Positions 1 to 64,000 of a stretch of 64,000 nucleotides of DNA are shown one piece after another (the stretch's first letter is position 1; each line of letters begins with the position of its first letter). Made by a program: the position numbers and the translations under genes. Source of the DNA: Leifsonia sp. 466MF (GTDB lineage: Bacteria; Actinomycetota; Actinomycetes; Actinomycetales; Microbacteriaceae). The notes below the pieces were generated by a model. It did no database searches and was not told the origin of the DNA. It worked only from the letters and a program-made list of their open reading frames with translations. The stretch spans positions 2,852,001 to 2,916,000 of the forward strand of contig NZ_LT629696.1 in the NCBI RefSeq assembly GCF_900100265.1. The letters run 5' to 3'.

Positions 1-275
1 ACGCCGGGTGATACTCGGCACCGGGAGTGCCCGCGACGCAGTGCCGCGGCCAGCTCTCCGCGAAATCCGGCTCGTCGTCGGTCGCGAAATGGCCGCCGTT
101 GTCGTTGTCGGCGTCGTGCCAGTCGCGGCTGGCCACGATCACCTCGTACTCGTCGGCGTGTTCCTGAAGGAAGGCGGTGACGCCCGCCGCGACCGCGGCC
201 CCTCCGTCGACGCCGAGCGCGCCTCCCTCGGTGAAGTCGTTCTGCACGTCCACGATGAAGAGCGCCTTGCCCATT
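1..275 (-). CDS. pncA: Nicotinamidase, 3' end missing (window edge)
   Basis: Cytosolic isochorismatase-fold hydrolase that converts nicotinamide to nicotinate for NAD salvage. The first 91 residues are visible, starting at ATG 275. They hold the family N-terminus with the catalytic Asp (FIVDVQNDF, D9), the metal-binding region SRDWHDADND...GGHF, and the CVAGTPGAEYHP stretch preceding the catalytic-Cys half of the protein, which lies outside the window. The active-site Cys therefore cannot be checked. The gene is transcribed leftward, in the same direction as dacB, which ends 40 bp upstream of this start, so co-transcription is possible. Confidence 0.9.
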
Positions 276-314
276 CCCGTCCTCCCGGTGATGGTCGTCG
301 CTGCGCCGGCCGGC

Positions 315-1922
315 TCAGCCGTTGGAGAGGTTGTCACCGCACTTGTAGAAGCCGGTGACGAGCGTGTCGATCGCCTGTTTCGCGTTGTCGCTCACCGGTC
401 CGAGCGCGAACACGGCGAAGGTCAGGGGTGTGCCGTCGGCCGCATTGATGATGCCCGAGAGGGTGTACCCGTTGTCGATCCAGCCGGTCTTGGCGAACAC
501 CGCGCCGCGCGCGACGGAGTTGGCTCCGGTGAACCGGTTGTAGCCGGGGCCGAGCGTTCCCGACTGGCCGGCCACGGGCAGTCCGTCGTAGACGACGCCG
601 AGGCCGTTCTGGCGGTTGAGCACCTTGATGAACAACTGCGTCAGGTACGACGGCGGAACGGCGTTGTCGCCGCTGAGGCCGGAGCCGTCGGCGATGTGGA
701 TCCCGGAGGCGTCGATCCCGTAGCCCTTCAGCCCGGCGAGCACGCCCGCGTTCAGAGCGTCGAAAGTGTTGCCCGCGCCGTTCTTGATGGCGACGAGGCG
801 GGCGAGCTCCTCCATGATCGTGTTGTCGGAGACCCGCATCGCCTGATCGATCAGTGTCGTGACGGGCTGCGACTGGACGACGCCCAGCTGGCGAGCACCG
901 GCCGGCGCGACCCCCTGGCTCACGCCGACGTTGGTGCCGAGGTACTGCTGGAAGTACTGCACGGCACGACCCACCGGATCGGTGCTGCGCGGCGACTCGA
1001 CGGCGGTCGGGTCGTCACGGTCGCCGTCGACCATGAGCGCCGTCATGTACGGGGTCGAACCCTCGACGACGCGCTCCTCGCGCTCGTCCCAGCTCGGCTG
1101 CCAGAAGGGAGCTCCGAAGAGGGTCGCGTCCACCACGATCGAGGTGATCTGCTGGCCGCCCATAGCCTGCTTCACCTGATTGGCGAGGTCCTGGATCTTC
1201 GGCGCTCCGGTGTAGAAGGACGCCTGGCCGTCGGGCAGCCGGGAGAGGGTCACGTCCCCGCCGCCGACGATGACGACCTGGCCGGGCGTGCTGCCCGCAA
1301 CCACGGTCGTGGAGACCCGGTAGTCCGGTCCCAGAGTCGCGAGGGCGGCGGCCGAGGTGAGCGTCTTGAGAACCGAGGCGGTCGGACCGGGCTTCACGCC
1401 GTTGCGGTCGAACAGGGTCTGACCCGTCTTGGCGTTGACGACCTGCGCCTCGAGGTTGCCGAGGCGGCCGTCGGCCGCGAGACCGGCGACCGAACACGTG
1501 CGGATGCGCGTCGCGGCGGCCTGGTTCGCCGGAACGGGACGCGCCGGGTCGACGGTCGGGGTGGGTGTGGGGGTGGCGGTCGCCGTACGAGTCGGCGAGG
1601 GGGTCGCGCTGCTGACGGGTCCCGCCGCGGCCGCCGGCGAGCCGACGGTGGCCCCGAGCGCAACACTGCCGCCTCCGAGCAGCAGGAAGACGACGGCGGC
1701 CGCTGCGGCCATCCACGTCTTCGGGTGCTTCCGGATCGTCGCGAGCACCCCGGCCGCAACACCCGACAGGCCTGCGGCTTTCGCGGGCCGCGCGGCGGCG
1801 CGACGGCCGGAACCTGTGGTCGCGGGCGGCTCCGAGCCGGCTGAGGAGTCGGCGAGCGGAGTGGGAGTGGTCGGGAGGTTCGACGGGTCGGGTCCGGTGA
1901 CCGGCTGATCCGATTCGTGCAT
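315..1922 (-). CDS. dacB: D-alanyl-D-alanine carboxypeptidase/endopeptidase (PBP4, DacB)
   Basis: Class C low-molecular-weight penicillin-binding protein of 535 aa (peptidase S13) that trims or cleaves peptidoglycan cross-links outside the membrane. A cytoplasmic Pro/Ala-rich N-terminus of about 90 residues precedes one membrane anchor (around 92-117: MAAAAAVVFLLLGGGSVALG). A Thr/Pro-rich linker follows (about 125-150), then the catalytic domain with the S-x-x-K nucleophile box (SVLK at about 183-186), the SDN triad (about 364) and KTG (about 478-480). All three active-site motifs are intact. The extended cytoplasmic leader is longer than in E. coli DacB, and its role is unknown. Start chosen at ATG 1922. 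Confidence 0.93.
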   Translation of the reverse strand: MHESDQPVTGPDPSNLPTTPTPLADSSAGSEPPATTGSGRRAAARPAKAAGLSGVAAGVLATIRKHPKTWMAAAAAVVFLLLGGGSVALGATVGSPAAAAGPVSSATPSPTRTATATPTPTPTVDPARPVPANQAAATRIRTCSVAGLAADGRLGNLEAQVVNAKTGQTLFDRNGVKPGPTASVLKTLTSAAALATLGPDYRVSTTVVAGSTPGQVVIVGGGDVTLSRLPDGQASFYTGAPKIQDLANQVKQAMGGQQITSIVVDATLFGAPFWQPSWDEREERVVEGSTPYMTALMVDGDRDDPTAVESPRSTDPVGRAVQYFQQYLGTNVGVSQGVAPAGARQLGVVQSQPVTTLIDQAMRVSDNTIMEELARLVAIKNGAGNTFDALNAGVLAGLKGYGIDASGIHIADGSGLSGDNAVPPSYLTQLFIKVLNRQNGLGVVYDGLPVAGQSGTLGPGYNRFTGANSVARGAVFAKTGWIDNGYTLSGIINAADGTPLTFAVFALGPVSDNAKQAIDTLVTGFYKCGDNLSNG

Positions 1923-2075
1923 CCGGGTATGTTACCTGGGCTTTCTGAATGCTGCTACGCTCCCTCGGCCGGCGAACACGACGACTCCCTCAGAACAAAA
2001 AGGGAACGATCCGCGCGCCTGCGGACAGTAGAGGGTATGAGCACGGATGGTTTCGAGGCTGACGGGAGCCGTCCG

Positions 2076-2288
2076 TCACTTCTTCTTGTGGAGCGCGTCC
2101 GGCTTGTGCACGGCCTCCTTGCCGGTCTTGTCGCTCCTCACGAGGTACTGCGGGTCGTCCTTCGACGCCCGTACGGTCCGTCCGGCCGCTTCGGTGTCGT
2201 CGGTGAGCTTCTTCTCGACCTCGCCCGGCACATCCACGCCGTGCGAGGACCACTCGACATGGTCGCCGTGCTTCGGTTCGTCCGCCAT
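2076..2288 (-). CDS. DUF2945 (HVA1/TUDOR-like) small protein
   Basis: A 70-residue hydrophilic protein starting at ATG 2288. It matches the DUF2945 'hypervirulence-associated TUDOR domain' pattern: an N-terminal GDHVEWSSHG, a central acidic stretch, then DDPQYLVRSDKTGKEAVHKP and a basic KKK end. Members are small putative nucleic-acid- or protein-binding single-domain proteins with no proven bacterial function. It sits alone between dacB and the PKD protein; the 153 bp toward dacB hold no other gene. An upstream in-frame extension to 2468 would run into the PKD gene's 3' end and was rejected. Confidence 0.75.
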   Translation of the reverse strand: MADEPKHGDHVEWSSHGVDVPGEVEKKLTDDTEAAGRTVRASKDDPQYLVRSDKTGKEAVHKPDALHKKK

Positions 2289-2326
2289 GACCGCAGCCAA
2301 CCACCGACAGCGACCATGCGCGAGGG

Positions 2327-4879
2327 TCAGGGCACCGCGGTGACGAGGAAGTTGTCGAAACGCGCTGTGACCGGCGTGGCCGTGGCGGAGGCGGAGAGGT
2401 ACGCACGGAGGCCGACGCCCCCGGCCGACTGCAGACCTGCCGTCGAGTCGGTCGCCGTGACCTGCCACGCGGCCGGCTCAGCCTGGGTCGACGGCCAGAC
2501 CTTCGCCCGCAACGTGGTCGGCGAGGAACCGACCGCCTGGACCCGCAGCGAGAGCTGCTGCCCCGCACTGTAGGTCAGCCCGCTGACAGGCACTGCCTGC
2601 ACCGTCGTCCCGTTGGCGAGCAACTGCACCTGCACGGCTCCGCTGGCGCTGAGCCAGGCACGACCCTCGTACACGGCCGACCCGAGCTGACGGCCGATCG
2701 CCGAGACGAAGATCCCGCCGCCGGTCGGGGCGAAGTCCGTCGTGAAGGTGACCGTCGTGTCCGTCCGGCTCGACGACACGCTGCCGAGCGTCTCGGTCCG
2801 GGTCGAGCCGGCCGGGACGTTCATCCGTGCGGTGCCGGACGAGACCGTGTAGAAGGATGCCGTGCCCGAGGCGGTCCACGCGCCGCCGACTTCCGCAGAT
2901 CCCCATCCACTGGTCAGCGTCCGCTCGAAGCCGTCCTTCGCGACCGTGCTTCCGCTGGTCGCTGCGACGGTCACCTGGCGCGTCGTCGACGCGGTGGCGC
3001 CCACGTTGTCCGCCACGGTCAACGTGATCGTGTAGGTGCCGGCGTTCGCATAGGTGTGTCCGGCGGTCGCCCCGGTGGCCGTGCCGCCGTCTCCGAAGTT
3101 CCAGTTCCACGAGGCGATCGCGCCGTCGGGGTCGCTCGATGCGTTGCCGTCGACCGCGACCGCGAGGCCGTTCGTGCCGGCGGTGAAGCTCGCCGTCGGC
3201 GGCTGGTTCGCTCCGCCGCCGAGGATCACGACGCGGTTGCCGGTCCGGGCGATCCGATTCCCGTCAGGGTCCGTGACCGTCAGCGTGTACGTGTGCGCGC
3301 TGCCGCCGGCGAGCCCCGCCTCGGTGAAGGACATCCCGGGCCGGTTCCAGAAGGTGGAGGTGCGGGTGACCTGGGAGATGGGATGCGCCGTGTCGCCGTC
3401 TCGTGCGAGTGCGTACGTGAGGGAGACGTTGTCCTGGTCGTACGTCGCCGTCCAGCTGATCTTCGCCTGCCCGGCCGTCGGCGAGGTGGCGTTCGGTGTC
3501 AGCGCCGTATTGTTGTTCGGGCCGGTGGTACTGCGCACCACCGAGTCGGCCGCGAAGCGGGTGAGGCCGTATTGGGCCGTCCCGTTGACGGCCGGGAACT
3601 CACCGCCGACGACCAGGTAACGGCTGTCCCCTGCAACGCTCCATGCCGCCTGACCCTGACCGGTGTACGACCCCGTCACGTAGTCGGGGAACCAGTTGAG
3701 GAGAGTCGGCGACGGCTGGCCGCGGAAGTTCGCGTACGACGAGTTGCCGTCGTTGGTCAGCGTTCCGGTGCGAGCTTTCGAGAACGCGATCGTGTGGTGG
3801 AACGTACGCGGATTGGTCTCCGGGTAGCCGCCGACATTGCGGCAGTCATGCGGGTGGCCGGCCGCATACAGCGCATTGTTGAGCGGAACGATCGAGTAGG
3901 TGTCGCCGTGGCAGTCCTCCAGCCAGATCAGGGCGCCCGTCACGCCGTCCGCCGCGAAACTCCCTTCGAGGTTGCCCCCGCTGCCGAACACATAACCGGA
4001 GCCGTAGACCCGGTCGCTGGTCGCCTGGAGGGAGGTGATGCTGGCGTTCGCCCCGGCATCCCGGACCACACTGTTCGCGGGGAAGGGCAGAGCCGAGCCG
4101 GTCGAACCGCTCAGCATCGCGAGCCCGTAATGCGCGGATCCGTTGACGTTCTTGAAGCGACCACCGGCGTAGACGCGGTTCCCGTCCGGGCTCACCGCGA
4201 GCGCGTCGACCACGTTGTCGGCCGATGCCGACCAGGAGGTGACGAGCGACCCGTTGGAGGCGTCGATCTTGGCGATGTATCCGCGCGAGACGCCGTTCAC
4301 GCTGGAGAACGTGCCGCCCGCGTAGACGGCCGTGTTCGTCACCGCGAGTGCACGGACCTGGCTCTCCATGACGGGCCGGAAGGAGCTGATGGGTTGGCCG
4401 GTGGCCGTGCTGATCGCCACGATGCGGTAGTAGGTGGCTCCGGCTGCCGACGTGAAGTCGCCGCCGATATACACGCGGGAACCGTCGGGGGACGCCGCGA
4501 TCGCGAGCGCCTGCCCGTTCAGCGGCACGTTGATGCTCGTGATGAGGGCGCCCGTCGTGATGTTGTAGGCGAGGAAGTTGCTGCGCGGCGTCGTGTTCGA
4601 GCCGGCGGGCGACCCGGCCGGGCGCGCCGTGCCGAACTTGCCCGCGACGTACACCGTGTCGCCGACGACGGTCTGCGCCCAGGCGACGCCGTCGATCTGG
4701 ACGGTGGGAAGCGCGGTCGCCCCCACAGTGGGCGGAGACGCGGGGTCATTCGGATCGGGTGGCATGGTGTCCGCCGACGCCGGGCCTGCGACACCTCCCC
4801 CGATCAGCAGCAGCGCGCTCAGCACCGCGGTGAACAGCCCGAGCGCACGCGCCCGGCGGGACTTCGATGTTGCATCCAT
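2327..4879 (-). CDS. Secreted beta-propeller / PKD-domain protein
   Basis: An 850-aa exported protein. A Sec signal peptide occupies about residues 1-36 (basic RRAR, hydrophobic LLLIGGGVAG, ending GPASA). Residues of about 40-450 carry repeated propeller blades (recurring VYAGG-F and SPDG motifs). A fibronectin-like segment follows, then one PKD domain (about 565-645, signature WNWNFGDGG), and a C-terminal concanavalin-like domain (about 650-850) that often follows PKD in actinobacterial surface proteins. No LPxTG or membrane anchor is seen, so it is probably released or non-covalently wall-bound. Start chosen at ATG 4879, directly before the signal peptide; an upstream extension would read into the tRNA remnant. 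The gene is host-borne and borders the prophage attL. Confidence 0.8.
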   Translation of the reverse strand: MDATSKSRRARALGLFTAVLSALLLIGGGVAGPASADTMPPDPNDPASPPTVGATALPTVQIDGVAWAQTVVGDTVYVAGKFGTARPAGSPAGSNTTPRSNFLAYNITTGALITSINVPLNGQALAIAASPDGSRVYIGGDFTSAAGATYYRIVAISTATGQPISSFRPVMESQVRALAVTNTAVYAGGTFSSVNGVSRGYIAKIDASNGSLVTSWSASADNVVDALAVSPDGNRVYAGGRFKNVNGSAHYGLAMLSGSTGSALPFPANSVVRDAGANASITSLQATSDRVYGSGYVFGSGGNLEGSFAADGVTGALIWLEDCHGDTYSIVPLNNALYAAGHPHDCRNVGGYPETNPRTFHHTIAFSKARTGTLTNDGNSSYANFRGQPSPTLLNWFPDYVTGSYTGQGQAAWSVAGDSRYLVVGGEFPAVNGTAQYGLTRFAADSVVRSTTGPNNNTALTPNATSPTAGQAKISWTATYDQDNVSLTYALARDGDTAHPISQVTRTSTFWNRPGMSFTEAGLAGGSAHTYTLTVTDPDGNRIARTGNRVVILGGGANQPPTASFTAGTNGLAVAVDGNASSDPDGAIASWNWNFGDGGTATGATAGHTYANAGTYTITLTVADNVGATASTTRQVTVAATSGSTVAKDGFERTLTSGWGSAEVGGAWTASGTASFYTVSSGTARMNVPAGSTRTETLGSVSSSRTDTTVTFTTDFAPTGGGIFVSAIGRQLGSAVYEGRAWLSASGAVQVQLLANGTTVQAVPVSGLTYSAGQQLSLRVQAVGSSPTTLRAKVWPSTQAEPAAWQVTATDSTAGLQSAGGVGLRAYLSASATATPVTARFDNFLVTAVP

Positions 4880-4989
4880 GACAGCCTCGGGCAGACTTGA
4901 TTGATCCTCAGTTTGTGCCCTCAGGCTACTCCGAGGGGCGCGCATGTGCACGAGGAATCTGTCCGGATGTTCGGAAGAAGGAAGTGGTG

Positions 4990-5029
4990 GAGCCGCCCAA
5001 GGGAATCGAACCCTTGACCTTCTCATTAC
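4990..5029. other. attL: host 3' tRNA-Thr remnant plus crossover core
   Basis: On the minus strand this reads as the 3' half of a tRNA-Thr: end of anticodon arm, T-arm with AAGGG/CCCTT stem, acceptor GGGCGGC, discriminator T (4991) and an encoded CCA (4990-4988). The stretch 5016-5029 (gaccttctcattac) is identical to 22369-22382 and is the likely crossover core. To its right the sequence departs into phage DNA (from 5030), so this remnant is a non-functional half tRNA: the original host 3' end displaced by integration. Its T-stem differs from the prophage-borne copy at four positions that keep pairing. Confidence 0.92.
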
Positions 5030-5115
5030 AAGCGCAAGGGTTCGCCGGCGCCGCTCCCCCTTACGGGTTACGTCGCGGCCTATATGTTCGTGCGTGAACT
5101 ATTGGCGGTTTCGTC

Positions 5116-6009
5116 GTGAACGTGCAGCAGACAGCCGTGTCTACCGTAGACAGCATGCACCATCCTGCTCACCTCACCGAACTGTTGTCCATCCTTCACT
5201 ACTGGCGCGTCTGGCAGGAGTCTCAGGGGCTATCAGCACGCACGATTGCCGAGCGCGCGGCCGTCATCACCCGGCTAGTCGAGTTCGCCGGCGTGCACCC
5301 CCTCCAGCTCTCGCCGCTGGCCATCATGGCTTACTGCTCACAGCCGGGGCTGTCGGACACCTCGCGCGCCACCTATCACGCCTCCATCCGCGCCTACTGC
5401 AAGTTCCTGGTGGCCAGCGACCACCGCGCCGATGATCCGAGCTTGAAAACGCCGACGCCGAAGCGGCCGAAGGGTAAGCCTCGGCCGGTGTTCGACAATC
5501 AGCTGGAGCTGATGCTGGCTACCGTGAACCGCCGGCGGACGCGCACGATGATCTTGCTGGGCGCCCTCGCCGGCATGCGCGTGCACGAGATTGCCAAGGT
5601 GCACGGCGCCGATTTCGACCTGGCCAACGAGGTGGTGACCATCACCGGGAAGGGCGGCAGCACCGAGATGGTGCCGCTGCACCCCGACCTGGTGCGCGAG
5701 GCCCACCAGTACCCCCGCGACGGCTACTGGTTCCCCGCCTACGCCTCCCAGACGGACAACGCGCATATCAGCCGGCAGGGCGTCTACGCGGCCATCAAGG
5801 GCGTGATGGAGCGCGCCGGCGTCCAGGGCACCCCGCACCAGCTGCGGCACTGGTATGGCACGACGCTGCTGGACAGCGGCGTGGACGTTCGCGTGGTCCA
5901 GGAGCTGATGCGCCACAAGTCGCTGGACACGACGGCCATTTACACACTGGTGAACCTCGACAAGCGCCGCGCTGGAATCGAACGCCTGAGGCTGCCGAGT
6001 GCGGCCTAA
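5116..6009 (+). CDS. int: Phage tyrosine integrase
   Basis: A 297-aa tyrosine recombinase that inserts and excises the phage at the tRNA-Thr site. The N-terminal SAM-like core-binding domain spans about 20-110. The catalytic domain has Arg155 (AGMRVHEIA), Lys179 (TGKGG), H241-x-x-R244 (HQLRH), His267 (MRHKS) and nucleophile Tyr276 (TTAIYT). GTG 5116 is supported because, in the excised phage, the extended repressor frame stops with a TGA at 5117-5119, giving a GTGA overlap. A later ATG at 5155 is an alternative. The C-terminus is LRLPSAA; an Ala-Ala end resembles ssrA-type degradation tags reported for integrases of integration-dependent phages. In the prophage the gene is cut off from the repressor promoter. 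Confidence 0.95.
   Translation: MNVQQTAVSTVDSMHHPAHLTELLSILHYWRVWQESQGLSARTIAERAAVITRLVEFAGVHPLQLSPLAIMAYCSQPGLSDTSRATYHASIRAYCKFLVASDHRADDPSLKTPTPKRPKGKPRPVFDNQLELMLATVNRRRTRTMILLGALAGMRVHEIAKVHGADFDLANEVVTITGKGGSTEMVPLHPDLVREAHQYPRDGYWFPAYASQTDNAHISRQGVYAAIKGVMERAGVQGTPHQLRHWYGTTLLDSGVDVRVVQELMRHKSLDTTAIYTLVNLDKRRAGIERLRLPSAA
5137..5151. promoter_or_regulatory. Inverted repeat near integrase start
   Basis: TGTCTA-ccg-TAGACA, a 6-bp inverted repeat with 3-nt spacer, lies just before the alternative integrase start ATG 5155. It could be an operator or arm site. The repeat is short and lies within the coding frame if GTG 5116 is used, so support is weak. Confidence 0.3.
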
Positions 6010-6340
6010 TTGAGGGGTTAATTACCGCAATTGTCGACATCCGCCATTTAGACGGCCCCGCAATAAAGATCATTTGCGACTTTTTTTGTGCGCCGGGCCT
6101 GTGGACACCGTAACGCCTGATCAGAGGGCATATGTGGATCGCCAGCGCGATGGCATTTCCCGAGTTTGCACAGGGTCTGCACCCTCCCCACCGTCTGGTT
6201 ATCCCCAGATTTGTCCACAGACACCTTTGGGAAAACCCAGTAGGCCGCGAGACAATGTGGAGGCAAGCGAAACGGCCCGGTGGTTGCACACCAGGCCGCT
6301 TCTGAATCGCTCAACCGCAGTGTCTAAGTACGGAGGCGTT
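6010..6340. other. 331-bp AT-richer intergenic region with DnaA-box-like sites
   Basis: No gene is supported here. The stretch is visibly richer in A/T runs than its surroundings. It holds TTGTCCACA (6211-6219), the actinobacterial DnaA box consensus, with near matches TTATCCCCA (6199-6207) and, on the minus strand, GTGTCCACA (6100-6108). A hairpin with one mismatch (6273-6282 with 6289-6298) precedes the downstream small HTH gene. It could be a phage replication origin, a regulator-binding cluster or the int terminator/promoter region. The same TTGTCCACA word recurs at the start of the leftward operon (21985-21993). Confidence 0.45.
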
Positions 6341-6538
6341 ATGAACAATAGTAGTGACCGATACCGGGCTGCTGTCCAGGCTCACCTGGACATCGTCCGG
6401 AAGCACCACCAGCAGCAGGTAGCCGAAGAGCGCCAATTCGCGCGCTACGCGCTCATGTACGGCTTCACGGTTCCCGAGATTGCCGACGGGATGGGCCTGA
6501 CCGCTCCCTATGTGCGTCGCCTGCTGATCGACCAGTAA
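6341..6538 (+). CDS. Small phage HTH protein (65 aa)
   Basis: A 65-residue protein with a strong ribosome site (GGAGG, 6332-6336, 4 nt before ATG 6341). The N-terminal half is charged and helical (RAAVQAHLDIVRKHHQQQ). The C-terminal half is a plausible helix-turn-helix (TVPEIADGMGLTAPYVRRLL, about 43-62). It is one of only three rightward prophage genes and could be expressed in the lysogen. The function is unknown: a DNA-binding accessory or lysogeny factor is possible. It ends just before a strong bidirectional terminator that separates it from the convergent lysis genes. Confidence 0.75.
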   Translation: MNNSSDRYRAAVQAHLDIVRKHHQQQVAEERQFARYALMYGFTVPEIADGMGLTAPYVRRLLIDQ

Positions 6539-6545
6539 CCGGCAA

Positions 6546-6587
6546 CGATGAGGCCCCTACCGGCAAGCGGCGGTAGGGGCCTCATCG
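6546..6587. terminator. 17-bp perfect hairpin between convergent phage genes
   Basis: Arms 6546-6562 (cgatgaggcccctaccg) and 6571-6587 pair perfectly over 17 bp around an 8-nt loop. It lies between the rightward small HTH gene and the leftward holin-like gene, whose stop is at 6582, so it can terminate both. It is the expected end of the long leftward late operon. Confidence 0.85.
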
Positions 6588-6794
6588 CTGTGCCGATTCC
6601 TTCGCCGCGTGGCGGCCGGCGCTTCGGTCGGGCACTATGTAGCCGGCGGCGAAGCTGACCAGCACGACGGCGGCCGTTGCGACCTCCACCGGGACCTCCA
6701 AGCCGAACAGGCCGGCCACGTAGACGATGACGACGACGGCGGCGCCGGCGGCGCCACCGGCCACCACCTTGGGGGTTGGGGTCTTGCTGCTCAC
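6582..6794 (-). CDS. Holin-like small membrane protein
   Basis: A 70-aa protein with two hydrophobic segments (about 10-31 VVAGGAAGAAVVVIVYVAGL and 36-53 VEVATAAVVLVSFAAGYI) separated by a short turn, and a charged C-terminal tail. Size, topology and position two genes after the endolysin suit a phage holin. Start GTG 6794 overlaps the stop of the upstream gene in a GTGA, indicating coupled translation. No sequence family can be named with confidence, so the holin role rests on context. Confidence 0.65.
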   Translation of the reverse strand: MSSKTPTPKVVAGGAAGAAVVVIVYVAGLFGLEVPVEVATAAVVLVSFAAGYIVPDRSAGRHAAKESAQR

Positions 6795-7084
6795 TTGAGT
6801 ACGTCCTTTCGTTGTGCGGTGTCCTCGAACAGGCCGGCCGGCGCCTCGGGGGGCGGCGGCTGCTCGCCTCGGTAGATGTGGTCCACCAGCCGCCGCGACC
6901 ACAGCCACAGCAGCCGGTTATCGCGCTCGGCACGTGCCAGGCGGGCCTCCAGGCGTTCCTGGCGGTTCTCGCGCCGAGCGATGTATGCCTGGCGGTAGGC
7001 GAGGCCGGCCGAGCCGAGGCCGACCAGGGCGCCGACTACGGCCACCACGATGGTGACGATGCTGCCCTCGCTCACTCCGGCCAT
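6791..7084 (-). CDS. Small phage membrane/coiled-coil protein (lysis cassette)
   Basis: A 97-aa protein with an N-terminal membrane helix (about 9-29 IVTIVVAVVGALVGLGSAGL), a basic helical region likely to form a coiled coil (about 35-62, RRENRQERLEARLARAERD) and a Pro-rich C-terminal tail. The N-out, single-TM, charged-tail layout is common among second holins or holin partners in actinophages. Start ATG 7084 lies 13 nt inside the end of the upstream Cys-rich gene, and its stop overlaps the next start (GTGA). Confidence 0.65.
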   Translation of the reverse strand: MAGVSEGSIVTIVVAVVGALVGLGSAGLAYRQAYIARRENRQERLEARLARAERDNRLLWLWSRRLVDHIYRGEQPPPPEAPAGLFEDTAQRKDVLK

Positions 7085-7191
7085 CCGCAGCGTCCTTTGG
7101 CGCCGGTGCACCAGTAGCCGGCTCGCCCGCGCGGGCAGCGTCCAATCCCGCATAGCCAGTCGCGCCACTGGGCGCGCATCCAGCGCTTCAC
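7072..7191 (-). CDS. Cys-rich 39-aa phage mini-protein
   Basis: Very short gene starting at GTG 7191, which overlaps the endolysin TGA (GTGA). It ends at 7072, inside the next gene's first codons. The product is basic and aromatic, with four cysteines spaced C14-x4-C19-x8-C28-x6-C35, and Trp/Tyr beside them (GYWC). The spacing suggests a small metal-binding or disulfide-stabilised fold. Evidence for reality is the double overlap at both ends, which matches the coupling seen through this operon. The function is unknown; its place between endolysin and membrane proteins suggests lysis or superinfection control. Confidence 0.6.
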   Translation of the reverse strand: MKRWMRAQWRDWLCGIGRCPRGRAGYWCTGAKGRCGWPE

Positions 7192-7814
7192 GACTTGGCG
7201 CCGGCGCCGTCGAGCGCCATGGAGCGCCACAGGTCGAACTGCCGGTCATTGCCGGTCAGGTGCTTGGCCACCAGCGGCGCCGACTGCTCCACCTCCTCGT
7301 CGGTCTGGAGGTGGCGGTAGTAGCCGGGGCCGATCAGGGCGATGCCGCGCTTAGGCGACTGGATGCGGATGAACATGGTTTCTCCCTCGGTGTTGAACAG
7401 GTGGTCCTGGATGAGCTGCCAGGGGTCTCGGCGGTTGCCGAGGCCGACGTAGGCGGTGGGCGCGTCGCTCACGGTCACGTGGAGGTGTGCGCCGCGCGCG
7501 TTGGTGCCGGTAGCGCCGACCTTGCCGAGCACGTCGCCACGCGCCACGTGGGCGCCCACGGCCGGCAGGGCCGGCCCCTGGAGGTGGAGGTAGGCGTAGT
7601 ACAGGTCCGAGTCGTCCAACTTCACCGTGATGGTGTAGCCGTTGCCGGCGTGCCATTGCTTGTTGGCGACCACGCCGGCGCCGAGGGCCGGCGCGTCGGT
7701 GCCGGCGGACACGATCCAGTCGGAGCCGGTGTGGGCGTAGGTGCGGGGCTTGGCCGTGTTGCCGTAAGGGTCGGAGGCGTCGTAGGCGCCGGGGAACGGG
7801 TCGATCAGCAGCAT
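7188..7814 (-). CDS. Endolysin, M23-family metallopeptidase
   Basis: A 208-aa phage peptidoglycan hydrolase. The N-terminal ~125 residues form an M23 (LytM/lysostaphin-like) domain with zinc ligands H28-x3-D32 (HTGSD) and the HLH motif at 110-112, plus the active-site His77 (YAYLHLQG). The C-terminal ~80 residues (GETMFIRIQSPKRGIALIGP onward) form a separate segment that may bind the wall or substrate. No signal peptide is seen, so release would need the neighbouring holin-like proteins. It would cut peptide cross-bridges of the host wall. The stop overlaps the Cys-rich mini-gene's GTG. Confidence 0.85.
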   Translation of the reverse strand: MLLIDPFPGAYDASDPYGNTAKPRTYAHTGSDWIVSAGTDAPALGAGVVANKQWHAGNGYTITVKLDDSDLYYAYLHLQGPALPAVGAHVARGDVLGKVGATGTNARGAHLHVTVSDAPTAYVGLGNRRDPWQLIQDHLFNTEGETMFIRIQSPKRGIALIGPGYYRHLQTDEEVEQSAPLVAKHLTGNDRQFDLWRSMALDGAGAKS

Positions 7815-7833
7815 GGTGGGATCTCCAAACGGG

Positions 7834-8601
7834 TCAGGCCGAGCGGTAGACGCACGACAGGAAGCTGGCCGGCTGAATGCTCGATGCGCTCGGCGCGGCG
7901 GCCCACATGCGCAGCTCGTCGCCGGCCTTCAGGCGTACCGGGCGGGGAGGTGTCGCCGCCGTGATTCCTGAGGTCTGAGACTGGGCCAACAGGCCGTTGC
8001 CGATGGCGGCACTGTTCAGGGTGATGGCCACCGACTGGATGCCGTTGACTGTCGTCACCACGCCGGCCGCCAGGTCGTAGATGCCCGGCTGCTGCACGAC
8101 GAGAACGCCGCCCACGAACGAGGCAAAGCCACGGTTGAGTTCCGGCGTCGGAAAGTTGTTGTTGGCCGGGTTGGCGAACGCCGCAGCGATGAAGGACCAG
8201 GGGCCGGCGACGGCCTGGGCGGTCGGCGTCGAGCACACGAACGCCGGCATGGCACCGGATACCGGGTACCAGCCGGGGGTCGGGGCGCCGGCGGGGTTGG
8301 TGCCGGCGTCGAACGTTGCGTAATAGCGTTCCGTCCAGCCCTTGTCCGTGCGGATGCACTCGGCGCCGGCGCGCTGCAGGGCGAGGCGTTCGGCCTCGGT
8401 GGAGGGCTTACCGAAATGGTTGTCTCGGGCGAGGTCGGAGCCGGCCACAGCGCGGTCCTGGTTGGTCACGTCCGGGATATTGGCGGCGAGCAGCGCAGCC
8501 TCGACGCCGAGCGCGAACGCGCCCAGCTCGTCGCCCAGCTTCACCGCCTTGGTGGTGCCGTCCGGGTACGGGATGGCGTATACGGGAGTTTTGCCGGTCA
8601 T
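7834..8601 (-). CDS. Minor tail / receptor-binding-type protein
   Basis: A 255-aa protein starting at ATG 8601 in an ATGA overlap with the upstream tail gene. The N-terminal ~90 residues (TPVYAIPYPDGTTKAVKLGD) resemble the tail-attachment start common to actinophage tail-fibre proteins. The C-terminal half (PGIYDLAAGVVTTVNGIQSV onward, ending FLSCVYRSA) resembles C1q/TNF-like trimeric tips that contact the host surface. Its place last in the tail module fits a distal fibre. This is inference from layout and local similarity; no catalytic motif is visible. Confidence 0.7.
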   Translation of the reverse strand: MTGKTPVYAIPYPDGTTKAVKLGDELGAFALGVEAALLAANIPDVTNQDRAVAGSDLARDNHFGKPSTEAERLALQRAGAECIRTDKGWTERYYATFDAGTNPAGAPTPGWYPVSGAMPAFVCSTPTAQAVAGPWSFIAAAFANPANNNFPTPELNRGFASFVGGVLVVQQPGIYDLAAGVVTTVNGIQSVAITLNSAAIGNGLLAQSQTSGITAATPPRPVRLKAGDELRMWAAAPSASSIQPASFLSCVYRSA

Positions 8602-10004
8602 GCGAGTCCTGTCGTTACGAGGCCGAGGTCGGCCAGGCTGATATCGGGGTCGAAGTCGGCCAGCGTCGGGCCGGGGTTGGTCACCAGCTGAGCCACGGTG
8701 AGCGTGGCGGCGGGGTTCGGCCGAGCGGCGCACACGTTGACCTCGTGCGACCAGCCGGCGCCGTCATAGCGGAGGATGCCGCCGATGATTTGGAACTGCG
8801 GCCCCACGTGCGCCATGCCGGCGTAGACGCTGCCGGCGAAGTGCAGCGGGACGTTTTGGACGGTCGGCCGGTACAGGACGGCCTCCAGCGCGGCCGGCAG
8901 CGGCAGCCGGCGGGCGTCGAACCGCAGCGGCGGCAGCCGGAGCTGGCCGTTCAGGCCGTTGACGATCGCCAGCACCTGGCCGAGCAACCACGCCGGAAAC
9001 CGGTTGAACGCATCCACCGAGCCGGCGGTGAACTCGGTTGGGTCGAACGTGATGTCCTCGGTGTCCACGCGCAGCACGCGCCGGCTGCGGGCGTCGTAGC
9101 GCGCCGTGCGGCCCTCGATGAATCCCTCGGTGTAGATGGTGCGCTTCTGGGCGCCGGCGGTCAGGCCCGGGTCCTTGCCGTACCAGAAATAGCCGACCTG
9201 CACCACGTCGATGGCCTCGGCCACCGTGGACTCCAGGGTGTACGAATCCACGGCCACCTTGGAGGCCGGCACGACCAGGCCGGCGCTCAGCGACAGCACC
9301 ACTTTGCCGGCGCTCAGGGCGAGCGCCACCGGCGAGGTCGTCGTGAACTCCCCCACCGTGATGCGGTTGGCGTGCGGGTCGTAGTTGACCACGCCCATGG
9401 GATGGGTTCGGTACACCTGTTGAATCAGCTCCAGCGCCGTGCGCGCATCCTTGGCGGCCTGGCCGTGCATGATGCGGTCCACGTTCGCCGGCAGAACCTG
9501 CGGCAGGGTGTCGATTCCTTCCACCAGGCCGTTGGCGCCTCGGTCGTACAGGCGTTGTAGCCGCACGTTCGTGCGGGCCTCGCTCCAGCCGCCGGCGCCC
9601 TCCACCCATCCGTCCACGGCGTCGCCGGCGAACACGGCCGCGCCGAGGTTGGCCAGCACGTCCGACGCTGTGAACGTGACTACCCATACGGTCTCGTCCA
9701 GGTTGGTCAGGGGGTTGTGGACGCGCCGGCGCTCTGCGCGCGGCTTGCTCAGCGACCCTCGGAACTGCACGCGGTAGGGGTCGGCCATGGCCACCACGAC
9801 CGCCTGGCCTACGCGGTTCTCGTCGGTGACGAAGTTGCCGAGGCGGTCCACCAGCTGCATGGTGAGGATGGAGGGTTCCGGCTGCTCATAGGGGTCCTCA
9901 CGGCCCCAGCGGATGCTGAGGCCGGCGAGGGCCACCAGGTCGGTGCCGTCCCAGCTCGATGCGATGGGCCGGCCGTTGATGGTGACGATGGCGCCGGCGG
10001 TCAT
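8598..10004 (-). CDS. Minor tail protein
   Basis: A 468-aa structural protein directly after the tape measure gene; ATG 10004 overlaps that gene's TGA (ATGA). The position corresponds to distal tail or tail-hub (baseplate-like) proteins of siphoviruses. The sequence has alternating beta-rich stretches and no recognisable enzyme motif. A motif typical of actinophage minor tail proteins (SIRWGREDPYEQPEPSIL) occurs near the N-terminus. It ends in an ATGA overlap with the fibre gene. The exact position in the tail is not determined. Confidence 0.8.
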   Translation of the reverse strand: MTAGAIVTINGRPIASSWDGTDLVALAGLSIRWGREDPYEQPEPSILTMQLVDRLGNFVTDENRVGQAVVVAMADPYRVQFRGSLSKPRAERRRVHNPLTNLDETVWVVTFTASDVLANLGAAVFAGDAVDGWVEGAGGWSEARTNVRLQRLYDRGANGLVEGIDTLPQVLPANVDRIMHGQAAKDARTALELIQQVYRTHPMGVVNYDPHANRITVGEFTTTSPVALALSAGKVVLSLSAGLVVPASKVAVDSYTLESTVAEAIDVVQVGYFWYGKDPGLTAGAQKRTIYTEGFIEGRTARYDARSRRVLRVDTEDITFDPTEFTAGSVDAFNRFPAWLLGQVLAIVNGLNGQLRLPPLRFDARRLPLPAALEAVLYRPTVQNVPLHFAGSVYAGMAHVGPQFQIIGGILRYDGAGWSHEVNVCAARPNPAATLTVAQLVTNPGPTLADFDPDISLADLGLVTTGLA

Positions 10005-11893
10005 CGGTTCACCCCGCCGGCGGCGATGGTGCGGCCGTTGGCCTTGTCGCTGTCGTTCAGCACCTTGCGAATCTCGCGGGCGACTCCCTCGGGGTCGGTT
10101 ACCAGGCCGTTGAACTCCACGTTCACGTAGGTGTCGCCGCCGCCCTTGCCCTTGCCGCTGCCGGCGATGGCGCCGGCGTCCATGCTCGCCACCGTGGTGG
10201 GCGCGGCGACGGCGGCCGTGCGGAAGCTGAAGCCCTCGACGGCCTCGGCGGCGCTGAACGCCAGCATGGCCGGCTGGACGGTCGGCTCGTCGACGACCAG
10301 GCGCGCGGTGAACGTCTGATTCATCCCCAGGAGGTCCTTCACCCATCCGGGGATCGCGCCGGCCACCAGGTCGCCCAGCCACTTGATGGCCTCTCGAATC
10401 CAGCCGACGAAGGACTCGAAACCATCGGACCAGCTGCCCACCAGGTAGTCCCAGTACAGGCCGATGGCCTCGAACACCGAGCGGAACCAATCGCCCACGT
10501 TTTTGATGGTGTCGAGCACGAACCCCCACACGTCGCCGGCGACCTTTTGCACCTCGTCCCAGTGCTGCACCAGCAGCACGACGATGGCGATGACCAGCGC
10601 GATGGCGGCGAGGATGGCCAGGATGATCCAGGTAATCGGGGAGGCGAGCCAGGCGGCGTTGTTCGCCCACTGAGCGGCCGTCTGGACGGCCTGGACGGCC
10701 GCAAACACCTTCATGGCGCCGGATATCACGGTGACGGCTGCGCCCGCGCCAGTGAGCACCACAGCGAGCGGGCCGAGGATCGGGGCGAACTCGCGCAGCC
10801 CGTCGAGTATCGGGGTGATGACCGGGAGCGCTGCGGCGCCTATGTCGGTGAACGTCTGGGTGACGGTGCGCTGAAGCTTCTCGAACTCCTGGTCCTTGCT
10901 CATGGCGCCGTCGAGCGCGTCGGCCGCGCCGGCGACCTGGCCGAGGGCATCCACGGCGCTGGAGGGGTCGAGCGCGAACAGGGCGCCGCCGAGGTCCTCG
11001 GCCTTGGTGCCGAACAGGGCGACCGCTGCGGCGTTCTGGGCCACCGGGTCGGTCATGCCGCGCAGACGGTCGAGCACGTCATCCAGGCCGGCCGCAGCGT
11101 CGCCGCCGCCGCGCGCGATGCGGGCGGTGGCTTCGGCGGCGTCCAGCCCTAGGGCCTCGAATCCGGCGGCCGAGGTCTTGGAGCCATCGGTGGCGCGGAT
11201 TTGGAACTCCTTCAGCGCGTCGGCCACCACGTCGGTGTTCCGGGCGCCGGCGGCCAGGCCCTGGTTAATCAGGCCGGTGGCGGTCTCGCCGTCCAGGCCC
11301 AGCCGTTGGAACAGGGCCGGGTACTCGGTGAAGGTGTCCAGTAGGTCCTCGCCGGCGCGGGCGTTCGACTGGAGGCCCTTGGTGATGATGTCCAGCGCTT
11401 CACTGGCGTCTTTGGCCATGCCGGTGCGCATGAGCTGTCCCACGGCCGTGGTGGTGGCGCCCAGGTCCTGGTCGAACGCGCTGGACAGGCTGAGGACCTT
11501 GCCGGTGACGCTCTCCAGCTCGGCGTCGCTGGCGCTCCCCATGCCGGCGATGTTCGACTCCACCCCTCGGATGGCCTCGTTGACGGTGGCGAGGGAGTCG
11601 CCGTAGGCGTCGGCGTACAGCTTGCCGGCGATGCCGCCTAGCCGCTCAGACTCGGCCGGGTCCAGGCCGAGCTGAGCGGTCAGGCGGTTGTGGTCCTGGG
11701 CGTTCTCCACGGCGCCGTAGACGCCGGCGGCGAGGGCGGCGCCGGCGGCGGCGCCGGCCAGCTGCATGCCGCCCTTCAGCTTGCCCATGGAGTCCTCGAA
11801 CGACTTGCCGGCCTTCTCGGCCTCACCGAAGCCGGCCACCGCGTCGGTGGCGTCGCCGATGATGCGGATGGCGAGAATGGCGGTCTTACCCAT
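10001..11893 (-). CDS. Tail tape measure protein
   Basis: A 630-aa protein that sets tail length and passes through the tail during DNA entry. An N-terminal helical region contains a TP901-like core (SFEDSMGKLKGGMQLAGAAA; GIAGKLYADAYGDSL; FDQDLGATTTAVGQLMRTGM). It has long Ala/Asp-rich helices and a hydrophobic block at about 420-440 (ILAILAAIALVIAIVVLLV). It is short for the family, implying a short tail (roughly 90-100 nm by the usual 0.15 nm per residue rule). The start overlaps the stop of the frameshifted chaperone frame by 8 nt. Confidence 0.93.
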   Translation of the reverse strand: MGKTAILAIRIIGDATDAVAGFGEAEKAGKSFEDSMGKLKGGMQLAGAAAGAALAAGVYGAVENAQDHNRLTAQLGLDPAESERLGGIAGKLYADAYGDSLATVNEAIRGVESNIAGMGSASDAELESVTGKVLSLSSAFDQDLGATTTAVGQLMRTGMAKDASEALDIITKGLQSNARAGEDLLDTFTEYPALFQRLGLDGETATGLINQGLAAGARNTDVVADALKEFQIRATDGSKTSAAGFEALGLDAAEATARIARGGGDAAAGLDDVLDRLRGMTDPVAQNAAAVALFGTKAEDLGGALFALDPSSAVDALGQVAGAADALDGAMSKDQEFEKLQRTVTQTFTDIGAAALPVITPILDGLREFAPILGPLAVVLTGAGAAVTVISGAMKVFAAVQAVQTAAQWANNAAWLASPITWIILAILAAIALVIAIVVLLVQHWDEVQKVAGDVWGFVLDTIKNVGDWFRSVFEAIGLYWDYLVGSWSDGFESFVGWIREAIKWLGDLVAGAIPGWVKDLLGMNQTFTARLVVDEPTVQPAMLAFSAAEAVEGFSFRTAAVAAPTTVASMDAGAIAGSGKGKGGGDTYVNVEFNGLVTDPEGVAREIRKVLNDSDKANGRTIAAGGVNR

Positions 11894-12352
11894 GAGATTC
11901 CTCTGCTAGGAGTTCGATCAGGTGCAGGGCGGTGGCGTAGTCCTCCAGGCGTGGCGCGGCCTCACCGCGCCACGCCCAGGGGGCTACGTGGAACCTCAGG
12001 CCGAGGGCGACGGAGAGTTCGTGGAGCGTCCCCGGCGCGTACCTTTTCCCACCGTCTCGTTCACGGTGAGGTCGTCGCCGGCCGGCGCCTCGTCGTCGTC
12101 CTTCACGGCCTCGACGTCGAGCGCGGCGGTCTCGCCGCTGGTGAACTCGTCCCAGCTCAGGTCCAGCTCGCCGGTGCGCTTGGCGGCCGACCAGGCCAGG
12201 AACGGCTCCAGCTTCAGGGCGTTGTCCTTCAGGTCGCCCCAGCCTCGGTTGCGGCGCAGCGTGGTCTCGAAGTTGAGCCGGTCCTCCAGGGTCGGCTGTA
12301 CGTCGATGGTCTTGCCTCCAGGGAGGCTGATACGGAGCTTGCGAGCTGCCAT
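11886..12352 (-). CDS. Tail assembly chaperone fusion (G-T type) via -1 frameshift
   Basis: Full-length product made when ribosomes slip by -1 at 12044-12050: 103 codons of the upstream frame, then 52 codons of the downstream frame starting RYAPGTLHEL and ending LLAEESHG, 155 aa in all. This mirrors the lambda gpG/gpGT arrangement, in which the ratio of short and fused products supports tape-measure folding and tail-tube assembly. The downstream frame has no good start of its own and lies directly before the tape measure gene, as expected. Slip-site position, size and gene order agree. Confidence 0.85.
11996..12352 (-). CDS. Tail assembly chaperone, short (G-like) product
   Basis: A 118-aa zero-frame product starting at ATG 12352. 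The N-terminal region is a compact alpha/beta segment (KLRISLPGGKTIDVQP) and the C-terminal part is acidic (VEAVKDDDEAPAGDDL). It is a small acidic chaperone located between the tail-tube/connector genes and the tape measure gene. Normal termination at 11996 yields this form; slippage yields the longer fusion. A good purine-rich ribosome site (GAAGGAAAG) lies just upstream, within the last codons of the preceding gene. Confidence 0.85.
   Translation of the reverse strand: MAARKLRISLPGGKTIDVQPTLEDRLNFETTLRRNRGWGDLKDNALKLEPFLAWSAAKRTGELDLSWDEFTSGETAALDVEAVKDDDEAPAGDDLTVNETVGKGTRRGRSTNSPSPSA
12044..12050 (-). promoter_or_regulatory. Programmed -1 ribosomal frameshift site GGGAAAA
   Basis: On the minus strand the heptamer G GGA AAA sits in the zero frame (GTG GGA AAA GGT), an exact X-XXY-YYZ slippery sequence of the same class as lambda's GGGAAAG. 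Slipping back one base continues into the overlapping frame (AGG TAC GCG). It is one of very few A-runs in this GC-rich operon, which argues for selection. Confidence 0.88.
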
Positions 12353-12354
12353 GG

Positions 12355-12738
12355 TTACTTTCCTTCAATCGTGTCTAGAACGTTGTCCACGTAGCGCTCG
12401 TAGAGCGGCAGCCAGGTGGACTCGGACTCTTGCGCGCCTTGGGACGCGAAAGGGTTTGGTGCGATGTGCCGGCGCGCCCAGCCCCAGTGAATGACTGGGG
12501 CGTATGGCACGCGGCTGTTGTTGCCGACTCGGACGATGCCGGCGGTTTTGGTGCCGGCGCTGCGGATGGTGGCGGCCAACTGATCGGTGCGGTGCGGCGC
12601 GCGTGACTCGGCGCGCCGCGCCGCGATGGCGGCGGCCTGGCCGTGAACGATCTTCAAGTCGGTGAGGTCGTCGCCGGCGGCGCGCAGACTCTTGCGCAGC
12701 TGCCGGCCGCCCTCGACCTGATAGACGCTCTCGGCCAT
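12355..12738 (-). CDS. HK97 gp10-like head-tail / tail-completion protein
   Basis: A 127-aa protein resembling the HK97 gp10 family: a basic N-terminal helix (GGRQLRKSLRAAGDDLTDLK), the RAPHRTDQLAATIRS segment followed by a short beta region, and the hallmark VIHWGW...IAPNPF motif near the C-terminus. Members help join or complete the neck and tail. Unusually, it follows the presumed tail-tube gene rather than preceding the tail terminator. It is separated by 2 nt from the chaperone start. Confidence 0.7.
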   Translation of the reverse strand: MAESVYQVEGGRQLRKSLRAAGDDLTDLKIVHGQAAAIAARRAESRAPHRTDQLAATIRSAGTKTAGIVRVGNNSRVPYAPVIHWGWARRHIAPNPFASQGAQESESTWLPLYERYVDNVLDTIEGK

Positions 12739-12744
12739 GGCCGG

Positions 12745-13152
12745 CTAGACGCTCGGCGCCAGGGTCGGGTCCCCGATCAGCGGGAACTCGAAGTCCTGGG
12801 TGTTCTTCTTCTTCACGTCGCCGCCCCAGCCAATCGGACGGATCTTGATGACGCCGCTGAAGTCGGCCGTGGCGGCGTCGTTGGGGGTCCAGACGAACGG
12901 CAGCAGCTTGCCGGCGTTCTCGAGCGCGAACGCCTGGAGGCTATCCAGGTCGAAGTCGTCCACGAGGGTGCCGCCGAGGGTCCACGCGGTGGTGTCCTCG
13001 CCGTCCAGGTTGGAGCCATCCAGCAGCGGGATGGGGTCCTCGCTGGAGGTGTCGGGGCTGAGGCTCGTCTTGGTGAGGTCGCCGGCCCACTCGCGTGAGC
13101 TGCCGGTCTCTCCGATCTTCAGCGAACCGGGGCCGAGGGTACGGGTCGTCAT
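12745..13152 (-). CDS. Major tail (tube) protein, small
   Basis: A 135-aa protein starting at ATG 13152 behind a strong ribosome site (AAAGGAGA), as expected for an abundant structural protein. The sequence is beta-rich and acidic, with LKIGETGSSREWAGDLT near the start and a conserved-looking closing segment (FEFPLIGDPTLAPSV). Its place between the terminator-like gene and the tail chaperones fits the tube subunit. It is short for the family (often 180-250 aa). A connector or decoration protein cannot be excluded. Confidence 0.7.
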   Translation of the reverse strand: MTTRTLGPGSLKIGETGSSREWAGDLTKTSLSPDTSSEDPIPLLDGSNLDGEDTTAWTLGGTLVDDFDLDSLQAFALENAGKLLPFVWTPNDAATADFSGVIKIRPIGWGGDVKKKNTQDFEFPLIGDPTLAPSV

Positions 13153-13163
13153 GGTGGTCTCCT

Positions 13164-13544
13164 TTATTCGAGGTCGTTGGTGGTGATGGTGTAGGCCGGC
13201 AGCACCGGCCCGTTGAGCTGGGCGAAGCCGCCGGGTTCGGCGCGCTTCAGGTTGAGCTGGCCGGCGTGCAGGGCGTTCAGGATCAGGTCCAGTCGCGCCC
13301 AGGCGGCCAGGTAGTTGTCCGCGGGGCCGGCTACGGCGTTCAGCTCGAACGCCATGGCCGGCTCGCTCCAGGACTCGAACGTGATGGTGGGGGCGGAGAC
13401 ACACACCACGCCGGCGCGGGCGGCTGAGGGGATTTCCCCGGCGTCCAGCGTGGCGTGCACGTCCTCCAGGCCGGCGGCGTCGAGTGCGGCGCGCACGTCC
13501 TCCACCAGCTCGTGGGCGAGGTCGAGACTCGTTTTCATGGTCAC
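13164..13544 (-). CDS. Tail terminator-like protein
   Basis: A 126-aa protein whose GTG start (13544) overlaps the upstream stop (GTGA); an internal ATG two codons later (13538) is equally usable. The order of helix, short beta strands (VVCVSAPTITFESW; AFELNAVAG) and C-terminal helix, together with its place directly before the tail-tube gene, fits the tail terminator (gpU-like) that caps tube polymerisation and joins the head. Assignment is by position and size. Confidence 0.6.
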   Translation of the reverse strand: MTMKTSLDLAHELVEDVRAALDAAGLEDVHATLDAGEIPSAARAGVVCVSAPTITFESWSEPAMAFELNAVAGPADNYLAAWARLDLILNALHAGQLNLKRAEPGGFAQLNGPVLPAYTITTNDLE

Positions 13545-13870
13545 AGCCCCATCACGAGGTAGCGGCGCAGCAGCGGGTAGGCGGCGGCCATGGGGTCGCG
13601 GTTCAGGCGGAACAGCTGCGGCTCCACGCCGTCGAGCTGCACCACCCCGTTGCGGCTGGCCTTGCGGTAGTACAGGTCCGCGCCCACCTCCAGCACGGCG
13701 CGCGCCACCACCGACTCGGGCACCCCGAACGGGTTGCCCTCACCGATGAAGTCGTCAACCATCTGCTGAGCCTCGGCCTGGCAGGACTCGGCGTAGGGCT
13801 TGTCCTCTCCGATGGCCTGGACGTACCAGCTCAGGTCGGTGGCGGCGGGCGCCGTGCTGTCCTCTGCCAT
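13541..13870 (-). CDS. Head-tail connector (gp6-like) protein
   Basis: A 109-aa, largely helical protein that follows the capsid gene by 2 bp. The core (SCQAEAQQMVDDFIGEGNPF; SVVARAVLEVGADLYYRKAS) matches the helical-bundle pattern of HK97 gp6/SPP1 gp15 adaptors, which form the ring beneath the portal. The C-terminal YPLLRRYLVMGL is also typical of actinophage members. The gene ends in a GTGA overlap with the terminator-like gene. Confidence 0.7.
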   Translation of the reverse strand: MAEDSTAPAATDLSWYVQAIGEDKPYAESCQAEAQQMVDDFIGEGNPFGVPESVVARAVLEVGADLYYRKASRNGVVQLDGVEPQLFRLNRDPMAAAYPLLRRYLVMGL

Positions 13871-13872
13871 CG

Positions 13873-15672
13873 TTACGCGCCGACCTTCACGGCCTCGATG
13901 GCGTCCGGGAACTGCGAGGCCGCAGCCAGGTAGCCGTACTTACTGAACGCCTCGGTGAGGTTCAGGATGTTCTGGTCCTGGAGCTTGAACGGGGCGTTGG
14001 CCGACTCCCAGGTGGTGACGGCCAGCTGGTTGTGGAACTCGATGGTGTTGGCCGGCGCGTCGGGGAGGATGCGGAACTCGATGCCCGCCAGGTCGCCCTT
14101 CAGGCCGGTGAGGTCCAGCTCACCCACCTGGTTGGTGCCCTGCCCCCAGACGCGCATCAGGCTGTTGCCGTTGGTGTCCTCCAGGCGAATCAGCTTCTTG
14201 AACACGTCCTTGGAGACCAGGCTGCCGTCGAGCGTGTACCCGCGGTCATCGAACAGGTCGGCGGCGTCCACCACGAGGTCCAGCCAGTCGTAGGCGGTCG
14301 CGGCGGCGCCGAGGGTCAGGGGGTGGGTGTCGCCGGCGAGCTGCGTCGCGATGATTTCGCGCACGAGGTCGCGGACGACTTCCTCGGTCGCTCGCGCGTA
14401 CTCCAGGTCCATGGCCGTGTTGGCCGTGGTGAGGTAGGCGGCGTTCGCGCGGTCGATGACCTGGCGGGACAGCTCGGTGTAGCCGCCGTAGGTCTCCACC
14501 GGGGTGCTGTCGGCCTTCAGGGTGATCTTGCCCTTGGGGAGGTCGTCGCCCTCCTTGGCCTGCTTGCTCACGCTGATGCTGTTGGTGGAGAGCTGGAGGT
14601 ATTCGAGCGTCATCCCCTCGGCCGGCAGCGGCTGGCGGCTGAAGGTGTTGATGATGCGGCGGTTGCGGTTGATGAGGTGGATGGCGTCCCGCACCCACGT
14701 GTTGGGGGTGTTGGTGTCGCCGGTGCCGGCGCCGGTGTAGGCGTCCGCGGTCATGCGCTCGTAGAACGCCATGGCGGCGCTGGAACCGCCGGCGAGGTCC
14801 TTCAGGAATGCGCCGGCCGTGGGCCAGCTCGGGCCGGCGTCGGCGGGCGCCGGCGCTGCGGCGTGGGCCAGAACGATGCGCTCGAACTCGTTGCGCTGCT
14901 GGGTCAGCAGCTGGTCGATGCGGTCCTCGGTGATCTCGGGCACGGTGTTGGTTTCCTCTCGGTTGGTGGCCAGGGCGGCCGCTGGGATGGGCGCGGCGGC
15001 CGCTCGGCGGCCGGCGTGGGCGTACATGGACAGGTCGAACAGGTTGCCGGCCGGCGCCTCGTCGCCGGCGGTCTCGGTGGTGGTCTCGGAGTCGAGCCGG
15101 TCAGCCAGGCCGGCGGCGACGGCCTCGGCCGCCGAATACCAGGTCTCGGCCTTCATCAGCTCGCGCCAGGCGGCCGGCTCGCCGCCGGCCTTGGCGGCGT
15201 ACATGCTGGCGATGTTGTCGCTGAGCCGGTCCAGGTCGTCGCCGGCCTTGCGCATGTCCTCGGCGTCGCCCATGGCGATGGTCCAGGCGTCGTGAATCAT
15301 CACCTCGGCGTTCTCGCCCATCACCACCTCGTCGCCGGCGCACGCGATGAACGATGCGGCGCTGGCGGCCAGGCCGTCGATGGTGACGACCACGCGGGCG
15401 GGGTGCTGGCGCAGCGCGTTGCGGATGGCCACGGCGTCGTACACGTCGCCGCCGGGCGAGTTGACGAACACCTCCAGGGTGTCCACGTCCATGTCCCGGA
15501 TGGCCGGCACCAGCTCGGCCGCGTCCACGCCGCCGAACCATCCGCCGATGGCGCCGTACAGGTGCAGCCGGCTGGAGCGCGGCTCGTCGGTGGTCTCGAT
15601 GTTCCACCGCGCCGGGGTGTCCCGGACGGCCGCCGCGAATCGGTCGCGGCGCTCGGTGATGGGGTTAGGCAT
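13873..15672 (-). CDS. Fused ClpP-like prohead protease and HK97-fold major capsid protein
   Basis: A single 599-aa gene holding two normally separate functions. Residues of about 30-205 form a ClpP-type (S49/S14-like) protease with NSPGGDVYDA (71-80), the nucleophile Ser104 in GLAASAASF and His127 (IHDAW). A linker (about 205-240) leads to a scaffold-like helix (EITEDRIDQLLTQQRNEFE), then an HK97-type capsid domain (about 290-599). The protease would cleave itself and the scaffold from the capsid during maturation. The start overlaps the portal stop by 8 nt. There is no internal stop or frameshift. Confidence 0.9.
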   Translation of the reverse strand: MPNPITERRDRFAAAVRDTPARWNIETTDEPRSSRLHLYGAIGGWFGGVDAAELVPAIRDMDVDTLEVFVNSPGGDVYDAVAIRNALRQHPARVVVTIDGLAASAASFIACAGDEVVMGENAEVMIHDAWTIAMGDAEDMRKAGDDLDRLSDNIASMYAAKAGGEPAAWRELMKAETWYSAAEAVAAGLADRLDSETTTETAGDEAPAGNLFDLSMYAHAGRRAAAAPIPAAALATNREETNTVPEITEDRIDQLLTQQRNEFERIVLAHAAAPAPADAGPSWPTAGAFLKDLAGGSSAAMAFYERMTADAYTGAGTGDTNTPNTWVRDAIHLINRNRRIINTFSRQPLPAEGMTLEYLQLSTNSISVSKQAKEGDDLPKGKITLKADSTPVETYGGYTELSRQVIDRANAAYLTTANTAMDLEYARATEEVVRDLVREIIATQLAGDTHPLTLGAAATAYDWLDLVVDAADLFDDRGYTLDGSLVSKDVFKKLIRLEDTNGNSLMRVWGQGTNQVGELDLTGLKGDLAGIEFRILPDAPANTIEFHNQLAVTTWESANAPFKLQDQNILNLTEAFSKYGYLAAASQFPDAIEAVKVGA

Positions 15673-16891
15673 TGGTCGGGGCCTCCTGCTCGGTGTTGGT
15701 GGTCTTGGTCGGCCGGCGGGCCTCCAGCTCGGCGCGCTGCGCGTCGGTCAGCGGCGCCATCTGCTCGATGGCGCGGACCTCGTCCACGGTCGCCCAGCCG
15801 CGCTGAGGGTCGAGCGACAGGCCGTGCGCCTCGTAGCGCGTCTTGGTGTCGGTGCGCAGCAGGGCGTCCACGTTGAACTTGGCGCGCTGGCGGCCCGGTA
15901 GCAGCTCGCTGAGGGCGTCCTCGATTTCGCGCAGCGGCTTCATCAGCCCGAATCGGACGTAGCCGATCCACTCTTGCTCCACGTTCGCGTAGGTCTGGGA
16001 GTTGCCCTCGACGGCCACCAGCATGATGGAGGCCGGCGCACCGATCAGGCGGGCCATCTGGATGGTGGTGTACTGCTGCGTTTCCAGGAACTGGATGTCT
16101 GAGGGCTTCAGCAGCAGCGGGGTGTAGTTCAAGCCCTTGCCGAGCACGCGCAGCCGTTCGGTGATGTTGCGCTCGGCGGCGTCGTCGCGCTCGGTGCCGT
16201 CCGGGTTGCGGCCGTACCAGACATTGCGGTACTTGTCGGCGTCGCCGGGCGCCAGCTCCTGGTCGGTGCTCAGGATGCCGTCCGGGAGGTTCGCGTCCGA
16301 CAGCCACAGCGCGCCGTAGTCGCGCGCGTCGAGCGCGCCGCGCACCTCGATCTGGGCGGCCTGGATGGGGCCGAGGCCGCGCGCCACGCCAGGGATGCGC
16401 AGCAGCTGGAGGTGGCGAACGTCGCGCGCCCCGAGCGGCTTGCCGCGCCACCAGTAGCGCTTAGTGGCGAGGCCGGCGGCGTCGTAGACGACTTCCACGG
16501 TGACCTCGGCGGGGTTGAGCACCGACAGGTTGATGACCTCGCCCAGCGGGCCGCGCGTGACGCGCCAGAACGCGTTGCCGTCCAGGTACAGCGAATTGAC
16601 GGTGTACTCCAGGAACGCGCTACGGGTCTCGTCCACGTCCGGCTTCAGGGCGAGAGCCGGCGTTTCCGGGAGCACCACCCCGTTGCGCTCCACGTCGATG
16701 GAGAGCTGGGAGACCGAGGTCGCGTGAATCTGGATGCCTCGATAAAGGGTCGAAAGGGTGAGGGCACGTTCCGCCGTCACCTCGGCCTCCCGGCGTGCCG
16801 GCATCAGTCGCGCCGGCATGGTGCCGGGGTTCTCGGCCGCCTCAGCGTTGAACGCGAACAGGCGGGCCACGCGGCTAAAGATGCTCGGCAT
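15665..16891 (-). CDS. Portal protein (HK97 family)
   Basis: A 408-aa protein that forms the dodecameric ring through which DNA is packaged and ejected. Features include an N-terminal basic segment (MPSIFSRVARLFAF), a beta-rich wing (VNSLYLDGNAFWRVTRG), the GLGPIQAA region typical of this family, and a long stem helix with the RLIGAPASIMLV segment. The C-terminal tail is helical and charged. It lies between the large terminase and the protease-capsid gene, the standard siphovirus order. A 103-bp spacer to the terminase holds no gene. Confidence 0.92.
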   Translation of the reverse strand: MPSIFSRVARLFAFNAEAAENPGTMPARLMPARREAEVTAERALTLSTLYRGIQIHATSVSQLSIDVERNGVVLPETPALALKPDVDETRSAFLEYTVNSLYLDGNAFWRVTRGPLGEVINLSVLNPAEVTVEVVYDAAGLATKRYWWRGKPLGARDVRHLQLLRIPGVARGLGPIQAAQIEVRGALDARDYGALWLSDANLPDGILSTDQELAPGDADKYRNVWYGRNPDGTERDDAAERNITERLRVLGKGLNYTPLLLKPSDIQFLETQQYTTIQMARLIGAPASIMLVAVEGNSQTYANVEQEWIGYVRFGLMKPLREIEDALSELLPGRQRAKFNVDALLRTDTKTRYEAHGLSLDPQRGWATVDEVRAIEQMAPLTDAQRAELEARRPTKTTNTEQEAPTNA

Positions 16892-16994
16892 GACGACGAG
16901 ACTGGACGCCGGCGCCGGCCGGCTCCAACCTTGGCGACGGTTGGCGCCGGCCCGCGCCGGGTGGCGACGTTTCGTGCCGTTTCGTGACGGCCGG

Positions 16995-18455
16995 CTAGCC
17001 GAGCTGGAGCGACCGCACGGCGGGGAGGTGCAGCACCCCGTAGGCGCCGAGGTTGGCCGACTCCAGCGCGCTGATGGAGCCGACCGAGGCCCGCCGGCCG
17101 AACAGCCAGGTGCCGTCGCCGGCGAACCGCTTGGTGGCCAGCTCGGCGGCGGCCTCCAGCTTGTCGTGTGGCCTATAGCGCCACGTGGGGCCGGCGGGGT
17201 TGGTGATGCCGGCCACCGTCGCCTGGGTCGCGGCGATAACCTCGCGCGTCCCCACAGGGATCAGCTCGAAGCCGGCCCGCTGCACCTCGTCGTGGAGGGC
17301 CGCTGAGGGGCCGTTCGGGTCGATGATGAACCCCGCGTCCGGGTACTTGGCGCGCAGCTCGCGCAGCTTGGCCAGGGCACCATAGGTGGACTCCATCCAA
17401 CCGCCCTTCACCACGGCCGACAGGGTGCCGGCGCCGTGCACCTGGGTGGCGGTGATGGTGGTGTCTACGCCGTCCACGCCGACCGCTGCGGCGAAGCAGA
17501 CGCGGCCAGGGGCCGGCGGCGTCGGATCGTTCCACGCGGCATCCCTCCAGGCGCCCACCGGGATGACGCGCTCGGTGGCGCCGGTGCGGCGGTTGCCGAA
17601 CGCGCGCGCAAACTCCCCCGGCGAGTCCGCGAACTCGGCGCGGAACGCCTCCAGCCCTTCCCGCGTGAACAGGTGGCCGGCGCCGGGGTGGCGGGCGTAG
17701 ATGCGGTCCAGGTCGAACGGGTCGTCATCGTCCCCGATGCCCCAGTCGAAGCCGGCCACGGTGGGGTCGGGGGTGCCGCTGCGGAACTCGTCCAGCATGC
17801 CGTTGAGCGCCGTGGACTCGACGGTGCCCTCGGTGCTGAAGATCCAGGTTTGCGGGCGCTGGCCGGTGACCATCTCGCGAGTCAGCTTGGTGGCCGAGAA
17901 CGACTGTCGGAGGATGGCGTACTGCGCGGCGGTCCAGTACCAGAACTCGTCCAGGCTCACCTTGTCGGCTTGCTTGCCGTCCAGGGCGCCCTCCACCGGG
18001 GCGAACGGCCGGAACTTGGAGCCGTTGACGAACGGCAGCGCGGCCGAGCCGTTGGAGCGTCGAGCCTTGGGGGCGAGGCCGCGCAACGCCGAGGACTCCC
18101 ACAGCTCCACCATCTCCAGGAACTTCTCGGTGGCATGCTGGCCGCTCTGCGCCGTGTACCAGGTGCGCCGGTTGCGGCCCATGAGGGCGTTCTGGATAGA
18201 GGCGGCGAGGTCCAGGGTCGTCTTGCCGGCCTGGCGCGGAACGGTCACCAGCACGGTCGAGTAGACGAACAGGCCGAACGAATCCACCTCCAGCGCCACG
18301 TCCGCCACGTATCGCTGCCAGGGCAGCAGCGGCTGCCCCATCTCGGCCGCGATGGCGGCGACCTTGGGGCCGTGCGTGCGCCGGCTATAGTCCCTCGGCG
18401 TGACCTTCCGGGGCGGGGTCAGCGTCAAGGGTGGCGGGAGCTGCAAGAGCGTCAA
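16995..18455 (-). CDS. Terminase large subunit
   Basis: A 486-aa DNA-packaging motor. The N-terminal ATPase has a Walker A-like PRQAGKTT (73-80) and Walker B VSLDE (Asp169-Glu170). The C-terminal part is an RNase H-like nuclease with conserved acids (FDWGIGDDDDP; AVGVDGVDTT; FIIDPNG). TTG 18455 is preferred because the conserved N-terminus (KVTPRDYSRRTHGPK) lies upstream of the first ATG and a GAGG element precedes it. That gives a 71-nt overlap with the small-subunit gene. A downstream TTG at residue 10 is an alternative start. Confidence 0.93.
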   Translation of the reverse strand: MTLLQLPPPLTLTPPRKVTPRDYSRRTHGPKVAAIAAEMGQPLLPWQRYVADVALEVDSFGLFVYSTVLVTVPRQAGKTTLDLAASIQNALMGRNRRTWYTAQSGQHATEKFLEMVELWESSALRGLAPKARRSNGSAALPFVNGSKFRPFAPVEGALDGKQADKVSLDEFWYWTAAQYAILRQSFSATKLTREMVTGQRPQTWIFSTEGTVESTALNGMLDEFRSGTPDPTVAGFDWGIGDDDDPFDLDRIYARHPGAGHLFTREGLEAFRAEFADSPGEFARAFGNRRTGATERVIPVGAWRDAAWNDPTPPAPGRVCFAAAVGVDGVDTTITATQVHGAGTLSAVVKGGWMESTYGALAKLRELRAKYPDAGFIIDPNGPSAALHDEVQRAGFELIPVGTREVIAATQATVAGITNPAGPTWRYRPHDKLEAAAELATKRFAGDGTWLFGRRASVGSISALESANLGAYGVLHLPAVRSLQLG

Positions 18456-18786
18456 GGAGTCGCCTCGTTTCGGGGGTCAGGTGGGTGTCGTCGGTGGGGC
18501 CGGCGGCGTCGATGGCCGGCGCCAGGTGCTGCATCATCTCGAACAGCTGGCCGGCCTCGTTGGCGACGGCGCGGCCCTTGGCGTTGCCCTTGTCGATGCT
18601 CACGGCCAGGGCGATGGCCAGCTGCTTGATGGTGCGCTTGGGGCCTCGGAGCTCGCCGGCGTCGGCCTCGATTTCTTCAATCGCGGCGCGCGTTTCGGTC
18701 TCGGTCGGTCCCTGGCCGTAATGGCCGGGATTCGCCGCGTTTTGCCCTGGAATTTCGAGTCCTGGCAGGGCCATCGTGTCGGTCAT
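18385..18786 (-). CDS. Terminase small subunit (probable)
   Basis: A 133-aa, mostly helical protein immediately upstream of and overlapping the large terminase gene. It contains GPKRTIKQLAIALAVSIDKG and GQLFEMMQHLAPAIDAAG, a pattern shared by small actinophage TerS proteins that recognise the packaging site and control cleavage. A DNA-binding HTH is not obvious by eye. ATG 18786 was chosen; an ATG four codons later is possible. Assignment rests on position, size and local similarity. Confidence 0.7.
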   Translation of the reverse strand: MTDTMALPGLEIPGQNAANPGHYGQGPTETETRAAIEEIEADAGELRGPKRTIKQLAIALAVSIDKGNAKGRAVANEAGQLFEMMQHLAPAIDAAGPTDDTHLTPETRRLLDALAAPATLDADPAPEGHAEGL

Positions 18787-18889
18787 CGGCGCCGGCCTCA
18801 GCTTTCTTTTTTCTGTGGTGGATTGGGGAGATGGGGGCGGTGGTCGCGGGGTGTCCAGTGCCGCGCGAGCCAGAAAAACGGACGCGCGT

Positions 18890-19591
18890 TCACCAGTCAG
18901 GCTCCCCATCCGAGGGCGTGGCCGGCGCAGCGATCGAACCGGCCAGGGCAGGGGCCGGCGAGGGGTCTACGTGCGTCGAGTACCAGCGGCGAACGTGCAG
19001 CATCATCTCTTCCGGGCGCTCAGCTCGCACGCGCTGCTCCACCACCTCGCGACCGGGGTCGATGGTGACCACCTGCCAGCCCAGGCCCCGGTACTCGGCC
19101 AGCTCGGTCTCGGTCGGGATGGCATGGACCAGCCAGACGGTGACGCGCTCCTTCAGCCGGGTGGCTGTGTGAATGGCGGCCTTCCTGGCGCGGACAGCGA
19201 TGTGCCGCACGTGCTGCGGGTAGGTGTGACTCTGGGCCGGCTCGTAGGGCATCAGGGCACGTGCGATGCGGTCCATGTCCAGCGTCACGTCACCGGGCTT
19301 GCAGTGCTCGGCCACGTAGGTGGACTTGCCGGCGGCCGGCGGCCCGATGACGACGACGACCGAGGCGCCGTAGCCGGCCCGCACGCGGTTCTGGCGCTTG
19401 GAGTTGCAGGGCCGGCACGCCGGCCGGTAGTTCTCCAGCTCGTCGGGGCCTCCATGGCTGAACGGCACTACGTGGTCCTTGGTCGTCGCCACGCCGGTGC
19501 ATCCTGGCAGCTTCAGCCAGCACCTGCGGCCATAGGTCTCCAGCACCAGCTCGGTCATGCGCTGGGATGCCCTGCCCCCTCGGTTAGCCAT
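18890..19591 (-). CDS. HNH endonuclease fused to a P-loop kinase domain
   Basis: A 233-aa protein with two clear modules. Residues of about 10-68 form an HNH nuclease: zinc Cys24/Cys31, catalytic D39-H40 (TKDHVVPFSHGG), then ENYRPACRPCNSKRQ with Cys59/Cys62 and Asn63. Residues of about 77-215 form a P-loop NTPase with Walker A GPPAAGKS (83-90), TLDMDRIA, and an HTATRLKERVTVWLVH strand, as in predicted AAA_33/polynucleotide-kinase-like proteins. HNH proteins next to terminases are often needed for cos cleavage and packaging. A fused kinase is uncommon and might process DNA ends. The start overlaps the upstream stop by 8 nt. Confidence 0.82.
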   Translation of the reverse strand: MANRGGRASQRMTELVLETYGRRCWLKLPGCTGVATTKDHVVPFSHGGPDELENYRPACRPCNSKRQNRVRAGYGASVVVVIGPPAAGKSTYVAEHCKPGDVTLDMDRIARALMPYEPAQSHTYPQHVRHIAVRARKAAIHTATRLKERVTVWLVHAIPTETELAEYRGLGWQVVTIDPGREVVEQRVRAERPEEMMLHVRRWYSTHVDPSPAPALAGSIAAPATPSDGEPDW

Positions 19592-19832
19592 GGTCGCGTC
19601 CCCAGCGCTTGTGTGCGGCTTGGCGACTGATGCCGGCGGCGGCGCCGATGTGCGACCAGCTGCGGCCGGTGGCGAGCTGGCCATCCACCCCGGCCTGGAT
19701 AGCCTCGTCAACGGCGTCGCGCAGCTTCAGCAGCGCCACCAGCTCAGGCTCGTCCCCCTCGGCCACGCGCCGGCCGGCCGAGCGGATCATGCGGCCAACG
19801 GCGGCGAGGAAGGGCAGCGTTTCGACGCTCAC
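19584..19832 (-). CDS. Small HTH phage protein (82 aa)
   Basis: An 82-residue protein starting at GTG 19832, overlapping the upstream stop (GTGA). A helical N-terminal region (LLKLRDAVDEAIQAGVDG) is followed by a C-terminal helix-turn-helix of the kind found in many small actinobacterial regulators (SWSHIGAAAGISRQAAHKRW, about 58-77). It could regulate late genes or assist packaging or replication. Function unknown. It ends 8 nt inside the HNH-kinase gene. Confidence 0.7.
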   Translation of the reverse strand: MSVETLPFLAAVGRMIRSAGRRVAEGDEPELVALLKLRDAVDEAIQAGVDGQLATGRSWSHIGAAAGISRQAAHKRWGRDHG

Positions 19833-20128
19833 CGGCTGTCATCCATCGGTTGACGGCCGCCAGCGAACACTCCAGGGGCCGGCGTAGCGGTCGTCCTGGC
19901 GTCGCTCCGCGTCGCTGGAGCGCCGCCAGCTGCGCCACCACCGAGGCGTGCGCCGGCGTAGTAGGCGTGGATATCGGCCCAGGCGTAGCGAACGTCCCGG
20001 CCGAGCTTCACCCACCGAGGACCCTCGCCCCGCTGGCGCATCTCGCGCAGCTTGCGCTCGCCCTTCTCACCAAGCTGGAGCCATTCCACGAGGTCGGCCG
20101 GCGTCGCCCAGACACGCCGCTCAGCCAT
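19829..20128 (-). CDS. Excisionase/MerR-like DNA-binding protein
   Basis: A 99-aa protein. Its first ~60 residues form a winged-helix 'HTH_17/AlpA' domain: WATPADLVEWLQLGEKGERK for the helices, then GPRWVKLGRDVRYAWADIHA with the basic wing. This family includes recombination directionality factors (Xis), so it is one of two Xis candidates in the prophage (the other starts at 21985). The C-terminal ~35 residues are Gly/Ala/Thr-rich and probably disordered. It overlaps both neighbours. Confidence 0.7.
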   Translation of the reverse strand: MAERRVWATPADLVEWLQLGEKGERKLREMRQRGEGPRWVKLGRDVRYAWADIHAYYAGARLGGGAAGGAPATRSDARTTATPAPGVFAGGRQPMDDSR

Positions 20129-20468
20129 GCCGGCGCTCGTTCCAACGGCGCTGCATCTCGGCCGCGTCGGCCGGCGTCAGCGGCGAGTCGAACCGCAGCC
20201 GGCCCCCCGATACGCTGACGCCATGCCTCCAGTCGAAAACGTCCAGCTCGCGCTCGTCCTCGGCCTCGCTGTCGCCGTCCTGCTGCTCGCCCTTGGGCTG
20301 CTCGTCCAGTACGCCATCATCCGCGCCGCCGTCCTCTCGGCGCTGCGCCAGCAGCACGACGAGAACCGGCGTGCGCCGCTCGCGCAGCCACAGCACCAGG
20401 GCGACCACGCCTAGCACGGCAGCGATACCGAGCAACAGCACCGGGTCGGTGTCCAGGTCGGGCGTCAT
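20121..20468 (-). CDS. Single-pass membrane phage protein (115 aa)
   Basis: A 115-aa protein with one membrane helix at about 10-28 (VLLLGIAAVLGVVALVLWL), a basic RERR stop, an acidic disordered middle (EDGGADDGVLDEQ; DSEAEDERELD) and a conserved-looking C-terminal tail (FDSPLTPADAAEMQRRW). ATG 20468 overlaps the upstream TGA (ATGA), and its end overlaps the next start by 8 nt. An antisense frame (20222-20414) also encodes a hydrophobic peptide, but it lacks a ribosome site. Function unknown; superinfection exclusion is one possibility for an early membrane protein. Confidence 0.65.
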   Translation of the reverse strand: MTPDLDTDPVLLLGIAAVLGVVALVLWLRERRTPVLVVLLAQRREDGGADDGVLDEQPKGEQQDGDSEAEDERELDVFDWRHGVSVSGGRLRFDSPLTPADAAEMQRRWNERRHG

Positions 20469-20776
20469 GCGCCGGCCTCCCCGGTCTCAACGGCACGCAA
20501 CTGCCGGCGCCGGCTGCGGTCGCCGTACACCACGGCCATGTCGGCGGCGTCGTAGTACGCCAGCATGCGCTCGGCCGACTCCAGCCACAGCTGCACCAGC
20601 TCGCCGGCGTCGGCGCGGCGGTCGGCCACCATGCCGGCGACCACGCGCAGCGTCCTGGCGTCCTGCTGGCGCTGCTCATGGTCCAGCACGGTGAACGCTC
20701 GGGCCGCTGCGTCGTCAAACCGGGCCGCCATGGCCTGGAGGCCGTCCACGGCGCTGTTCGCATCTCTGCGCGTCAC
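20465..20776 (-). CDS. Hypothetical helical phage protein (103 aa)
   Basis: A 103-residue, Ala/Arg/Asp-rich all-helical protein (GLQAMAARFDDAAARAFTVL; LVQLWLESAERMLAYYDAAD). GTG 20776 overlaps the TGA of the preceding mini-gene (GTGA), and its stop overlaps the next ATG (ATGA), which fixes the reading frame. No motif or family is recognised. It belongs to the early part of the leftward operon, near the replication-type gene. Confidence 0.65.
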   Translation of the reverse strand: MTRRDANSAVDGLQAMAARFDDAAARAFTVLDHEQRQQDARTLRVVAGMVADRRADAGELVQLWLESAERMLAYYDAADMAVVYGDRSRRRQLRAVETGEAGA

Positions 20777-20922
20777 AGGGCCGCTCCCATCGGCATGTAG
20801 GCCGAGAGGATGATCCAGCCGAGCACCGGCCCAGCTGCGACCAGCGCGCCGGCGCCGGCCATCTTCATCCTGTCTCGGGCCGTAGTGGACTCGGGGTGTC
20901 GGTAGGTGACTCGCTTGCGCAT
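20773..20922 (-). CDS. 49-aa phage membrane mini-protein
   Basis: A 49-residue gene. ATG 20922 shares one base with the upstream TGA (TGATG), and the stop overlaps the next GTG (GTGA). A basic N-terminus (MRKRVTYRHPESTTARDR) precedes one membrane helix (about 21-42, AGAGALVAAGPVLGWIILSA). The double overlap makes it very likely translated. Function unknown. Confidence 0.65.
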   Translation of the reverse strand: MRKRVTYRHPESTTARDRMKMAGAGALVAAGPVLGWIILSAYMPMGAAL

Positions 20923-21773
20923 CAGTGGACCTCTCCTGTCTCGGTGTCGATGTGACCGGGGACGCTCGCCCCGCAGTCGATGCAGCGGCCGTCGCGGCCG
21001 ATGGTGTGGGGCATGGACCCGCGCCACCTGGGGCATGCGTTCGGGTCCTCATGCGGGCCGCGCTGAGCGTCGGCCGGCGAGCTGATAGGGCCGGCTGCGG
21101 CAGACGCGCCAGCGGGCCGGTGGGAGTCGGCGGAGCCGTCAATCTTCGGCGCTTGCGCCGGCTCAGCAGCCGCGCCAGCGGATGCGGCTAGCGCTGCGCC
21201 GGAGGCGTCCCCCTCGTGCGCACGCGCACGGTTACCTACGTAGGCCGGTTCAGGAGAGTCCTCACGCGGGTAGTTAATGGATGGTTCTAGGGATGGTTTG
21301 GGTGTCACCGGCGGCACCCCCCGGGTGTCGTCAGCGTCACCGGGTGACATGGGCGTCACCCCCTCCCCGGAGGCGTGATAGGCCGGCTCGCACGCCGGGT
21401 GCCGCATGACCGTCTGAGAGGTCTTAGGCAGCGGCTTGCCGCACCCCTGACAGATCAGGCGGTGCTGGCGCGTGTTGTCGCAGTGCGGCGGGCACTTCAG
21501 CGTGAAGTGATAGAGGTTCGGGCGGTCGGTGGGCGCGAACTCGACCGTTCCGCCAGCCTGGATATCGCGGTGAATCTCGCCCAGCGCTATCAGCTCGTTG
21601 AGCGTCCGCTGCACCTGACGCTCCGACACTCGCGCGTAGTGCGCCAGCGTCCCCACGGTTGGCCAGGCGCCGCCGTCGCCATCGTGATTGGCGATGCCGA
21701 CCAACACGGCTATGGCGGTCGAGTTGCGCGCCCTGGAGTGATGCATGGCGATGGCCATTGACTCGACGCTCAC
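20922..21773 (-). CDS. Winged-helix replication-initiator-like protein with zinc motifs
   Basis: A 283-aa protein. The N-terminal winged helix (about 12-75) resembles the HTH_36 domain of phage/plasmid replication proteins (WPTVGTLAHYARVSERQVQR, then LIALGEIHRDIQAGG). A four-Cys cluster follows (CPPHC at about 94-98, CQGCGK about 108-113). A long Ala/Pro/Asp-rich linker ends in a second zinc-ribbon-like pair (CPRW...CIDCGA). It probably binds the phage origin or loads host helicase, and no other replication gene is present. GTG 21773 overlaps the upstream stop (GTGA). Confidence 0.7.
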   Translation of the reverse strand: MSVESMAIAMHHSRARNSTAIAVLVGIANHDGDGGAWPTVGTLAHYARVSERQVQRTLNELIALGEIHRDIQAGGTVEFAPTDRPNLYHFTLKCPPHCDNTRQHRLICQGCGKPLPKTSQTVMRHPACEPAYHASGEGVTPMSPGDADDTRGVPPVTPKPSLEPSINYPREDSPEPAYVGNRARAHEGDASGAALAASAGAAAEPAQAPKIDGSADSHRPAGASAAAGPISSPADAQRGPHEDPNACPRWRGSMPHTIGRDGRCIDCGASVPGHIDTETGEVH

Positions 21774-21985
21774 CGAGCCGCCTCGGCAGGAAAGTCGAAC
21801 CGATCGAACACGTAGGCGCCCGTCGCGCCATCGAGCTGCGCCAGGGGCACAATGTCGCCGCGCTGGATGCGTCGCACAAGGGTGCTCCGATCAATGCCGA
21901 GCAGCGCACAGACGGTCACCGAGCCAATGAGCTGGCCGGGGAAGATGATGCGTGGAGCGTCGTCGTCCGGGGCGGTTTTCAACAT
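21770..21985 (-). CDS. First leftward early gene: Cro/Xis-like HTH protein (71 aa)
   Basis: A 71-residue protein with an AlpA/excisionase-like helix-turn-helix (SVTVCALLGIDRSTLVRRIQ, about 22-41), then a wing-like stretch (PLAQLDGATGAYVFDR). It is the first gene of the leftward operon, divergent from the repressor across a 100-bp control region. That is the usual place of Cro or an excisionase/cro dual factor in integration-dependent phages. ATG 21985 was chosen because upstream in-frame sequence would consume the operator region. Confidence 0.75.
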   Translation of the reverse strand: MLKTAPDDDAPRIIFPGQLIGSVTVCALLGIDRSTLVRRIQRGDIVPLAQLDGATGAYVFDRFDFPAEAAR

Positions 21986-22085
21986 GTGGACAAGCTTGTG
22001 CAAATCACAAGACTTGGGACGACACCCAATGCGGCATGTCGCAAATGTCTTTGCATGGGTGCGTGGCCGGTGCAATGCTTAGTGC
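21986..22085. promoter_or_regulatory. Divergent repressor/early promoter-operator region
   Basis: This 100-bp AT-richer gap separates the repressor from the leftward operon. It carries CTTGTG-5nt-CACAAG (21995-22000 with 22006-22011), GCAAA-4nt-TTTGC (22041-22045 with 22050-22054), ACAAGCTTGT (21990-21999), and TTGTCCACA on the minus strand (21985-21993). The repressor ATG (22086) has no clear ribosome site. These inverted repeats are the best candidates for repressor operators controlling both promoters. Confidence 0.6.
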
Positions 22086-22388
22086 ATGACGATGACCAAC
22101 CCGAGCACCGCCTACCTTGAATGGGACATGGCCGACCGCATCCGTAAGGCGATGCGCGTGCGAGACATTGGCAACCAGGAGCTGGCGGACGCTCTCTACG
22201 TGAGTCGCAACACCATCAGCAACTGGATCGGCGGGCGCACGACTCCCGACGGGCCGGCGCTGCTCGGGCTAGCGTCGGTTCTCGACGTTCCGATGGAGTG
22301 GCTTAAAACAGGAAAGGCCCCATCCGAGGATGGGGCCGGTGAGAGCCGCCCGTGGGAATCGAACCCACGACCTTCTCATTACGAGTGA
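22086..22388 (+). CDS. Immunity repressor whose 3' end is attR (integration-trimmed form)
   Basis: Prophage form of 100 aa. An XRE/CI-type HTH domain covers about 17-75 (ELADALYVSRNTISNWIGGR, then LLGLASVLDVPMEWL). Residues 87-99 (SRPWESNPRPSHY) are encoded antisense to the tRNA-Thr 3' half. After the core (ends 22382) comes one host-derived codon (Glu) and TGA 22386-22388. In circular phage DNA the core joins 5030, and the frame stays open for 29 codons (ending ELLAVSS) to TGA 5117-5119, giving 128 aa. So attP is inside the gene, and integration removes the tail. By analogy with BPs gp33, the long form may be unstable and the short one active. Confidence 0.9.
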   Translation: MTMTNPSTAYLEWDMADRIRKAMRVRDIGNQELADALYVSRNTISNWIGGRTTPDGPALLGLASVLDVPMEWLKTGKAPSEDGAGESRPWESNPRPSHYE

Positions 22389-22416
22389 GATGCTCTGCCG
22401 ACTGAGCTAGGGCGGC
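22344..22416 (-). tRNA. tRNA-Thr(CGU), 3' half supplied by the prophage (attR)
   Basis: A complete 73-nt cloverleaf: acceptor GCCGCCC/GGGCGGC, D-arm GCTC...GAGC, anticodon stem TCTCA/TGAGA with loop CTCGTAA (anticodon CGT), T-stem GTGGG/CCCAC, discriminator T at 22344. The 5' half and anticodon come from the host (right of 22382); the T-arm and 3' acceptor strand come from the phage. No CCA is encoded (next bases CTC), unlike the displaced host end at 4988-4990. The gene should remain functional. The 14-bp core is 22369-22382. Confidence 0.95.
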
Positions 22417-22496
22417 GTGGGCCGGACTTCCGTCCGACGCACAGGAAGATAGCTTACCCGATCATGCGGGGTGCTGCCGACCATGCCGGGACGGCG

Positions 22497-23186
22497 TCAG
22501 CGGACCTGCGTTCCGAGCGCTGAGAGCTGCTCGAACGAGCTGCGCAGGCGGTCGGAGAGCGGCTCGACGCCGCCGTGGTCGGCCCAGCAGGACCACGCGT
22601 GCCGCATGCCCGCAAAGGCCACGTAGGTCACCAATCGGGCGCGCTGGTGCAGGGCTTCCTCGTCGGCAGCGAGAGCCGGGTCGTCGTGTGCGAGGCGGCG
22701 CTGGACGACGCCGCTCAGCGCATCCTCGAACTTGTGCATGCTGGCCATGCGCAGCGCGAAGAGCTCCGGGTTGTCCTTGAGGAGGGCCCGACGAAGGGTG
22801 TGCAGGCGGTGGACGCTCTCGGGCGCCTGGGGCGCTTCGGCTTCCCCGTCGACGGTCTCGCCCAGGTCGATCGCGGCGACCAGCAGGGTGCTGATTCCGT
22901 CGAGGATCGGCTGGCTGGGCCCTGCGGAGATGAACTCCTCGATGGTCTCCTCGTCCGGAAGCTCCGGGAGTTCGCCGATGATGGCGGACTCCTTCGAGGG
23001 GAAGTAGTTGAAGAAGGTCCGCGGCGAGACGTTCGCGACGTGACTGATCTCGTCGATCGTGACGCGGTCGAATCCGCGCTCACTGGCGAGCTCGACGGCG
23101 GCGAGCTGGATCGCGCGACGGGTTGCGATGCGCTTCCGCTCGCGGAGTCCGAGCTCGTTCAGCGTGGAATCGGGGGCCACTGACAC
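22497..23186 (-). CDS. TetR-family transcriptional regulator
   Basis: A 229-aa repressor-type protein. The N-terminal TetR DNA-binding domain (about 15-65) includes ERGFDRVTIDEISHVANVSP and RTFFNYFPSKESAI. The C-terminal ligand domain is helical and not assignable to a ligand. Start GTG 23186, with another GTG two codons later as alternative. It is the first host gene to the right of the prophage. Its upstream gap to the peptidase gene's 3' end is short (63 bp), and no transporter target gene lies next to it. Confidence 0.9.
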   Translation of the reverse strand: MSVAPDSTLNELGLRERKRIATRRAIQLAAVELASERGFDRVTIDEISHVANVSPRTFFNYFPSKESAIIGELPELPDEETIEEFISAGPSQPILDGISTLLVAAIDLGETVDGEAEAPQAPESVHRLHTLRRALLKDNPELFALRMASMHKFEDALSGVVQRRLAHDDPALAADEEALHQRARLVTYVAFAGMRHAWSCWADHGGVEPLSDRLRSSFEQLSALGTQVR

Positions 23187-23249
23187 GACGTCGATTATTT
23201 CACTCCCTGCAAAATTGCACCACTCACCCGAACGGCGGATACCGACGGA

Positions 23250-24824
23250 TCAGCAGGTCTTCCCGTCGGTCGGAACGGTGCCGTTGACGAGGTAGTCGTC
23301 CACCGTGTCGTTCACGCAGGAGTTGGACTTGTTGTACGCGGTGTGCCCCTCGCCCTTATAGGTGAGCAGGTGTCCGTTCTGCAGCTCGGAGGCGAGGTTC
23401 TTGGCCCACACGTACGGCGTCGCGGGGTCGTTGGTGGTGCCGACGACGAGGATGGGCGCCGAGCCGTCCGCGGAGATCGGACCGCGCTGCCCGGTCGACT
23501 GGTACGGCCAGTTGGCGCAGCCGATGTCGCCGTAGGCCATGTACGGCCCGATCACGGGGGCCGCCTTGGCCAGCTCCGCCGCCTGCTGGCGCATCAGCGG
23601 GGGATCGGCGTCGTAGGTGTAGTCGAGGCAGTTGATGGCGACGAACGCCTCGGTGGAGTTGTCCGAGTACGTGCCGTCGGCATCGCGGTTGTTGTACGTG
23701 TCCGCCAGCGAGAAGGCGACGGATGCGCTCCCCTTCATGACCGACTCGAACAGCTTGTCGAGGTACGACCAGGCGGTCGCGTCGTACAGCGGCGTGATGA
23801 TCGCCGTCACGAGGGTGTTCGCGCCGAGCTCGCGACCGTCGGAGTTGCGGATCGGGCTCTTCTCGACCGACGCGAGCAGCTGCCCGACCGTGCTCATCGC
23901 GTCGTCCACCGTGCCGGTGAACGGGCAGTCCTTCCGGGTCAGGCAGTCGGTCAGGTAGGCGCGCAGCGCGCTCTCGAACCCCTTGGCCTGCACCTCGGTC
24001 ACGTCGAAGTTCGAGGCGGCGGGATCGAGCGCGCCGTCCAGCACGAGCCTCCCGGTCTTCCCCGGGTACAGCCCCGCGTACACGGCGCCCAGGTAGGTGC
24101 CGTACGAGTAGCCGAGGTAGTTGAGCTTCTTGTCGCCGAGCGTCGCCCGGAGCAGATCGAGGTCGTGCGCGGCGCTGACCGTGTCGACCTTCGGCAGCGG
24201 AGCGCCGGTGTTCTTCTTGCACGCCTCGCCGAAGTCCTTGGCGATGGTGGTGTTCTCGGCGATCCACTGGTCGGAGCCGCGCTCACCGGGGGTGATGCCG
24301 TACAGGTACTGGTCCATCTGCTCGGCGTCGTAGCACTTCACCGCGGTGGACCGGCCGACACCGCGGGGGTCGAAGCCGACGATGTCGAAGTGCTGCTGGA
24401 GGGTGTCGTCGGCGACGAAGTCGACCGAGTCCTTGACGAAGTCGAAGCCGGATGCGCCGGGGCCGCCGGGATTGGTGAGCAGCGACCCCTGCTTGGTCCC
24501 CTTCGCGGGCTGACGGATGAGCGCGAGCTCGACGTCGCCCTTGCCGGGGTGGTCCCAGTCGAGAGGGGCTTTGACGGTCGTGCACTGCTTGCCGCCACTG
24601 CAGTTCGTCCAGTGCAGCACCTGGCTGTAGTACGGCTGCAACTCGGCGGAGACGTCGTCAGGAGCGGGAGTGGACGTCGTCACCGTCTTCGCGGGCAGGA
24701 ACCAGGTCACGCAGCCGCTGAGGGTCAGGGCGACGACGGCGGCGAGCGCGACGGCCGCGGTGCGGGCGGTGCGCCGTCTTGCGGCCTGGTCGCGTACCGG
24801 GGCACGGCCGGGTCGGGTGATCAC
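23250..24824 (-). CDS. Secreted lipoprotein alpha/beta-hydrolase (TAP-like peptidase)
   Basis: A 524-aa exported tripeptidyl aminopeptidase-type protein. GTG 24824 overlaps the holB stop (GTGA). A basic N-terminus, hydrophobic helix and lipobox (LTLSGC) indicate lipid anchoring. The hydrolase fold has oxyanion NPGGPGASG, nucleophile elbow GYSYGTYLG, the Asp region NDPATPY, and catalytic His in GEGHTAY within the C-terminal TAP domain. It would cleave short peptides outside the cell. Co-transcription with the replication genes upstream is suggested by the overlap but is probably incidental. Confidence 0.9.
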   Translation of the reverse strand: MITRPGRAPVRDQAARRRTARTAAVALAAVVALTLSGCVTWFLPAKTVTTSTPAPDDVSAELQPYYSQVLHWTNCSGGKQCTTVKAPLDWDHPGKGDVELALIRQPAKGTKQGSLLTNPGGPGASGFDFVKDSVDFVADDTLQQHFDIVGFDPRGVGRSTAVKCYDAEQMDQYLYGITPGERGSDQWIAENTTIAKDFGEACKKNTGAPLPKVDTVSAAHDLDLLRATLGDKKLNYLGYSYGTYLGAVYAGLYPGKTGRLVLDGALDPAASNFDVTEVQAKGFESALRAYLTDCLTRKDCPFTGTVDDAMSTVGQLLASVEKSPIRNSDGRELGANTLVTAIITPLYDATAWSYLDKLFESVMKGSASVAFSLADTYNNRDADGTYSDNSTEAFVAINCLDYTYDADPPLMRQQAAELAKAAPVIGPYMAYGDIGCANWPYQSTGQRGPISADGSAPILVVGTTNDPATPYVWAKNLASELQNGHLLTYKGEGHTAYNKSNSCVNDTVDDYLVNGTVPTDGKTC

Positions 24825-26011
24825 AGGTCGGTCCCCTTTCGAGCGGTCGTGCCGCGCAGGATGGTGGTCAGCATGGCCTCGAGGGCGAGGGCCGGGGCGA
24901 CGTTGCCGTCGATGCGTTCGCGCGCGGTCGCGACGGCGTCCATCGCGGCGAGCGTAGCGGCCGGAGTCGTGTGGGTGCTGAGAGCATCCAGTTCGGCGCG
25001 CAGCTCGCGGTTCACCAGTTCGCTGTCGCTGCCGAGCTGGATCATCATCACGTCGCGGTACAGCGAGAGCAGGTCGACGAGGATGCGGTCGATGCCGTCG
25101 CGGAGGCTGCGGGTCGCTCGGCGCTTCTGGTCCTCTTCGAGCTGGCGCAGCTGGCCGCGGAGCGCCGGCGGGATCGTGCCGCCCGGCTCGATCCCGAGCG
25201 AGCGCAGGGCGTGCTCGCGCTCCTCCGCATCGCGCTCCTCCGTGATCGCCTTCGCGTCGGCGCCGGCGATCTCCAGCAGGGTCGCCGCCGCGAGCACGGC
25301 GTCGGAGACCGAGCGGATTCCGAGGGCCAGCTCGAGCGTCTGCTGGCGCCGGCGGCGGGCCTCCTCGTGGGTGGCGAGGCGATGCGCCATGCCGATGTGG
25401 CTCTGCGCGTGGCGGGCAGCGCGCTCGGCGGTCTCCGCATCCACCCCGTCCCGCCGCTGGATGAGGCGGGCGACATCGTCGACGCTGGGCACCCGCAGCC
25501 GCACGGTGCGGACGCGGGAGCGGATGGTCGGGAGAAGGTCGGCGTCGCTCGGCGCGCAGAGGATCCAGACGGTCCGCTCCGGCGGCTCCTCGAGCGCCTT
25601 CAGCAGGACGTTGGAGGTGCGTTCGGTCATCCGGTCGGCGTCTTCGATCACCATCACGCGGTACCGGCCGACCGACGGGGCGAACTGCGAGCTGGCGACG
25701 AGGGCGCGGACCTCGTCGATGGAGATGATGACGCGCTCGGTGCTCAGGACGGCGAGGTCGGGGTGGGTGCGGGCGTCGACCTGACGGCGCGTGGCGAGGT
25801 CGCCTTCGGGCGTGCCGGGGCTGAGCAGCGCTGTCGCGAAGGCGTATGCGAGGTTCGATCGGCCGGAGCCGGGCGGGCCGGTGATGAGCCAGGAGTGCGT
25901 CATCCCGCGGCCGGGAGCACCGGCTCCGTTGCCTGCGGCGGAGCCGATCGCGGCAGCGCGGACGACCTCGATCGCCTCGTCCTGCCCCGTGAGCTCGTCC
26001 CACACCGTCAT
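24821..26011 (-). CDS. holB: DNA polymerase III subunit delta prime
   Basis: A 396-aa clamp-loader ATPase. The start MTVWDELTGQDEAIEVVRAA (ATG 26011) is typical. The Walker A-like GPPGSGRSN has Arg in place of Lys, as is usual for delta prime, which does not hydrolyse ATP. Walker B-like VMVIEDADRMT and sensor region NVLLKALEEPPERT follow. It acts with DnaX and delta to load the beta clamp. It lies downstream of tmk, the standard actinobacterial tmk-holB order. Confidence 0.93.
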   Translation of the reverse strand: MTVWDELTGQDEAIEVVRAAAIGSAAGNGAGAPGRGMTHSWLITGPPGSGRSNLAYAFATALLSPGTPEGDLATRRQVDARTHPDLAVLSTERVIISIDEVRALVASSQFAPSVGRYRVMVIEDADRMTERTSNVLLKALEEPPERTVWILCAPSDADLLPTIRSRVRTVRLRVPSVDDVARLIQRRDGVDAETAERAARHAQSHIGMAHRLATHEEARRRRQQTLELALGIRSVSDAVLAAATLLEIAGADAKAITEERDAEEREHALRSLGIEPGGTIPPALRGQLRQLEEDQKRRATRSLRDGIDRILVDLLSLYRDVMMIQLGSDSELVNRELRAELDALSTHTTPAATLAAMDAVATARERIDGNVAPALALEAMLTTILRGTTARKGTDL

Positions 26012-26068
26012 GGTGTCCAGGCTAGCTGGCACGACGGACACGCTTGCTCGGTCTCCGCACGACGGTCC

Positions 26069-26689
26069 TCAGACGCGCAGGGCGAGGCGGTCGCGGATCT
26101 CCGCGGCGATCTCCTCGACGGGCCGGCTCGCATCCACGACCAGGAAGCGCTCGGGCTCCTGCTCGGCCAGCGCGAGGTAGCCGGCGCGGACGCGGGCGTG
26201 GAAGTCCGAGCGTTCCGCCTCCAGGCGGTCGTAACGGGTGCGCGCGGAGTCGAGGCGGGTGCGGGCAGTGTCCTCGTCGAGGTCGAGGAGGATGGTGAGG
26301 TCCGGGAGCAGCCCCTCGGCCGCCCACAGGGAGAGGTCGCGGATCTGCTGGGCGTCGAGGACGCGCCCGGCGCCCTGGTAGGCGACGGACGAGTCGATGT
26401 AGCGGTCCTGGACAACGATGTCGCCGCGGGACAGGGCCGGACGGACCACCGTGGCGATGTGGTGCGCCCGGTCGGCTGCGTAGAGGAGTGCCTCGGCGCG
26501 CGGCGCGATGTCTCCGCGGTGGTGGAGGACGATCTCGCGGATCTCGACGCCCGCGTCCGTACCGCCCGGCTCGCGGGTGCGCACGACGGTGCGGCCGCGC
26601 CCGGTGAGCCACTCCTCCAAGAGCGCCGCCTGCGTGGACTTTCCGACCCCGTCGCCGCCCTCGAGCGTGATGAAGAGGCCCTCGCTCAC
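26069..26689 (-). CDS. tmk: Thymidylate kinase
   Basis: A 206-aa dTMP kinase that makes dTDP for DNA synthesis. P-loop EGGDGVGKST (10-19), the DR(Y/H) motif QDRYIDSSVAYQGAG, and the LID region with arginines (TRYDRLEAERSDFHARVRAG) are present. GTG 26689 overlaps the topA stop (GTGA), so translation is coupled to topA. A 57-bp gap leads to holB. Confidence 0.95.
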   Translation of the reverse strand: MSEGLFITLEGGDGVGKSTQAALLEEWLTGRGRTVVRTREPGGTDAGVEIREIVLHHRGDIAPRAEALLYAADRAHHIATVVRPALSRGDIVVQDRYIDSSVAYQGAGRVLDAQQIRDLSLWAAEGLLPDLTILLDLDEDTARTRLDSARTRYDRLEAERSDFHARVRAGYLALAEQEPERFLVVDASRPVEEIAAEIRDRLALRV

Positions 26690-29466
26690 TCGGCGGACTT
26701 CTTCGCCGCGGCGGTCGTGGACTTCTTGGCCGCCGGCTTCTTGGCGGCGGGCTTCTTGGCCGTCGTCGTCTTGGCCGCCGTCGTCTTGGCTGCAGCGGTC
26801 TTCCGCGCCGGCTTCTTGGCCGGTCCCTTCGCTCGCTTGTCGGCGAGCAGCTGGACCGCGCGGTCGAAGTCGACCTCGTCCACGGTCTCGCCGCGCGGGA
26901 TCGTGGCGTTGGTCTCACCGTCGGTGACGTACGGGCCGAAGCGGCCGTCCTTCACGCGGATCGGCTTGCCGCTGACCGGATCGGCGTCGAACTCCTTGAG
27001 GGCGCTCGACGCCCGGCGGTTGCCGTACTTCGGCTGGGCGAACAGCTCCAGCGCGCCCGGCAGGTCGATGTCGAAGATGTCGTCCTCGCTCGGGAGCGAC
27101 CGGGTGTCGGCACCCTTCTTGAGGTACGGGCCGTAGCGGCCGTTCTGCGCCTGGATCTCTTCCCCGCTCTCCGGGTCGGCTCCCACGACGCGCGGGAGGT
27201 CGAGCAGTTTGAGCGCGGTGTCGAGGTCGAGGGTCGCCAGATCCATCGACTTGAAGAGGGATGCCGTGCGCGGCTTGGCGGCGGCGGCCTTCTTGGTCTT
27301 CGCCGGCTCCTTCACCTCGCCCGTCTTGGGATCGGCTGCCGCTTCGTCCTCGGGGTCGGCTTCGGTGACGTACGGTCCGAAGCGTCCGTCCTTGGCGAGG
27401 ACGAGCTTGCCGTTCTCGGGGTTCGTCCCGAGCACGCGGTCGGTCTGGACAGGCGCCTCGATCAGCTCGTGCGCCTTGGCGGGCGTGAGCTCGTCGGGGG
27501 CGAGCTCCGGCGGGATGTTGACGCGGCGCGGCTGGGCGTCGGGGCCAGCATCGGGCTCGGACACCTCGAGGTAGGGGCCGTACTTGCCGATGCGGAGCGT
27601 CACTCCGTCGTCGATGGCGATGGAGTTGATGCTGCGGGCGTCGATGTCGCCAAGGTTGTCGATGACCCGTCGGAGGCCCTTGTGCTTGTCGCTGCCGAAG
27701 TAGAAGCTGTTCAGCCAGTCGATGCGCTCGGCCTCGCCATCGGCGATGCGGTCGAGGTCATCCTCCATCTCGGCGGTGAAGTCGTACTGCACCAGGTCGC
27801 CGAAGTAGTCCTCGAGCAGCCGGACGACCGAGAAGGCGACCCAGCTGGGGACGAGGGACTGGCCGCGCTGGGTCACGTATCCGCGGTCGATGATGGTGGA
27901 GATGATGCTCGCGAAGGTGGAGGGGCGCCCGATCCCGAGCTCTTCGAGCGTCTTGACGAGGCTCGCCTCCGTGTAGCGCGGCGGCGGGGTGGTCTCGTGG
28001 CCGTCGGCGGCGATGTCGCGGACGGTCAGGGCCTGCTTCTCGGTGAGCGGCGGAAGCTTGGCCTCGGCCGAGTCGCTGCTGTTGCGCTCCTCGTCCCGGC
28101 TCTCCTCGTAGGCGTTCAGGAAGCCTCGGAACGTGATCACGGTGCCGCTGGCCGTGAACTCGGCCACGGTGCCGTCGAGCGGTCCTTCCGAGACGCGCGC
28201 CTCGACGGTGACGGATGCCGTCTGGCCCTTCGCGTCGGCCATCTGGGAGGCGACGGTCCGCTTCCAGATCAGCTCGTACAGGCGCAGCTCGGGTCCGCGC
28301 AGCGAGCGCTCCAGCTCGGCAGGGGTGCGGAAGGTCTCGCCCGACGGACGGATCGCCTCGTGCGCCTCCTGCGCGTTCTTGCTCTTGGATGCGTAGGTGC
28401 GCGGCTTGTCGGGGACCGTCTCCGGGCCGTACAGCTTCGCCGCCTGCGTCCGCGCAGCGTTCGTCGCCTGCTGCGACAGCGACGCGGAGTCGGTGCGCAT
28501 ATAGGTGATGTACCCGTTCTCGTAGAGAGTCTGCGCGACACTCATCGTCTGCCGCGCGGAGAAGCGGAGCTTGCGCGCCGCCTCCTGCTGGAGGGTCGAG
28601 GTGGTGAACGGCGCGGCGGGACGCCGCGAGTAGGGCTTGGAGTCGACCTTGGAGACGGCGACGGCCGTGCTCGGCTGACGGATCGCCGCCGCGAGCGTGG
28701 TCGCGGAGGGCTCGTCGAGCGTCCGGGCTTTCGTGGTGAGGCGGCCGTGGTCGTCGAAATCGCGGCCGGTGGCGACGCGGTCGCCGTCGATCCGGGCGAG
28801 GCGTGCCTCGAAGGCGTTCGCGTCTTCCGGAGCCAGCTGTGCGGTCAGTCCCCAGTACGAGGCCGGGACGAACGCCAGGCGCTCGCGCTCGCGGTCGACC
28901 ACGAGCCGGGTGGCCGCGGACTGGACGCGACCGGCCGAGAGGCCCGGTCCGACCTTGCGCCAGAGGACGGGAGACACCTCGTAGCCGTAGAGCCGGTCGA
29001 GGATGCGGCGGGTCTCCTGAGCGTCGACCAGAGCCGTGTCGATCTCGCGGGTGTTGTCGCGAGCCTTCTCGATGGCCTCGCGGGTGATCTCGTGGAAGAC
29101 CATCCGCTTGACGGGCACCTTGGGCTTCAGCACCTCGACGAGGTGCCAGGCGATGGCCTCTCCTTCGCGGTCCTCATCCGTTGCGAGGAGGAGTTCGTCG
29201 GCGTTCTTGAGAGCACGCTTGAGGTCGGCGACCGTCTTCTTCTTCTGGTCGGACACCACGTAGTAGGGCTCGAACTCGTTCTCGACGTCGACGGAGAACT
29301 TGCCCAGCGACCCCTTCTTGAGCTCGGGCGGCAGGTTCTTCGGCTCGATGAGGTCGCGGATGTGCCCGACCGAGGCCATGACCTCGTAGCCGTCGCCGAG
29401 ATACTGGGCGATCGACTTCACCTTGTTCGGAGACTCGACGATGACGAGCTTCTTCGTGTCAGGCAC
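26686..29466 (-). CDS. topA: DNA topoisomerase I
   Basis: A 926-aa type IA topoisomerase that relaxes negative supercoils. The N-terminal TOPRIM domain (KKLVIVESPNKVKSIAQYLG; TDEDREGEAIAWH) and catalytic Tyr at about 322 (GYITYMRTDS) are visible. The C-terminus carries four topo-C repeats (each with GRFGPYV or RYGPYL) in place of zinc fingers, then a Lys/Ala-rich tail (AKKPAAKKPAAKKSTTAAAK) typical of actinobacteria, which aids processive DNA binding. GTG 29466 was chosen for the adjacent AGAGGAG site; an upstream ATG at 29490 lacks one. Confidence 0.96.
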   Translation of the reverse strand: MPDTKKLVIVESPNKVKSIAQYLGDGYEVMASVGHIRDLIEPKNLPPELKKGSLGKFSVDVENEFEPYYVVSDQKKKTVADLKRALKNADELLLATDEDREGEAIAWHLVEVLKPKVPVKRMVFHEITREAIEKARDNTREIDTALVDAQETRRILDRLYGYEVSPVLWRKVGPGLSAGRVQSAATRLVVDRERERLAFVPASYWGLTAQLAPEDANAFEARLARIDGDRVATGRDFDDHGRLTTKARTLDEPSATTLAAAIRQPSTAVAVSKVDSKPYSRRPAAPFTTSTLQQEAARKLRFSARQTMSVAQTLYENGYITYMRTDSASLSQQATNAARTQAAKLYGPETVPDKPRTYASKSKNAQEAHEAIRPSGETFRTPAELERSLRGPELRLYELIWKRTVASQMADAKGQTASVTVEARVSEGPLDGTVAEFTASGTVITFRGFLNAYEESRDEERNSSDSAEAKLPPLTEKQALTVRDIAADGHETTPPPRYTEASLVKTLEELGIGRPSTFASIISTIIDRGYVTQRGQSLVPSWVAFSVVRLLEDYFGDLVQYDFTAEMEDDLDRIADGEAERIDWLNSFYFGSDKHKGLRRVIDNLGDIDARSINSIAIDDGVTLRIGKYGPYLEVSEPDAGPDAQPRRVNIPPELAPDELTPAKAHELIEAPVQTDRVLGTNPENGKLVLAKDGRFGPYVTEADPEDEAAADPKTGEVKEPAKTKKAAAAKPRTASLFKSMDLATLDLDTALKLLDLPRVVGADPESGEEIQAQNGRYGPYLKKGADTRSLPSEDDIFDIDLPGALELFAQPKYGNRRASSALKEFDADPVSGKPIRVKDGRFGPYVTDGETNATIPRGETVDEVDFDRAVQLLADKRAKGPAKKPARKTAAAKTTAAKTTTAKKPAAKKPAAKKSTTAAAKKSAE

Positions 29467-29762
29467 CTGACTCCTCTTATATATGCACACACTGTGTCGC
29501 CACAGCTCACGGTTGTCGTCACGACTGGACCGGCGTGGCGCGCTCCCCCTGAAGGCGCCGATCCATTGTTGGGATGGTCCGTGCGGCCGACAGGCAAACC
29601 ATACACACCTTCGCCGCTTGTCCGCCTAATCGAGTGTTCGGCGTTCGCCGTCGGCGCAGCCCCAGGCGGACGCCGTCCCGGCGGCCGGACCGACGGACGG
29701 CCCCAGGGACGGAGCACCCGCCGACCCTATGCCGACGATCCCGTCGGGAGGACAATACGTGT

Positions 29763-30008
29763 ATGGCAACGACGATGATGTACACCGCCAAACTGATCGA
29801 CGGACCCCTGGAGGGCAAGACGATCTCGACCGGTTTCCTCGACTCCGGCGACGCCCGCCCTCGCCTGGAGATCTCGGCACCCCTTGGCTCCAAGCACTAC
29901 CTCTATGTGAGAGCGTCGGGGGCCGAGCTCGAATACGCGTCCGACGACGGCCGCGGGCAGCGCCCCACCGCCGTCTCATACCGCTACCTCGAGACCGTCT
30001 TCGACTGA
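29763..30008 (+). CDS. Small orphan protein (81 aa)
   Basis: An 81-residue protein starting at ATG 29763 with a ribosome site (GGGAGG, about 12 nt upstream). The sequence looks like a compact beta-rich single domain (YTAKLIDGPLEGKTISTGFL; LYVRASGAELEYASDDGRGQ; SYRYLETVFD). No family is recognised. It stands alone, divergent from topA and convergent with the tad operon. The 296 bp before it hold the topA and orphan promoters but no other supported gene. Confidence 0.65.
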   Translation: MATTMMYTAKLIDGPLEGKTISTGFLDSGDARPRLEISAPLGSKHYLYVRASGAELEYASDDGRGQRPTAVSYRYLETVFD

Positions 30009-30051
30009 TCGGAACCCGTCGGCGTCGCGCGGACACTTCCGGCTTCGGAAC

Positions 30052-30441
30052 CTACCCGCCGGGCGGTCCGGCACGCGCCGATGCCGTCGAGGCGAAGGCG
30101 AGGTACGGCGTGGATGTGGTCACGGTGACCACCGTCCCGTTCTGATGGCAGTCGGTCATCCCCGCTCCGTTCAACTGGGCGATGCTCTGGGCCACGTCGC
30201 AGGGCACCCCTCCCGCACGGCCGCTCGCCACGTCGGCGCCGGCCAGCGCCGCCAGGTCGGCCGCCATGGCTGCGCGCGCGTGCGCCGCTCCGGCTCCGAC
30301 CACCGCGACTCCGCCCGTCGCCACCGTGACGATCGCGCACACCGCTGCGAGCGCGAGAACCGATCCGCTCCCCCGGTCCGAATGCAGTGCAGCTACGACC
30401 ACCGACCGGCAACCGGGCGTCTCGGACACCCTCCCTTTCAT
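30052..30441 (-). CDS. TadE-like secreted/pilus minor protein (Rv3654c-like)
   Basis: A 129-aa protein with an N-terminal hydrophobic helix (GSGSVLALAAVCAIVTVATG) containing the pilin-like G-S-x-(L/V) start, followed by AADLAALAGAD and two cysteines (CDVAQ; TDCHQ). This matches the 'helicase/secretion neighbourhood TadE-like' proteins at the end of actinobacterial tad clusters. ATG 30441 overlaps the upstream stop (ATGA). It is likely exported and assembled with the Flp-type pilin. Confidence 0.75.
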   Translation of the reverse strand: MKGRVSETPGCRSVVVAALHSDRGSGSVLALAAVCAIVTVATGGVAVVGAGAAHARAAMAADLAALAGADVASGRAGGVPCDVAQSIAQLNGAGMTDCHQNGTVVTVTTSTPYLAFASTASARAGPPGG

Positions 30442-30791
30442 CCCGCCTCCGCCTCGTCCAGGGCGCACGCCCTCGCGCTGAGCAGGACGCCGAGACGGCT
30501 GAGAACCGTGTCGCCTGCCGCCGTCAGTCGAACACATACGGTCCGCCTCTCCCTCTCGACCATCGCTGTCGCTCCAGCCGGGATCGAACCACCCGGGTCG
30601 TCTCCCCTGCCCTCCAACCGCGCTGCCGCGGCTGCCCCGGCCGCGAGCGATCCGTACTGAACCGCTCCATGGAGAGCGCCGATGCAGAGCGCGAGACACG
30701 CGAGCACCGCCGGGAGTGCGACCGCGAACTCGGCCGTCACGCTGCCCCGCTCGTCGCGGAGGTCTCGGACGGACGCCACGCGGACCGTCAT
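30438..30791 (-). CDS. TadE-family minor pilin
   Basis: A 117-aa TadE-like protein. A basic N-terminus (RDLRDER) precedes GSVTAEFAVALPAVLACLAL, the class III signal and hydrophobic helix with the conserved Glu at +5 that guides pilin assembly. The remaining extracellular part is small. It overlaps both neighbours by 4 nt (ATGA), indicating one operon with tadA and the F-type membrane protein. Confidence 0.8.
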   Translation of the reverse strand: MTVRVASVRDLRDERGSVTAEFAVALPAVLACLALCIGALHGAVQYGSLAAGAAAAARLEGRGDDPGGSIPAGATAMVERERRTVCVRLTAAGDTVLSRLGVLLSARACALDEAEAG

Positions 30792-31072
30792 CCGCCCGAC
30801 AGCGCACGATGCACCAGGTCGGAGAGGATTCCTTTCACTTCATCGCCCTTCAACAGGGCGACGAGGAGCCCGGCGAACCCGACAGCGGCCAGGATCGTGA
30901 TGGCGTATTCGGCGGTCGCCGCGCCCCGGTCGTCGGCGAGTCGTCGCCGGAACCGTCGGCCGAATCGTCGGCCGAATCGTCGCCCGAGTCGCCGCAGTGG
31001 GGATCGCCCGTCGGCGCCGAGGGAACGCGGAACGCCCTCGCCAGTTCGTTCTTCGATCGTCATGTGCTTCAT
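30788..31072 (-). CDS. Flp-type major pilin candidate (DUF4244)
   Basis: A 94-aa pilin-like protein. The cytoplasmic leader is strongly basic with tandem RRLGRRFGRRFGRRF repeats (12-bp DNA repeats at 30954-30977). Then comes DRGAATAEYAITILAAVGFA, the DUF4244/Flp signature with Glu at +5 and hydrophobic helix, and a short C-terminus. It probably forms the pilus or a secretion pseudopilus after prepilin cleavage; no prepilin peptidase gene is nearby. ATG 31072 was chosen; ATG 31063 is possible. Confidence 0.78.
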   Translation of the reverse strand: MKHMTIEERTGEGVPRSLGADGRSPLRRLGRRFGRRFGRRFRRRLADDRGAATAEYAITILAAVGFAGLLVALLKGDEVKGILSDLVHRALSGG

Positions 31073-31131
31073 GACTCCATCCTTCGGTTCGGGGCCGCCT
31101 GGCGGATGCGGGACGGCCGATCTGTGGACAG

Positions 31132-32043
31132 TCATCGCAGACCCGCCGTTGTGGACGACAACAGGGACAGCACCAGCGGCGCCACGGCCAGCAACAGGAA
31201 GCTGGGGAGGACACAGGCGCCCAAGGGCACCATCAGCCGGACGCCGAGCGTCGTTGCGCGTCGACGACCCTCGGCCCTGGCCATTCGGCGCTGCTGGCGC
31301 GCGGCGGCGGTCAGCAGCTCGCCGGCGGGTGCCCCGGCCGCGGAGGCCAGCCGGAGTACTCGTGCTGCACCTCGCTCATCCAGCGAGCCAAGCCCGGATT
31401 CCTCCGCGGCCTCCCTCACGATCTCCCGCGCCGCGCCGATCGACACGCCACCGGCCAATCCGACGGCGATGAGCTCCTCGGCAAGCCCCTGCGGCAGCGG
31501 GCGTGCGACCGCGCGTGTGACCAGTGCACGCATCCACCACCGGCCGGCCAGCATGAGCAGAACGCCAGCACCGACGGATGTCGTGCCGGGTACCGACCCC
31601 AGCGCGCCCGCGAGGTCCGCTCCGAGCGCTCCAGCCAGTACCGCCCCGACCGCCGGCAACCACGAGACGAGCCGCGCCGTCGCGCGGGGACCGCTCAGGG
31701 CGACGTCCACCTCCCGTTCCGTCTCCGCCGCGTCTCTCAGCGTCTCCGCCATCGCGCGCAACGTGTGGCCCAGCGGCGCGCCCGTCCGTTCGGCGACCCG
31801 CCAGGCCACCGCGAGCATGCGGACATCGTCGGTGTCTGCCGCCTGCGCGAGAGCGGACGCGCACGACGGCTGATGCCTGAGGGCGTTCGCGACCCGATCC
31901 GCCAGAGGATGCGCTCCGTACCCGGCGGCGGCCTCCCAGGCGGACCGCGGGGGCAGTCCCGCATCGAGCAGCACGGCGAGCGACTCGGCGAGTGCGGCGA
32001 CCGCATCCGGCTGGGCTCCGGCCGGTGCGCGCGCTCGTCTCAC
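31132..32043 (-). CDS. Type II secretion F-family membrane protein (TadB/TadC-like)
   Basis: A 303-aa inner-membrane platform protein for pilus assembly. An N-terminal helical cytoplasmic region (LAESLAVLLDAGLPPRSAWE, typical T2SS-F) leads to hydrophobic segments at about 137-180 (LVSWLPAVGAVLAGAL...) and near the C-terminus (LMVPLGACVLPSFLLLAVAP). GTG 32043 overlaps the tadA stop (GTGA). Tad systems normally have two such proteins (TadB and TadC); only one is found here, so this is a reduced version or the partner lies elsewhere. Confidence 0.8.
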   Translation of the reverse strand: MRRARAPAGAQPDAVAALAESLAVLLDAGLPPRSAWEAAAGYGAHPLADRVANALRHQPSCASALAQAADTDDVRMLAVAWRVAERTGAPLGHTLRAMAETLRDAAETEREVDVALSGPRATARLVSWLPAVGAVLAGALGADLAGALGSVPGTTSVGAGVLLMLAGRWWMRALVTRAVARPLPQGLAEELIAVGLAGGVSIGAAREIVREAAEESGLGSLDERGAARVLRLASAAGAPAGELLTAAARQQRRMARAEGRRRATTLGVRLMVPLGACVLPSFLLLAVAPLVLSLLSSTTAGLR

Positions 32044-33056
32044 GGTCCCGACCCGGCGCGGGCGGCACCGCCGTCGCCGACCACACCGCCGCCGGCGCCG
32101 AGCGGTGTGATCGCCAACCGGCCCGCTCCATCCAGGTGCAGCCGTCCGAAGCCCGAGACCTTCCTCACGCCGTCGGCCCTCGACAGGTGCACGACCAGCC
32201 CGATCGCACTCACCGCCTGCCTCGCCAACGCGTGGTCGTCCAGCCCGGCCAATGCGCCCAGCGCCTCGAGGCGGGCGGGAACGTCCTCCAGCGAGTTCGC
32301 GTGCAGAGTCCCGGCGCCACCGTCGTGGCCGGTATTGAGAGCGGCGAGAAGGTCACGCACCTCCTCACCCCGGCACTCGCCGAGCACGAGCCTGTCCGGC
32401 CGCATCCTCAGGGCCTCGCGCACCAGCCGACGCAGATCGACGCCGCCGGCACCTTCGAGGTTCGGCTGCCGGGTCTCGAGACCGACGACGTGCGGATGAC
32501 GGATGCGCAGCTCCGCGACATCCTCGATCACCACGATCCGCTCATCGGGAGGGGCGTTCCCGAGGAGCGCCGCCAGGAGCGTGGTCTTGCCCGCGCCACC
32601 TGCGCCTGTGATCAGCAGGTTCGTCCTGGCGCGGACGGCCTGCAGCAACCGATCCCGTTCGAGCGGGTCCATACCGCCGCGGGCGACCAGCTCGTCCAGA
32701 GTCGGCTGCTCCCGCGCTGGCACGCGGATCGACAGCAGTGCGCCCCCGGTCGACACCGGTGGGAGGACCGCATGGACCCGCACGCCGCCGGTCAGCCGGA
32801 CATCGACGAACGGAGTCGCCTCATCGATGTGGCGACCACCCGCGGCGATCAGCCGCACCGCCAACTCGCGCGCGCTCGACCGGTCGGCGCGCCAGCCGCC
32901 CTCCCGCCGTAACCCGTCCGGTGGCCCATCGCTCCACAGCTCCCCCGATGCGGTCACGAAGAGGTCGGTAACCCCGGGGCGCAGGAGGTAGGGAGCGAGT
33001 GGTCCGAAGGTGCGCCAGAGTCCGGGAGACTCGTCGCCGCGCTGGTGGTTCGTCAT
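32040..33056 (-). CDS. tadA: TadA/CpaF-family pilus secretion ATPase
   Basis: A 338-aa cytoplasmic hexameric ATPase powering Flp-type pilus assembly. Walker A ITGAGGAGKTTLLAALLG, the Asp box (IVVIEDVAELRI) and Walker B/His box (MRPDRLVLGECRGEEVRDLL; GTLHANS) are all present. The N-terminal domain contains GVTDLFVTASGELW. It is shorter than typical CpaF (about 400-450 aa) but has the full catalytic core, similar to Rv3659c-type proteins. First gene of the five-gene tad operon. Confidence 0.9.
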   Translation of the reverse strand: MTNHQRGDESPGLWRTFGPLAPYLLRPGVTDLFVTASGELWSDGPPDGLRREGGWRADRSSARELAVRLIAAGGRHIDEATPFVDVRLTGGVRVHAVLPPVSTGGALLSIRVPAREQPTLDELVARGGMDPLERDRLLQAVRARTNLLITGAGGAGKTTLLAALLGNAPPDERIVVIEDVAELRIRHPHVVGLETRQPNLEGAGGVDLRRLVREALRMRPDRLVLGECRGEEVRDLLAALNTGHDGGAGTLHANSLEDVPARLEALGALAGLDDHALARQAVSAIGLVVHLSRADGVRKVSGFGRLHLDGAGRLAITPLGAGGGVVGDGGAARAGSGP

Positions 33057-33402
33057 GCGACGACGCTAGAGATGCCATACCCACGGCCGGCGACTCTCCA
33101 TCACATCGGTGGAGAAGTCACCGCCGCATCCAGCTGTGAACAACCGCCCGGAGGAGTCGACCTGCCGGTTAAAAAAGGGGGGCCGCACCTATTGGGGGGA
33201 ACAGGTGCGGCCACTGCGGCGCAGGATTGGGGGGAATCGATTGCGCCGCACGCACGAATTTACATTCGGCCGGGGTCCAGTTTACGCAGAATCGATGCAA
33301 ACGCAAGTCTCCTGGGGCGGTCGCTCGAGCAGGTTGTAGAGTCAGGCATTGTCGCGCCACGACCCGTATCGACCGCATCGCAAAGGAGCGAAAAGACTCC
33401 CC
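33057..33402. promoter_or_regulatory. 346-bp tad/acs intergenic region with twin hairpins
   Basis: No gene is supported. Two adjacent hairpins stand out: 33181-33190 with 33203-33212 (10 bp, perfect) and 33215-33223 with 33242-33250 (9 bp, perfect, plus an inner gatt/aatc pairing). Both loops display the same 11-mer attggggggaa. A ribosome site (aaaggag) for acs lies at 33382-33388. The region must hold the divergent tadA and acs promoters. The hairpins lack T-tracts and do not look like simple terminators. Confidence 0.6.
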
Positions 33403-35352
33403 ATGAGCAACACAATCGACAACCTGCTGCATGAAGCCCGCCGGTTCCCACCGAGCGACGAGTTCGCCGCGAACGCGATCGCCGACGCGGGCCTGTACGA
33501 GCGCGCGGCCGCCGACCGGCTGGGATTCTGGGCCGACCAGGCTCGCGAACTGGTGCACTGGCACACGCCGTTCACGCGCACTCTCGACTGGAGCGAGCCT
33601 CCCTTCGCCAAGTGGTTCGACGACGGCGAGCTGAACGTCGCCTACAACTGCCTCGACCGGCATGTGCTTGCCGGCAACGGTGACCGTGTCGCGATCCACT
33701 GGGAGGGCGAACCGGGCGACACCCGCACGATCACGTACGCCGAGCTGACGGCCGAGGTGAAGAAGGCGGCCAACCTGCTCACCAGTCTGGGCATCCGCGC
33801 GGGCGACCGCGTGGCGATCTACCTCCCGATGATCCCCGAGGCCGTCATCGCGATGCTCGCCGTCGCACGGATCGGCGCCGTGCACTCCGTCGTCTTCGGC
33901 GGATTCAGCGCCGAGAGCCTCCGCTCGCGTATCGACGACGCGGAGGCGAAACTCGTCATCACCGCGGACGGCGGCTGGCGCAAGGGCCGCGTCTTCCCCC
34001 TGAAGGACGCGGTGGATGCGGCGCTCACCGGCGACGCGACCACGGTCGAGCACGTGCTCGTGGTCAAGCGCGGCGAGAACGAGGTGGCCTGGACCGAGGG
34101 CCGCGACCTGTGGTGGCACGACGAGCTCGCGCTTGTCGACGCCGATCACGTGGCGAAGGCGTTCCCGGCCGAGCAGCCCCTCTTCATCCTCTACACGTCC
34201 GGCACGACGGGTAAGCCGAAGGGCATCCTGCACACCACCGGCGGGTACCTGACGCAGGCCTCGTTCACGCACAAGTTCGTCTTCGACCTCCACCCCGAGT
34301 CCGACGTGTACTGGTGCAGCGCCGACGTGGGATGGATCACCGGCCACACATACGTCGTCTACGGGCCGCTCGCGAACGGCGCGACCCAGGTGATGTACGA
34401 GGGCACGCCCGAGACGCCGCACCCCGGCCGCTGGTGGGAGCTGATCGAGAAGTACAAGGTCTCGATCTTCTACACCGCGCCGACCGCGATCCGCTCGTTC
34501 ATGAAGCTGGGCCGCCAGCACCCGCAGCAGTTCGACCTGTCGAGCCTGCGCGTCCTCGGCTCGGTCGGTGAGCCGATCAACCCGGAAGCGTGGATGTGGT
34601 ACCGCGAGGTCATCGGCGGCGACACGACCCCGATCGTGGACACCTGGTGGCAGACCGAGACCGGCGCGATCATGGTCTCGGCCCTCCCGGGGGTCACCAC
34701 GCTGAAGCCGGGGAGCGCCCAGGTGCCCCTGCCGGGCATCTCGATCGACATCCTCGACGAGTCGGGCACACCCGTCGGCAAGGACCAGGGCGGCCTGCTG
34801 GTCGTCACGGAACCGTGGCCGAGCATGCTGCGCGGCATCTGGGGAGACCCGGAGCGCTTCAAGGAGACCTACTGGTCGAAGTTCGGCGACAAGTACTTCG
34901 CCGGCGATGGCGCGCGCTACGACAAGGACGGCGACATCTGGCTGCTGGGCCGGGTGGACGACGTCATGAACGTCTCCGGCCACCGCCTGTCGACGGCGGA
35001 GATCGAGTCCGCCCTGGTCGCGCATCCCTTCACGGCCGAGGCGGCGGTCGTCGGGGCGAACGACGAGACGACCGGCCAGGCCGTCGTCGCGTTCGTGATC
35101 ATCAAGCAGAACCAGCTGGAGCAGGCCGGCGCGATGGATGTCGCGGCCGAGCTGCGCAAGCACGTCGCCGAGCAGATCGGTGCGATCGCGCGTCCCCGTG
35201 ACATCTTCATCGTCACGGAGCTGCCCAAGACGCGATCGGGCAAGATCATGCGGCGCCTGCTGCGGGATGTGGCCGAAGGCCGAGAGGTCGGCGACACCAC
35301 GACCCTGGCGGACACCGCGGTGATGAGTTCGATCCAGGCAAAGCTCTCCTAA
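33403..35352 (+). CDS. acs: Acetyl-CoA synthetase
   Basis: A 649-aa AMP-forming acetate-CoA ligase for acetate assimilation. Conserved A3 P-loop [17 protein letters not shown]5 [12 protein letters not shown]8 [16 protein letters not shown], and the acetylatable-lysine motif [13 protein letters not shown] near the C-terminus are all present, so activity could be controlled by lysine acetylation. Length and domain order are normal. Start ATG 33403. It stands alone, with hairpins both upstream and downstream. Confidence 0.96.
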
Positions 35353-35451
35353 GAGTCCGCCTACAGCACTACTCAAATTCGGCGCGTCCATCACGCAAGT
35401 CACCACTCCTCTGTCGTTCACGGCGATTGAGTGGGTGTAAGGGGACGCAGG

Positions 35452-35488
35452 CTCGAAGAGGGCCCGCACGTCGTGGGCCCTCTTCGAG
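35452..35488. terminator. 14-bp hairpin between acs and the small secreted-protein gene
   Basis: Arms 35452-35465 (ctcgaagagggccc) and 35475-35488 pair perfectly around a 9-nt loop. The position, 100 bp after acs, fits a terminator. Its 3' arm also abuts and partly overlaps the purine-rich ribosome site (gagagga, 35486-35492) of the next gene, so it may instead limit that gene's translation. Confidence 0.6.
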
Positions 35489-35500
35489 AGGAACCCGAAA

Positions 35501-36169
35501 TTGACGAAACTGCGTAACGCCGCCTTGGTCGGCGCCCTCACGCTCGGTATCACAGGCGCTGGAGTGCTGGCGGCCAGCCCCGCATTCGCGGCCGTGAACG
35601 ACCGAAGCGGAACGATGCTCAACGCGACCACGACCGTGGGCAAGAGCTTGGACGTGACCATGACGGGCGCGCCCTGGGCACTGTCTCCTGCGGCGTACCA
35701 GGCCACGATCGCTGTCACCGTTCCCGCAGGGACCGAGCTGCTCAACAACATCCACGGCGCGCCGGGCACTCCGCGCGCGTCCGCAGACGGTGGGTGGGAA
35801 CGAACGATCGGGAACGGTCACTGGGAGCTGTACCACCGCGCTTCTGACCCCTCGACCGTGTGGCAACTGGTGGTAACCGACACCGGAAACGCGGACACGA
35901 TCACGACGCTCCTCCTTCCGACGCTCACCGTTTCGCAGCTGACTCCGGCCCCTCAGCAGGGGAGCGTGACCTTTGATCTGGTGGCCTACCGCTCGCTCAC
36001 CACTCCCACGCTCTCCACAGACGAAGTACAGCCGACCGCGATCTTCACCTGGACCGCCGACGACACGGCGATCCCCGTCATCGCTCCGGCCGTCGGCGGT
36101 GCAGCCGCGGTGGCGGGTCTCGCCGGCGCCGGCATCGTCATGATGCGTCGACGTGGGGAGAGGGCATGA
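35501..36169 (+). CDS. Secreted, C-terminally membrane-anchored surface protein
   Basis: A 222-aa exported protein starting at TTG 35501. A signal peptide at about 1-30 (LVGALTLGITGAGVLAASPAFA) is followed by a beta-rich domain (about 32-190; VTVPAGTELLNNIHGAPGTP, WQLVVTDTGNADTITTLLLP). A C-terminal hydrophobic helix (about 195-216, VIAPAVGGAAAVAGLAGAGI) ends in RRRGERA. There is no LPxTG-like motif, so the tail is probably a plain membrane anchor. The family is not recognised. TTG start plus the overlapping hairpin suggests low or regulated translation. Confidence 0.7.
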   Translation: MTKLRNAALVGALTLGITGAGVLAASPAFAAVNDRSGTMLNATTTVGKSLDVTMTGAPWALSPAAYQATIAVTVPAGTELLNNIHGAPGTPRASADGGWERTIGNGHWELYHRASDPSTVWQLVVTDTGNADTITTLLLPTLTVSQLTPAPQQGSVTFDLVAYRSLTTPTLSTDEVQPTAIFTWTADDTAIPVIAPAVGGAAAVAGLAGAGIVMMRRRGERA

Positions 36170-36256
36170 CCGGGCTAGGCGTCGTGCGTGCCGCCCACCT
36201 CCAGCGGCGCGCGGCCGCACTCGAGGCGACGGACGCAAGCTGAGCGGTGGCACTTG

Positions 36257-36292
36257 GAGTCTCGGTGATGGCCGGAGTCATCACCGAGACTC
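36257..36292. terminator. Bidirectional terminator hairpin
   Basis: Perfect 14-bp arms (36257-36270, gagtctcggtgatg, with 36279-36292) around an 8-nt loop lie between the convergent secreted-protein gene and the Rid-family gene, 8 bp from the latter's stop. Confidence 0.8.
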
Positions 36293-36299
36293 TGCGTCG

Positions 36300-36770
36300 T
36301 CAGTCGACGGCGAGGATCAGCTCCACCTCGACCGGCGCGTCGAGGGGCAGCACGGCGACGCCCACGGCGGAGCGGGCGTGGACACCGGCGTCGCCGAAGA
36401 TCTCGCCCAGCACCTCGGACGCCCCGTTGATGACCGCAGGCTGGCCGGTGAATGCGGGGTCGGAGGAGACGAAGCCGACGACCTTCACCACACGGGTCAC
36501 TCGATCGAGGGAGCCGAGGACGCTCTTCGCGGCGGCAAGCGCGTTCAACGCGCAGATCCGTGCGTACTCCTTGGCATCGGCGGGCGCGACGAGGCCGGCG
36601 CCCTCACCGACCTTGCCGGTCGCCGGAAGAGCTCCGGCCACCATCGGCAGCTGCCCCGAGGTGTAGACGTGGTGCCCGTCGAGCACCGCCGGCGTGTATG
36701 CCGCGACCGGCGGGACCACGTCCGGCAGGTCGATCCCGAGCTGGACGAGACGCGCCTCGATGTCCGCCAT
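36300..36770 (-). CDS. RidA/YjgF-family protein
   Basis: A 156-aa Rid-family member, likely a reactive enamine/imine deaminase or related trimeric protein. The signature lies near the C-terminus: HARSAVGVAVLPLDAPVEVE, including the substrate-contacting Arg. The central helix (ICALNALAAAKSVLGSLDRV) and YTSGQLPMVAG strand are typical. It is longer than classical RidA (about 128 aa), as in the YjgF-like subgroup. ATG 36770 shares a base with the upstream gene's TGA (TGATG). Confidence 0.88.
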   Translation of the reverse strand: MADIEARLVQLGIDLPDVVPPVAAYTPAVLDGHHVYTSGQLPMVAGALPATGKVGEGAGLVAPADAKEYARICALNALAAAKSVLGSLDRVTRVVKVVGFVSSDPAFTGQPAVINGASEVLGEIFGDAGVHARSAVGVAVLPLDAPVEVELILAVD

Positions 36771-36937
36771 CAGGCCTGCTCCCCATCCGTCACGGGGCGC
36801 TTCAGGTAGGCGACGAGTCCGCCCTCCGGGCCGGTGACGATCTGCACCAGCTCCCAGCCCTCCGACCCCCAGTTGTTCAGGATCGCTGCGGTGTTGTGGA
36901 TCATCAGCGGGGTGGTCAGGTACTCCCAGCGCGGCAT
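36770..36937 (-). CDS. DUF4177 small protein
   Basis: A 55-aa protein (WEYLTTPLMIHNTAAILNNW; GSEGWELVQIVTGPEGGLVA) matching DUF4177, a short domain of unknown function common in actinobacteria next to Rid-family genes. ATG 36937. The stop overlaps the Rid gene start, so the two are translationally coupled. It is divergent from the PBP gene, 51 bp away. Confidence 0.8.
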   Translation of the reverse strand: MPRWEYLTTPLMIHNTAAILNNWGSEGWELVQIVTGPEGGLVAYLKRPVTDGEQA

Positions 36938-36988
36938 CGTGCTCCTCGGATCGGGGGATTTTGCAGGTTCATCACCTACTCTGATCCT

Positions 36989-39541
36989 ATGTCTGCGCAA
37001 AAACCACAGGCTAGAGGTGTGCTCGGCGCCGCCGGTGCGTTCATCGGCATGAGTGTTGTGGCCGGTCTTCTGGTCACCGCCGCCGTCACGCCTGCGATCG
37101 CTGTGACGGGGATGGCGGCCAATAACAGCATCGGCGTGTTCGAGGGACTCCCGGAGTACCTGAACGTCGACCAGCTGGCTCAGCCGACCACCATCTATGC
37201 CAAGAACGGCGACCAGGACGTCCCGCTCGCCACGTTCTACTCCCAGAACCGCCTGCCGGTCGCCTTCGACCAGATCTCGCAGGCGGCGAAGGATGCCGCG
37301 ATCGCGGGCGAAGACCCTCGCTTCTACACGCACGGCGGCGTCGACATCCAGGGCACCGTGCGCGGTGTGCTCTCCACCGTCGCCGGTGGCGGTGTTCAGG
37401 GTGGTTCCTCGATCACCCAGCAGTACGTGAAGAACGTGCTGCTGCAGAAGTGCGAGGCGCTCCCGGTGAAGTCCAAGGAGCAGAAGGCCAAGTACCAGCA
37501 GTGCGTGGATGACTCCACGGGCGTGTCTCCCGACCGAAAGGTCAAGGAGATGAAGTACGCGATCGGCATCGAGAAGAAGTACACCAAGGACCAGATCCTG
37601 GTCGGGTACCTGAACATCGCAGGCTTCGGTGGCACCGTCTACGGCATCGAGGCCGCAGCGCATTACTACTACAACACCACCGCGGCAGCGCTGACGCCTG
37701 CGCAGGCGGCCAGCCTGATCGCGATCGTGAACGAGCCGACCAGCCTGAAGATCGACAACCCCGGTTCGGAGACCAACGGCGCGGCGAACGGGTACGCGAA
37801 GAACAAGGAGCGCCGCGACTACATCCTCCAGAAGATGTACCAGTACAAGCGCCTCACGAAGGCGCAGTACGAGGAAGCGGTCAAGACCCCGATCCAGCCG
37901 GCGATCACCCCCTCCGAGCGCGGCTGTCAGACCGCGGGCGGGTCGGCGTACTTCTGCGACTACGTCCAGAAGATCATCCTCAACGACCCCACCTTCGGCG
38001 CCGACGAGGACACTCGCGCCTCCAACTTCAACCGGGGTGGTTACAAGATCTACACAAGCCTCGACCTCCAGCTGCAGCAGGTCGCCGAGGAGACCATCAA
38101 CTCCTACGTTCCGGCCTCCTATCCCAAGGCCGACATCGGCGGGGTGCTGGTGGGTGTGCAGCCGGGCACCGGGCGCGTGCTCTACATGGCGCAGAACAAG
38201 AAGTACAGCCAGGACCCGGAGGTGCTCAACACGAGCACTGACTTCTCCTCCGTGAATCTCGCCACCGACCAGAAGTACGGCGGCTCGGGCGGATTCCAGG
38301 TCGGCTCCACCTACAAGGTCTTCACCCTCGCCGAATGGCTCAAGCAGGGCCACTCCCTCAGCGAGCCCGTCAACGCCAACATCCGGACCTACAAGTCGTT
38401 CAAGGACTCGTGCGCCGGGAACTGGAGCGGCACCTACACGCCGCAGAACGACTCACCGGGAGAGACGGGCATCCGCAACGCTCAGAGCGCGACCACGCTG
38501 TCCATCAACACGGCCTTCATCTCGATGGCCTCCCAGGTGGACCTGTGCGAGATCAAGAAGGACGCCGAAGCGTTCGGAGTCCACACCGCCAAGGGCGAGC
38601 CTCTGGACACGAACCCCGCGTCGGTGCTGGGCACCAACTACATCGCCCCTCTGACCATGGCCACCGCCTTCGCGGGCATCGCCAACAACGGGATGACGTG
38701 CTCGCCGATCGCCATCGACAAGATCCTCGACGCGAACGGCAAGGACGTGAAGGTGCCGCAGAGCGCCTGCACGCAGTCCGTCGATCCGGCGGTCGCCAAC
38801 ACGATGGCGAAGGCGCTCCAGGGTCCGATCCAGAACGGCACCGCGGCAGGGATGAACCGCACCGGCAAGGACATGCTCGGCAAGACGGGAACGACGGAGT
38901 ACAACGACCAGCTTTGGCTCGTGGCGGCCACGACGAAGGTCGCCGGCGCCTACTGGGTCGGCAACATCAACAACCACGTCGACTTCCGCAAGGTGTACCC
39001 GACCCACGGCAAGTCGCCCGCGTCGGCTCGTACCGATGTCATGCGAATCATGATGACCGCGGCGGTCGGCAAGTACGGCGGCGACGACTTCCCGGCGGCG
39101 CCCGACAAGTTGACGCGCGGCATCCAGGTCGCAGTTCCCGACCTGACGGGTAAGACGCCCGACGAGGCGAAGTCGATCCTGACCGGCCTCGGGCTGGACT
39201 CGGCCGACGGCGGCCCGCAGGACTCGGTCGCCCCCGCCGGAACGATCTCGGCGACAGATCCGCCCGCCGGTACGCAGGTCAGCAAGGGCACGCCCATCAC
39301 CCTGTTCACCAGCAACGGGTCCCTCGTGGCGGTCCCGAACGTGGTGGGCCAGAAGTACGGCGACGCTCTCGCGACGCTGACTGCCGCCGGATTCAAGGTG
39401 AAGACCGCGGGCGGCAATAGTCCGACCTCGACCGTTCAGGCTCAGGATCCCGCCGGCAATGCCCCTGCCAAGCCGGGAACCCAGGTGACCCTGACCCTGA
39501 CCGCACCCGCCGTCCAGCCGACACCGGGCACGGGCGGATAG
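36989..39541 (+). CDS. Class A penicillin-binding protein with PASTA domains
   Basis: An 850-aa bifunctional peptidoglycan synthase. An N-terminal membrane helix (about 13-36) is followed by the GT51 transglycosylase with catalytic Glu at about 108 (AGEDPRFYTHGGVD) and QGGSSITQQYVKN. The transpeptidase has S440-T-Y-K (GSTYKVF), SIN (SINTAF) and KTG at about 632 (GKTGTTE). Two PASTA repeats (about 710-840; VPDLTGKTPDEAKSILTGLG and VPNVVGQKYGDALATLTAAG) end in a Pro-rich tail. No ribosome site precedes ATG 36989, and TACTCT at 36977-36982 could be a -10 box giving a leaderless mRNA. Similar to actinobacterial PonA. Confidence 0.94.
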   Translation: MSAQKPQARGVLGAAGAFIGMSVVAGLLVTAAVTPAIAVTGMAANNSIGVFEGLPEYLNVDQLAQPTTIYAKNGDQDVPLATFYSQNRLPVAFDQISQAAKDAAIAGEDPRFYTHGGVDIQGTVRGVLSTVAGGGVQGGSSITQQYVKNVLLQKCEALPVKSKEQKAKYQQCVDDSTGVSPDRKVKEMKYAIGIEKKYTKDQILVGYLNIAGFGGTVYGIEAAAHYYYNTTAAALTPAQAASLIAIVNEPTSLKIDNPGSETNGAANGYAKNKERRDYILQKMYQYKRLTKAQYEEAVKTPIQPAITPSERGCQTAGGSAYFCDYVQKIILNDPTFGADEDTRASNFNRGGYKIYTSLDLQLQQVAEETINSYVPASYPKADIGGVLVGVQPGTGRVLYMAQNKKYSQDPEVLNTSTDFSSVNLATDQKYGGSGGFQVGSTYKVFTLAEWLKQGHSLSEPVNANIRTYKSFKDSCAGNWSGTYTPQNDSPGETGIRNAQSATTLSINTAFISMASQVDLCEIKKDAEAFGVHTAKGEPLDTNPASVLGTNYIAPLTMATAFAGIANNGMTCSPIAIDKILDANGKDVKVPQSACTQSVDPAVANTMAKALQGPIQNGTAAGMNRTGKDMLGKTGTTEYNDQLWLVAATTKVAGAYWVGNINNHVDFRKVYPTHGKSPASARTDVMRIMMTAAVGKYGGDDFPAAPDKLTRGIQVAVPDLTGKTPDEAKSILTGLGLDSADGGPQDSVAPAGTISATDPPAGTQVSKGTPITLFTSNGSLVAVPNVVGQKYGDALATLTAAGFKVKTAGGNSPTSTVQAQDPAGNAPAKPGTQVTLTLTAPAVQPTPGTGG

Positions 39542-40521
39542 TGGCGCGCGGAGTCCTCCGACCGGCGGCGTCCGCCCTGGCGTTCCTCGCCGGGGCGGGC
39601 GCCGCCGCGTTCGCCTATGGTTCGCTGGTGGAGCGTCGCGCGTACACGCTGCGCGAGGTGAGCGCGCCGGTCCTTCCGGCCGGGGCGCAGCCGATCCGCG
39701 TTCTCCACCTCTCCGACCTGCACATGGCGCCCTGGCAGCGCGACAAGCAGGAGTGGATCCGCTCCCTCGCCCGGCTGAAGCCGGACCTGATCGTCGAGAC
39801 CGGAGACGTGCTCGGCCATGCCCGGGGCCTCGAGGGCGTCCGTGCCGCCTACGACGGCTTCCGCGGCATCCCGGGCGTCTTCGTGCACGGATCCAACGAC
39901 TACTTCGGCCCGCAGGCGAAGAACCCGCTGAAGTACTTCCTCGGCCCGTCGAAGAAGCGCCCGTCGACCGCCCCGCGGCTCGACACGGCCGCCCTGACGG
40001 CGTACTTCCGCGATCTGGGCTGGACCGACCTGGACAACCGGGCGGCCGGCCTGGAGGTCCGGGGAACGCACCTCGAGTTCTTCGGTGTCGACGACCCGCA
40101 CATCCGTTTCGACCGGGTGGAGGCCATCCCCGGCGCTCTGGACCAGCTGCGCGAGGACGACCCGTTCTCGGACGACAACGCCTGGCCGGATGAGGGCCCG
40201 AGCGAGCAGCGGCAGGCGGTCACCATCGGTGTCACGCATTCGCCGTACCGTCGCATCCTCGACGCCTTCGTCACCTACGGTGCGTCGATGATCTTCGCGG
40301 GCCACACGCACGGCGGTCAGGTCTGCGTTCCGGGGTTCGGCGCGCTGGTCACGAACTGCGACATCCCACGCGCACAGGTGAAGGGGTTGAGCGTCTGGCG
40401 CCATGCCTTCCGCTCGGCGTACCTCAACGTGTCGGCGGGCCTCGGCACGTCGATCTTCGCGCCGGTGCGCTTCGCCTGCCGCCCGGAGGCGTCGCTGGTC
40501 ACGCTGACGCCCGCGCCGTGA
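39541..40521 (+). CDS. Metallophosphoesterase (calcineurin-like, YkuE type)
   Basis: A 326-aa protein with a signal-anchor N-terminus ([20 protein letters not shown]) and all dimetal phosphoesterase blocks: [31 protein letters not shown] and [13 protein letters not shown] 39541 shares a base with the PBP stop TAG. This PBP-phosphoesterase pair is conserved in actinobacteria and suggests a wall or membrane-linked substrate, although the true substrate is unknown. Confidence 0.9.
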
Positions 40522-40589
40522 AGCGAGGTGCCGAGCAGGGTGCTGTGGTCATGACCACTCCCCCGCTCGTGTATCCTGGATGAGGCCTT

Positions 40590-40663
<74 letters not shown>

Positions 40664-40664
40664 C

Positions 40665-40729
40665 GTAATGAAGAAAGAGGAAGCCCCCGGCTCGCATCGC
40701 GAGCCGGGGGCTTCCTCTTTCTCCATTAC
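40665..40729. terminator. Very long hairpin terminator after tRNA-Pro
   Basis: A 23-bp perfect stem (40672-40694 with 40700-40722; agaaagaggaagccccc... arm) with a 5-nt loop. It extends outward by a further 6 bp (40665-40670 with 40724-40729) past one mismatch. The arms end in TTTCT on the plus strand and in the mirror on the minus strand, so it can stop tRNA transcription and read-through from the convergent FMN reductase gene. Confidence 0.9.
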
Positions 40730-40855
40730 TCGCTGATGTCCATTGGGGTCCCCGCCCGCGAGGGGCCCCGGGCGCCGCTCCGAGCGCCAGCGAGGACCGG
40801 CGTTCGGGGTAGCGGGTGGGGCGCACCGCGCAACGCCCGTGGAGAAGCGGTAGAC

Positions 40856-41446
40856 CTAAAACGCGTCCGGCCGGGCGAACTCCGGCTCCGCCAGCCGCGA
40901 GACGGAGTCGTCCGAACGCACCAGAGGCAGCGTGCGAGCCACAGCGGTGTCGATGCGATCCCGCAGGTCCTGGGAGCGGATCTCGTAGTCCTCGAAGTCG
41001 CTCTCGGCCGCGTAGATGCCCAGGGGCAGGGTCAGCGACTGGAAGAACCCGAACAGCGGACGCATCTGGTGCTCGACCAGCAGCGCGTGCCGGTCACTGC
41101 CTCCCGTGGCCGTCAGGACGACCGGCTTGTCGACCAGGGCGTACTGGCCGACGTGGTCGAAGAACAGCTTGAACAGGCCTGTGTACGTGGCCCGGTAGGC
41201 GGGTGACCCGACCACGAGGATGTCCGCGTTCTCGACCGCCTCCAGAGCCTCGGTGACCGTCGGGCTGAGACTGCTCCGGAAGGGACCGGCGCCGAGCTCC
41301 GGCAGAAGGGGCGCCAGCCGGATCGTGCGGGCGATGCCCCCGGACGCCTCGGCATAGGCGCGCGTGACCTCGTCCACGAGCACGGTGGTGCGCGACGGGT
41401 GGGTCGGGCTTCCGCTCACTCCGACCACGTTGAGTGGATGCGACAT
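40856..41446 (-). CDS. NADPH-dependent FMN reductase (MsuE/SsuE-like)
   Basis: A 196-aa flavodoxin-fold oxidoreductase. The N-terminal phosphate-binding loop GVSGSPTHPSRT, the GSPAYRATYTGLFKLFFDHV block and the TATGGSDRHALLVEHQ region match MsuE-type reductases that deliver FMNH2 to two-component monooxygenases. The next gene upstream encodes a luciferase-like monooxygenase, about 90 bp away in the same direction. That supports a reductase-monooxygenase pair, although the LLM subgroup may use other partners. Confidence 0.88.
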   Translation of the reverse strand: MSHPLNVVGVSGSPTHPSRTTVLVDEVTRAYAEASGGIARTIRLAPLLPELGAGPFRSSLSPTVTEALEAVENADILVVGSPAYRATYTGLFKLFFDHVGQYALVDKPVVLTATGGSDRHALLVEHQMRPLFGFFQSLTLPLGIYAAESDFEDYEIRSQDLRDRIDTAVARTLPLVRSDDSVSRLAEPEFARPDAF

Positions 41447-41534
41447 GTGGGAACCGCCTTCTGGCTGGGGACCGGGATTTCGCCCAACGGTACCCGGAGC
41501 CGCCCCGCATCGCTCGGGGCGGCGTCACGGTCCG

Positions 41535-42545
41535 TCATGCTGCGGGGTACAGCTCCCGGACGATCTCCAGCGAGCGGATGCGCCCCTCCAGCGTCGCGGC
41601 GCCGGACGAGACCATCAGCTCGTCCACCTGGGTGGAGGCCAGCAGCGCCTCGAGTCGCGCCTTCACCTCGTCGGGCGTCCCGATCGCCTGACGGGCGTTG
41701 CGGGCAGCGATGAACTCCTCCTCCAGCGGGGTGAACTCGTGGGCGAGCGCCTCCTCCACGCTGACCGGCTCGGGCTTCTGTCCCTGACGCATCCGCAGGA
41801 AGGACAGCTGGCCGGGAAGGGACAGGGCGCGCACGGTCTGCGGGTCCTCGTCCGCGATGACGTTGACCGCGATCATCGTGTGCGGCTCGGCGAGGGTGTC
41901 ACTCGGCTCGAATCGCGAGCGGTACAGGTTGAGCGCGGCCTCGGTGTTCTCGCCTGCGAAGTGATGGGCGAACGCGAACGGGATGCCGAGGGCGGCGGCC
42001 ACCTGGGCGCTGTAGCCGCTCGAGCCCAGCAGCCAGATCTGAGGCGCGTCGCCGAGGCCGGGGATGGCGGTGATGCCGTGCAGAGGGTTGGCGTCGCTCA
42101 TGCCGCCGTAGAAGAAGCCGTACAGGTCGAGGAGCTGCTGTGGGAAGTCCTCGACGCCGAGTCCCTCGGGGCTCCGGCGCAGAGCCATCGCTGTGGCGCC
42201 GTCAGTTCCCGGCGCGCGGCCGATGCCGAGGTCGATGCGGTCGCCGTACAGGGCGCGCAGGGTGCCGAACTGCTCCGCCACGACCAGCGGCGCGTGGTTG
42301 GGCAGCATCACACCGCCGCTGCCGACCCGGATGCGCTCGGTCGCTGCCGCGACTCCGGCGATGAGAACAGCCGGGGCGCTCGACGCGATGGCGGGCATGC
42401 CGTGGTGCTCTGCGACCCAGAACCTCTCGTAGCCGAGCCGTTCGGCCGCTTGCGCGAGCTGGATGGTGCCGGCGACGGCATCGGCGTTGGTGCCCCCGGC
42501 GGGGCGGCTGGCGAGGTCGAGGACGCTGAGGGGGATGCTGCTCAC
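41535..42545 (-). CDS. Luciferase-like (LLM) flavin monooxygenase
   Basis: A 336-aa TIM-barrel protein of the bacterial-luciferase/alkanal monooxygenase-like group. Seen are [52 protein letters not shown] and [20 protein letters not shown], the classic order of this subgroup. The substrate is unknown, and many homologues are annotated only as LLM class. It lies upstream of the FMN reductase gene. Confidence 0.9.
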
Positions 42546-42574
42546 CCCAGGTGCAACGCAGCCCCGGACACAGC

Positions 42575-42607
42575 GATTCCCGGTCGGCGCGAGGCCGACC
42601 GGGAATC
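42575..42607 (-). terminator. 14-bp terminator hairpin
   Basis: Arms 42575-42588 (gattcccggtcggc) and 42594-42607 pair perfectly with a 5-nt loop, just beyond the stop of the LAHTG surface-protein gene and upstream of the monooxygenase start. Confidence 0.8.
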
Positions 42608-42622
42608 ACCGGGTATGGATCG

Positions 42623-43186
42623 TCAGGACGCCTTGAGCTTGCGCACCCAGCCGACGATCGCCAGGGCGATCAGTCCGAGGATGACGAGCGAGCCGCCCAT
42701 CCATGCCGCCCAGGTGGCGACGACGGAACCGGTGTGGGCCAGTCCGTCGCTGCTGCCCGGGTCGAGGACGGTGCTCGCCTGGTCGGCCGGCAGGACGGTC
42801 AGGGAGGCGGGGCACTCGTGGCCGCTGCTCTGTCCGTGTCCGACGACGCTGTAGGTACCCGAGGCGCTCGCGGGGAGCGTCACGGTGAGGACGTCGCTGC
42901 CGTCCGCGTTCGCGTGCTTCACGAACGAAAGACTGCTGTCGGCGGTGCGGAGCGAGGCGAGCTTGAAGCCCGCGCCGTCCTGGCCGGTCACGGTCCAGTT
43001 GATCGCCTCACCGGGCGACCACGTGCCCGGGATGCAGATGAGGGTGGCCGTGCCGCCCGCCTCTGCGACGCTGACATCGAACTTGCACTGGGCGCCGTCG
43101 GTGTAGTTGACGGCGTTCGCCGCGGCCGGAGCCGCAAGCAGCAGCCCCGCGGTCACGGCGATAGCCGCCAGAATCTTCTTGAACAT
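42623..43186 (-). CDS. LAxTG-anchored cell-surface protein
   Basis: A 187-aa exported protein. A signal peptide (about 1-25, ILAAIAVTAGLLLAAPAAANA) leads into an Ig-like/beta domain with paired cysteines (CKFDV; LICIPG; GHECPA). The C-terminal sorting signal is LAHTG, then a hydrophobic helix (WMGGSLVILGLIALAIVGWV) and RKLKAS. LAxTG is the motif cleaved by class E sortases of actinobacteria, so wall anchoring is likely. No sortase gene is in the window. ATG 43186 has an AAAGGCGG site. The ligand is unknown. Confidence 0.82.
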   Translation of the reverse strand: MFKKILAAIAVTAGLLLAAPAAANAVNYTDGAQCKFDVSVAEAGGTATLICIPGTWSPGEAINWTVTGQDGAGFKLASLRTADSSLSFVKHANADGSDVLTVTLPASASGTYSVVGHGQSSGHECPASLTVLPADQASTVLDPGSSDGLAHTGSVVATWAAWMGGSLVILGLIALAIVGWVRKLKAS

Positions 43187-43238
43187 CGGCCGCCTTTCTG
43201 TTGGGGCCCGGCTCACGGTCGGGTTAGTTGAGTAATAC

Positions 43239-45116
43239 TCACTTTACGACGGACGAGCACTGTACGACAATGGGCGCGACGGCGTTGCGTGCCCCCACAT
43301 CGGGGGTCGTACCGTCCCCCGGAAGCGTCGGCGTGGTCACGACACTGAGGTCCGACGACGTCTGCTGGTCGTTCAGGAACTGCACGGTGACGGTCTTCGA
43401 CTCCCCCGGAGCCAGTTCGACCGTGTACAGACTGACCGGCCGCGAGCGATCGACGCCCGCAACGGTGGTGTAGTTCTCCCCGCCGCTCAATGTCGCGGCC
43501 AGGAGCCCTCCCGTCGGCCCATAGACGGCCACCCGCGTGCGGATGTTGCCGGGAGTCACGCCGTACGTGCCACCGCCGGTCACGTAACGAGGCAGGGTCG
43601 TCCCGGCGTCTGCGGGGGCCCGGTTGGTCAATGTCACGGTGACGACCGTCGACGGTTTGCCGTCCGCGCGGCACACGGCGGATCCGGCAGCGACCGAGGT
43701 GCGGAGGTAGTAGTCCATCTTGGCGCCGGTCGCGTCGTTGAAGTACACGCCGATGCCCGCGGTCGACAGATCGGACGCGGGAAGGCCCCCGGCGAGCGTC
43801 GTGCCCGCGAGCACCTTCTGGTCCTCGGTGTGCGTGGTCCAGATCAGCACACGGCGCGACTCACCGGCGTCCGCCAGCGCGGTCAGCAGCTTCTTCGCAT
43901 CCACGTTCCCGGACGACATCCGGTCGAACACGGCACTCGCGGCGGACGCGAAGAAGGCGTCCTGCTGCGCCGGATCCTCGTAGCGCTGATAGACGTCGCT
44001 CAAAAGCATCTTCACGGCATTGGCGGAGGTGAGCCGATCGCCGGTCGGCAGCGTCACCGGGCCCGTCGCCTTGAGGAGGCCGCTGAGGACGACCGGGTCG
44101 ACGGCGATCACGCCGTCGACGGTGCCGCCGTAAGTCGTCGTCCACATCCGCGAGGCGGTCGCCGCCGCGAGCGGGAAGTCCGGAGTGAGATTGGCATCCT
44201 GGAGGTAGCGGCCGACGAGCGGTCCGTAGAGGCCCTCCGTATTGAGCGGCACGTCGGCGACCGGGGTCTTCCACGGACCGATGGAGGTGCCGGCCTCCTG
44301 GCGCTGCAGCGTGACAGCGCCGTTGTCGGCATGGACGAGGGCGACCGCGCCGATCAGACCGCCCGTCGCGCGGAGCTCGGCTGGGTTCTGGGCGGCCAGG
44401 AGGTAGTCTCGCGGACCGTCGGCGCCCAGCATCGAAGGAAGCAGGCGGACGGCGTTGCCCAGCGCATCCATCTCCGGAGCCGCCTTGTCGAGCACATCGT
44501 GCAGCCGATCCACTCCCGAGGCGACCGGACTCACGAGAGCGCCGGTCTCGATGGTCGCGACGCTCGCGCGAGCGTCGGTGAAGGCCGCCCTGGCCTTCGC
44601 GACCGCGGGCTGCGCCGCCGTGATGGGTGCGAGGTCGATCCGGCCATCCGTGATGGCCAGAGCGCGGAGGTCCACGCCGGTGCCGGCGGCGACCAGCGGC
44701 CGCACGACCCGCGAGGCCACATCGTCGGATGCGGCCGCAGCAGTGCGGACCGCCGCGAGGTTCGGCCCCAGCCACGGGACGGCTTCGACGGTGACCCAGA
44801 CCGGATCCGAGGTGAGCGCCGCGGCCTCGTGCGTCTTCCGGCTGAGCGAGTCGGCGGCGCGACCCGCGGCGGCGAGGTCCCCCGTCGCGATCGCGGTCTT
44901 CACCTGCTCGGCTGCCGGGATGGCGTCAGTGAGCGCACGCTGGGCCAGGAAGCCGCGGACGCCGATCCACACGATGGTGAAAAGCAGGATGGCGCCCAGC
45001 CCGACGAGGATGCCGACGAGGACGGGATGCCGCAGCCTGCGACGTCTTCGTGGCGCGACCGACGGCCCAACCGCGGGACGCGGCGGCGCGTCCGGCTCCG
45101 TGAGACCTGTCGCCAT
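43239..45116 (-). CDS. DUF4012-domain membrane protein
   Basis: A 625-aa protein with a basic cytoplasmic N-terminus (PRRRRRLRHP), one membrane helix at about 33-54 (LVGILVGLGAILLFTIVWIG) and a large extracellular part. The central section (YLLAAQNPAELRATGGLIGA; VIAVDPVVLSGLLKATGPVT) is the DUF4012 signature, common in actinobacteria near polysaccharide biosynthesis genes and distantly LCP-like in context. The gene lies next to ugd, which supports a role in extracellular polymer assembly; the function itself is unproven. Confidence 0.85.
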   Translation of the reverse strand: MATGLTEPDAPPRPAVGPSVAPRRRRRLRHPVLVGILVGLGAILLFTIVWIGVRGFLAQRALTDAIPAAEQVKTAIATGDLAAAGRAADSLSRKTHEAAALTSDPVWVTVEAVPWLGPNLAAVRTAAAASDDVASRVVRPLVAAGTGVDLRALAITDGRIDLAPITAAQPAVAKARAAFTDARASVATIETGALVSPVASGVDRLHDVLDKAAPEMDALGNAVRLLPSMLGADGPRDYLLAAQNPAELRATGGLIGAVALVHADNGAVTLQRQEAGTSIGPWKTPVADVPLNTEGLYGPLVGRYLQDANLTPDFPLAAATASRMWTTTYGGTVDGVIAVDPVVLSGLLKATGPVTLPTGDRLTSANAVKMLLSDVYQRYEDPAQQDAFFASAASAVFDRMSSGNVDAKKLLTALADAGESRRVLIWTTHTEDQKVLAGTTLAGGLPASDLSTAGIGVYFNDATGAKMDYYLRTSVAAGSAVCRADGKPSTVVTVTLTNRAPADAGTTLPRYVTGGGTYGVTPGNIRTRVAVYGPTGGLLAATLSGGENYTTVAGVDRSRPVSLYTVELAPGESKTVTVQFLNDQQTSSDLSVVTTPTLPGDGTTPDVGARNAVAPIVVQCSSVVK

Positions 45117-45183
45117 GCGACAAATCTAACAAATCCTCACTTTTTTGGCGGCCCCCAAATGGGGCGAGTTCTGCGGAGGCTGC

Positions 45184-46491
45184 TCAGCGGCCCAAACCGC
45201 GATACGTCCACCCTGCTCCGCGCCACGCCGCCGGGTCGAGCGCATTGCGTCCATCGATCACCGTGCGATGCGCCACGAGCTCGCCGACCGCTTCCGGATC
45301 CAGGCTCGTGAACTCCGGCCACTCCGTGATCAGGACGACGACGTCCGCATCCCGGACCGCGTCCTCCGCCGTCTCGGCGAAGCGCAGCTGGGGCGCACGA
45401 CGTCGTGCGTTCTCGACGGCCTGAGGGTCGGTCGCGGTGACGATCGCCCCCGCGTCGGCGAGTCGCATGGCGATGTCCAGCGCCGGGGAGTCGCGGATGT
45501 CGTCCGAGTGCGGCTTGAAGGCGAGTCCCAGCACACCGACACGCACGCCGGCCAGTCCACCGGCCTCCTCGCGCACCAGTTCGACGACACGCGTCCGACG
45601 GCGCAGGTTGATCTGATCGACCTCGTCGAGGAACCGGACAGCGTCGCCCTTGCCGAGCTCGCGGGCCCTGGCACTGAATGCGCGGATGTCCTTCGGGAGG
45701 CAGCCGCCGCCGAATCCGACGCCGGCGTTGAGGAAGCGGCGCCCGATGCGCGCGTCGTGCCCGATCGCGTCCGCCAGCTTGGTCACATCCGCGCCGGTCA
45801 CTTCGGCGATCTCGGCCATCGCGTTGATGAACGAGATCTTCGTGGCGAGGAAGGCGTTCGCCGAGACCTTGACCAGCTCGGAGGTCGCGTAGTCGGTCAC
45901 GATGACCGGTGTGCCCGCGGCGACCGCGGACGCGTAGACCTCGTCGAGCAGGCGTGCGGCGCGCTCCCCCGACTCGCCCTCGGGAACGCCGTACACGAGG
46001 CGGTCGGGGCTCACGGTGTCGCTCACCGCGAATCCCTCGCGGAGGAACTCGGGATTCCAGGCGAGTGTGACCTCCGGCTGCGCCTGCGCGACCAGCTCCG
46101 CCAGACGCGCGGCGGTCCCGACCGGGACGGTGCTCTTGCCGACGATGAGATCGCCGGGCTTCACGTGCTCCAGGAGGGAAGCGAATGCGGCGTCGACGAA
46201 GCGCATGTCTGCCGCATCCCCGTCGGCCACCTGGGGCGTGCCAACGGCGACGAAGTGGACGTCGGCCTCGGACACGGCGGAAAAATCCGTGGTGAAGCGT
46301 AGGCGCCCGGACGGCGCGGCCGACTCGAGCACCTCCGGCAGCCCTGGTTCGAAGAACGGCGGACGACCGGCGGAGAGGAGGGCGATCTTGGCCTCGTCGA
46401 CGTCGATACCGACGACGTCGTGGCCCAGGTGGGCCATCGAGGCGGCGTGGACCGCTCCGAGGTAGCCGCAGCCGATCACGGAGATTCTCAT
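45184..46491 (-). CDS. ugd: UDP-glucose 6-dehydrogenase
   Basis: A 435-aa enzyme oxidising UDP-glucose to UDP-glucuronate for surface polysaccharides. The N-terminal NAD site (ISVIGCGYLGAVHAA), VGKSTVPVGT, the catalytic-Cys motif GFGGGCLPKDIRAF and the C-terminal GLAFKPHSDDIRDSPAL are all present. ATG 46491 lies at the conserved MRISVIGCGYLG start; an in-frame upstream extension was rejected. Confidence 0.94.
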   Translation of the reverse strand: MRISVIGCGYLGAVHAASMAHLGHDVVGIDVDEAKIALLSAGRPPFFEPGLPEVLESAAPSGRLRFTTDFSAVSEADVHFVAVGTPQVADGDAADMRFVDAAFASLLEHVKPGDLIVGKSTVPVGTAARLAELVAQAQPEVTLAWNPEFLREGFAVSDTVSPDRLVYGVPEGESGERAARLLDEVYASAVAAGTPVIVTDYATSELVKVSANAFLATKISFINAMAEIAEVTGADVTKLADAIGHDARIGRRFLNAGVGFGGGCLPKDIRAFSARARELGKGDAVRFLDEVDQINLRRRTRVVELVREEAGGLAGVRVGVLGLAFKPHSDDIRDSPALDIAMRLADAGAIVTATDPQAVENARRRAPQLRFAETAEDAVRDADVVVLITEWPEFTSLDPEAVGELVAHRTVIDGRNALDPAAWRGAGWTYRGLGR

Positions 46492-46537
46492 GGTGTGCAG
46501 TTCCTTCGGGTGAGGTCGCCTTCGGGCGTGGTGCGGA

Positions 46538-47212
46538 TCAGGTGAAGTCGGGGTCGGGCTCGTCGACGTAGGCGGGAGCCGCCTCGACCGGCCAATGCCG
46601 CCGGCCGTTGTTGAGCACCCCTCGACTTTCCTGAAGGTAGCAGTTCCCGCAGAGGGACTCGTACGACACCGATGCACCGTCGATCGCGACCTGGTCGCCG
46701 TCGAAGACGAACACCCCGTCGATCTTGCGGGCGTTGAAGATCGCCTTGCGCCCGCAGCGGCAGATCGTCTTCAGCTCTTCCAGACTGTGCGCGACCTCGA
46801 GCAGCCGGCGGCTCCCCGGGAACGCGACGGTCTGGAAGTCGGTGCGGATGCCATACGCGAGCACCGGGACGTTGTCGAGCAGCGCGATGCGCAGGAGGTC
46901 GTCGACCTGCGCCTCCGTCAAGAACTGGGCCTCATCCACCAGGAGCGCGCTGACGTCGGTGTCGAAGCGCTTGATGGTGCGTTCGCGGTGCCGCTGGAAG
47001 GCGCCGTACGCGTCGGTCTCGGGCGCGATGAGGAAGTCGACCTCCCGGGTGACGCCCAGGCGGGAGAGGATGCCCAGGTCGCCCTTCGTGTCGATCGACG
47101 GCTTCGTGAGCAGGACGCGGTGGCCGCGCTCCTCGTAGTTGTAGGCGGCCTGAAGCATGGCCGTGCTCTTGCCGCTGTTCATCGCTCCGTAGCGGAAATA
47201 CAGTTTTGCCAC
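46538..47212 (-). CDS. tdk: Thymidine kinase (type II)
   Basis: A 224-aa dTMP-forming salvage kinase. P-loop GAMNSGKST (9-17), catalytic region LLVDEAQFL, lasso loop, and zinc cysteines (CRCGRKAIFN; CGNCYL) match bacterial type II TK. The C-terminal ~25 residues, after the second Cys pair (ESRGVLNNGRRHWPVEA), extend slightly beyond the core. It is flanked by ugd and the response-regulator operon, with no functional link. Confidence 0.94.
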   Translation of the reverse strand: MAKLYFRYGAMNSGKSTAMLQAAYNYEERGHRVLLTKPSIDTKGDLGILSRLGVTREVDFLIAPETDAYGAFQRHRERTIKRFDTDVSALLVDEAQFLTEAQVDDLLRIALLDNVPVLAYGIRTDFQTVAFPGSRRLLEVAHSLEELKTICRCGRKAIFNARKIDGVFVFDGDQVAIDGASVSYESLCGNCYLQESRGVLNNGRRHWPVEAAPAYVDEPDPDFT

Positions 47213-47256
47213 GCACCGATCCTATGCGGCACGGATGACGGAAGCCCGATGGCGCG

Positions 47257-47961
47257 TCAGGTGAGGTATCCGTCCTCCGCAGCCCGGCGGATCAGGTCGG
47301 CACGGGAGCTCGTCGGACGTCCGGCCTTGCCGTACTTCTCGCGCACCCGCCGCAGGTAGGTCTTGGCCGTCTCGTACTGCACGTTCATGGCGCGCGCTAC
47401 CTCGGAGGTGGTCCGCCCGTCGGCGTAGAGGACGAGGGCCTGACGCTCGCCGTCGCTCAGCCGCGGCCGGGCGGACTCGGGGATGAGGGGCTTCGGGCGC
47501 CAGGCTGTCGGTGCGGCGGTCCGGCCGACACCGCGTCCGGACGCCGACAGCGCTGCGGCGACCAGCTCGGTCATCGGCTGCGACTTGGTGACGTAGGCGA
47601 CGGCTCCGGCGGCGAGCGCCGCATCCCGGTCCTCCGGTGTGTCGACGGCGCTGAGGACGACGACCTTCGCGCCCGCAGCACGGCAGGTGCGGACCCGGGC
47701 GCCGATGGATACCGACTCCTTCAGCTGCAGGTCCATGATGACGAGGTCGGTCGGGAAGGCGTCGCTGTGCACCAGCTCCAGCCAGCTGCCGGCGCGGACG
47801 ACGAGGTCGAACTCGGGGGCGTTCTTCTCGATCCACGACGCCAGGCTGTCGAGCAGGATCTCGTGGTCGTCCAGGATCGCCAGACGGATCGGCGGCTCCG
47901 TGGATCGTCCGGCGGCCGAGGTCGCCGGCGCTCCGGGGTCGTCCGGACGCATGGTTCTCAT
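47257..47961 (-). CDS. NarL/LuxR-family response regulator
   Basis: A 234-aa regulator. The receiver domain (about 25-140) has the acidic pocket LDDHE and phospho-Asp region DLVIMDLQL, then VVLSAVD and the Lys in YVTKSQ. The C-terminal LuxR HTH contains LSDGERQALVLYADGRTTSE and VARAMNVQYETAKTYLRRVR. It is the last gene of a three-gene leftward cassette with two sensor-type membrane proteins. Its start overlaps the stop of the middle gene by 4 nt. Confidence 0.9.
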   Translation of the reverse strand: MRTMRPDDPGAPATSAAGRSTEPPIRLAILDDHEILLDSLASWIEKNAPEFDLVVRAGSWLELVHSDAFPTDLVIMDLQLKESVSIGARVRTCRAAGAKVVVLSAVDTPEDRDAALAAGAVAYVTKSQPMTELVAAALSASGRGVGRTAAPTAWRPKPLIPESARPRLSDGERQALVLYADGRTTSEVARAMNVQYETAKTYLRRVREKYGKAGRPTSSRADLIRRAAEDGYLT

Positions 47962-49202
47962 CGTCTTCTGCCTTCGCTGTCGGGGAATCCGCCGTGGGGG
48001 TAGGCGAATCGGATGGTGACGTCGCCACCGCGCAACCGCATCGTGGCGCGCATTGCGACGGAGTTGAGGGAGCTGACGAACGGAAGGAGCTCGCGACGCA
48101 GCTCTGCGCGGGGCTCTGCGATCTTCGCATGCAGTGCGAACGACGGCTGTTCGGGGTCTCTTGCTTCGAGGAGGACGGAGCGAGGGTCGAGGCCGGGGCG
48201 AGCGGCCACGGTGGCGATGAGGGCTCCGACGATGGCGCGCTGGTCGGCGGTCAGCACACGCTCGAGGCGGTCCGGGTCGTCGACCCGCGGGCCGGTCTCC
48301 TCGTCGACGGGCGGGGTGGGCGCCTCCACCAGTCGAGGGGCGAGGGCGAGCTCGAGGGTGTCCTCCAGCCAGGTGCGCGAGACGGCGCGCACCGACATCC
48401 CCCGAAGGCGTTCGGCGATGGCTCGGGCGCGCAGGGTGTCTTCCTCGGTCACGGCGCCGCGATGGGCGATAGCCGTCAGGAACGGCACAGCCTCCGCGTT
48501 CAGCGCGGTCATGCGCTCCTGAGCGATCATGCGCTCGGCCGCCTGGCGGAGCTCAGACTCCAACCGGAGCTGACCCTCCCGCGCGACCTCCCGCCAGCGC
48601 AACGTCTCCCCCGTCAACGTCCAGGCGTACCCGGCACCTCCTGCGGCCAAGGCGAGGATCGGCGTCGCCGCCACCGTGGCGTACACCAGGGGGTCGTTCG
48701 CGATGACGAGCGAGTGCTGGACCGCGGCCAATCCGCCGAGGACGATCGCGGCGACGAGCGCCGAGCCGGCGACCTCTCCGATCGGGCGATAGAGCGGCAT
48801 CGCGACGAGCAGGAGGGCGACGGCGATCTGTCCCCAGTCGTCTTGGATGCGTTCGTTGCGGCCCCACACGGCCGAGTCGAACAGCGCTGCGGCGGTGACG
48901 GCGAACGCGACGACCGAGAAATGGGACCAGCGCCCGAACGGGGCGAACCCGGGATGGGTGCGGATGGCGGCGATCACGACGGCGAGGAGGAGGACGCCGA
49001 TGGCGACGATCGCGAGGGAGGTGTTCCGCAGCTGGCCGGCGTGGATGATCGTGGAGTACACCGCGTACGCCAGCGCGACGGCTCCGAGCAGGGGCACGAG
49101 CGGCCACGCCGACTGGGCTCCGAGCGGGTCGAGCCGCTGTGGCGTCCGCTCGAGCGTCACCGATCGGGCCCCGACGATCGTGCGGGGGTTCAGTGCGGTC
49201 AT
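47958..49202 (-). CDS. Sensor-kinase-like membrane protein lacking clear ATPase boxes
   Basis: A 414-aa protein with about six membrane helices (residues ~30-215), then a cytoplasmic helix (REVAREGQLRLESELRQAAE) and a C-terminal region arranged like a histidine kinase ATPase domain but without recognisable N or G boxes. The usual H-box (HD) is also not evident (AQERMTALNAEAVPFLTAIA). It probably arose from a NarX-like kinase and may act as a co-sensor or partner of the kinase encoded just upstream, with which it overlaps by 4 nt. Confidence 0.65.
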   Translation of the reverse strand: MTALNPRTIVGARSVTLERTPQRLDPLGAQSAWPLVPLLGAVALAYAVYSTIIHAGQLRNTSLAIVAIGVLLLAVVIAAIRTHPGFAPFGRWSHFSVVAFAVTAAALFDSAVWGRNERIQDDWGQIAVALLLVAMPLYRPIGEVAGSALVAAIVLGGLAAVQHSLVIANDPLVYATVAATPILALAAGGAGYAWTLTGETLRWREVAREGQLRLESELRQAAERMIAQERMTALNAEAVPFLTAIAHRGAVTEEDTLRARAIAERLRGMSVRAVSRTWLEDTLELALAPRLVEAPTPPVDEETGPRVDDPDRLERVLTADQRAIVGALIATVAARPGLDPRSVLLEARDPEQPSFALHAKIAEPRAELRRELLPFVSSLNSVAMRATMRLRGGDVTIRFAYPHGGFPDSEGRRR

Positions 49203-50473
49203 CCGGCGCGCCCCTCGGAGACGGCGGCTTCCGGCCCGATCGGAACGGTCAGGATGACGGTCGTGCCCACATCGGCGCTCGAGTAGATGTCGACGGTGCC
49301 GCCCACCCGGGCGATCCGGTCGCCGACGGACTGGCGGAGCCCCAGGCGATCGGCTGCGGGGGCCGACGCCGGGAAGCCGCTGCCGCCATCCACCACCATG
49401 ACGGAGAGGGACCCGCCGCCGGCCGACAGGGCCACTTCAGCGCTCGGGCTACCGGAATGCCGGACGACGTTCACGAGGCATTGCCGGACCGCCAGCCCGA
49501 GGGCGCGACGGGCCTCGTCACCGAGGGTGGTGTACGCCGTGCGGTCTCCCGAGATGTCGACCGTGAGCCCCTCGTCGCGAGCCGCCTCGATGGCGCGGTG
49601 GAGTTCGCTGTCGTACCAGGGATCCGCATCGGGAAGCCCGACCCCGGCGACCCTGGCAACCCCGGCCACCTCGGCCCCGCCGCCTTCCGCTGCCGGCACG
49701 CCAGCGGCGAGACCACGGAGGTCGGCGTCGATACGACGCGCGAGACGCTCGTCCAGAGGCCCGGGCTGCGCACCGGCGACGGCCACCAGCTCGCTGAGAA
49801 CCGTGTCGTGAAGGTCGGCGGTGGATGCGGCCAGCAGCTCCCGGCGGAGGTCGACAAGCCGGGCATCGCGCACGGCGCGATGCAGAGCCGCTTGCGCGCG
49901 CGAACGCGTTCCGCGGGTCAGCCCGTCGAACGTCAGCACACCGACCAGCAGCAGGTACGCCCCGAGCGAGATGGCGTCGGGGATGTAGGCGCGCTCGGTC
50001 GTCGCAGCACCGAAGATCACGGCCGCCTCCGCGAGGGCGAAGCCGAGAGTCGCCCAGAGGATCCCGGCGAGCGCCCCCGTACCCGTCCCGCCGACCAGCG
50101 TCATCGCGACCACCGGCAGAGCGACCACGAAGAGGTTGGTGTCGCGGTACGCCGGCGTGCTGGTGAACAGGGCGACGACGTAGAAGTACGTGCACACGGT
50201 GCCGACGAGCAGGTACGCGATCGTGAGTCCCGCGGTGCGGCCGCGCGCCAGGGCCAGCAGCAGGGCCACCATCGGCACCAGCACGAGCAGCGTCACCCAG
50301 GAGGTCACGTTGCCGTCGGTCAGACTAGCGCTGCCGACGTTCACGACGGCGGCGGCGAGGCAGATCAGGCCGGCCCAGCGGGCAGCCGTGGCGAGGGCGC
50401 GCGAGTTCGCGGGTCGTGCCAGATGGCTGGGCAGACCGAGCGACACGTCGTCGTCCCTTCCGGATCCGAGCAC
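49199..50473 (-). CDS. Sensor histidine kinase (HisKA_3/NarX type)
   Basis: A 424-aa protein with about six N-terminal membrane helices (residues ~28-185), a dimerisation helix bearing the phospho-acceptor His in DLHDTVLSELVAVAGAQ, and a C-terminal ATPase with N-box RQCLVNVVRHSG and G1 box VVDGGSGFP. It is the first gene of the cassette and the likely kinase for the downstream NarL-type regulator. The signal is unknown; the membrane-embedded sensor suggests membrane or envelope input. Confidence 0.85.
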   Translation of the reverse strand: MLGSGRDDDVSLGLPSHLARPANSRALATAARWAGLICLAAAVVNVGSASLTDGNVTSWVTLLVLVPMVALLLALARGRTAGLTIAYLLVGTVCTYFYVVALFTSTPAYRDTNLFVVALPVVAMTLVGGTGTGALAGILWATLGFALAEAAVIFGAATTERAYIPDAISLGAYLLLVGVLTFDGLTRGTRSRAQAALHRAVRDARLVDLRRELLAASTADLHDTVLSELVAVAGAQPGPLDERLARRIDADLRGLAAGVPAAEGGGAEVAGVARVAGVGLPDADPWYDSELHRAIEAARDEGLTVDISGDRTAYTTLGDEARRALGLAVRQCLVNVVRHSGSPSAEVALSAGGGSLSVMVVDGGSGFPASAPAADRLGLRQSVGDRIARVGGTVDIYSSADVGTTVILTVPIGPEAAVSEGRAG

Positions 50474-50599
50474 TCATCGGTCCCTCCCGGATTATGGCAT
50501 CCGACGCGGACTCTGTGTACCCCGGCCGCTCGTACCCCGGTCGCCCGAACATTGCTGCCCCCGAATGTCTCTGTGGAGTTGCCTGCGAGAGGACCACTC

Positions 50600-51769
50600 T
50601 CAGAACAGGGTCGGCTGCACCCCCAATCCGGTCAGGGAGGCGCTCACGATCGACGCCGCATCCGGCGCCTCTCCGTGCGACGCAGCGGATCCCGCCGCCC
50701 CCGCCGCGGACCCTGCCGCACGCACAGCGGACCCCACCAGCTGCCGCTCCCCCTCGTCGTCGCGCAGCATCCCGAGCGCGCTGGAGCGGACCCCGCCGGT
50801 CGTCGGGTCTTCGCGGCCCCGCTCCAGACCATGCGCTCGGATCAGCGGCTTGATGCGTCCGGCCAGCCACCGGCGGTACTCCTGCGGCGCGTAGGTGCCG
50901 CGCCCGTACATGCGGCGATACTGCGGCAACAGCTCGGGATGCTCCTGCCCGAGCCAGAGGTAGAACCACTCCTTGACGCCCGGCTTCAGGTGCAGCGCCG
51001 AATAGAGCACGGAGGTGGCACCCGCCTCCTTCGCCTGCCGCAGCGCCTCGTCGAGATGGGCGCGGGTGTCTGTCAGGTACGGGATGATCGGCATCAGGAA
51101 CACGGAGCAGTCGAGGCCGTGCTCGCGCACCGCGGTGACCGTGGCGAGGCGGGCCTTGGTCGTCGGAGTGCCGGGCTCGATCGACTGCTGCAGATCGTCG
51201 TCGTAGACCGCGATCGACATGGCGAGATCGACGGGCACCCGCTTGTTCGCCTCGACCAGTCGGTCGAGATCGCGCCGCAGCAGGGACCCCTTCGTGAGGA
51301 TGCTGAACGGCGTGCCCGAGTCGGCGAGCGCGTCGATGATCCCGGGCATCAGCCCGTATCGCCCCTCCGCCCGCTGGTACGGATCGGTGTTGGTGCCGAG
51401 AGCCACCGGATGATGACCCCAGCTGGGCTTGGCGAGCTCTTTGCGCAGCACATCGGCCACGTTCACCTTGACGATGATCTCGTTGTCGAAGTCTTTGCCC
51501 GAGTCGAGGTCGAGGTAGGTGTGCGTCGGCCGGGCGAAGCAGTACACGCAGGCGTGCGAGCACCCGCGGTACGGATTGATCGTCCACCCGAACGGCATCG
51601 GCCCTCCACCACCCGGGATGCGGTTGAGCGCCGACTTCGCCAGCACCTCGTGGAACGTGATGCCGGCGAAGTCGGGAGTGCGCACCGAGCGCACCAGGTT
51701 GTTCAGCCGCGCAAGCCCGGGCAGGGCGGACGGCTCATCGACCGACAACTCCTGACCACTCCAGCGCAT
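50600..51769 (-). CDS. Radical SAM protein (Rv2578c family), SOS-controlled
   Basis: A 389-aa radical SAM enzyme with the iron-sulfur motif NPYRGCSHACVYCFARPTHT (Cx3Cx2C) and the downstream GTNTDPYQ...EGRYGLMPGI and FSILTKGSLLRRDLD blocks of the spore-photolyase-like Rv2578c group. The C-terminal ~70 residues are Ala/Gly-rich and probably flexible. A perfect LexA box ends 8 nt before the ATG (51769), so it should be induced by DNA damage. The mycobacterial homologue is reported to belong to the LexA regulon (from memory). The reaction is unknown. Confidence 0.88.
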   Translation of the reverse strand: MRWSGQELSVDEPSALPGLARLNNLVRSVRTPDFAGITFHEVLAKSALNRIPGGGGPMPFGWTINPYRGCSHACVYCFARPTHTYLDLDSGKDFDNEIIVKVNVADVLRKELAKPSWGHHPVALGTNTDPYQRAEGRYGLMPGIIDALADSGTPFSILTKGSLLRRDLDRLVEANKRVPVDLAMSIAVYDDDLQQSIEPGTPTTKARLATVTAVREHGLDCSVFLMPIIPYLTDTRAHLDEALRQAKEAGATSVLYSALHLKPGVKEWFYLWLGQEHPELLPQYRRMYGRGTYAPQEYRRWLAGRIKPLIRAHGLERGREDPTTGGVRSSALGMLRDDEGERQLVGSAVRAAGSAAGAAGSAASHGEAPDAASIVSASLTGLGVQPTLF

Positions 51770-51775
51770 GTCCCT

Positions 51776-51795
51776 ATTCGAACATATGTTCGAAT
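51776..51795. promoter_or_regulatory. LexA (SOS) box upstream of radical SAM gene
   Basis: TCGAACATATGTTCGA (51778-51793) is a perfect match to the actinobacterial SOS consensus TCGAAC-N4-GTTCGA. The dyad extends to 20 bp (51776-51795). It is centred about 16 nt before the radical SAM start codon and immediately after the ABC-F stop codon. Confidence 0.93.
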
Positions 51796-51796
51796 C

Positions 51797-53410
51797 TTAA
51801 GCAAGATGCACCGTCTCTCCTCTCCAGCCCGAGCGGAGCCAGCGGTCGTGGCTCGCCACCACGACCGCGCCCGGATAGGCGCCCAGTGCATCCTCCAACT
51901 CCGACGCGAGCGTCAGCGAGAGGTGGTTGGTCGGCTCGTCGAGCAGGAACACGTGCGGCGGACGGGCGAGGATCAGAGCCAGCGCGAGCCGGCGCTGCTG
52001 ACCGACGGACAGCGTGCCCACCGCCCGATCGACGTCGCGCGGGGCGATGAGCCCGAGCGAGGTGAGCGGCACCGCTTCCGACCGCCGCTCCCCCATCGCC
52101 GACTCGTAGATCCGGCGCGGTGAGAGCGCAGGATCGGCGAACCGCACATCCTGCTCCAGCAATCCGACGCGGAGACCGCGCCGTCGCTGCACGGCACCGC
52201 TCGCCGGCTCGAGGCGGCCGGCGAGCACCGACAGCAGGGTCGACTTGCCCGCTCCGTTCGCCCCCGTCACCAGGATGCGGCTCGCGGGCGCGACGACGAA
52301 CTCCTCGACCCGGAGACGGCCCGGGATGTGCACCCCGCGCGCCTGGACGAGCAACCCCGAACCGTCGCCAAGCACCTGGAACCCCGACGGGATCCCCGCG
52401 AAGGCCAAACGGGCGGGCGGCTTCCGCACCTGGTCGGCGCGCAGCTCCTGCAGTCGCCCGTCCGCGTTGCGGACACGTCGGCTGATCTGGCGATCGAGAG
52501 CGTTGCCCTTGAACGCCTTGGCGAACTTGTCGTTGTCGCGCACTTTCCCCGACCAGGCGATGGACCGGGCAGTAACGTCAACGGCATGCTCGAGCTCCTT
52601 GAGCTCGTGCTGCTCATCGGCGTACTGCTTCTCCCATCGCGCCCGTTCCGCCTCCTTCTCGGCCAGATACGCGCTGTACCCTCCGCCGAAGACCGTGGTG
52701 CCCGAGCGCGCGGGGTCGAGGTCGAGCAGCCTGGTGGCCACCGCATCGAGGAACGCGCGGTCGTGGCTGGCGAATACGACCGGTCCCGCCCATCCCCGCA
52801 GCTGTCGCTCCAGGAAGGCCGCCGCCTCGTCGTCCAGGTGGTTCGTCGGCTCGTCGAGCAGCAGGGCCTCCGGGCGGGCGAGGAGCAGCGCGGCGAGAGC
52901 GAACCGGCTGCGTTGACCACCGGAGACCTCGCTCAGCCTCCGCGACAGCGGGATGTCACCGACCCCGAGTCCGTCGAGCAACTCGTCCCGGCGCGCCTCG
53001 ACGCTCCAGATCTCGGCGCGTTCGGCCGCCGCGAGGGCAGCGTCGTAACGAGCATCGGTGATCGGGTCGCCGGAGCCGAGCGCGGAGGCCGCCTCCTCGA
53101 GTTCGCGCTCGATCGCACGGACATCGGTGAGCGCATCCTCGATCAGCGCTGCGAGCGTCTCGCCCGGCTCGAACCGCACCTCCTGCCAGAGGAAGCCGGT
53201 CCGTTCCGGCCGGGTCAGCGCGCCTGCGTCCGGTGTCTCGGCACCGGCCAGGACGCGCAGCAGAGTGGACTTGCCCGCACCGTTCTCGCCGATGAGGCCG
53301 AGCCGGGCGCCGGGGCCGACGGTCAGCGAGACGTCGGTGAGCACGCGACGCTCTCCGTAGGTGACCGAGACGCCGTCGGCGCGCAGCGGGGTGAGAGTGA
53401 TCGTTGGCAT
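51797..53410 (-). CDS. ABC-F family ATPase (ribosome-protection type)
   Basis: A 537-aa soluble tandem ABC protein without membrane domains. Each half has Walker A (GENGAGKST; GANGAGKST), a signature (SEVSGGQRSR; LSVGQQRRL) and Walker B (ALLLDEPTNHLDD; VFLLDEPTNHLSL). The linker (about 245-330; EKEAERARWEKQYADEQHEL) is the P-site/antibiotic-domain helix pair. Such proteins displace antibiotics from ribosomes or regulate translation. The long linker and structured leader favour an antibiotic-response role, but no drug can be named. ATG 53410 follows a GGAAAGG site. Confidence 0.88.
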   Translation of the reverse strand: MPTITLTPLRADGVSVTYGERRVLTDVSLTVGPGARLGLIGENGAGKSTLLRVLAGAETPDAGALTRPERTGFLWQEVRFEPGETLAALIEDALTDVRAIERELEEAASALGSGDPITDARYDAALAAAERAEIWSVEARRDELLDGLGVGDIPLSRRLSEVSGGQRSRFALAALLLARPEALLLDEPTNHLDDEAAAFLERQLRGWAGPVVFASHDRAFLDAVATRLLDLDPARSGTTVFGGGYSAYLAEKEAERARWEKQYADEQHELKELEHAVDVTARSIAWSGKVRDNDKFAKAFKGNALDRQISRRVRNADGRLQELRADQVRKPPARLAFAGIPSGFQVLGDGSGLLVQARGVHIPGRLRVEEFVVAPASRILVTGANGAGKSTLLSVLAGRLEPASGAVQRRRGLRVGLLEQDVRFADPALSPRRIYESAMGERRSEAVPLTSLGLIAPRDVDRAVGTLSVGQQRRLALALILARPPHVFLLDEPTNHLSLTLASELEDALGAYPGAVVVASHDRWLRSGWRGETVHLA

Positions 53411-53452
53411 GGGGAACCGCCTTTCCGGGCGCTCCACGAGGAGCGGTTTCCC
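53411..53452 (-). promoter_or_regulatory. Structured leader enclosing the ABC-F ribosome site
   Basis: On the minus strand an inner hairpin (GCTCC-4nt-GGAGC, 53431-53444) precedes the Shine-Dalgarno GGAAAGG. The flanking segments GGGAAACCGC (53452-53443) and GCGGTTCCCC (53420-53411) can pair in 9 of 10 positions, enclosing the ribosome site immediately before ATG 53410. This fits translational or transcriptional attenuation, as known for other ABC-F resistance genes. It is inference from pairing only. Confidence 0.5.
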
Positions 53453-53639
53453 GCCGGGCGATCTCCGTCGTGAGTGGCGCCGGAGCGCCCAGGTGCCTGA
53501 CCGGGCAGCGCAGCGACCGAAGGGTCCTCACTCACATCGACGGCGCCTCAGGCGCGGGACGTCAGGAGGTTCTCACTTCATAGCGTGGACGACCATACCA
53601 GGCCGTCCACGCGGCTGTCCAGAGGACATGTCCAGAGGA

Positions 53640-55115
53640 CTACTGCTGCAGCTGCAGGGTCTCCGCCGTGGTGTCGAGCACGCGCTTGGCCTCGTCCGGT
53701 CGATCGTTCAGCGTCGTTCCGACCGTCGGGATCAGTTCCTTCAGCGTCGGCAGCCAGTCGCCGAAACGGTCGGGGAAGCAGTGCTTCAGCAGATCCACCA
53801 TGATCGGGACGGCGGTGGATGCGCCCGGCGAGGCTCCGAGGAGACCGGCGATCGAGCCGTCCTCCGCCGCGACCACCTCGGTGCCGAACTGGAGGACGCC
53901 GCCCTTCTTGGCATCCTTCTTCATCACCTGCACGCGCTGGCCTGCGGTGATCAGCTCCCAGTCGTCCATCTTGGCGGTCGGCATGAACTCCTGCAGCGCC
54001 TTCAGCTTCTTCGCGCGGTTGGCGAGGAGCTCGCCGACGAGGTACTTGATGAGGTCGAAGTTGTCGCGGGCGACCGCCAGCATGGGGCCGATGTTGCCGG
54101 GGCGGACGGAGCCGGGCAGGTCGAACCAGGAGCCCGTCTTCAGGAACTTCGGGCTGAAACCGGCGTACGGGCCGAACAGCAGCGAGGCCTGGCCGTCGAC
54201 GACACGGGTGTCGAGGTGCGGCACCGACATCGGCGGGGCCCCGACGGCGGCCTTGCCGTAGACCTTCGCCTGGTGCTGAGCGACCAGCTTCGGGTTGGTG
54301 GTCCGCAGGAACTGACCGGAGATCGGGAAGCCGCCGAAGCCCTTGATCTCCGGGATGCCGGACTTCTGGAGCAGGTGCAGCGCGCCGCCGCCCGCGCCGA
54401 CGAAGACGAACCGTGCGGTCGCGACGTGCGGGGTGTTGCCGACCTCGTGCTTGACGGAGAGCCGCCAGAGGCCGTCCTTGGTGCGCTTGATGCTGCGGAC
54501 GGTGTGATTGAGCGCGAGCTCCGCGCCGTTCTCGATCAGGTTGTCGATGAGCGCACGCGTCAGAGCGCCGAAGTCGACGTCGGTGCCGGACGTCTGACGG
54601 GTCGCGGCGATGCGCTGCTTCGCGTTGCGCTTCTTGGTGAGCAGCGGCGTCCACTCTCCGATGACGGCAGGGTCTTCGGAGTACTCCATGCCGGCGAACA
54701 GCGGCTGGTCCTTCAGCGCCTCGTAGCGCTTCCGGAGGTAGCGCACGTTGTCCCGGCCGCGCACGAACGTCATGTGAGGCGTTGAGTTGATGAACGTGTG
54801 CGGCTCGGGCAGGTCGCCCGCGGCCACGAGGCTCGCCCAGAACTGCCGGCTCAGCTGGAACTGCTCGTTGATGCTGATCGCCTTGGCGGGGTCGACGGTG
54901 CCGTCGGAGGCCTCGGGCATGTAGTTGAGCTCGCACAGGGCGGCATGGCCGGTGCCGGCGTTGTTCCACGGGTTCGACGACTCCTGGGCCACTTCGCCCA
55001 GGCGCTCGTAGATGCGGATGCTCCAGTCGGGCTGGACACGCTGGATCATGGCCCCGAGCGTCGCACTCATGATGCCGCCGCCGATCAGGACGACGTCGAT
55101 GGGAGAATTGCTCAC
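53640..55115 (-). CDS. mqo: Malate:quinone oxidoreductase
   Basis: A 491-aa peripheral-membrane FAD enzyme that oxidises malate to oxaloacetate and passes electrons to quinones (TCA cycle). The dinucleotide-binding start [53 protein letters not shown] and the C-terminal [20 protein letters not shown] are diagnostic. A 24-bp palindrome lies about 65 bp upstream of ATG 55115 and may be an operator. Confidence 0.95.
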
Positions 55116-55181
55116 CCGTCAATCCTATGATGCGGCGGCCATCCGACCGCCCGCAGGCGCGGACACGGCCGACGGCGAGGA

Positions 55182-55205
55182 AGTTGTCTCGATATCGAGA
55201 CAACT
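55182..55205. promoter_or_regulatory. 24-bp perfect palindrome upstream of mqo
   Basis: AGTTGTCTCGAT (55182-55193) is followed at once by its exact reverse complement (55194-55205), a loop-less 24-bp dyad in the asd-mqo gap. Lack of a loop and T-tract favours an operator for a dimeric regulator rather than a terminator. The core TCTCGATATCGAGA resembles MarR-type operators, but no regulator gene is adjacent. Confidence 0.75.
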
Positions 55206-55236
55206 CCGCTCGCCGCGACCGAACGGCCCGAGTGGA

Positions 55237-56349
<1,113 letters not shown>

Positions 56350-56392
56350 TCAACCGCGCCGGTCGCGCGGCCATTCCCGTTCGGCGAGCGAA

Positions 56393-57679
56393 CTACCGGC
56401 CGGTGCCGGCGTAGACGACGGCCTTCTCGTCCCCGTCGAGCCCGAAGGCCGTGTGGACGACACGGGCGGCCTCGGCGACCGTGTCGGCGCGGGTGACGAC
56501 CGAGATGCGGATCTCGCTGGTGGAGATCATCTCGATGTTGATGCCCGCGTCGTAGAGCGCTTCGAAGAGCTTCGCCGAGACGCCGGAGTTGGTGCGCATC
56601 CCGGCGCCGACCAGGGCCAGCTTGCCGATCTGGTCGTCGTACTGCAGCGACTGGTAGCCGACCTCGTCGCGCTCGGCGGTGAGGGCGGTCAGCACGCGCT
56701 GCCCCTCCGACTTGGGAAGGGTGAAGGAGATGTCGGTGAGGCTCGTCGCCGCAGCGGACACGTTCTGGACGATCATGTCGACGTTCGCGTTCGCCTTCGC
56801 GACGATCTTGAAGATCTGCGCGGCCTTGCCGGGCACGTCGGGCACGCCGACGACGGTGATCTTGGCCTCGCTCAGGTCGGTGGCCACGCCGGAGATGATG
56901 GGCTCTTCCACGGTTCCATCCTTCTTGGCGGCCTCGGCGGCCGCTGCTTCGTTGAGGACATACGTGCCCTCCTTGTTGGAGAACGACGAGCGCACGTGCA
57001 GGGTCACGTTGTGACGCCGTGCGTACTCGACGGCGCGGATGTGCAGCACCTTCGCGCCGGCCGCCGCGAGCTCCAGCATCTCCTCGCTGGTGATGCGGTC
57101 GATCTTGCGGGCGAGCGGCACCTGCCGCGGATCGGAGGTGAAGACGCCGTCGACATCGGTGTAGATCTCACAGACCTCCGCGCCGAGGGCGGCGGCGAGG
57201 GCGACGGCCGTCGTGTCGGACCCGCCGCGACCGAGCGTGGTGATGTCGCGCGACTCGCGGCTGAACCCCTGGAATCCGGCGACGATCGCGATGGCGCCCT
57301 CGGTCAGCGCATCCTGGATGCGGCCGGGCGTGACGTCGACGATGCGCGCGGAGCCGTGCTGCGCGTCGGTGATCATGCCGGCCTGGCTGCCGGTGAACGA
57401 GCGCGCGTCGTATCCCATGCTCTTGATCGCCATCGCGAGCAGCGCCATGGAGATGCGCTCGCCCGCGGTGAGCAGCATGTCGAGCTCGCGGGGCGCGGGG
57501 ATCGGGGTGACCTCGTGCGCCAGGTCGATGAGTTCGTCCGTCGTGTCGCCCATCGCGGAGACGGCGACGACGACCTCGTTGCCGGCCTTGCGCGTCTCGA
57601 CGATGCGCTTCGCGACGCGCTTGATGCTCTCAGCTGTCGCGACGGACGAACCGCCGAACTTCTGGACGATGAGGGCCAC
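56393..57679 (-). CDS. lysC: Aspartokinase
   Basis: A 428-aa aspartate kinase, the first step of the aspartate family pathway. KFGGSS (near residue 7), the FTGSQAGMI and [18 protein letters not shown] motifs, and two C-terminal ACT domains (about 270-425) for feedback by lysine/threonine are present. GTG 57679 was chosen because AGGAG stands 5 nt before it and it yields the family start [12 protein letters not shown]; an upstream GTG at 57697 is less likely. Related corynebacterial genes also make a separate beta subunit from an internal start, which could apply here. Confidence 0.95.
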
Positions 57680-57699
57680 AGACTCTCCTGAACTCACGG

Positions 57700-58126
57700 G
57701 CTTCCCATCCTACCGATCGGGATATGACCGTTCCTTCATGTGACGACACCTGTTGACAAGGACGGTCATCGGAGGACGTGTGCGTGCGGTGTGCCCGAAC
57801 GGAGGAGTTCGCGGGGCGTTACGGAGCCGTCTTCCTCCGTTGAGGAGCGGCACACGGCGTGGCGGGTGAGGACTCCTCCGTTCTGGACGAGGCACGACGT
57901 GATGCGGAAGGGAGGAGTCTGCGCGCGAGATGGACGGGATCTGCGTAGAACGGAGGTCGATGCCCCGCCGTGGAGGTGGGAACTCCTCCGTTTTGCACCG
58001 TGGGAGTGGGGCTCGGCGGAAGTGGGGGCTGGGCGGAGTGGGGGCTGAGCGGAGGTGGTCAGGCCGGGCGGAGGTGGGGGCTGGGCGGGAGTGGGGGCTG
58101 GGCGGAGGTGGTCAGGCCGGGCGAGG
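57700..58126. repeat. Repeat-rich gene-free gap between lysC and recR
   Basis: No gene is supported. The 11-mer ACTCCTCCGTT occurs at 57872-57882 and 57982-57992. Variants appear as AACGGAGGA (57798-57806) pairing with TCCTCCGTT (57833-57841), and as further AACGGAGG/GGAGGAGT copies nearby. From about 58005 to 58120, G-rich units (gggggctgggcgg; ggaggtggtcaggccgggcg) repeat in tandem. This looks like a REP-like mosaic or degenerate minisatellite; strand asymmetry (G-rich plus strand) is strong. Confidence 0.75.
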
Positions 58127-58723
58127 TCAGGAGACCTGGCGGCGGCCCTCGAACGCGCGGCCGAGCGTGACCTCGTCGGCGTACTCGAGGTCGCCGCCGA
58201 CCGGCAGGCCGGAGGCGAGCCGCGTCACGCGGATCTCGAGCGTGGTGAGCAGGCGGCTGAGGTAGGTGGCGGTGGCCTCGCCCTCGAGGTTCGGATCGGT
58301 GGCGATGATCACCTCCTGAACCGTGCCGTCGGCGAGTCGCTGCATCAGCTGGCGGATGCGCAGGTCGTCGGGCCCGACGCCGTCGATGGGGCTGATCGCC
58401 CCGCCGAGCACGTGGTACAGCCCGCGGAACTCGCGGGTGCGCTCGATCGCGACGACGTCCTTCGCCTCCTCCACCACGCAGATGAGGTTCGGTGTGCGCC
58501 TCGGGTCACGACAGATGGAGCAGGTGACCTCCTCCGACACGTTTCCGCAGATCTCGCAGAAGCGCACCTTGTCGCGCACCTCGAGCAGCACCTCCGCGAG
58601 GCGGGTGACGTCGAACGTCTCGGTCTGCAGGATGTGGAACGCGATGCGCTGAGCGGACTTCGGGCCGATGCCCGGCAGCCGCCCGAGCTCGTCGATCAGC
58701 TCCTGGACGATGCCTTCGTACAC
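58127..58723 (-). CDS. recR: Recombination protein RecR
   Basis: A 198-aa RecFOR-pathway protein for gap repair. The N-terminal HhH region ([20 protein letters not shown]), four-Cys zinc finger ([16 protein letters not shown]), and Toprim domain ([35 protein letters not shown]) are complete. ATG 58723 is 3 nt after the dnaX stop, a widely conserved dnaX-recR operon (usually with a YbaB gene between them, which is absent here). Confidence 0.96.
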
Positions 58724-58726
58724 CGG

Positions 58727-61255
58727 CTACCTCATCCCCGGGGTCGGAGGTGCAGGCTGCTCCTCGATGAAGGTGGCTCCGAGGATCTCGCGCACCACAG
58801 CTTCGCCGTACCGCTGCGGCTGCTGGAAGGTCGGCGTTCGGGAGCCTGCGGCCGGGGCGGAGGACGGGCGCGCGGCGCGTGAGGCATCGCCGGACGATGC
58901 GCTCTCGGCACTGCGCGCAGGCTGAGCCGACGGGGCAGCGGACGGAGCGGCGGCAGCCGTCGCGGACGGAGCGGCGGCCCAGTCGCCCACGGGCTCCTCC
59001 GGGACGGGCGGCTCGAACGGCGGCTCGATCTCGGGCGGAGGGACGTCGTCGTACGGCGGCTCCTCCGGCGCTGGGGCGCCCTGCGGGGCGGCGGCAGGCG
59101 CTGGTGCCTGAGGTGCTGCCGCCGGCGCGGCCGGACGCTCCATGGTCGCCACCGCGGACGTCACCGTTGCGGCCGCCTCGGCCGTCTCGCGCGACGAGGG
59201 GATGGTGACCGTCGCCCACTCCGTGACCACGGCCGCCGGGGCGGCGGCGTCCGAGGACGTGGTGCGAGTCGACGCCGCGTCGGTTGCTGTCGACCTCGGG
59301 GAGGCGGTGTCGCGCTGAACCGGAGTGCTCGGAGCGGATGCCGTGCGGGCGGCCGGCGTCGCCTCGCGAGCGTCGCCGGGCTCGGCGCCCGGCCAGGTCT
59401 CGGCCGCGGGCGCGGCGGGCGCACCGGCGGAGGGGCGGGGCGACCCGCCCGACCCGGGAGCCGAGTCGGCCTTCGCGATGAACTTCACGCGGATGCCGAG
59501 GACGTCGACGATCGCCTGACGGAGGTACTCGCTGACGCCCGGGGCACCGCCGGCGTCGGGCTGCCGGAAGCTCTGGACGTCGTTGTCGCTCGGGAACGAC
59601 AGCGACAGGACGTCGCCGTTCAGCGAGCGCACCTGCGCGGTGAACACGACCATCCAGGCGCTGCGCTTCGCCCGCTGCACGGCGTCGAGGATCTGCGGCC
59701 AGGCGTCCTTGACCTGCTGCGTGGTGACGGGGCCGACGGCGGCCGCCGCGGGAGCCGGAGACGCAGCGGGCGCGGAGGGCTGTTCCGTGGGAGCCGGCGC
59801 CGCGGCGGGCTTCTCCGCCGGCGGCGTGACCGTCGCGGCTTCTGCGGCGGGCTCTGCCTCGGCACCCGCATCTGCCGGGGCAGCACCGGCAGCCGGAGCG
59901 GCACCCGCAGTGGATGCGGCGACGGGAGCAGGAGCGGGCTCCGGCGCGGGAGCAGCGGGGGCAGCAGCTGCGGCACGAACCGGCTCGCGCGGCGGAGCCG
60001 AGTTCGCCGCGGCCGGCGCACCGCGCTCGGCGGCCGCACGCTCCGTCCGACCGGACTCGGCACGACCGGGCTCGGAGCCGATGGCGTCGCTCACGCCGAC
60101 GCGGCGCTCGAGCCGCTCTACGCGGGCGAGCGCACCGCGCTCGCTCTCGTCGCTCGACGGCACGAGCACGCGGGCGATCATGAGTTCGAGGTGGAGCCGC
60201 GGCGATGTCGCGCCGGTCATCTCGGTGAGCGCGGCGTTCACGATGTCAGCGGCACGGCTGAGCTCGGCCGCGCCGAACTTCATGGCCTGCACGCCCATCC
60301 GGTCGAGCTCGTCCTGTGGGACTCCGCGGAGCACGGCCGCAGCCCCCTCGACACTCGTCGCGGCGACCACGATCAGGTCGCGCAGCCGCTCCAGCAGGTC
60401 TTCGACGAACCGCCGGGGGTCCTGCCCCGTCTGGATGACGCGGTCGACCGCGGCGAAGGCGCCCGCCGCATCCCGAGCCGAGATCGCGTCGATGACGTCG
60501 TCGAGCAGCGCGGCGTGCGTGTAACCGAGGAGGGCGACCGCCCGCTCGTAGTCGATGGCGCTTCCCTCGGACCCGGCCATCAGCTGGTCGAGCAGGGAGA
60601 GCGTGTCGCGCGGCGAACCGCCGCCCGCGCGCACCACCAGCGGGAGGACGCCCGGTGCGACCGTCATGCCCTCGCTGTCGCACAGGCTCTGCACGTACTC
60701 CAGCATCTGCGCGGGAGGGACGAGGCGGAACGGGTAGTGGTGGGTGCGGGAGCGGATGGTCCCGATGACTTTCTCGGGCTCCGTCGTCGCGAAGATGAAC
60801 TTCACGTGCTCCGGCGGCTCCTCCACGATCTTCAGCAGAGCGTTGAAGCCCTGCGGGGTGACCATGTGCGCCTCGTCGAGGATGAAGATCTTGTAGCGGT
60901 CGCGGGCCGGGGCGAAGATCGCACGCTCGCGGATGTCGCGCGCGTCGTCGACGCCGTTGTGGCTGGCCGCGTCGATCTCGACCACGTCGAGGGAGCCGCC
61001 GCCGTCGCGGCTCAGCTCGATGCAGCTGGCGCACTTCCCGCACGGGGTGTCGGTGGGGCCCTCCGCACAGTTCAGGCAGCGGGCCAGGATGCGGGCCGAC
61101 GTGGTCTTGCCGCAGCCGCGGGGACCCGAGAAGAGATAGGCGTGATTCACCCGGTTGGTGCGCAGCGCCGTCATCAGCGGCTCCGTCACCTGAGACTGGC
61201 CGATCATCTCGGCGAAGGTGTCGGGCCGGTAGCGGCGATACAGGGCGGTTACCAC
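58727..61255 (-). CDS. dnaX: DNA polymerase III subunit gamma/tau
   Basis: An 842-aa clamp-loader ATPase. Walker A SGPRGCGKT (43-51), zinc cysteines C60, C63, C72, C75 and C78, DEAH-like FILDEAHMV and sensor 2 regions lie in the first ~370 residues. A very long Ala/Pro-rich linker (about 370-500 and 620-830) flanks a tau-like domain (VKDAWPQILDAVQRAKRSAW). The linker is unusually extended and low-complexity. No A-rich slippage site is visible, so a shorter gamma form is not evident. GTG/ATG start near 61255. Confidence 0.95.
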   Translation of the reverse strand: MVTALYRRYRPDTFAEMIGQSQVTEPLMTALRTNRVNHAYLFSGPRGCGKTTSARILARCLNCAEGPTDTPCGKCASCIELSRDGGGSLDVVEIDAASHNGVDDARDIRERAIFAPARDRYKIFILDEAHMVTPQGFNALLKIVEEPPEHVKFIFATTEPEKVIGTIRSRTHHYPFRLVPPAQMLEYVQSLCDSEGMTVAPGVLPLVVRAGGGSPRDTLSLLDQLMAGSEGSAIDYERAVALLGYTHAALLDDVIDAISARDAAGAFAAVDRVIQTGQDPRRFVEDLLERLRDLIVVAATSVEGAAAVLRGVPQDELDRMGVQAMKFGAAELSRAADIVNAALTEMTGATSPRLHLELMIARVLVPSSDESERGALARVERLERRVGVSDAIGSEPGRAESGRTERAAAERGAPAAANSAPPREPVRAAAAAPAAPAPEPAPAPVAASTAGAAPAAGAAPADAGAEAEPAAEAATVTPPAEKPAAAPAPTEQPSAPAASPAPAAAAVGPVTTQQVKDAWPQILDAVQRAKRSAWMVVFTAQVRSLNGDVLSLSFPSDNDVQSFRQPDAGGAPGVSEYLRQAIVDVLGIRVKFIAKADSAPGSGGSPRPSAGAPAAPAAETWPGAEPGDAREATPAARTASAPSTPVQRDTASPRSTATDAASTRTTSSDAAAPAAVVTEWATVTIPSSRETAEAAATVTSAVATMERPAAPAAAPQAPAPAAAPQGAPAPEEPPYDDVPPPEIEPPFEPPVPEEPVGDWAAAPSATAAAAPSAAPSAQPARSAESASSGDASRAARPSSAPAAGSRTPTFQQPQRYGEAVVREILGATFIEEQPAPPTPGMR

Positions 61256-61303
61256 TCACACATGCTACTCACCGCCGCCGACATTCGGCTGGGTCGGCGA
61301 CGA

Positions 61304-62542
61304 TCACGGCCCCCGGACGTTGAGGGCACGGCCGATCGCCGACCACAGGGCGGCCCGGGCGTCCTCCGTGGGCTGCGCCTGCGGCGCGGGAGGCAGGTCG
61401 AGCGGTGTGTAGGGCGGGAGGTAGAAGGTGTGCGTCGCCTTCGGCGCCCGGACGTACGCGTCTCCCCCGCGCGCCGGCCGCACCTCGGCCGCGACGTCGA
61501 GCCACCGGCAGCCGTTCCCGAGCTGCTCGTCCTCCCCCGCGCATCCCAGCACCACCGGACCGGGGATGCGGTCCAGGTCGAGCACGGCGGCCCGCGTCAC
61601 CACGTGGGTGCCGCTGAGGCAGGGCACCCACGAGCCTCCGACGGTGATCGCCGGGCCGGGAACGGGCGATGGGCAGACCAGCCCGGTGGTTCCGGCGGGC
61701 GCGATGGCGCCGTAGACCAGCTCGGGATGCGCGACCGCGGTCCACAGGGCAAGCTGCGCGCCCCGCGAGGTCCCGAAGACGAAGACGCGCCGCGCATCCA
61801 CCCCCGGCTGTGCGCGCAGCCAGTTCAGCGCCGCGACGACGCGCTCGGCGGGGAGCACGCGGACCGGCCCGAGCTGGCCCGCCGACCCGTAGGTCGAGAG
61901 GGCGAGCGCCGGATACCCCATCGCGGAGAGGGTGGCCGCCGAGAGCACGCCGGTCTGCACATCCGGCTCGGTCCCGTCGAAGACGAGCACCGCCGGGCGC
62001 GGCGCCGCGGCGGCCGACGCGGGCTGGAAGTAGTCCCCCGTGATGCCGTCGTCGAACACCGCCCGTGACGGCGCTACCGAGGTCAGCCCGACCCGATGCA
62101 GGCGGCGGGCGGCGACCCGGCGACCGTCGATGACGGCCTCCAGGTCGACGGTCATGGTCGAGCCGCCCCACACATGCGGGGAGTTCGCCTCGCGGCCCGA
62201 GTCGCTCTGCAGCGTCCAGAACAGGCCCATCCCGTCCGCTCCGGAGAACGGGGCCTCGGCGGCCACGTCGTGGTCCAGGTCGACCACGCCGGACGACGGG
62301 ACGCTGTAGACGGCCTGCGAGCTCCACCGCTCACCCGCCGCCGCGCCGGACCGCGCCGTCGCGCGTACCGTCACCCGTCCACCCGGCGGCAGCGAGACGA
62401 CCCGGACGTGGATGGGCTTCCACACCCCGCTCGGCTCCTCGCTGACCTCGACGCGCGGTCCGCCCGCGCCCGGAATGGCGACGCAGGCGGCGAGGGATGC
62501 GACCAGCAGCGCGAGGACCACGCCCGCCACCATCCGCCTCAT
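61304..62542 (-). CDS. Lipoprotein acyl-CoA thioesterase/BAAT-like hydrolase, paralog 1
   Basis: A 412-aa exported protein: lipobox LAAC within MRRMVAGVVLALLVASLAAC, an N-terminal Ig-like 'acyl-CoA thioester hydrolase' domain (about 35-160), and a C-terminal alpha/beta-hydrolase (BAAT) domain with nucleophile elbow GTSRGAQLA, an acid in the CAGEDEQLGN region and a His near ATHTFYLPPY. ATG 62542 overlaps the upstream stop (ATGA). Homologues are usually intracellular acyltransferases; here it is membrane-anchored outside. Natural substrate unknown. Confidence 0.82.
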   Translation of the reverse strand: MRRMVAGVVLALLVASLAACVAIPGAGGPRVEVSEEPSGVWKPIHVRVVSLPPGGRVTVRATARSGAAAGERWSSQAVYSVPSSGVVDLDHDVAAEAPFSGADGMGLFWTLQSDSGREANSPHVWGGSTMTVDLEAVIDGRRVAARRLHRVGLTSVAPSRAVFDDGITGDYFQPASAAAAPRPAVLVFDGTEPDVQTGVLSAATLSAMGYPALALSTYGSAGQLGPVRVLPAERVVAALNWLRAQPGVDARRVFVFGTSRGAQLALWTAVAHPELVYGAIAPAGTTGLVCPSPVPGPAITVGGSWVPCLSGTHVVTRAAVLDLDRIPGPVVLGCAGEDEQLGNGCRWLDVAAEVRPARGGDAYVRAPKATHTFYLPPYTPLDLPPAPQAQPTEDARAALWSAIGRALNVRGP

Positions 62543-63840
62543 GGCCGCATCGCCCCCGCCAGCTTCGCGATGACGAGCTGCCAGAACTGCGCCCGCGCCG
62601 CTTCGGTCGCCTGCGCGGTCGCCGGAGCCAGGTCGCTCAGCCCGATCGGCAGCAGGGGCGGCGTGGTGATGTCGTGGCCGGCGCCGTCCAGGTAGAGGAA
62701 GGCGTCTCCCGGTTCGTCGCCGCGCACCTGCTCCCCCGCCCGCGTCCAGTCGCACGCGGTCGGAAGCAGCCGGTCGTCGGTGCCGCAGGCGAGCACGAGC
62801 GGCCCGCTGATGCGCTGCAGCGGCAGGATGTCCGTGCCCGCGATCGTGCGCTCCGGGTTGGCGCACGGCAACGCCCGCCCGTGCTGGATGAGCAGTGGGC
62901 TGCCCGCGGACGACGTGCACTGCAGCGCCGTCGCGCCGCTGGCGGCGAACGCTCCGTGGACGCGATCCGGGTCGTTCGCGGCGAACCAGAGGGCCAGCGA
63001 CGAGGCACGACCGGTGCCGTAGACGAAGATGCGTCCCTCATCCACGACGGGAAGAGAGGAGAACCAGGTCAGCACGGCGTCGAACGTCTCGACCGAGAGC
63101 GCGGCGGATCCGGGGATGCGTCCGGCCGGGACGAACGCCGGCAGCACGACGACGGGGAAGCCGGCCGATGCGATCCGTCGCGAGACGAACGCGCCGGACG
63201 CTCCGCCGTCGTCGCCGTCGATGACGATCACGCCGGGACGCAGGTCGACCGGCGTCGGCACCGAGTCGACCAGCGTCCCGACGGTGGCCGTCGGCGCGAG
63301 CCCGGACGCCTCGGGGTCGCCGGTGTCGATGAGATCGCTGCCCAGCACATCCCGGCTGATGGTCCCCGCCGAGAGCGGCGTGCGGTGGAGCTCGCCGGAG
63401 GCCACCTGGTGTCCCGCCTGCTCGGCCGAGAACCGGATATCGAGCGGGCTGTACACCCACTGCGCCTCCAGCTGCTGCTGGCTGAGCGACGGTCCCGTCA
63501 GGCTCCACAGCAGACCGGAGCTGTCCGGTCGCGGGTAGGGCGCTGCCGTCGGCTCCTGCGACCACAGCCGGACGCTCCCCGTGGGCGGAACCGCGTAGAC
63601 CGCCCGCGACGACCACGAGCCGGCGCTGGAGTGCGCGCGTGCGGTGAGCACGACGGGCTCGCCCGGCTCCAGGCCGACGATCTGGATGCCGACGGGCTCG
63701 GTGATCCCGTCGCCGAACCGGCTGAACACGAACCGCGCGCCCCCTCCCGAGCCCGTCGCACAGGCCGAGAGGAGGAGTGCCGCCACCGCTCCGACCACCG
63801 CGACCCGCAGCAGCCGTCGCAGCGCCCACTGCCTGGTCAT
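62539..63840 (-). CDS. Lipoprotein BAAT-like hydrolase, paralog 2
   Basis: A 433-aa paralog of the downstream gene with the same layout: signal and lipobox (ALLLSAC), beta-rich domain, hydrolase domain. The presumed nucleophile elbow reads GTGRASSLA, whereas paralog 1 has GTSRGAQLA, so the Ser normally at the apex is replaced or shifted and activity is uncertain. The CGTDDRLLPTACDW and LDGAGHDITTPPL stretches correspond to the acid and His regions. ATGA overlaps at both ends. Confidence 0.8.
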   Translation of the reverse strand: MTRQWALRRLLRVAVVGAVAALLLSACATGSGGGARFVFSRFGDGITEPVGIQIVGLEPGEPVVLTARAHSSAGSWSSRAVYAVPPTGSVRLWSQEPTAAPYPRPDSSGLLWSLTGPSLSQQQLEAQWVYSPLDIRFSAEQAGHQVASGELHRTPLSAGTISRDVLGSDLIDTGDPEASGLAPTATVGTLVDSVPTPVDLRPGVIVIDGDDGGASGAFVSRRIASAGFPVVVLPAFVPAGRIPGSAALSVETFDAVLTWFSSLPVVDEGRIFVYGTGRASSLALWFAANDPDRVHGAFAASGATALQCTSSAGSPLLIQHGRALPCANPERTIAGTDILPLQRISGPLVLACGTDDRLLPTACDWTRAGEQVRGDEPGDAFLYLDGAGHDITTPPLLPIGLSDLAPATAQATEAARAQFWQLVIAKLAGAMRP

Positions 63841-64000
63841 CCGAGCACCGCCCGGAGCAGGTCGCGGCCGACCGCGTTCCAGAACGCGATGCGGGCCTTC
63901 TCGGTCGGCTGGCCGCCGGTCGCCGGGAGGGCGATCGGCAGGCCCGGCGGCACGCTGACGGGATGCGTCGCGCCGTCGGCGTAGATCGTCCGGTCGCCGG
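63837..64000 (-). CDS. Lipoprotein BAAT-like hydrolase, paralog 3 (C-terminal end only)
   Basis: The last 53 codons of a third family member. Its ending (TIYADGATHPVSVPPGLPIA; TEKARIAFWNAVGRDLLRAV) aligns with the C-termini of the two downstream genes (HDITTPPLLPIG; ARAQFWQLVIAKLAGA). Stop TGA overlaps paralog 2's ATG. The rest lies beyond the window. Confidence 0.85.
   Translation of the reverse strand, partial: GDRTIYADGATHPVSVPPGLPIALPATGGQPTEKARIAFWNAVGRDLLRAVLG

Follow-up and report, generated by a model that had tools for sequence, protein, structure and literature searches.

A probable integration-dependent immunity switch in a 17-kb Leifsonia prophage whose repressor gene ends inside a tRNA-Thr gene

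What becomes of a phage repressor gene when its 3' end lies inside a host tRNA gene, and does immunity depend on that position? The question is raised by a prophage in the 64,000-bp stretch of the genome of Leifsonia sp. 466MF that we analyzed (hereafter the window). Our main reading, to which we assign a probability of roughly 85%, is that the prophage occupies a tRNA-Thr gene, that its attP lies within the repressor gene (rep), that integration exchanges a repressor of 128 codons for one of 100 while separating rep from the integrase gene (int), and that immunity is integration-dependent. The prophage covers 17,353 bp (5030-22382). Searches of Pfam and PHROG identify genes for terminase, portal, protease/capsid, tape measure, and replication on its minus strand. 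The prophage-form repressor, an open reading frame of 100 aa on the plus strand (22086-22388), has an XRE/CI-type helix-turn-helix and matches Phage_CI_repr in Pfam (6.5e-9) and the repressor family phrog_2328 in PHROG (6.7e-25, residues 2-100 covered). At the other end, int (5116-6009, plus strand) encodes a tyrosine integrase of 297 aa (PF00589, 8.2e-24) with the C-terminus LPSAA. Its best named phage matches, 43-47% identical, are mycobacteriophages (e.g., Rem711), prophages of M. abscessus (e.g., prophiGD21-1), the Gordonia phage Bunker, and Babsiella; phages with known integration-dependent immunity are found among the matches of both repressor and integrase. A divergent 71-aa open reading frame (21770-21985, minus strand) stands in the cro/excisionase position and has no match to a Pfam or PHROG family. 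Between it and rep lies a control region (21986-22085) with a candidate operator, CTTGTG-CAAAT-CACAAG (21995-22011). Operator palindromes are not kept letter for letter, and our scan upstream of rep found no sigma-70 promoter-like match.

The reading frames at the two junctions are as the sequence-only reading had described them. In the prophage, rep stops after 100 codons at a TGA (22386-22388) within host tRNA-Thr sequence. When position 22382 is joined in silico to 5030, the frame gains 29 codons, giving 128 aa, and closes at a TGA (5117-5119) overlapping the GTG start of int at 5116. The cut-off 3' end of the phage-form gene is thus the plus-strand segment 5030-5119, attP falls within the rep frame near its 3' end, and int adjoins rep in line in the phage form. 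We dropped the open frame itself as proof of a joined repressor: 47% of shuffles of 5030-5115 remain open for at least 28 codons, and 29 or more open codons follow 69% of random positions, since open frames are common in DNA this rich in GC. The matter is settled by relatives that carry the joined form naturally. In a metagenome virus contig from IMG/VR (L016; 16,762 bp), whose integrase is 89% identical to that of the window, rep continues across the same core to reach int, the junction being internal to the contig; the repressor has 126 codons, and its TGA overlaps the ATG of int. Three further long repressors were found in the protein database, P0001 (124 aa), P0002 (126), and P0003 (128). 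The contigs of P0003 and the integrase P0026 are both of 16,874, and those of P0002 and the integrase P0027 both of 5,937; hence rep and int are probably on the same contigs in these cases. The repressors are 70-92% identical, and their long-form tails align with length differences of whole codons, keeping the frame, a hydrophobic pattern, and a similar length; across the four natural long forms and the one predicted for the window, K, G, Y, and A occupy identical columns of the tail. Natural short forms (P0004, P0006-P0009, and the provirus G062) end in SHYE like that of the window, with the exception of P0005, which extends six residues beyond it. The overlapping start of int is supported by the conservation of its N-terminus (M..QT..STV) in several homologues. 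The earlier proposal, in which attP lies inside the repressor gene and integration, as in BPs and Brujita, costs the gene its 3' end and parts it from int, is borne out by the junctions and by the relatives.

The attachment sites tell the same story from the side of the host. The strict common core GACCTTCTCATTAC (14 bp) occurs at two sites in the window, 5016-5029 and 22369-22382, and at no others, and forms part of a longer match, derived from the tRNA, in which two T-stem base pairs are substituted. At attR the strict core lies in the anticodon stem-loop of the tRNA, the region of strand exchange; the exchange must fall within these 14 bp. In L016, GACCTT-CTCATTAC-AAGGTC is the likely pair of integrase core sites. 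The extended core at attR (22343-22382) is the 3' half of tRNA-Thr brought by the phage, with the T-stem GTGGG/CCCAC, and attL (4990-5029) retains the original host 3' half, with AAGGG/CCCTT. ARAGORN identified the reconstituted tRNA-Thr(CGT) on the minus strand at 22343-22416, and both versions of the tRNA, that of the host and the one restored by the phage, fold with a completely paired T-stem. Integration thus restores the tRNA gene that attB overlaps. The assignment of attB is supported by the 27 other genomes of the genus, all of which have an undivided tRNA-Thr gene and therefore an empty site: the right flank aligns in 27/27, and in 8/27 the left flank does so as well, uninterrupted for about 1.5 kb. 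The T-stem is AAGGG/CCCTT in 25 of these congeners and GAGGG/CCCTC in two, GTGGG/CCCAC being confined in the genus set to the window's genome. The gene adjoining the tRNA shares 94% identity with a Leifsonia soli gene, and the named relatives that match it best belong to Leifsonia. A scan of DNA for the pattern of close attP sites found nothing. We also considered tRNA-dependent lysogeny, in which, as described in PMC10865867, integration at a short core breaks the tRNA and the phage carries a replacement, and ruled it out: the tRNA is restored and paired, and within the prophage ARAGORN detects no tRNA gene. At the left end, a long minus-strand open reading frame runs across attL (2327-5026); the PKD-domain protein encoded there probably starts near 4880, in which case an 899-aa call would be over-long.

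The two substituted base pairs have a consequence for the repressor. Translated in the repressor's frame, CCCTTGACC of the host gives Pro-stop (TGA 5015-5017 at attL), and CCCACGACC of the phage gives Pro-Arg. The phage core hence has two compensated T-stem pair changes by which the TGA is absent from the repressor, and when six T-stem variants were translated, AAGGG/CCCTT was the sole one giving a stop in this frame. We surveyed the T-stem in 398 genomes, 78 of which had a match. Apart from the window, 24 rows have the acceptor of this genus, GCCGCCC, and all of them carry AAGGG; the GTGGG T-stem goes with the acceptors GCCGCCT or GCCACCT. In the comparison within the genus, two congeners combine GCCGCCC with GAGGG, which gives no stop. 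The phage core combines the acceptor of this host with a stop-free T-stem. It may bear its compensated changes because the host T-stem would place a stop inside the repressor. A different origin, whose chances we put somewhat short of even, is that the differences derive from a core copied out of another host genus and not from selection against the stop, GTGGG/CCCAC being native to many other Microbacteriaceae genomes. However, the native version comes with GCCGCCT or GCCACCT where the phage pairs it with GCCGCCC, and the other GCCGCCC rows carry the only tested variant that creates the stop, the two congeners with GAGGG apart. The phage core may also have arisen by borrowing from another genus followed by a change of the acceptor.

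Our terminator scan revealed a further feature just ahead of attP, a terminator-like hairpin on the minus strand (22306-22337; stem 22316-22337, T-rich tract 22306-22315). Read along the tRNA strand, the stem (22337-22316) begins 5-6 nt beyond the 3' end of the tRNA and is followed by TTTCCTGTTT; in rep it overlaps the linker codons for KTGKAPSEDGA. We scored hairpins as stem pairs plus the count of T in the next 10 nt. The score of 16 in the window was reached by none of 500 synonymous recodings and none of 348 other windows. In a set of 27 systems, the hairpin outscores recoding at the 5% level in 19 and other windows at the 2% level likewise in 19; of six further virus loci, one of which (L144) is a duplicate, two beat recoding. 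When all loci are anchored in the same way, a score of 15 or more is reached by 22 of 31 systems and by 3 of 17 relatives whose repressor has no recognised tRNA sequence (Fisher p 0.0007, p-values here being rough because the systems are related to one another). This comparison omits Xula (score 0 in the recoding scan), L144 (whose repressor-tRNA sequence equals that of G042), the duplicates L131 and L133, and L149, L150, L004-L006, and L013, which have no usable anchor. Several known systems have a weak hairpin or none (Brujita, Xula, Charlie, Rem711, Nazo, L141, and L142), and phiGD34-2, L147, and L148 pass only one of the two scans. On the host side of attL in the window the score is 0, so that the hairpin is here an addition and not a replacement; empty sites of congeners score from 0 to 23.

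We propose that these linker codons would double as an intrinsic terminator halting tRNA transcripts antisense to rep. It is possible, but in our view unlikely, that the hairpin instead simply follows from the amino acids encoded (WLxTGxAPxxDG), or acts in the repressor mRNA and not for the tRNA. Three of the 17 repressors without tRNA overlap do reach the same score, with five more just under it (13-14), and by folding energy only several systems fail to beat recoding: 0 to 275 of 500 recodings are at least as stable (L016 227, G042 275), with 500 for G147, where the region was mis-sized, as it was for G062. Against this explanation, 19/27 systems beat recoding once the T-tract is counted, and the antisense score exceeds the sense score in 28 of the 31 systems, with two ties, whereas the 17 repressors without tRNA overlap have no polarity (mean 10.4 against 10.2). 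In addition, the changes that set G062 apart from the window within the hairpin are synonymous, and two of them, CCA to CCG and GAT to GAC, together turn one A-T pair into G-C. A limited literature search found no published description of an embedded terminator or of the overlap between repressor and tRNA T-stem. Taken jointly, these features suggest, at slightly better than even odds, that in phages with integration-dependent immunity about 75 bp serve at once as C-terminal codons of the repressor, core site of the integrase, 3' half of the host tRNA, and opposite-strand terminator of that tRNA. The terminator would guard rep against antisense tRNA transcripts once integration sets it head-on to the tRNA gene; in this clade the T-stem would have been recoded so that the tRNA still folds and the repressor escapes the stop; and lysogeny would rewrite a host tRNA for a viral frame. 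If true, the terminator and the recoded T-stem would explain how a repressor placed head-on to a tRNA gene is nevertheless expressed.

How would the long form differ from the short one? The sequence-only reading expected it to be unstable through an ssrA-like tail, and this part did not stand. The predicted tail ends in -AVSS and the natural ones in -AGVQ, -SAVQ, -ARMQ, and -AESW; none ends in -AA, and 0/5 of the long forms of the clade (the predicted one and the four natural ones) end in A. The phage-form repressors of the Mycobacterium and Gordonia phages compared all do (15/15, including Dmitri, whose gene lacks tRNA sequence), 13 of them with AA or AAA and two with -RVA. Joins predicted for other Microbacteriaceae prophages give -TVSV, -KLLV, -RRC, -SVSA, and, in G326, -GAAA. 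The tag is present in some environmental relatives, G069 (-DAA), L138 (-AAA), and L148 (-HAA), and L141 ends in -VMA. The clade thus has repressors without the usual -AA degradation tag. They are not a new class, because integration-dependent repressors without ssrA-like tags are known from M. abscessus: the pertinent passages of PMC8092301 count systems without a tag, which makes the tag typical and not required, and their authors presume other degradation signals. The ssrA-like end is found here on the integrase (-SAA). The 13 closest integrases, its own included, end in -AA, as do 79 of the 120 homologues listed among the 419 found; the tmRNA tag of the host ends in -FALAA. For the L016 repressor, AlphaFold predicts a helix at residues 106-125 with low confidence (block pLDDT 47-62).

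From these sequences, the 128-codon repressor is likely to be inactive or short-lived, in which case immunity would depend on integration. In the phage form, rep and int would be co-transcribed, probably from one promoter, and int would be translationally coupled to rep through the TGA/GTG overlap. Integration strips the tail from the repressor and ends rep in the tRNA; int is left beyond host DNA, a short way after a TGA in the frame of the tail, and the 100-aa repressor would likely maintain lysogeny. Our preferred guess is that the conserved hydrophobic tail would disable the long form, as a degron not of the ssrA type or by interference, and that int would be kept scarce through its -SAA end. 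Counting against an inactive long form, it has no ssrA-like end of the sort that accounts for inactivity in BPs. The main rival on how the long form matters is a switch working via int only, in which both repressor forms are equally repressive and integration fixes the lysogen by cutting an unstable -AA integrase off the repressor promoter. The untagged tails of the clade and the -AA ends of the closest integrases would fit it, and the two repressor forms of BPs are alike in DNA binding, according to PMC4557955. We nonetheless consider it improbable, since a useless tail need not keep its frame, hydrophobic pattern, and length across repressors that are 70-92% identical, and since the untagged M. 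abscessus repressors are presumed to use other degradation signals, as cited above. That this is an ordinary tRNA prophage with a repressor frame entering the tRNA by coincidence is very improbable: frames of this length are often open in such DNA, but the natural joined forms, among them L016 with its own stop/start overlap with int, already contradict coincidence, and the repressors of other family members end in four types of tRNA (Thr, Lys, Arg, Asn).

To place the locus among known systems, we compared it with described phages. Its integration-dependent layout is that set out in parts of PMC9262239, PMC8092301, and PMC4557955. The repressor is about 50% identical, through the tRNA-derived core, to the immunity repressors of cluster P mycobacteriophages (Fishburne, Phayonce), a cluster that a passage of PMC4557955 names as using integration-dependent immunity. 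These phages also have rep followed by int and a divergent small gene on the other side of rep, the excisionase in Phayonce; they differ in size (47-49 kb against 17 kb) and in repressors ending in -LAA or -RVA instead of -VSS. BPs (gp33-103/gp33-136, cluster G), compared by published description, likewise has a long phage form and a short prophage form produced by recombination within rep, and core mismatches that preserve tRNA pairing (excerpts of PMC4557955 and PMC9262239), but uses a tRNA-Arg site, and stability in BPs was established experimentally. Gordonia cluster CW (Jeanie, McGonagall, GMA5, GRU3) comprises temperate siphoviruses of 17.1-17.7 kb that use this system with attP in rep, as portions of PMC5559632 describe; their site is a tRNA-Lys gene, and the Jeanie repressor, about 35% alike, ends in -VAA. 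The integration-dependent repressors of the M. abscessus prophages MabC, MabN, MabO, and MabH share the absence of ssrA-like tags (passages of PMC8092301), but their integrases are untagged too, whereas that of the window ends in -SAA. Finally, the Curtobacterium phage Barebow (PQ868957; 18.3 kb) also has a Microbacteriaceae host, a tRNA-like core in its repressor gene, an adjoining int, and the antisense hairpin; it differs in its tRNA and in a repressor ending in -RRAS, and its GenBank annotation is silent on such a layout.

The claim that such a switch is new in a phage of about 17 kb with a tRNA-Thr site of a Microbacteriaceae-like host has to be narrowed. Phages of this size with the switch are published, in Gordonia (PMC5559632) and as small Bifidobacterium prophages (PMC6109161), and a tRNA-Thr site is described for M. 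abscessus prophages (PMC9934374); in the parts of the literature consulted we found no paper naming a Microbacteriaceae host. The locus is hence a new example of a known integration-dependent switch in a little-explored host group. It extends the switch to a Leifsonia/Microbacteriaceae lineage of ~17-kb phages, in which natural long and short repressors can be compared.

With at most 10 candidates scored per genome, 9 of the 398 Microbacteriaceae genomes, the window's included, have a repressor match at E 1e-15 or better. Seven of the nine repressors end within a tRNA gene (Thr in three, Lys in two, Arg in one, Asn in one); in the other two, the repressor end is not in a tRNA (G326) or the gene lies near a contig end (G307). 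Ends were joined for five prophages of the family and one of the order: the core measures 37-43 bp in five and 15 bp in G326. The latter prophage (L102/L107; about 17 kb) has only this 15-bp core common to rep and int, and its attR lacks an intact T-arm, so that the tRNA is apparently not restored upon integration; the phage-form repressor predicted for it is the one ending in -GAAA. Its sequence is consistent with a possible combination of tRNA-dependent lysogeny with attP in rep.

A few other loci are worth recording. Metagenome virus contigs (L129-L137, L140), several of them of 15.7-16.9 kb, carry related repressors ending in -AA, whose genes contain no recognised tRNA sequence; 7 of the 8 tested have hairpins in the same linker. 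One congener (G006:C2) has equally good repressor matches at 2848549 and 2864561, 16 kb apart, possibly tandem small prophages, and a 13.2-kb contig of another (G002:C39) has two integrase genes about 7 kb apart. The small Arthrobacter phages BlueFeather (L117) and Berka (L060) have a related repressor with no annotated integrase adjoining it, which may be a decayed switch. In Nandita (L120), a tRNA-Arg gene (1845-1918) lies between two integrase genes, beside a repressor-like gene.
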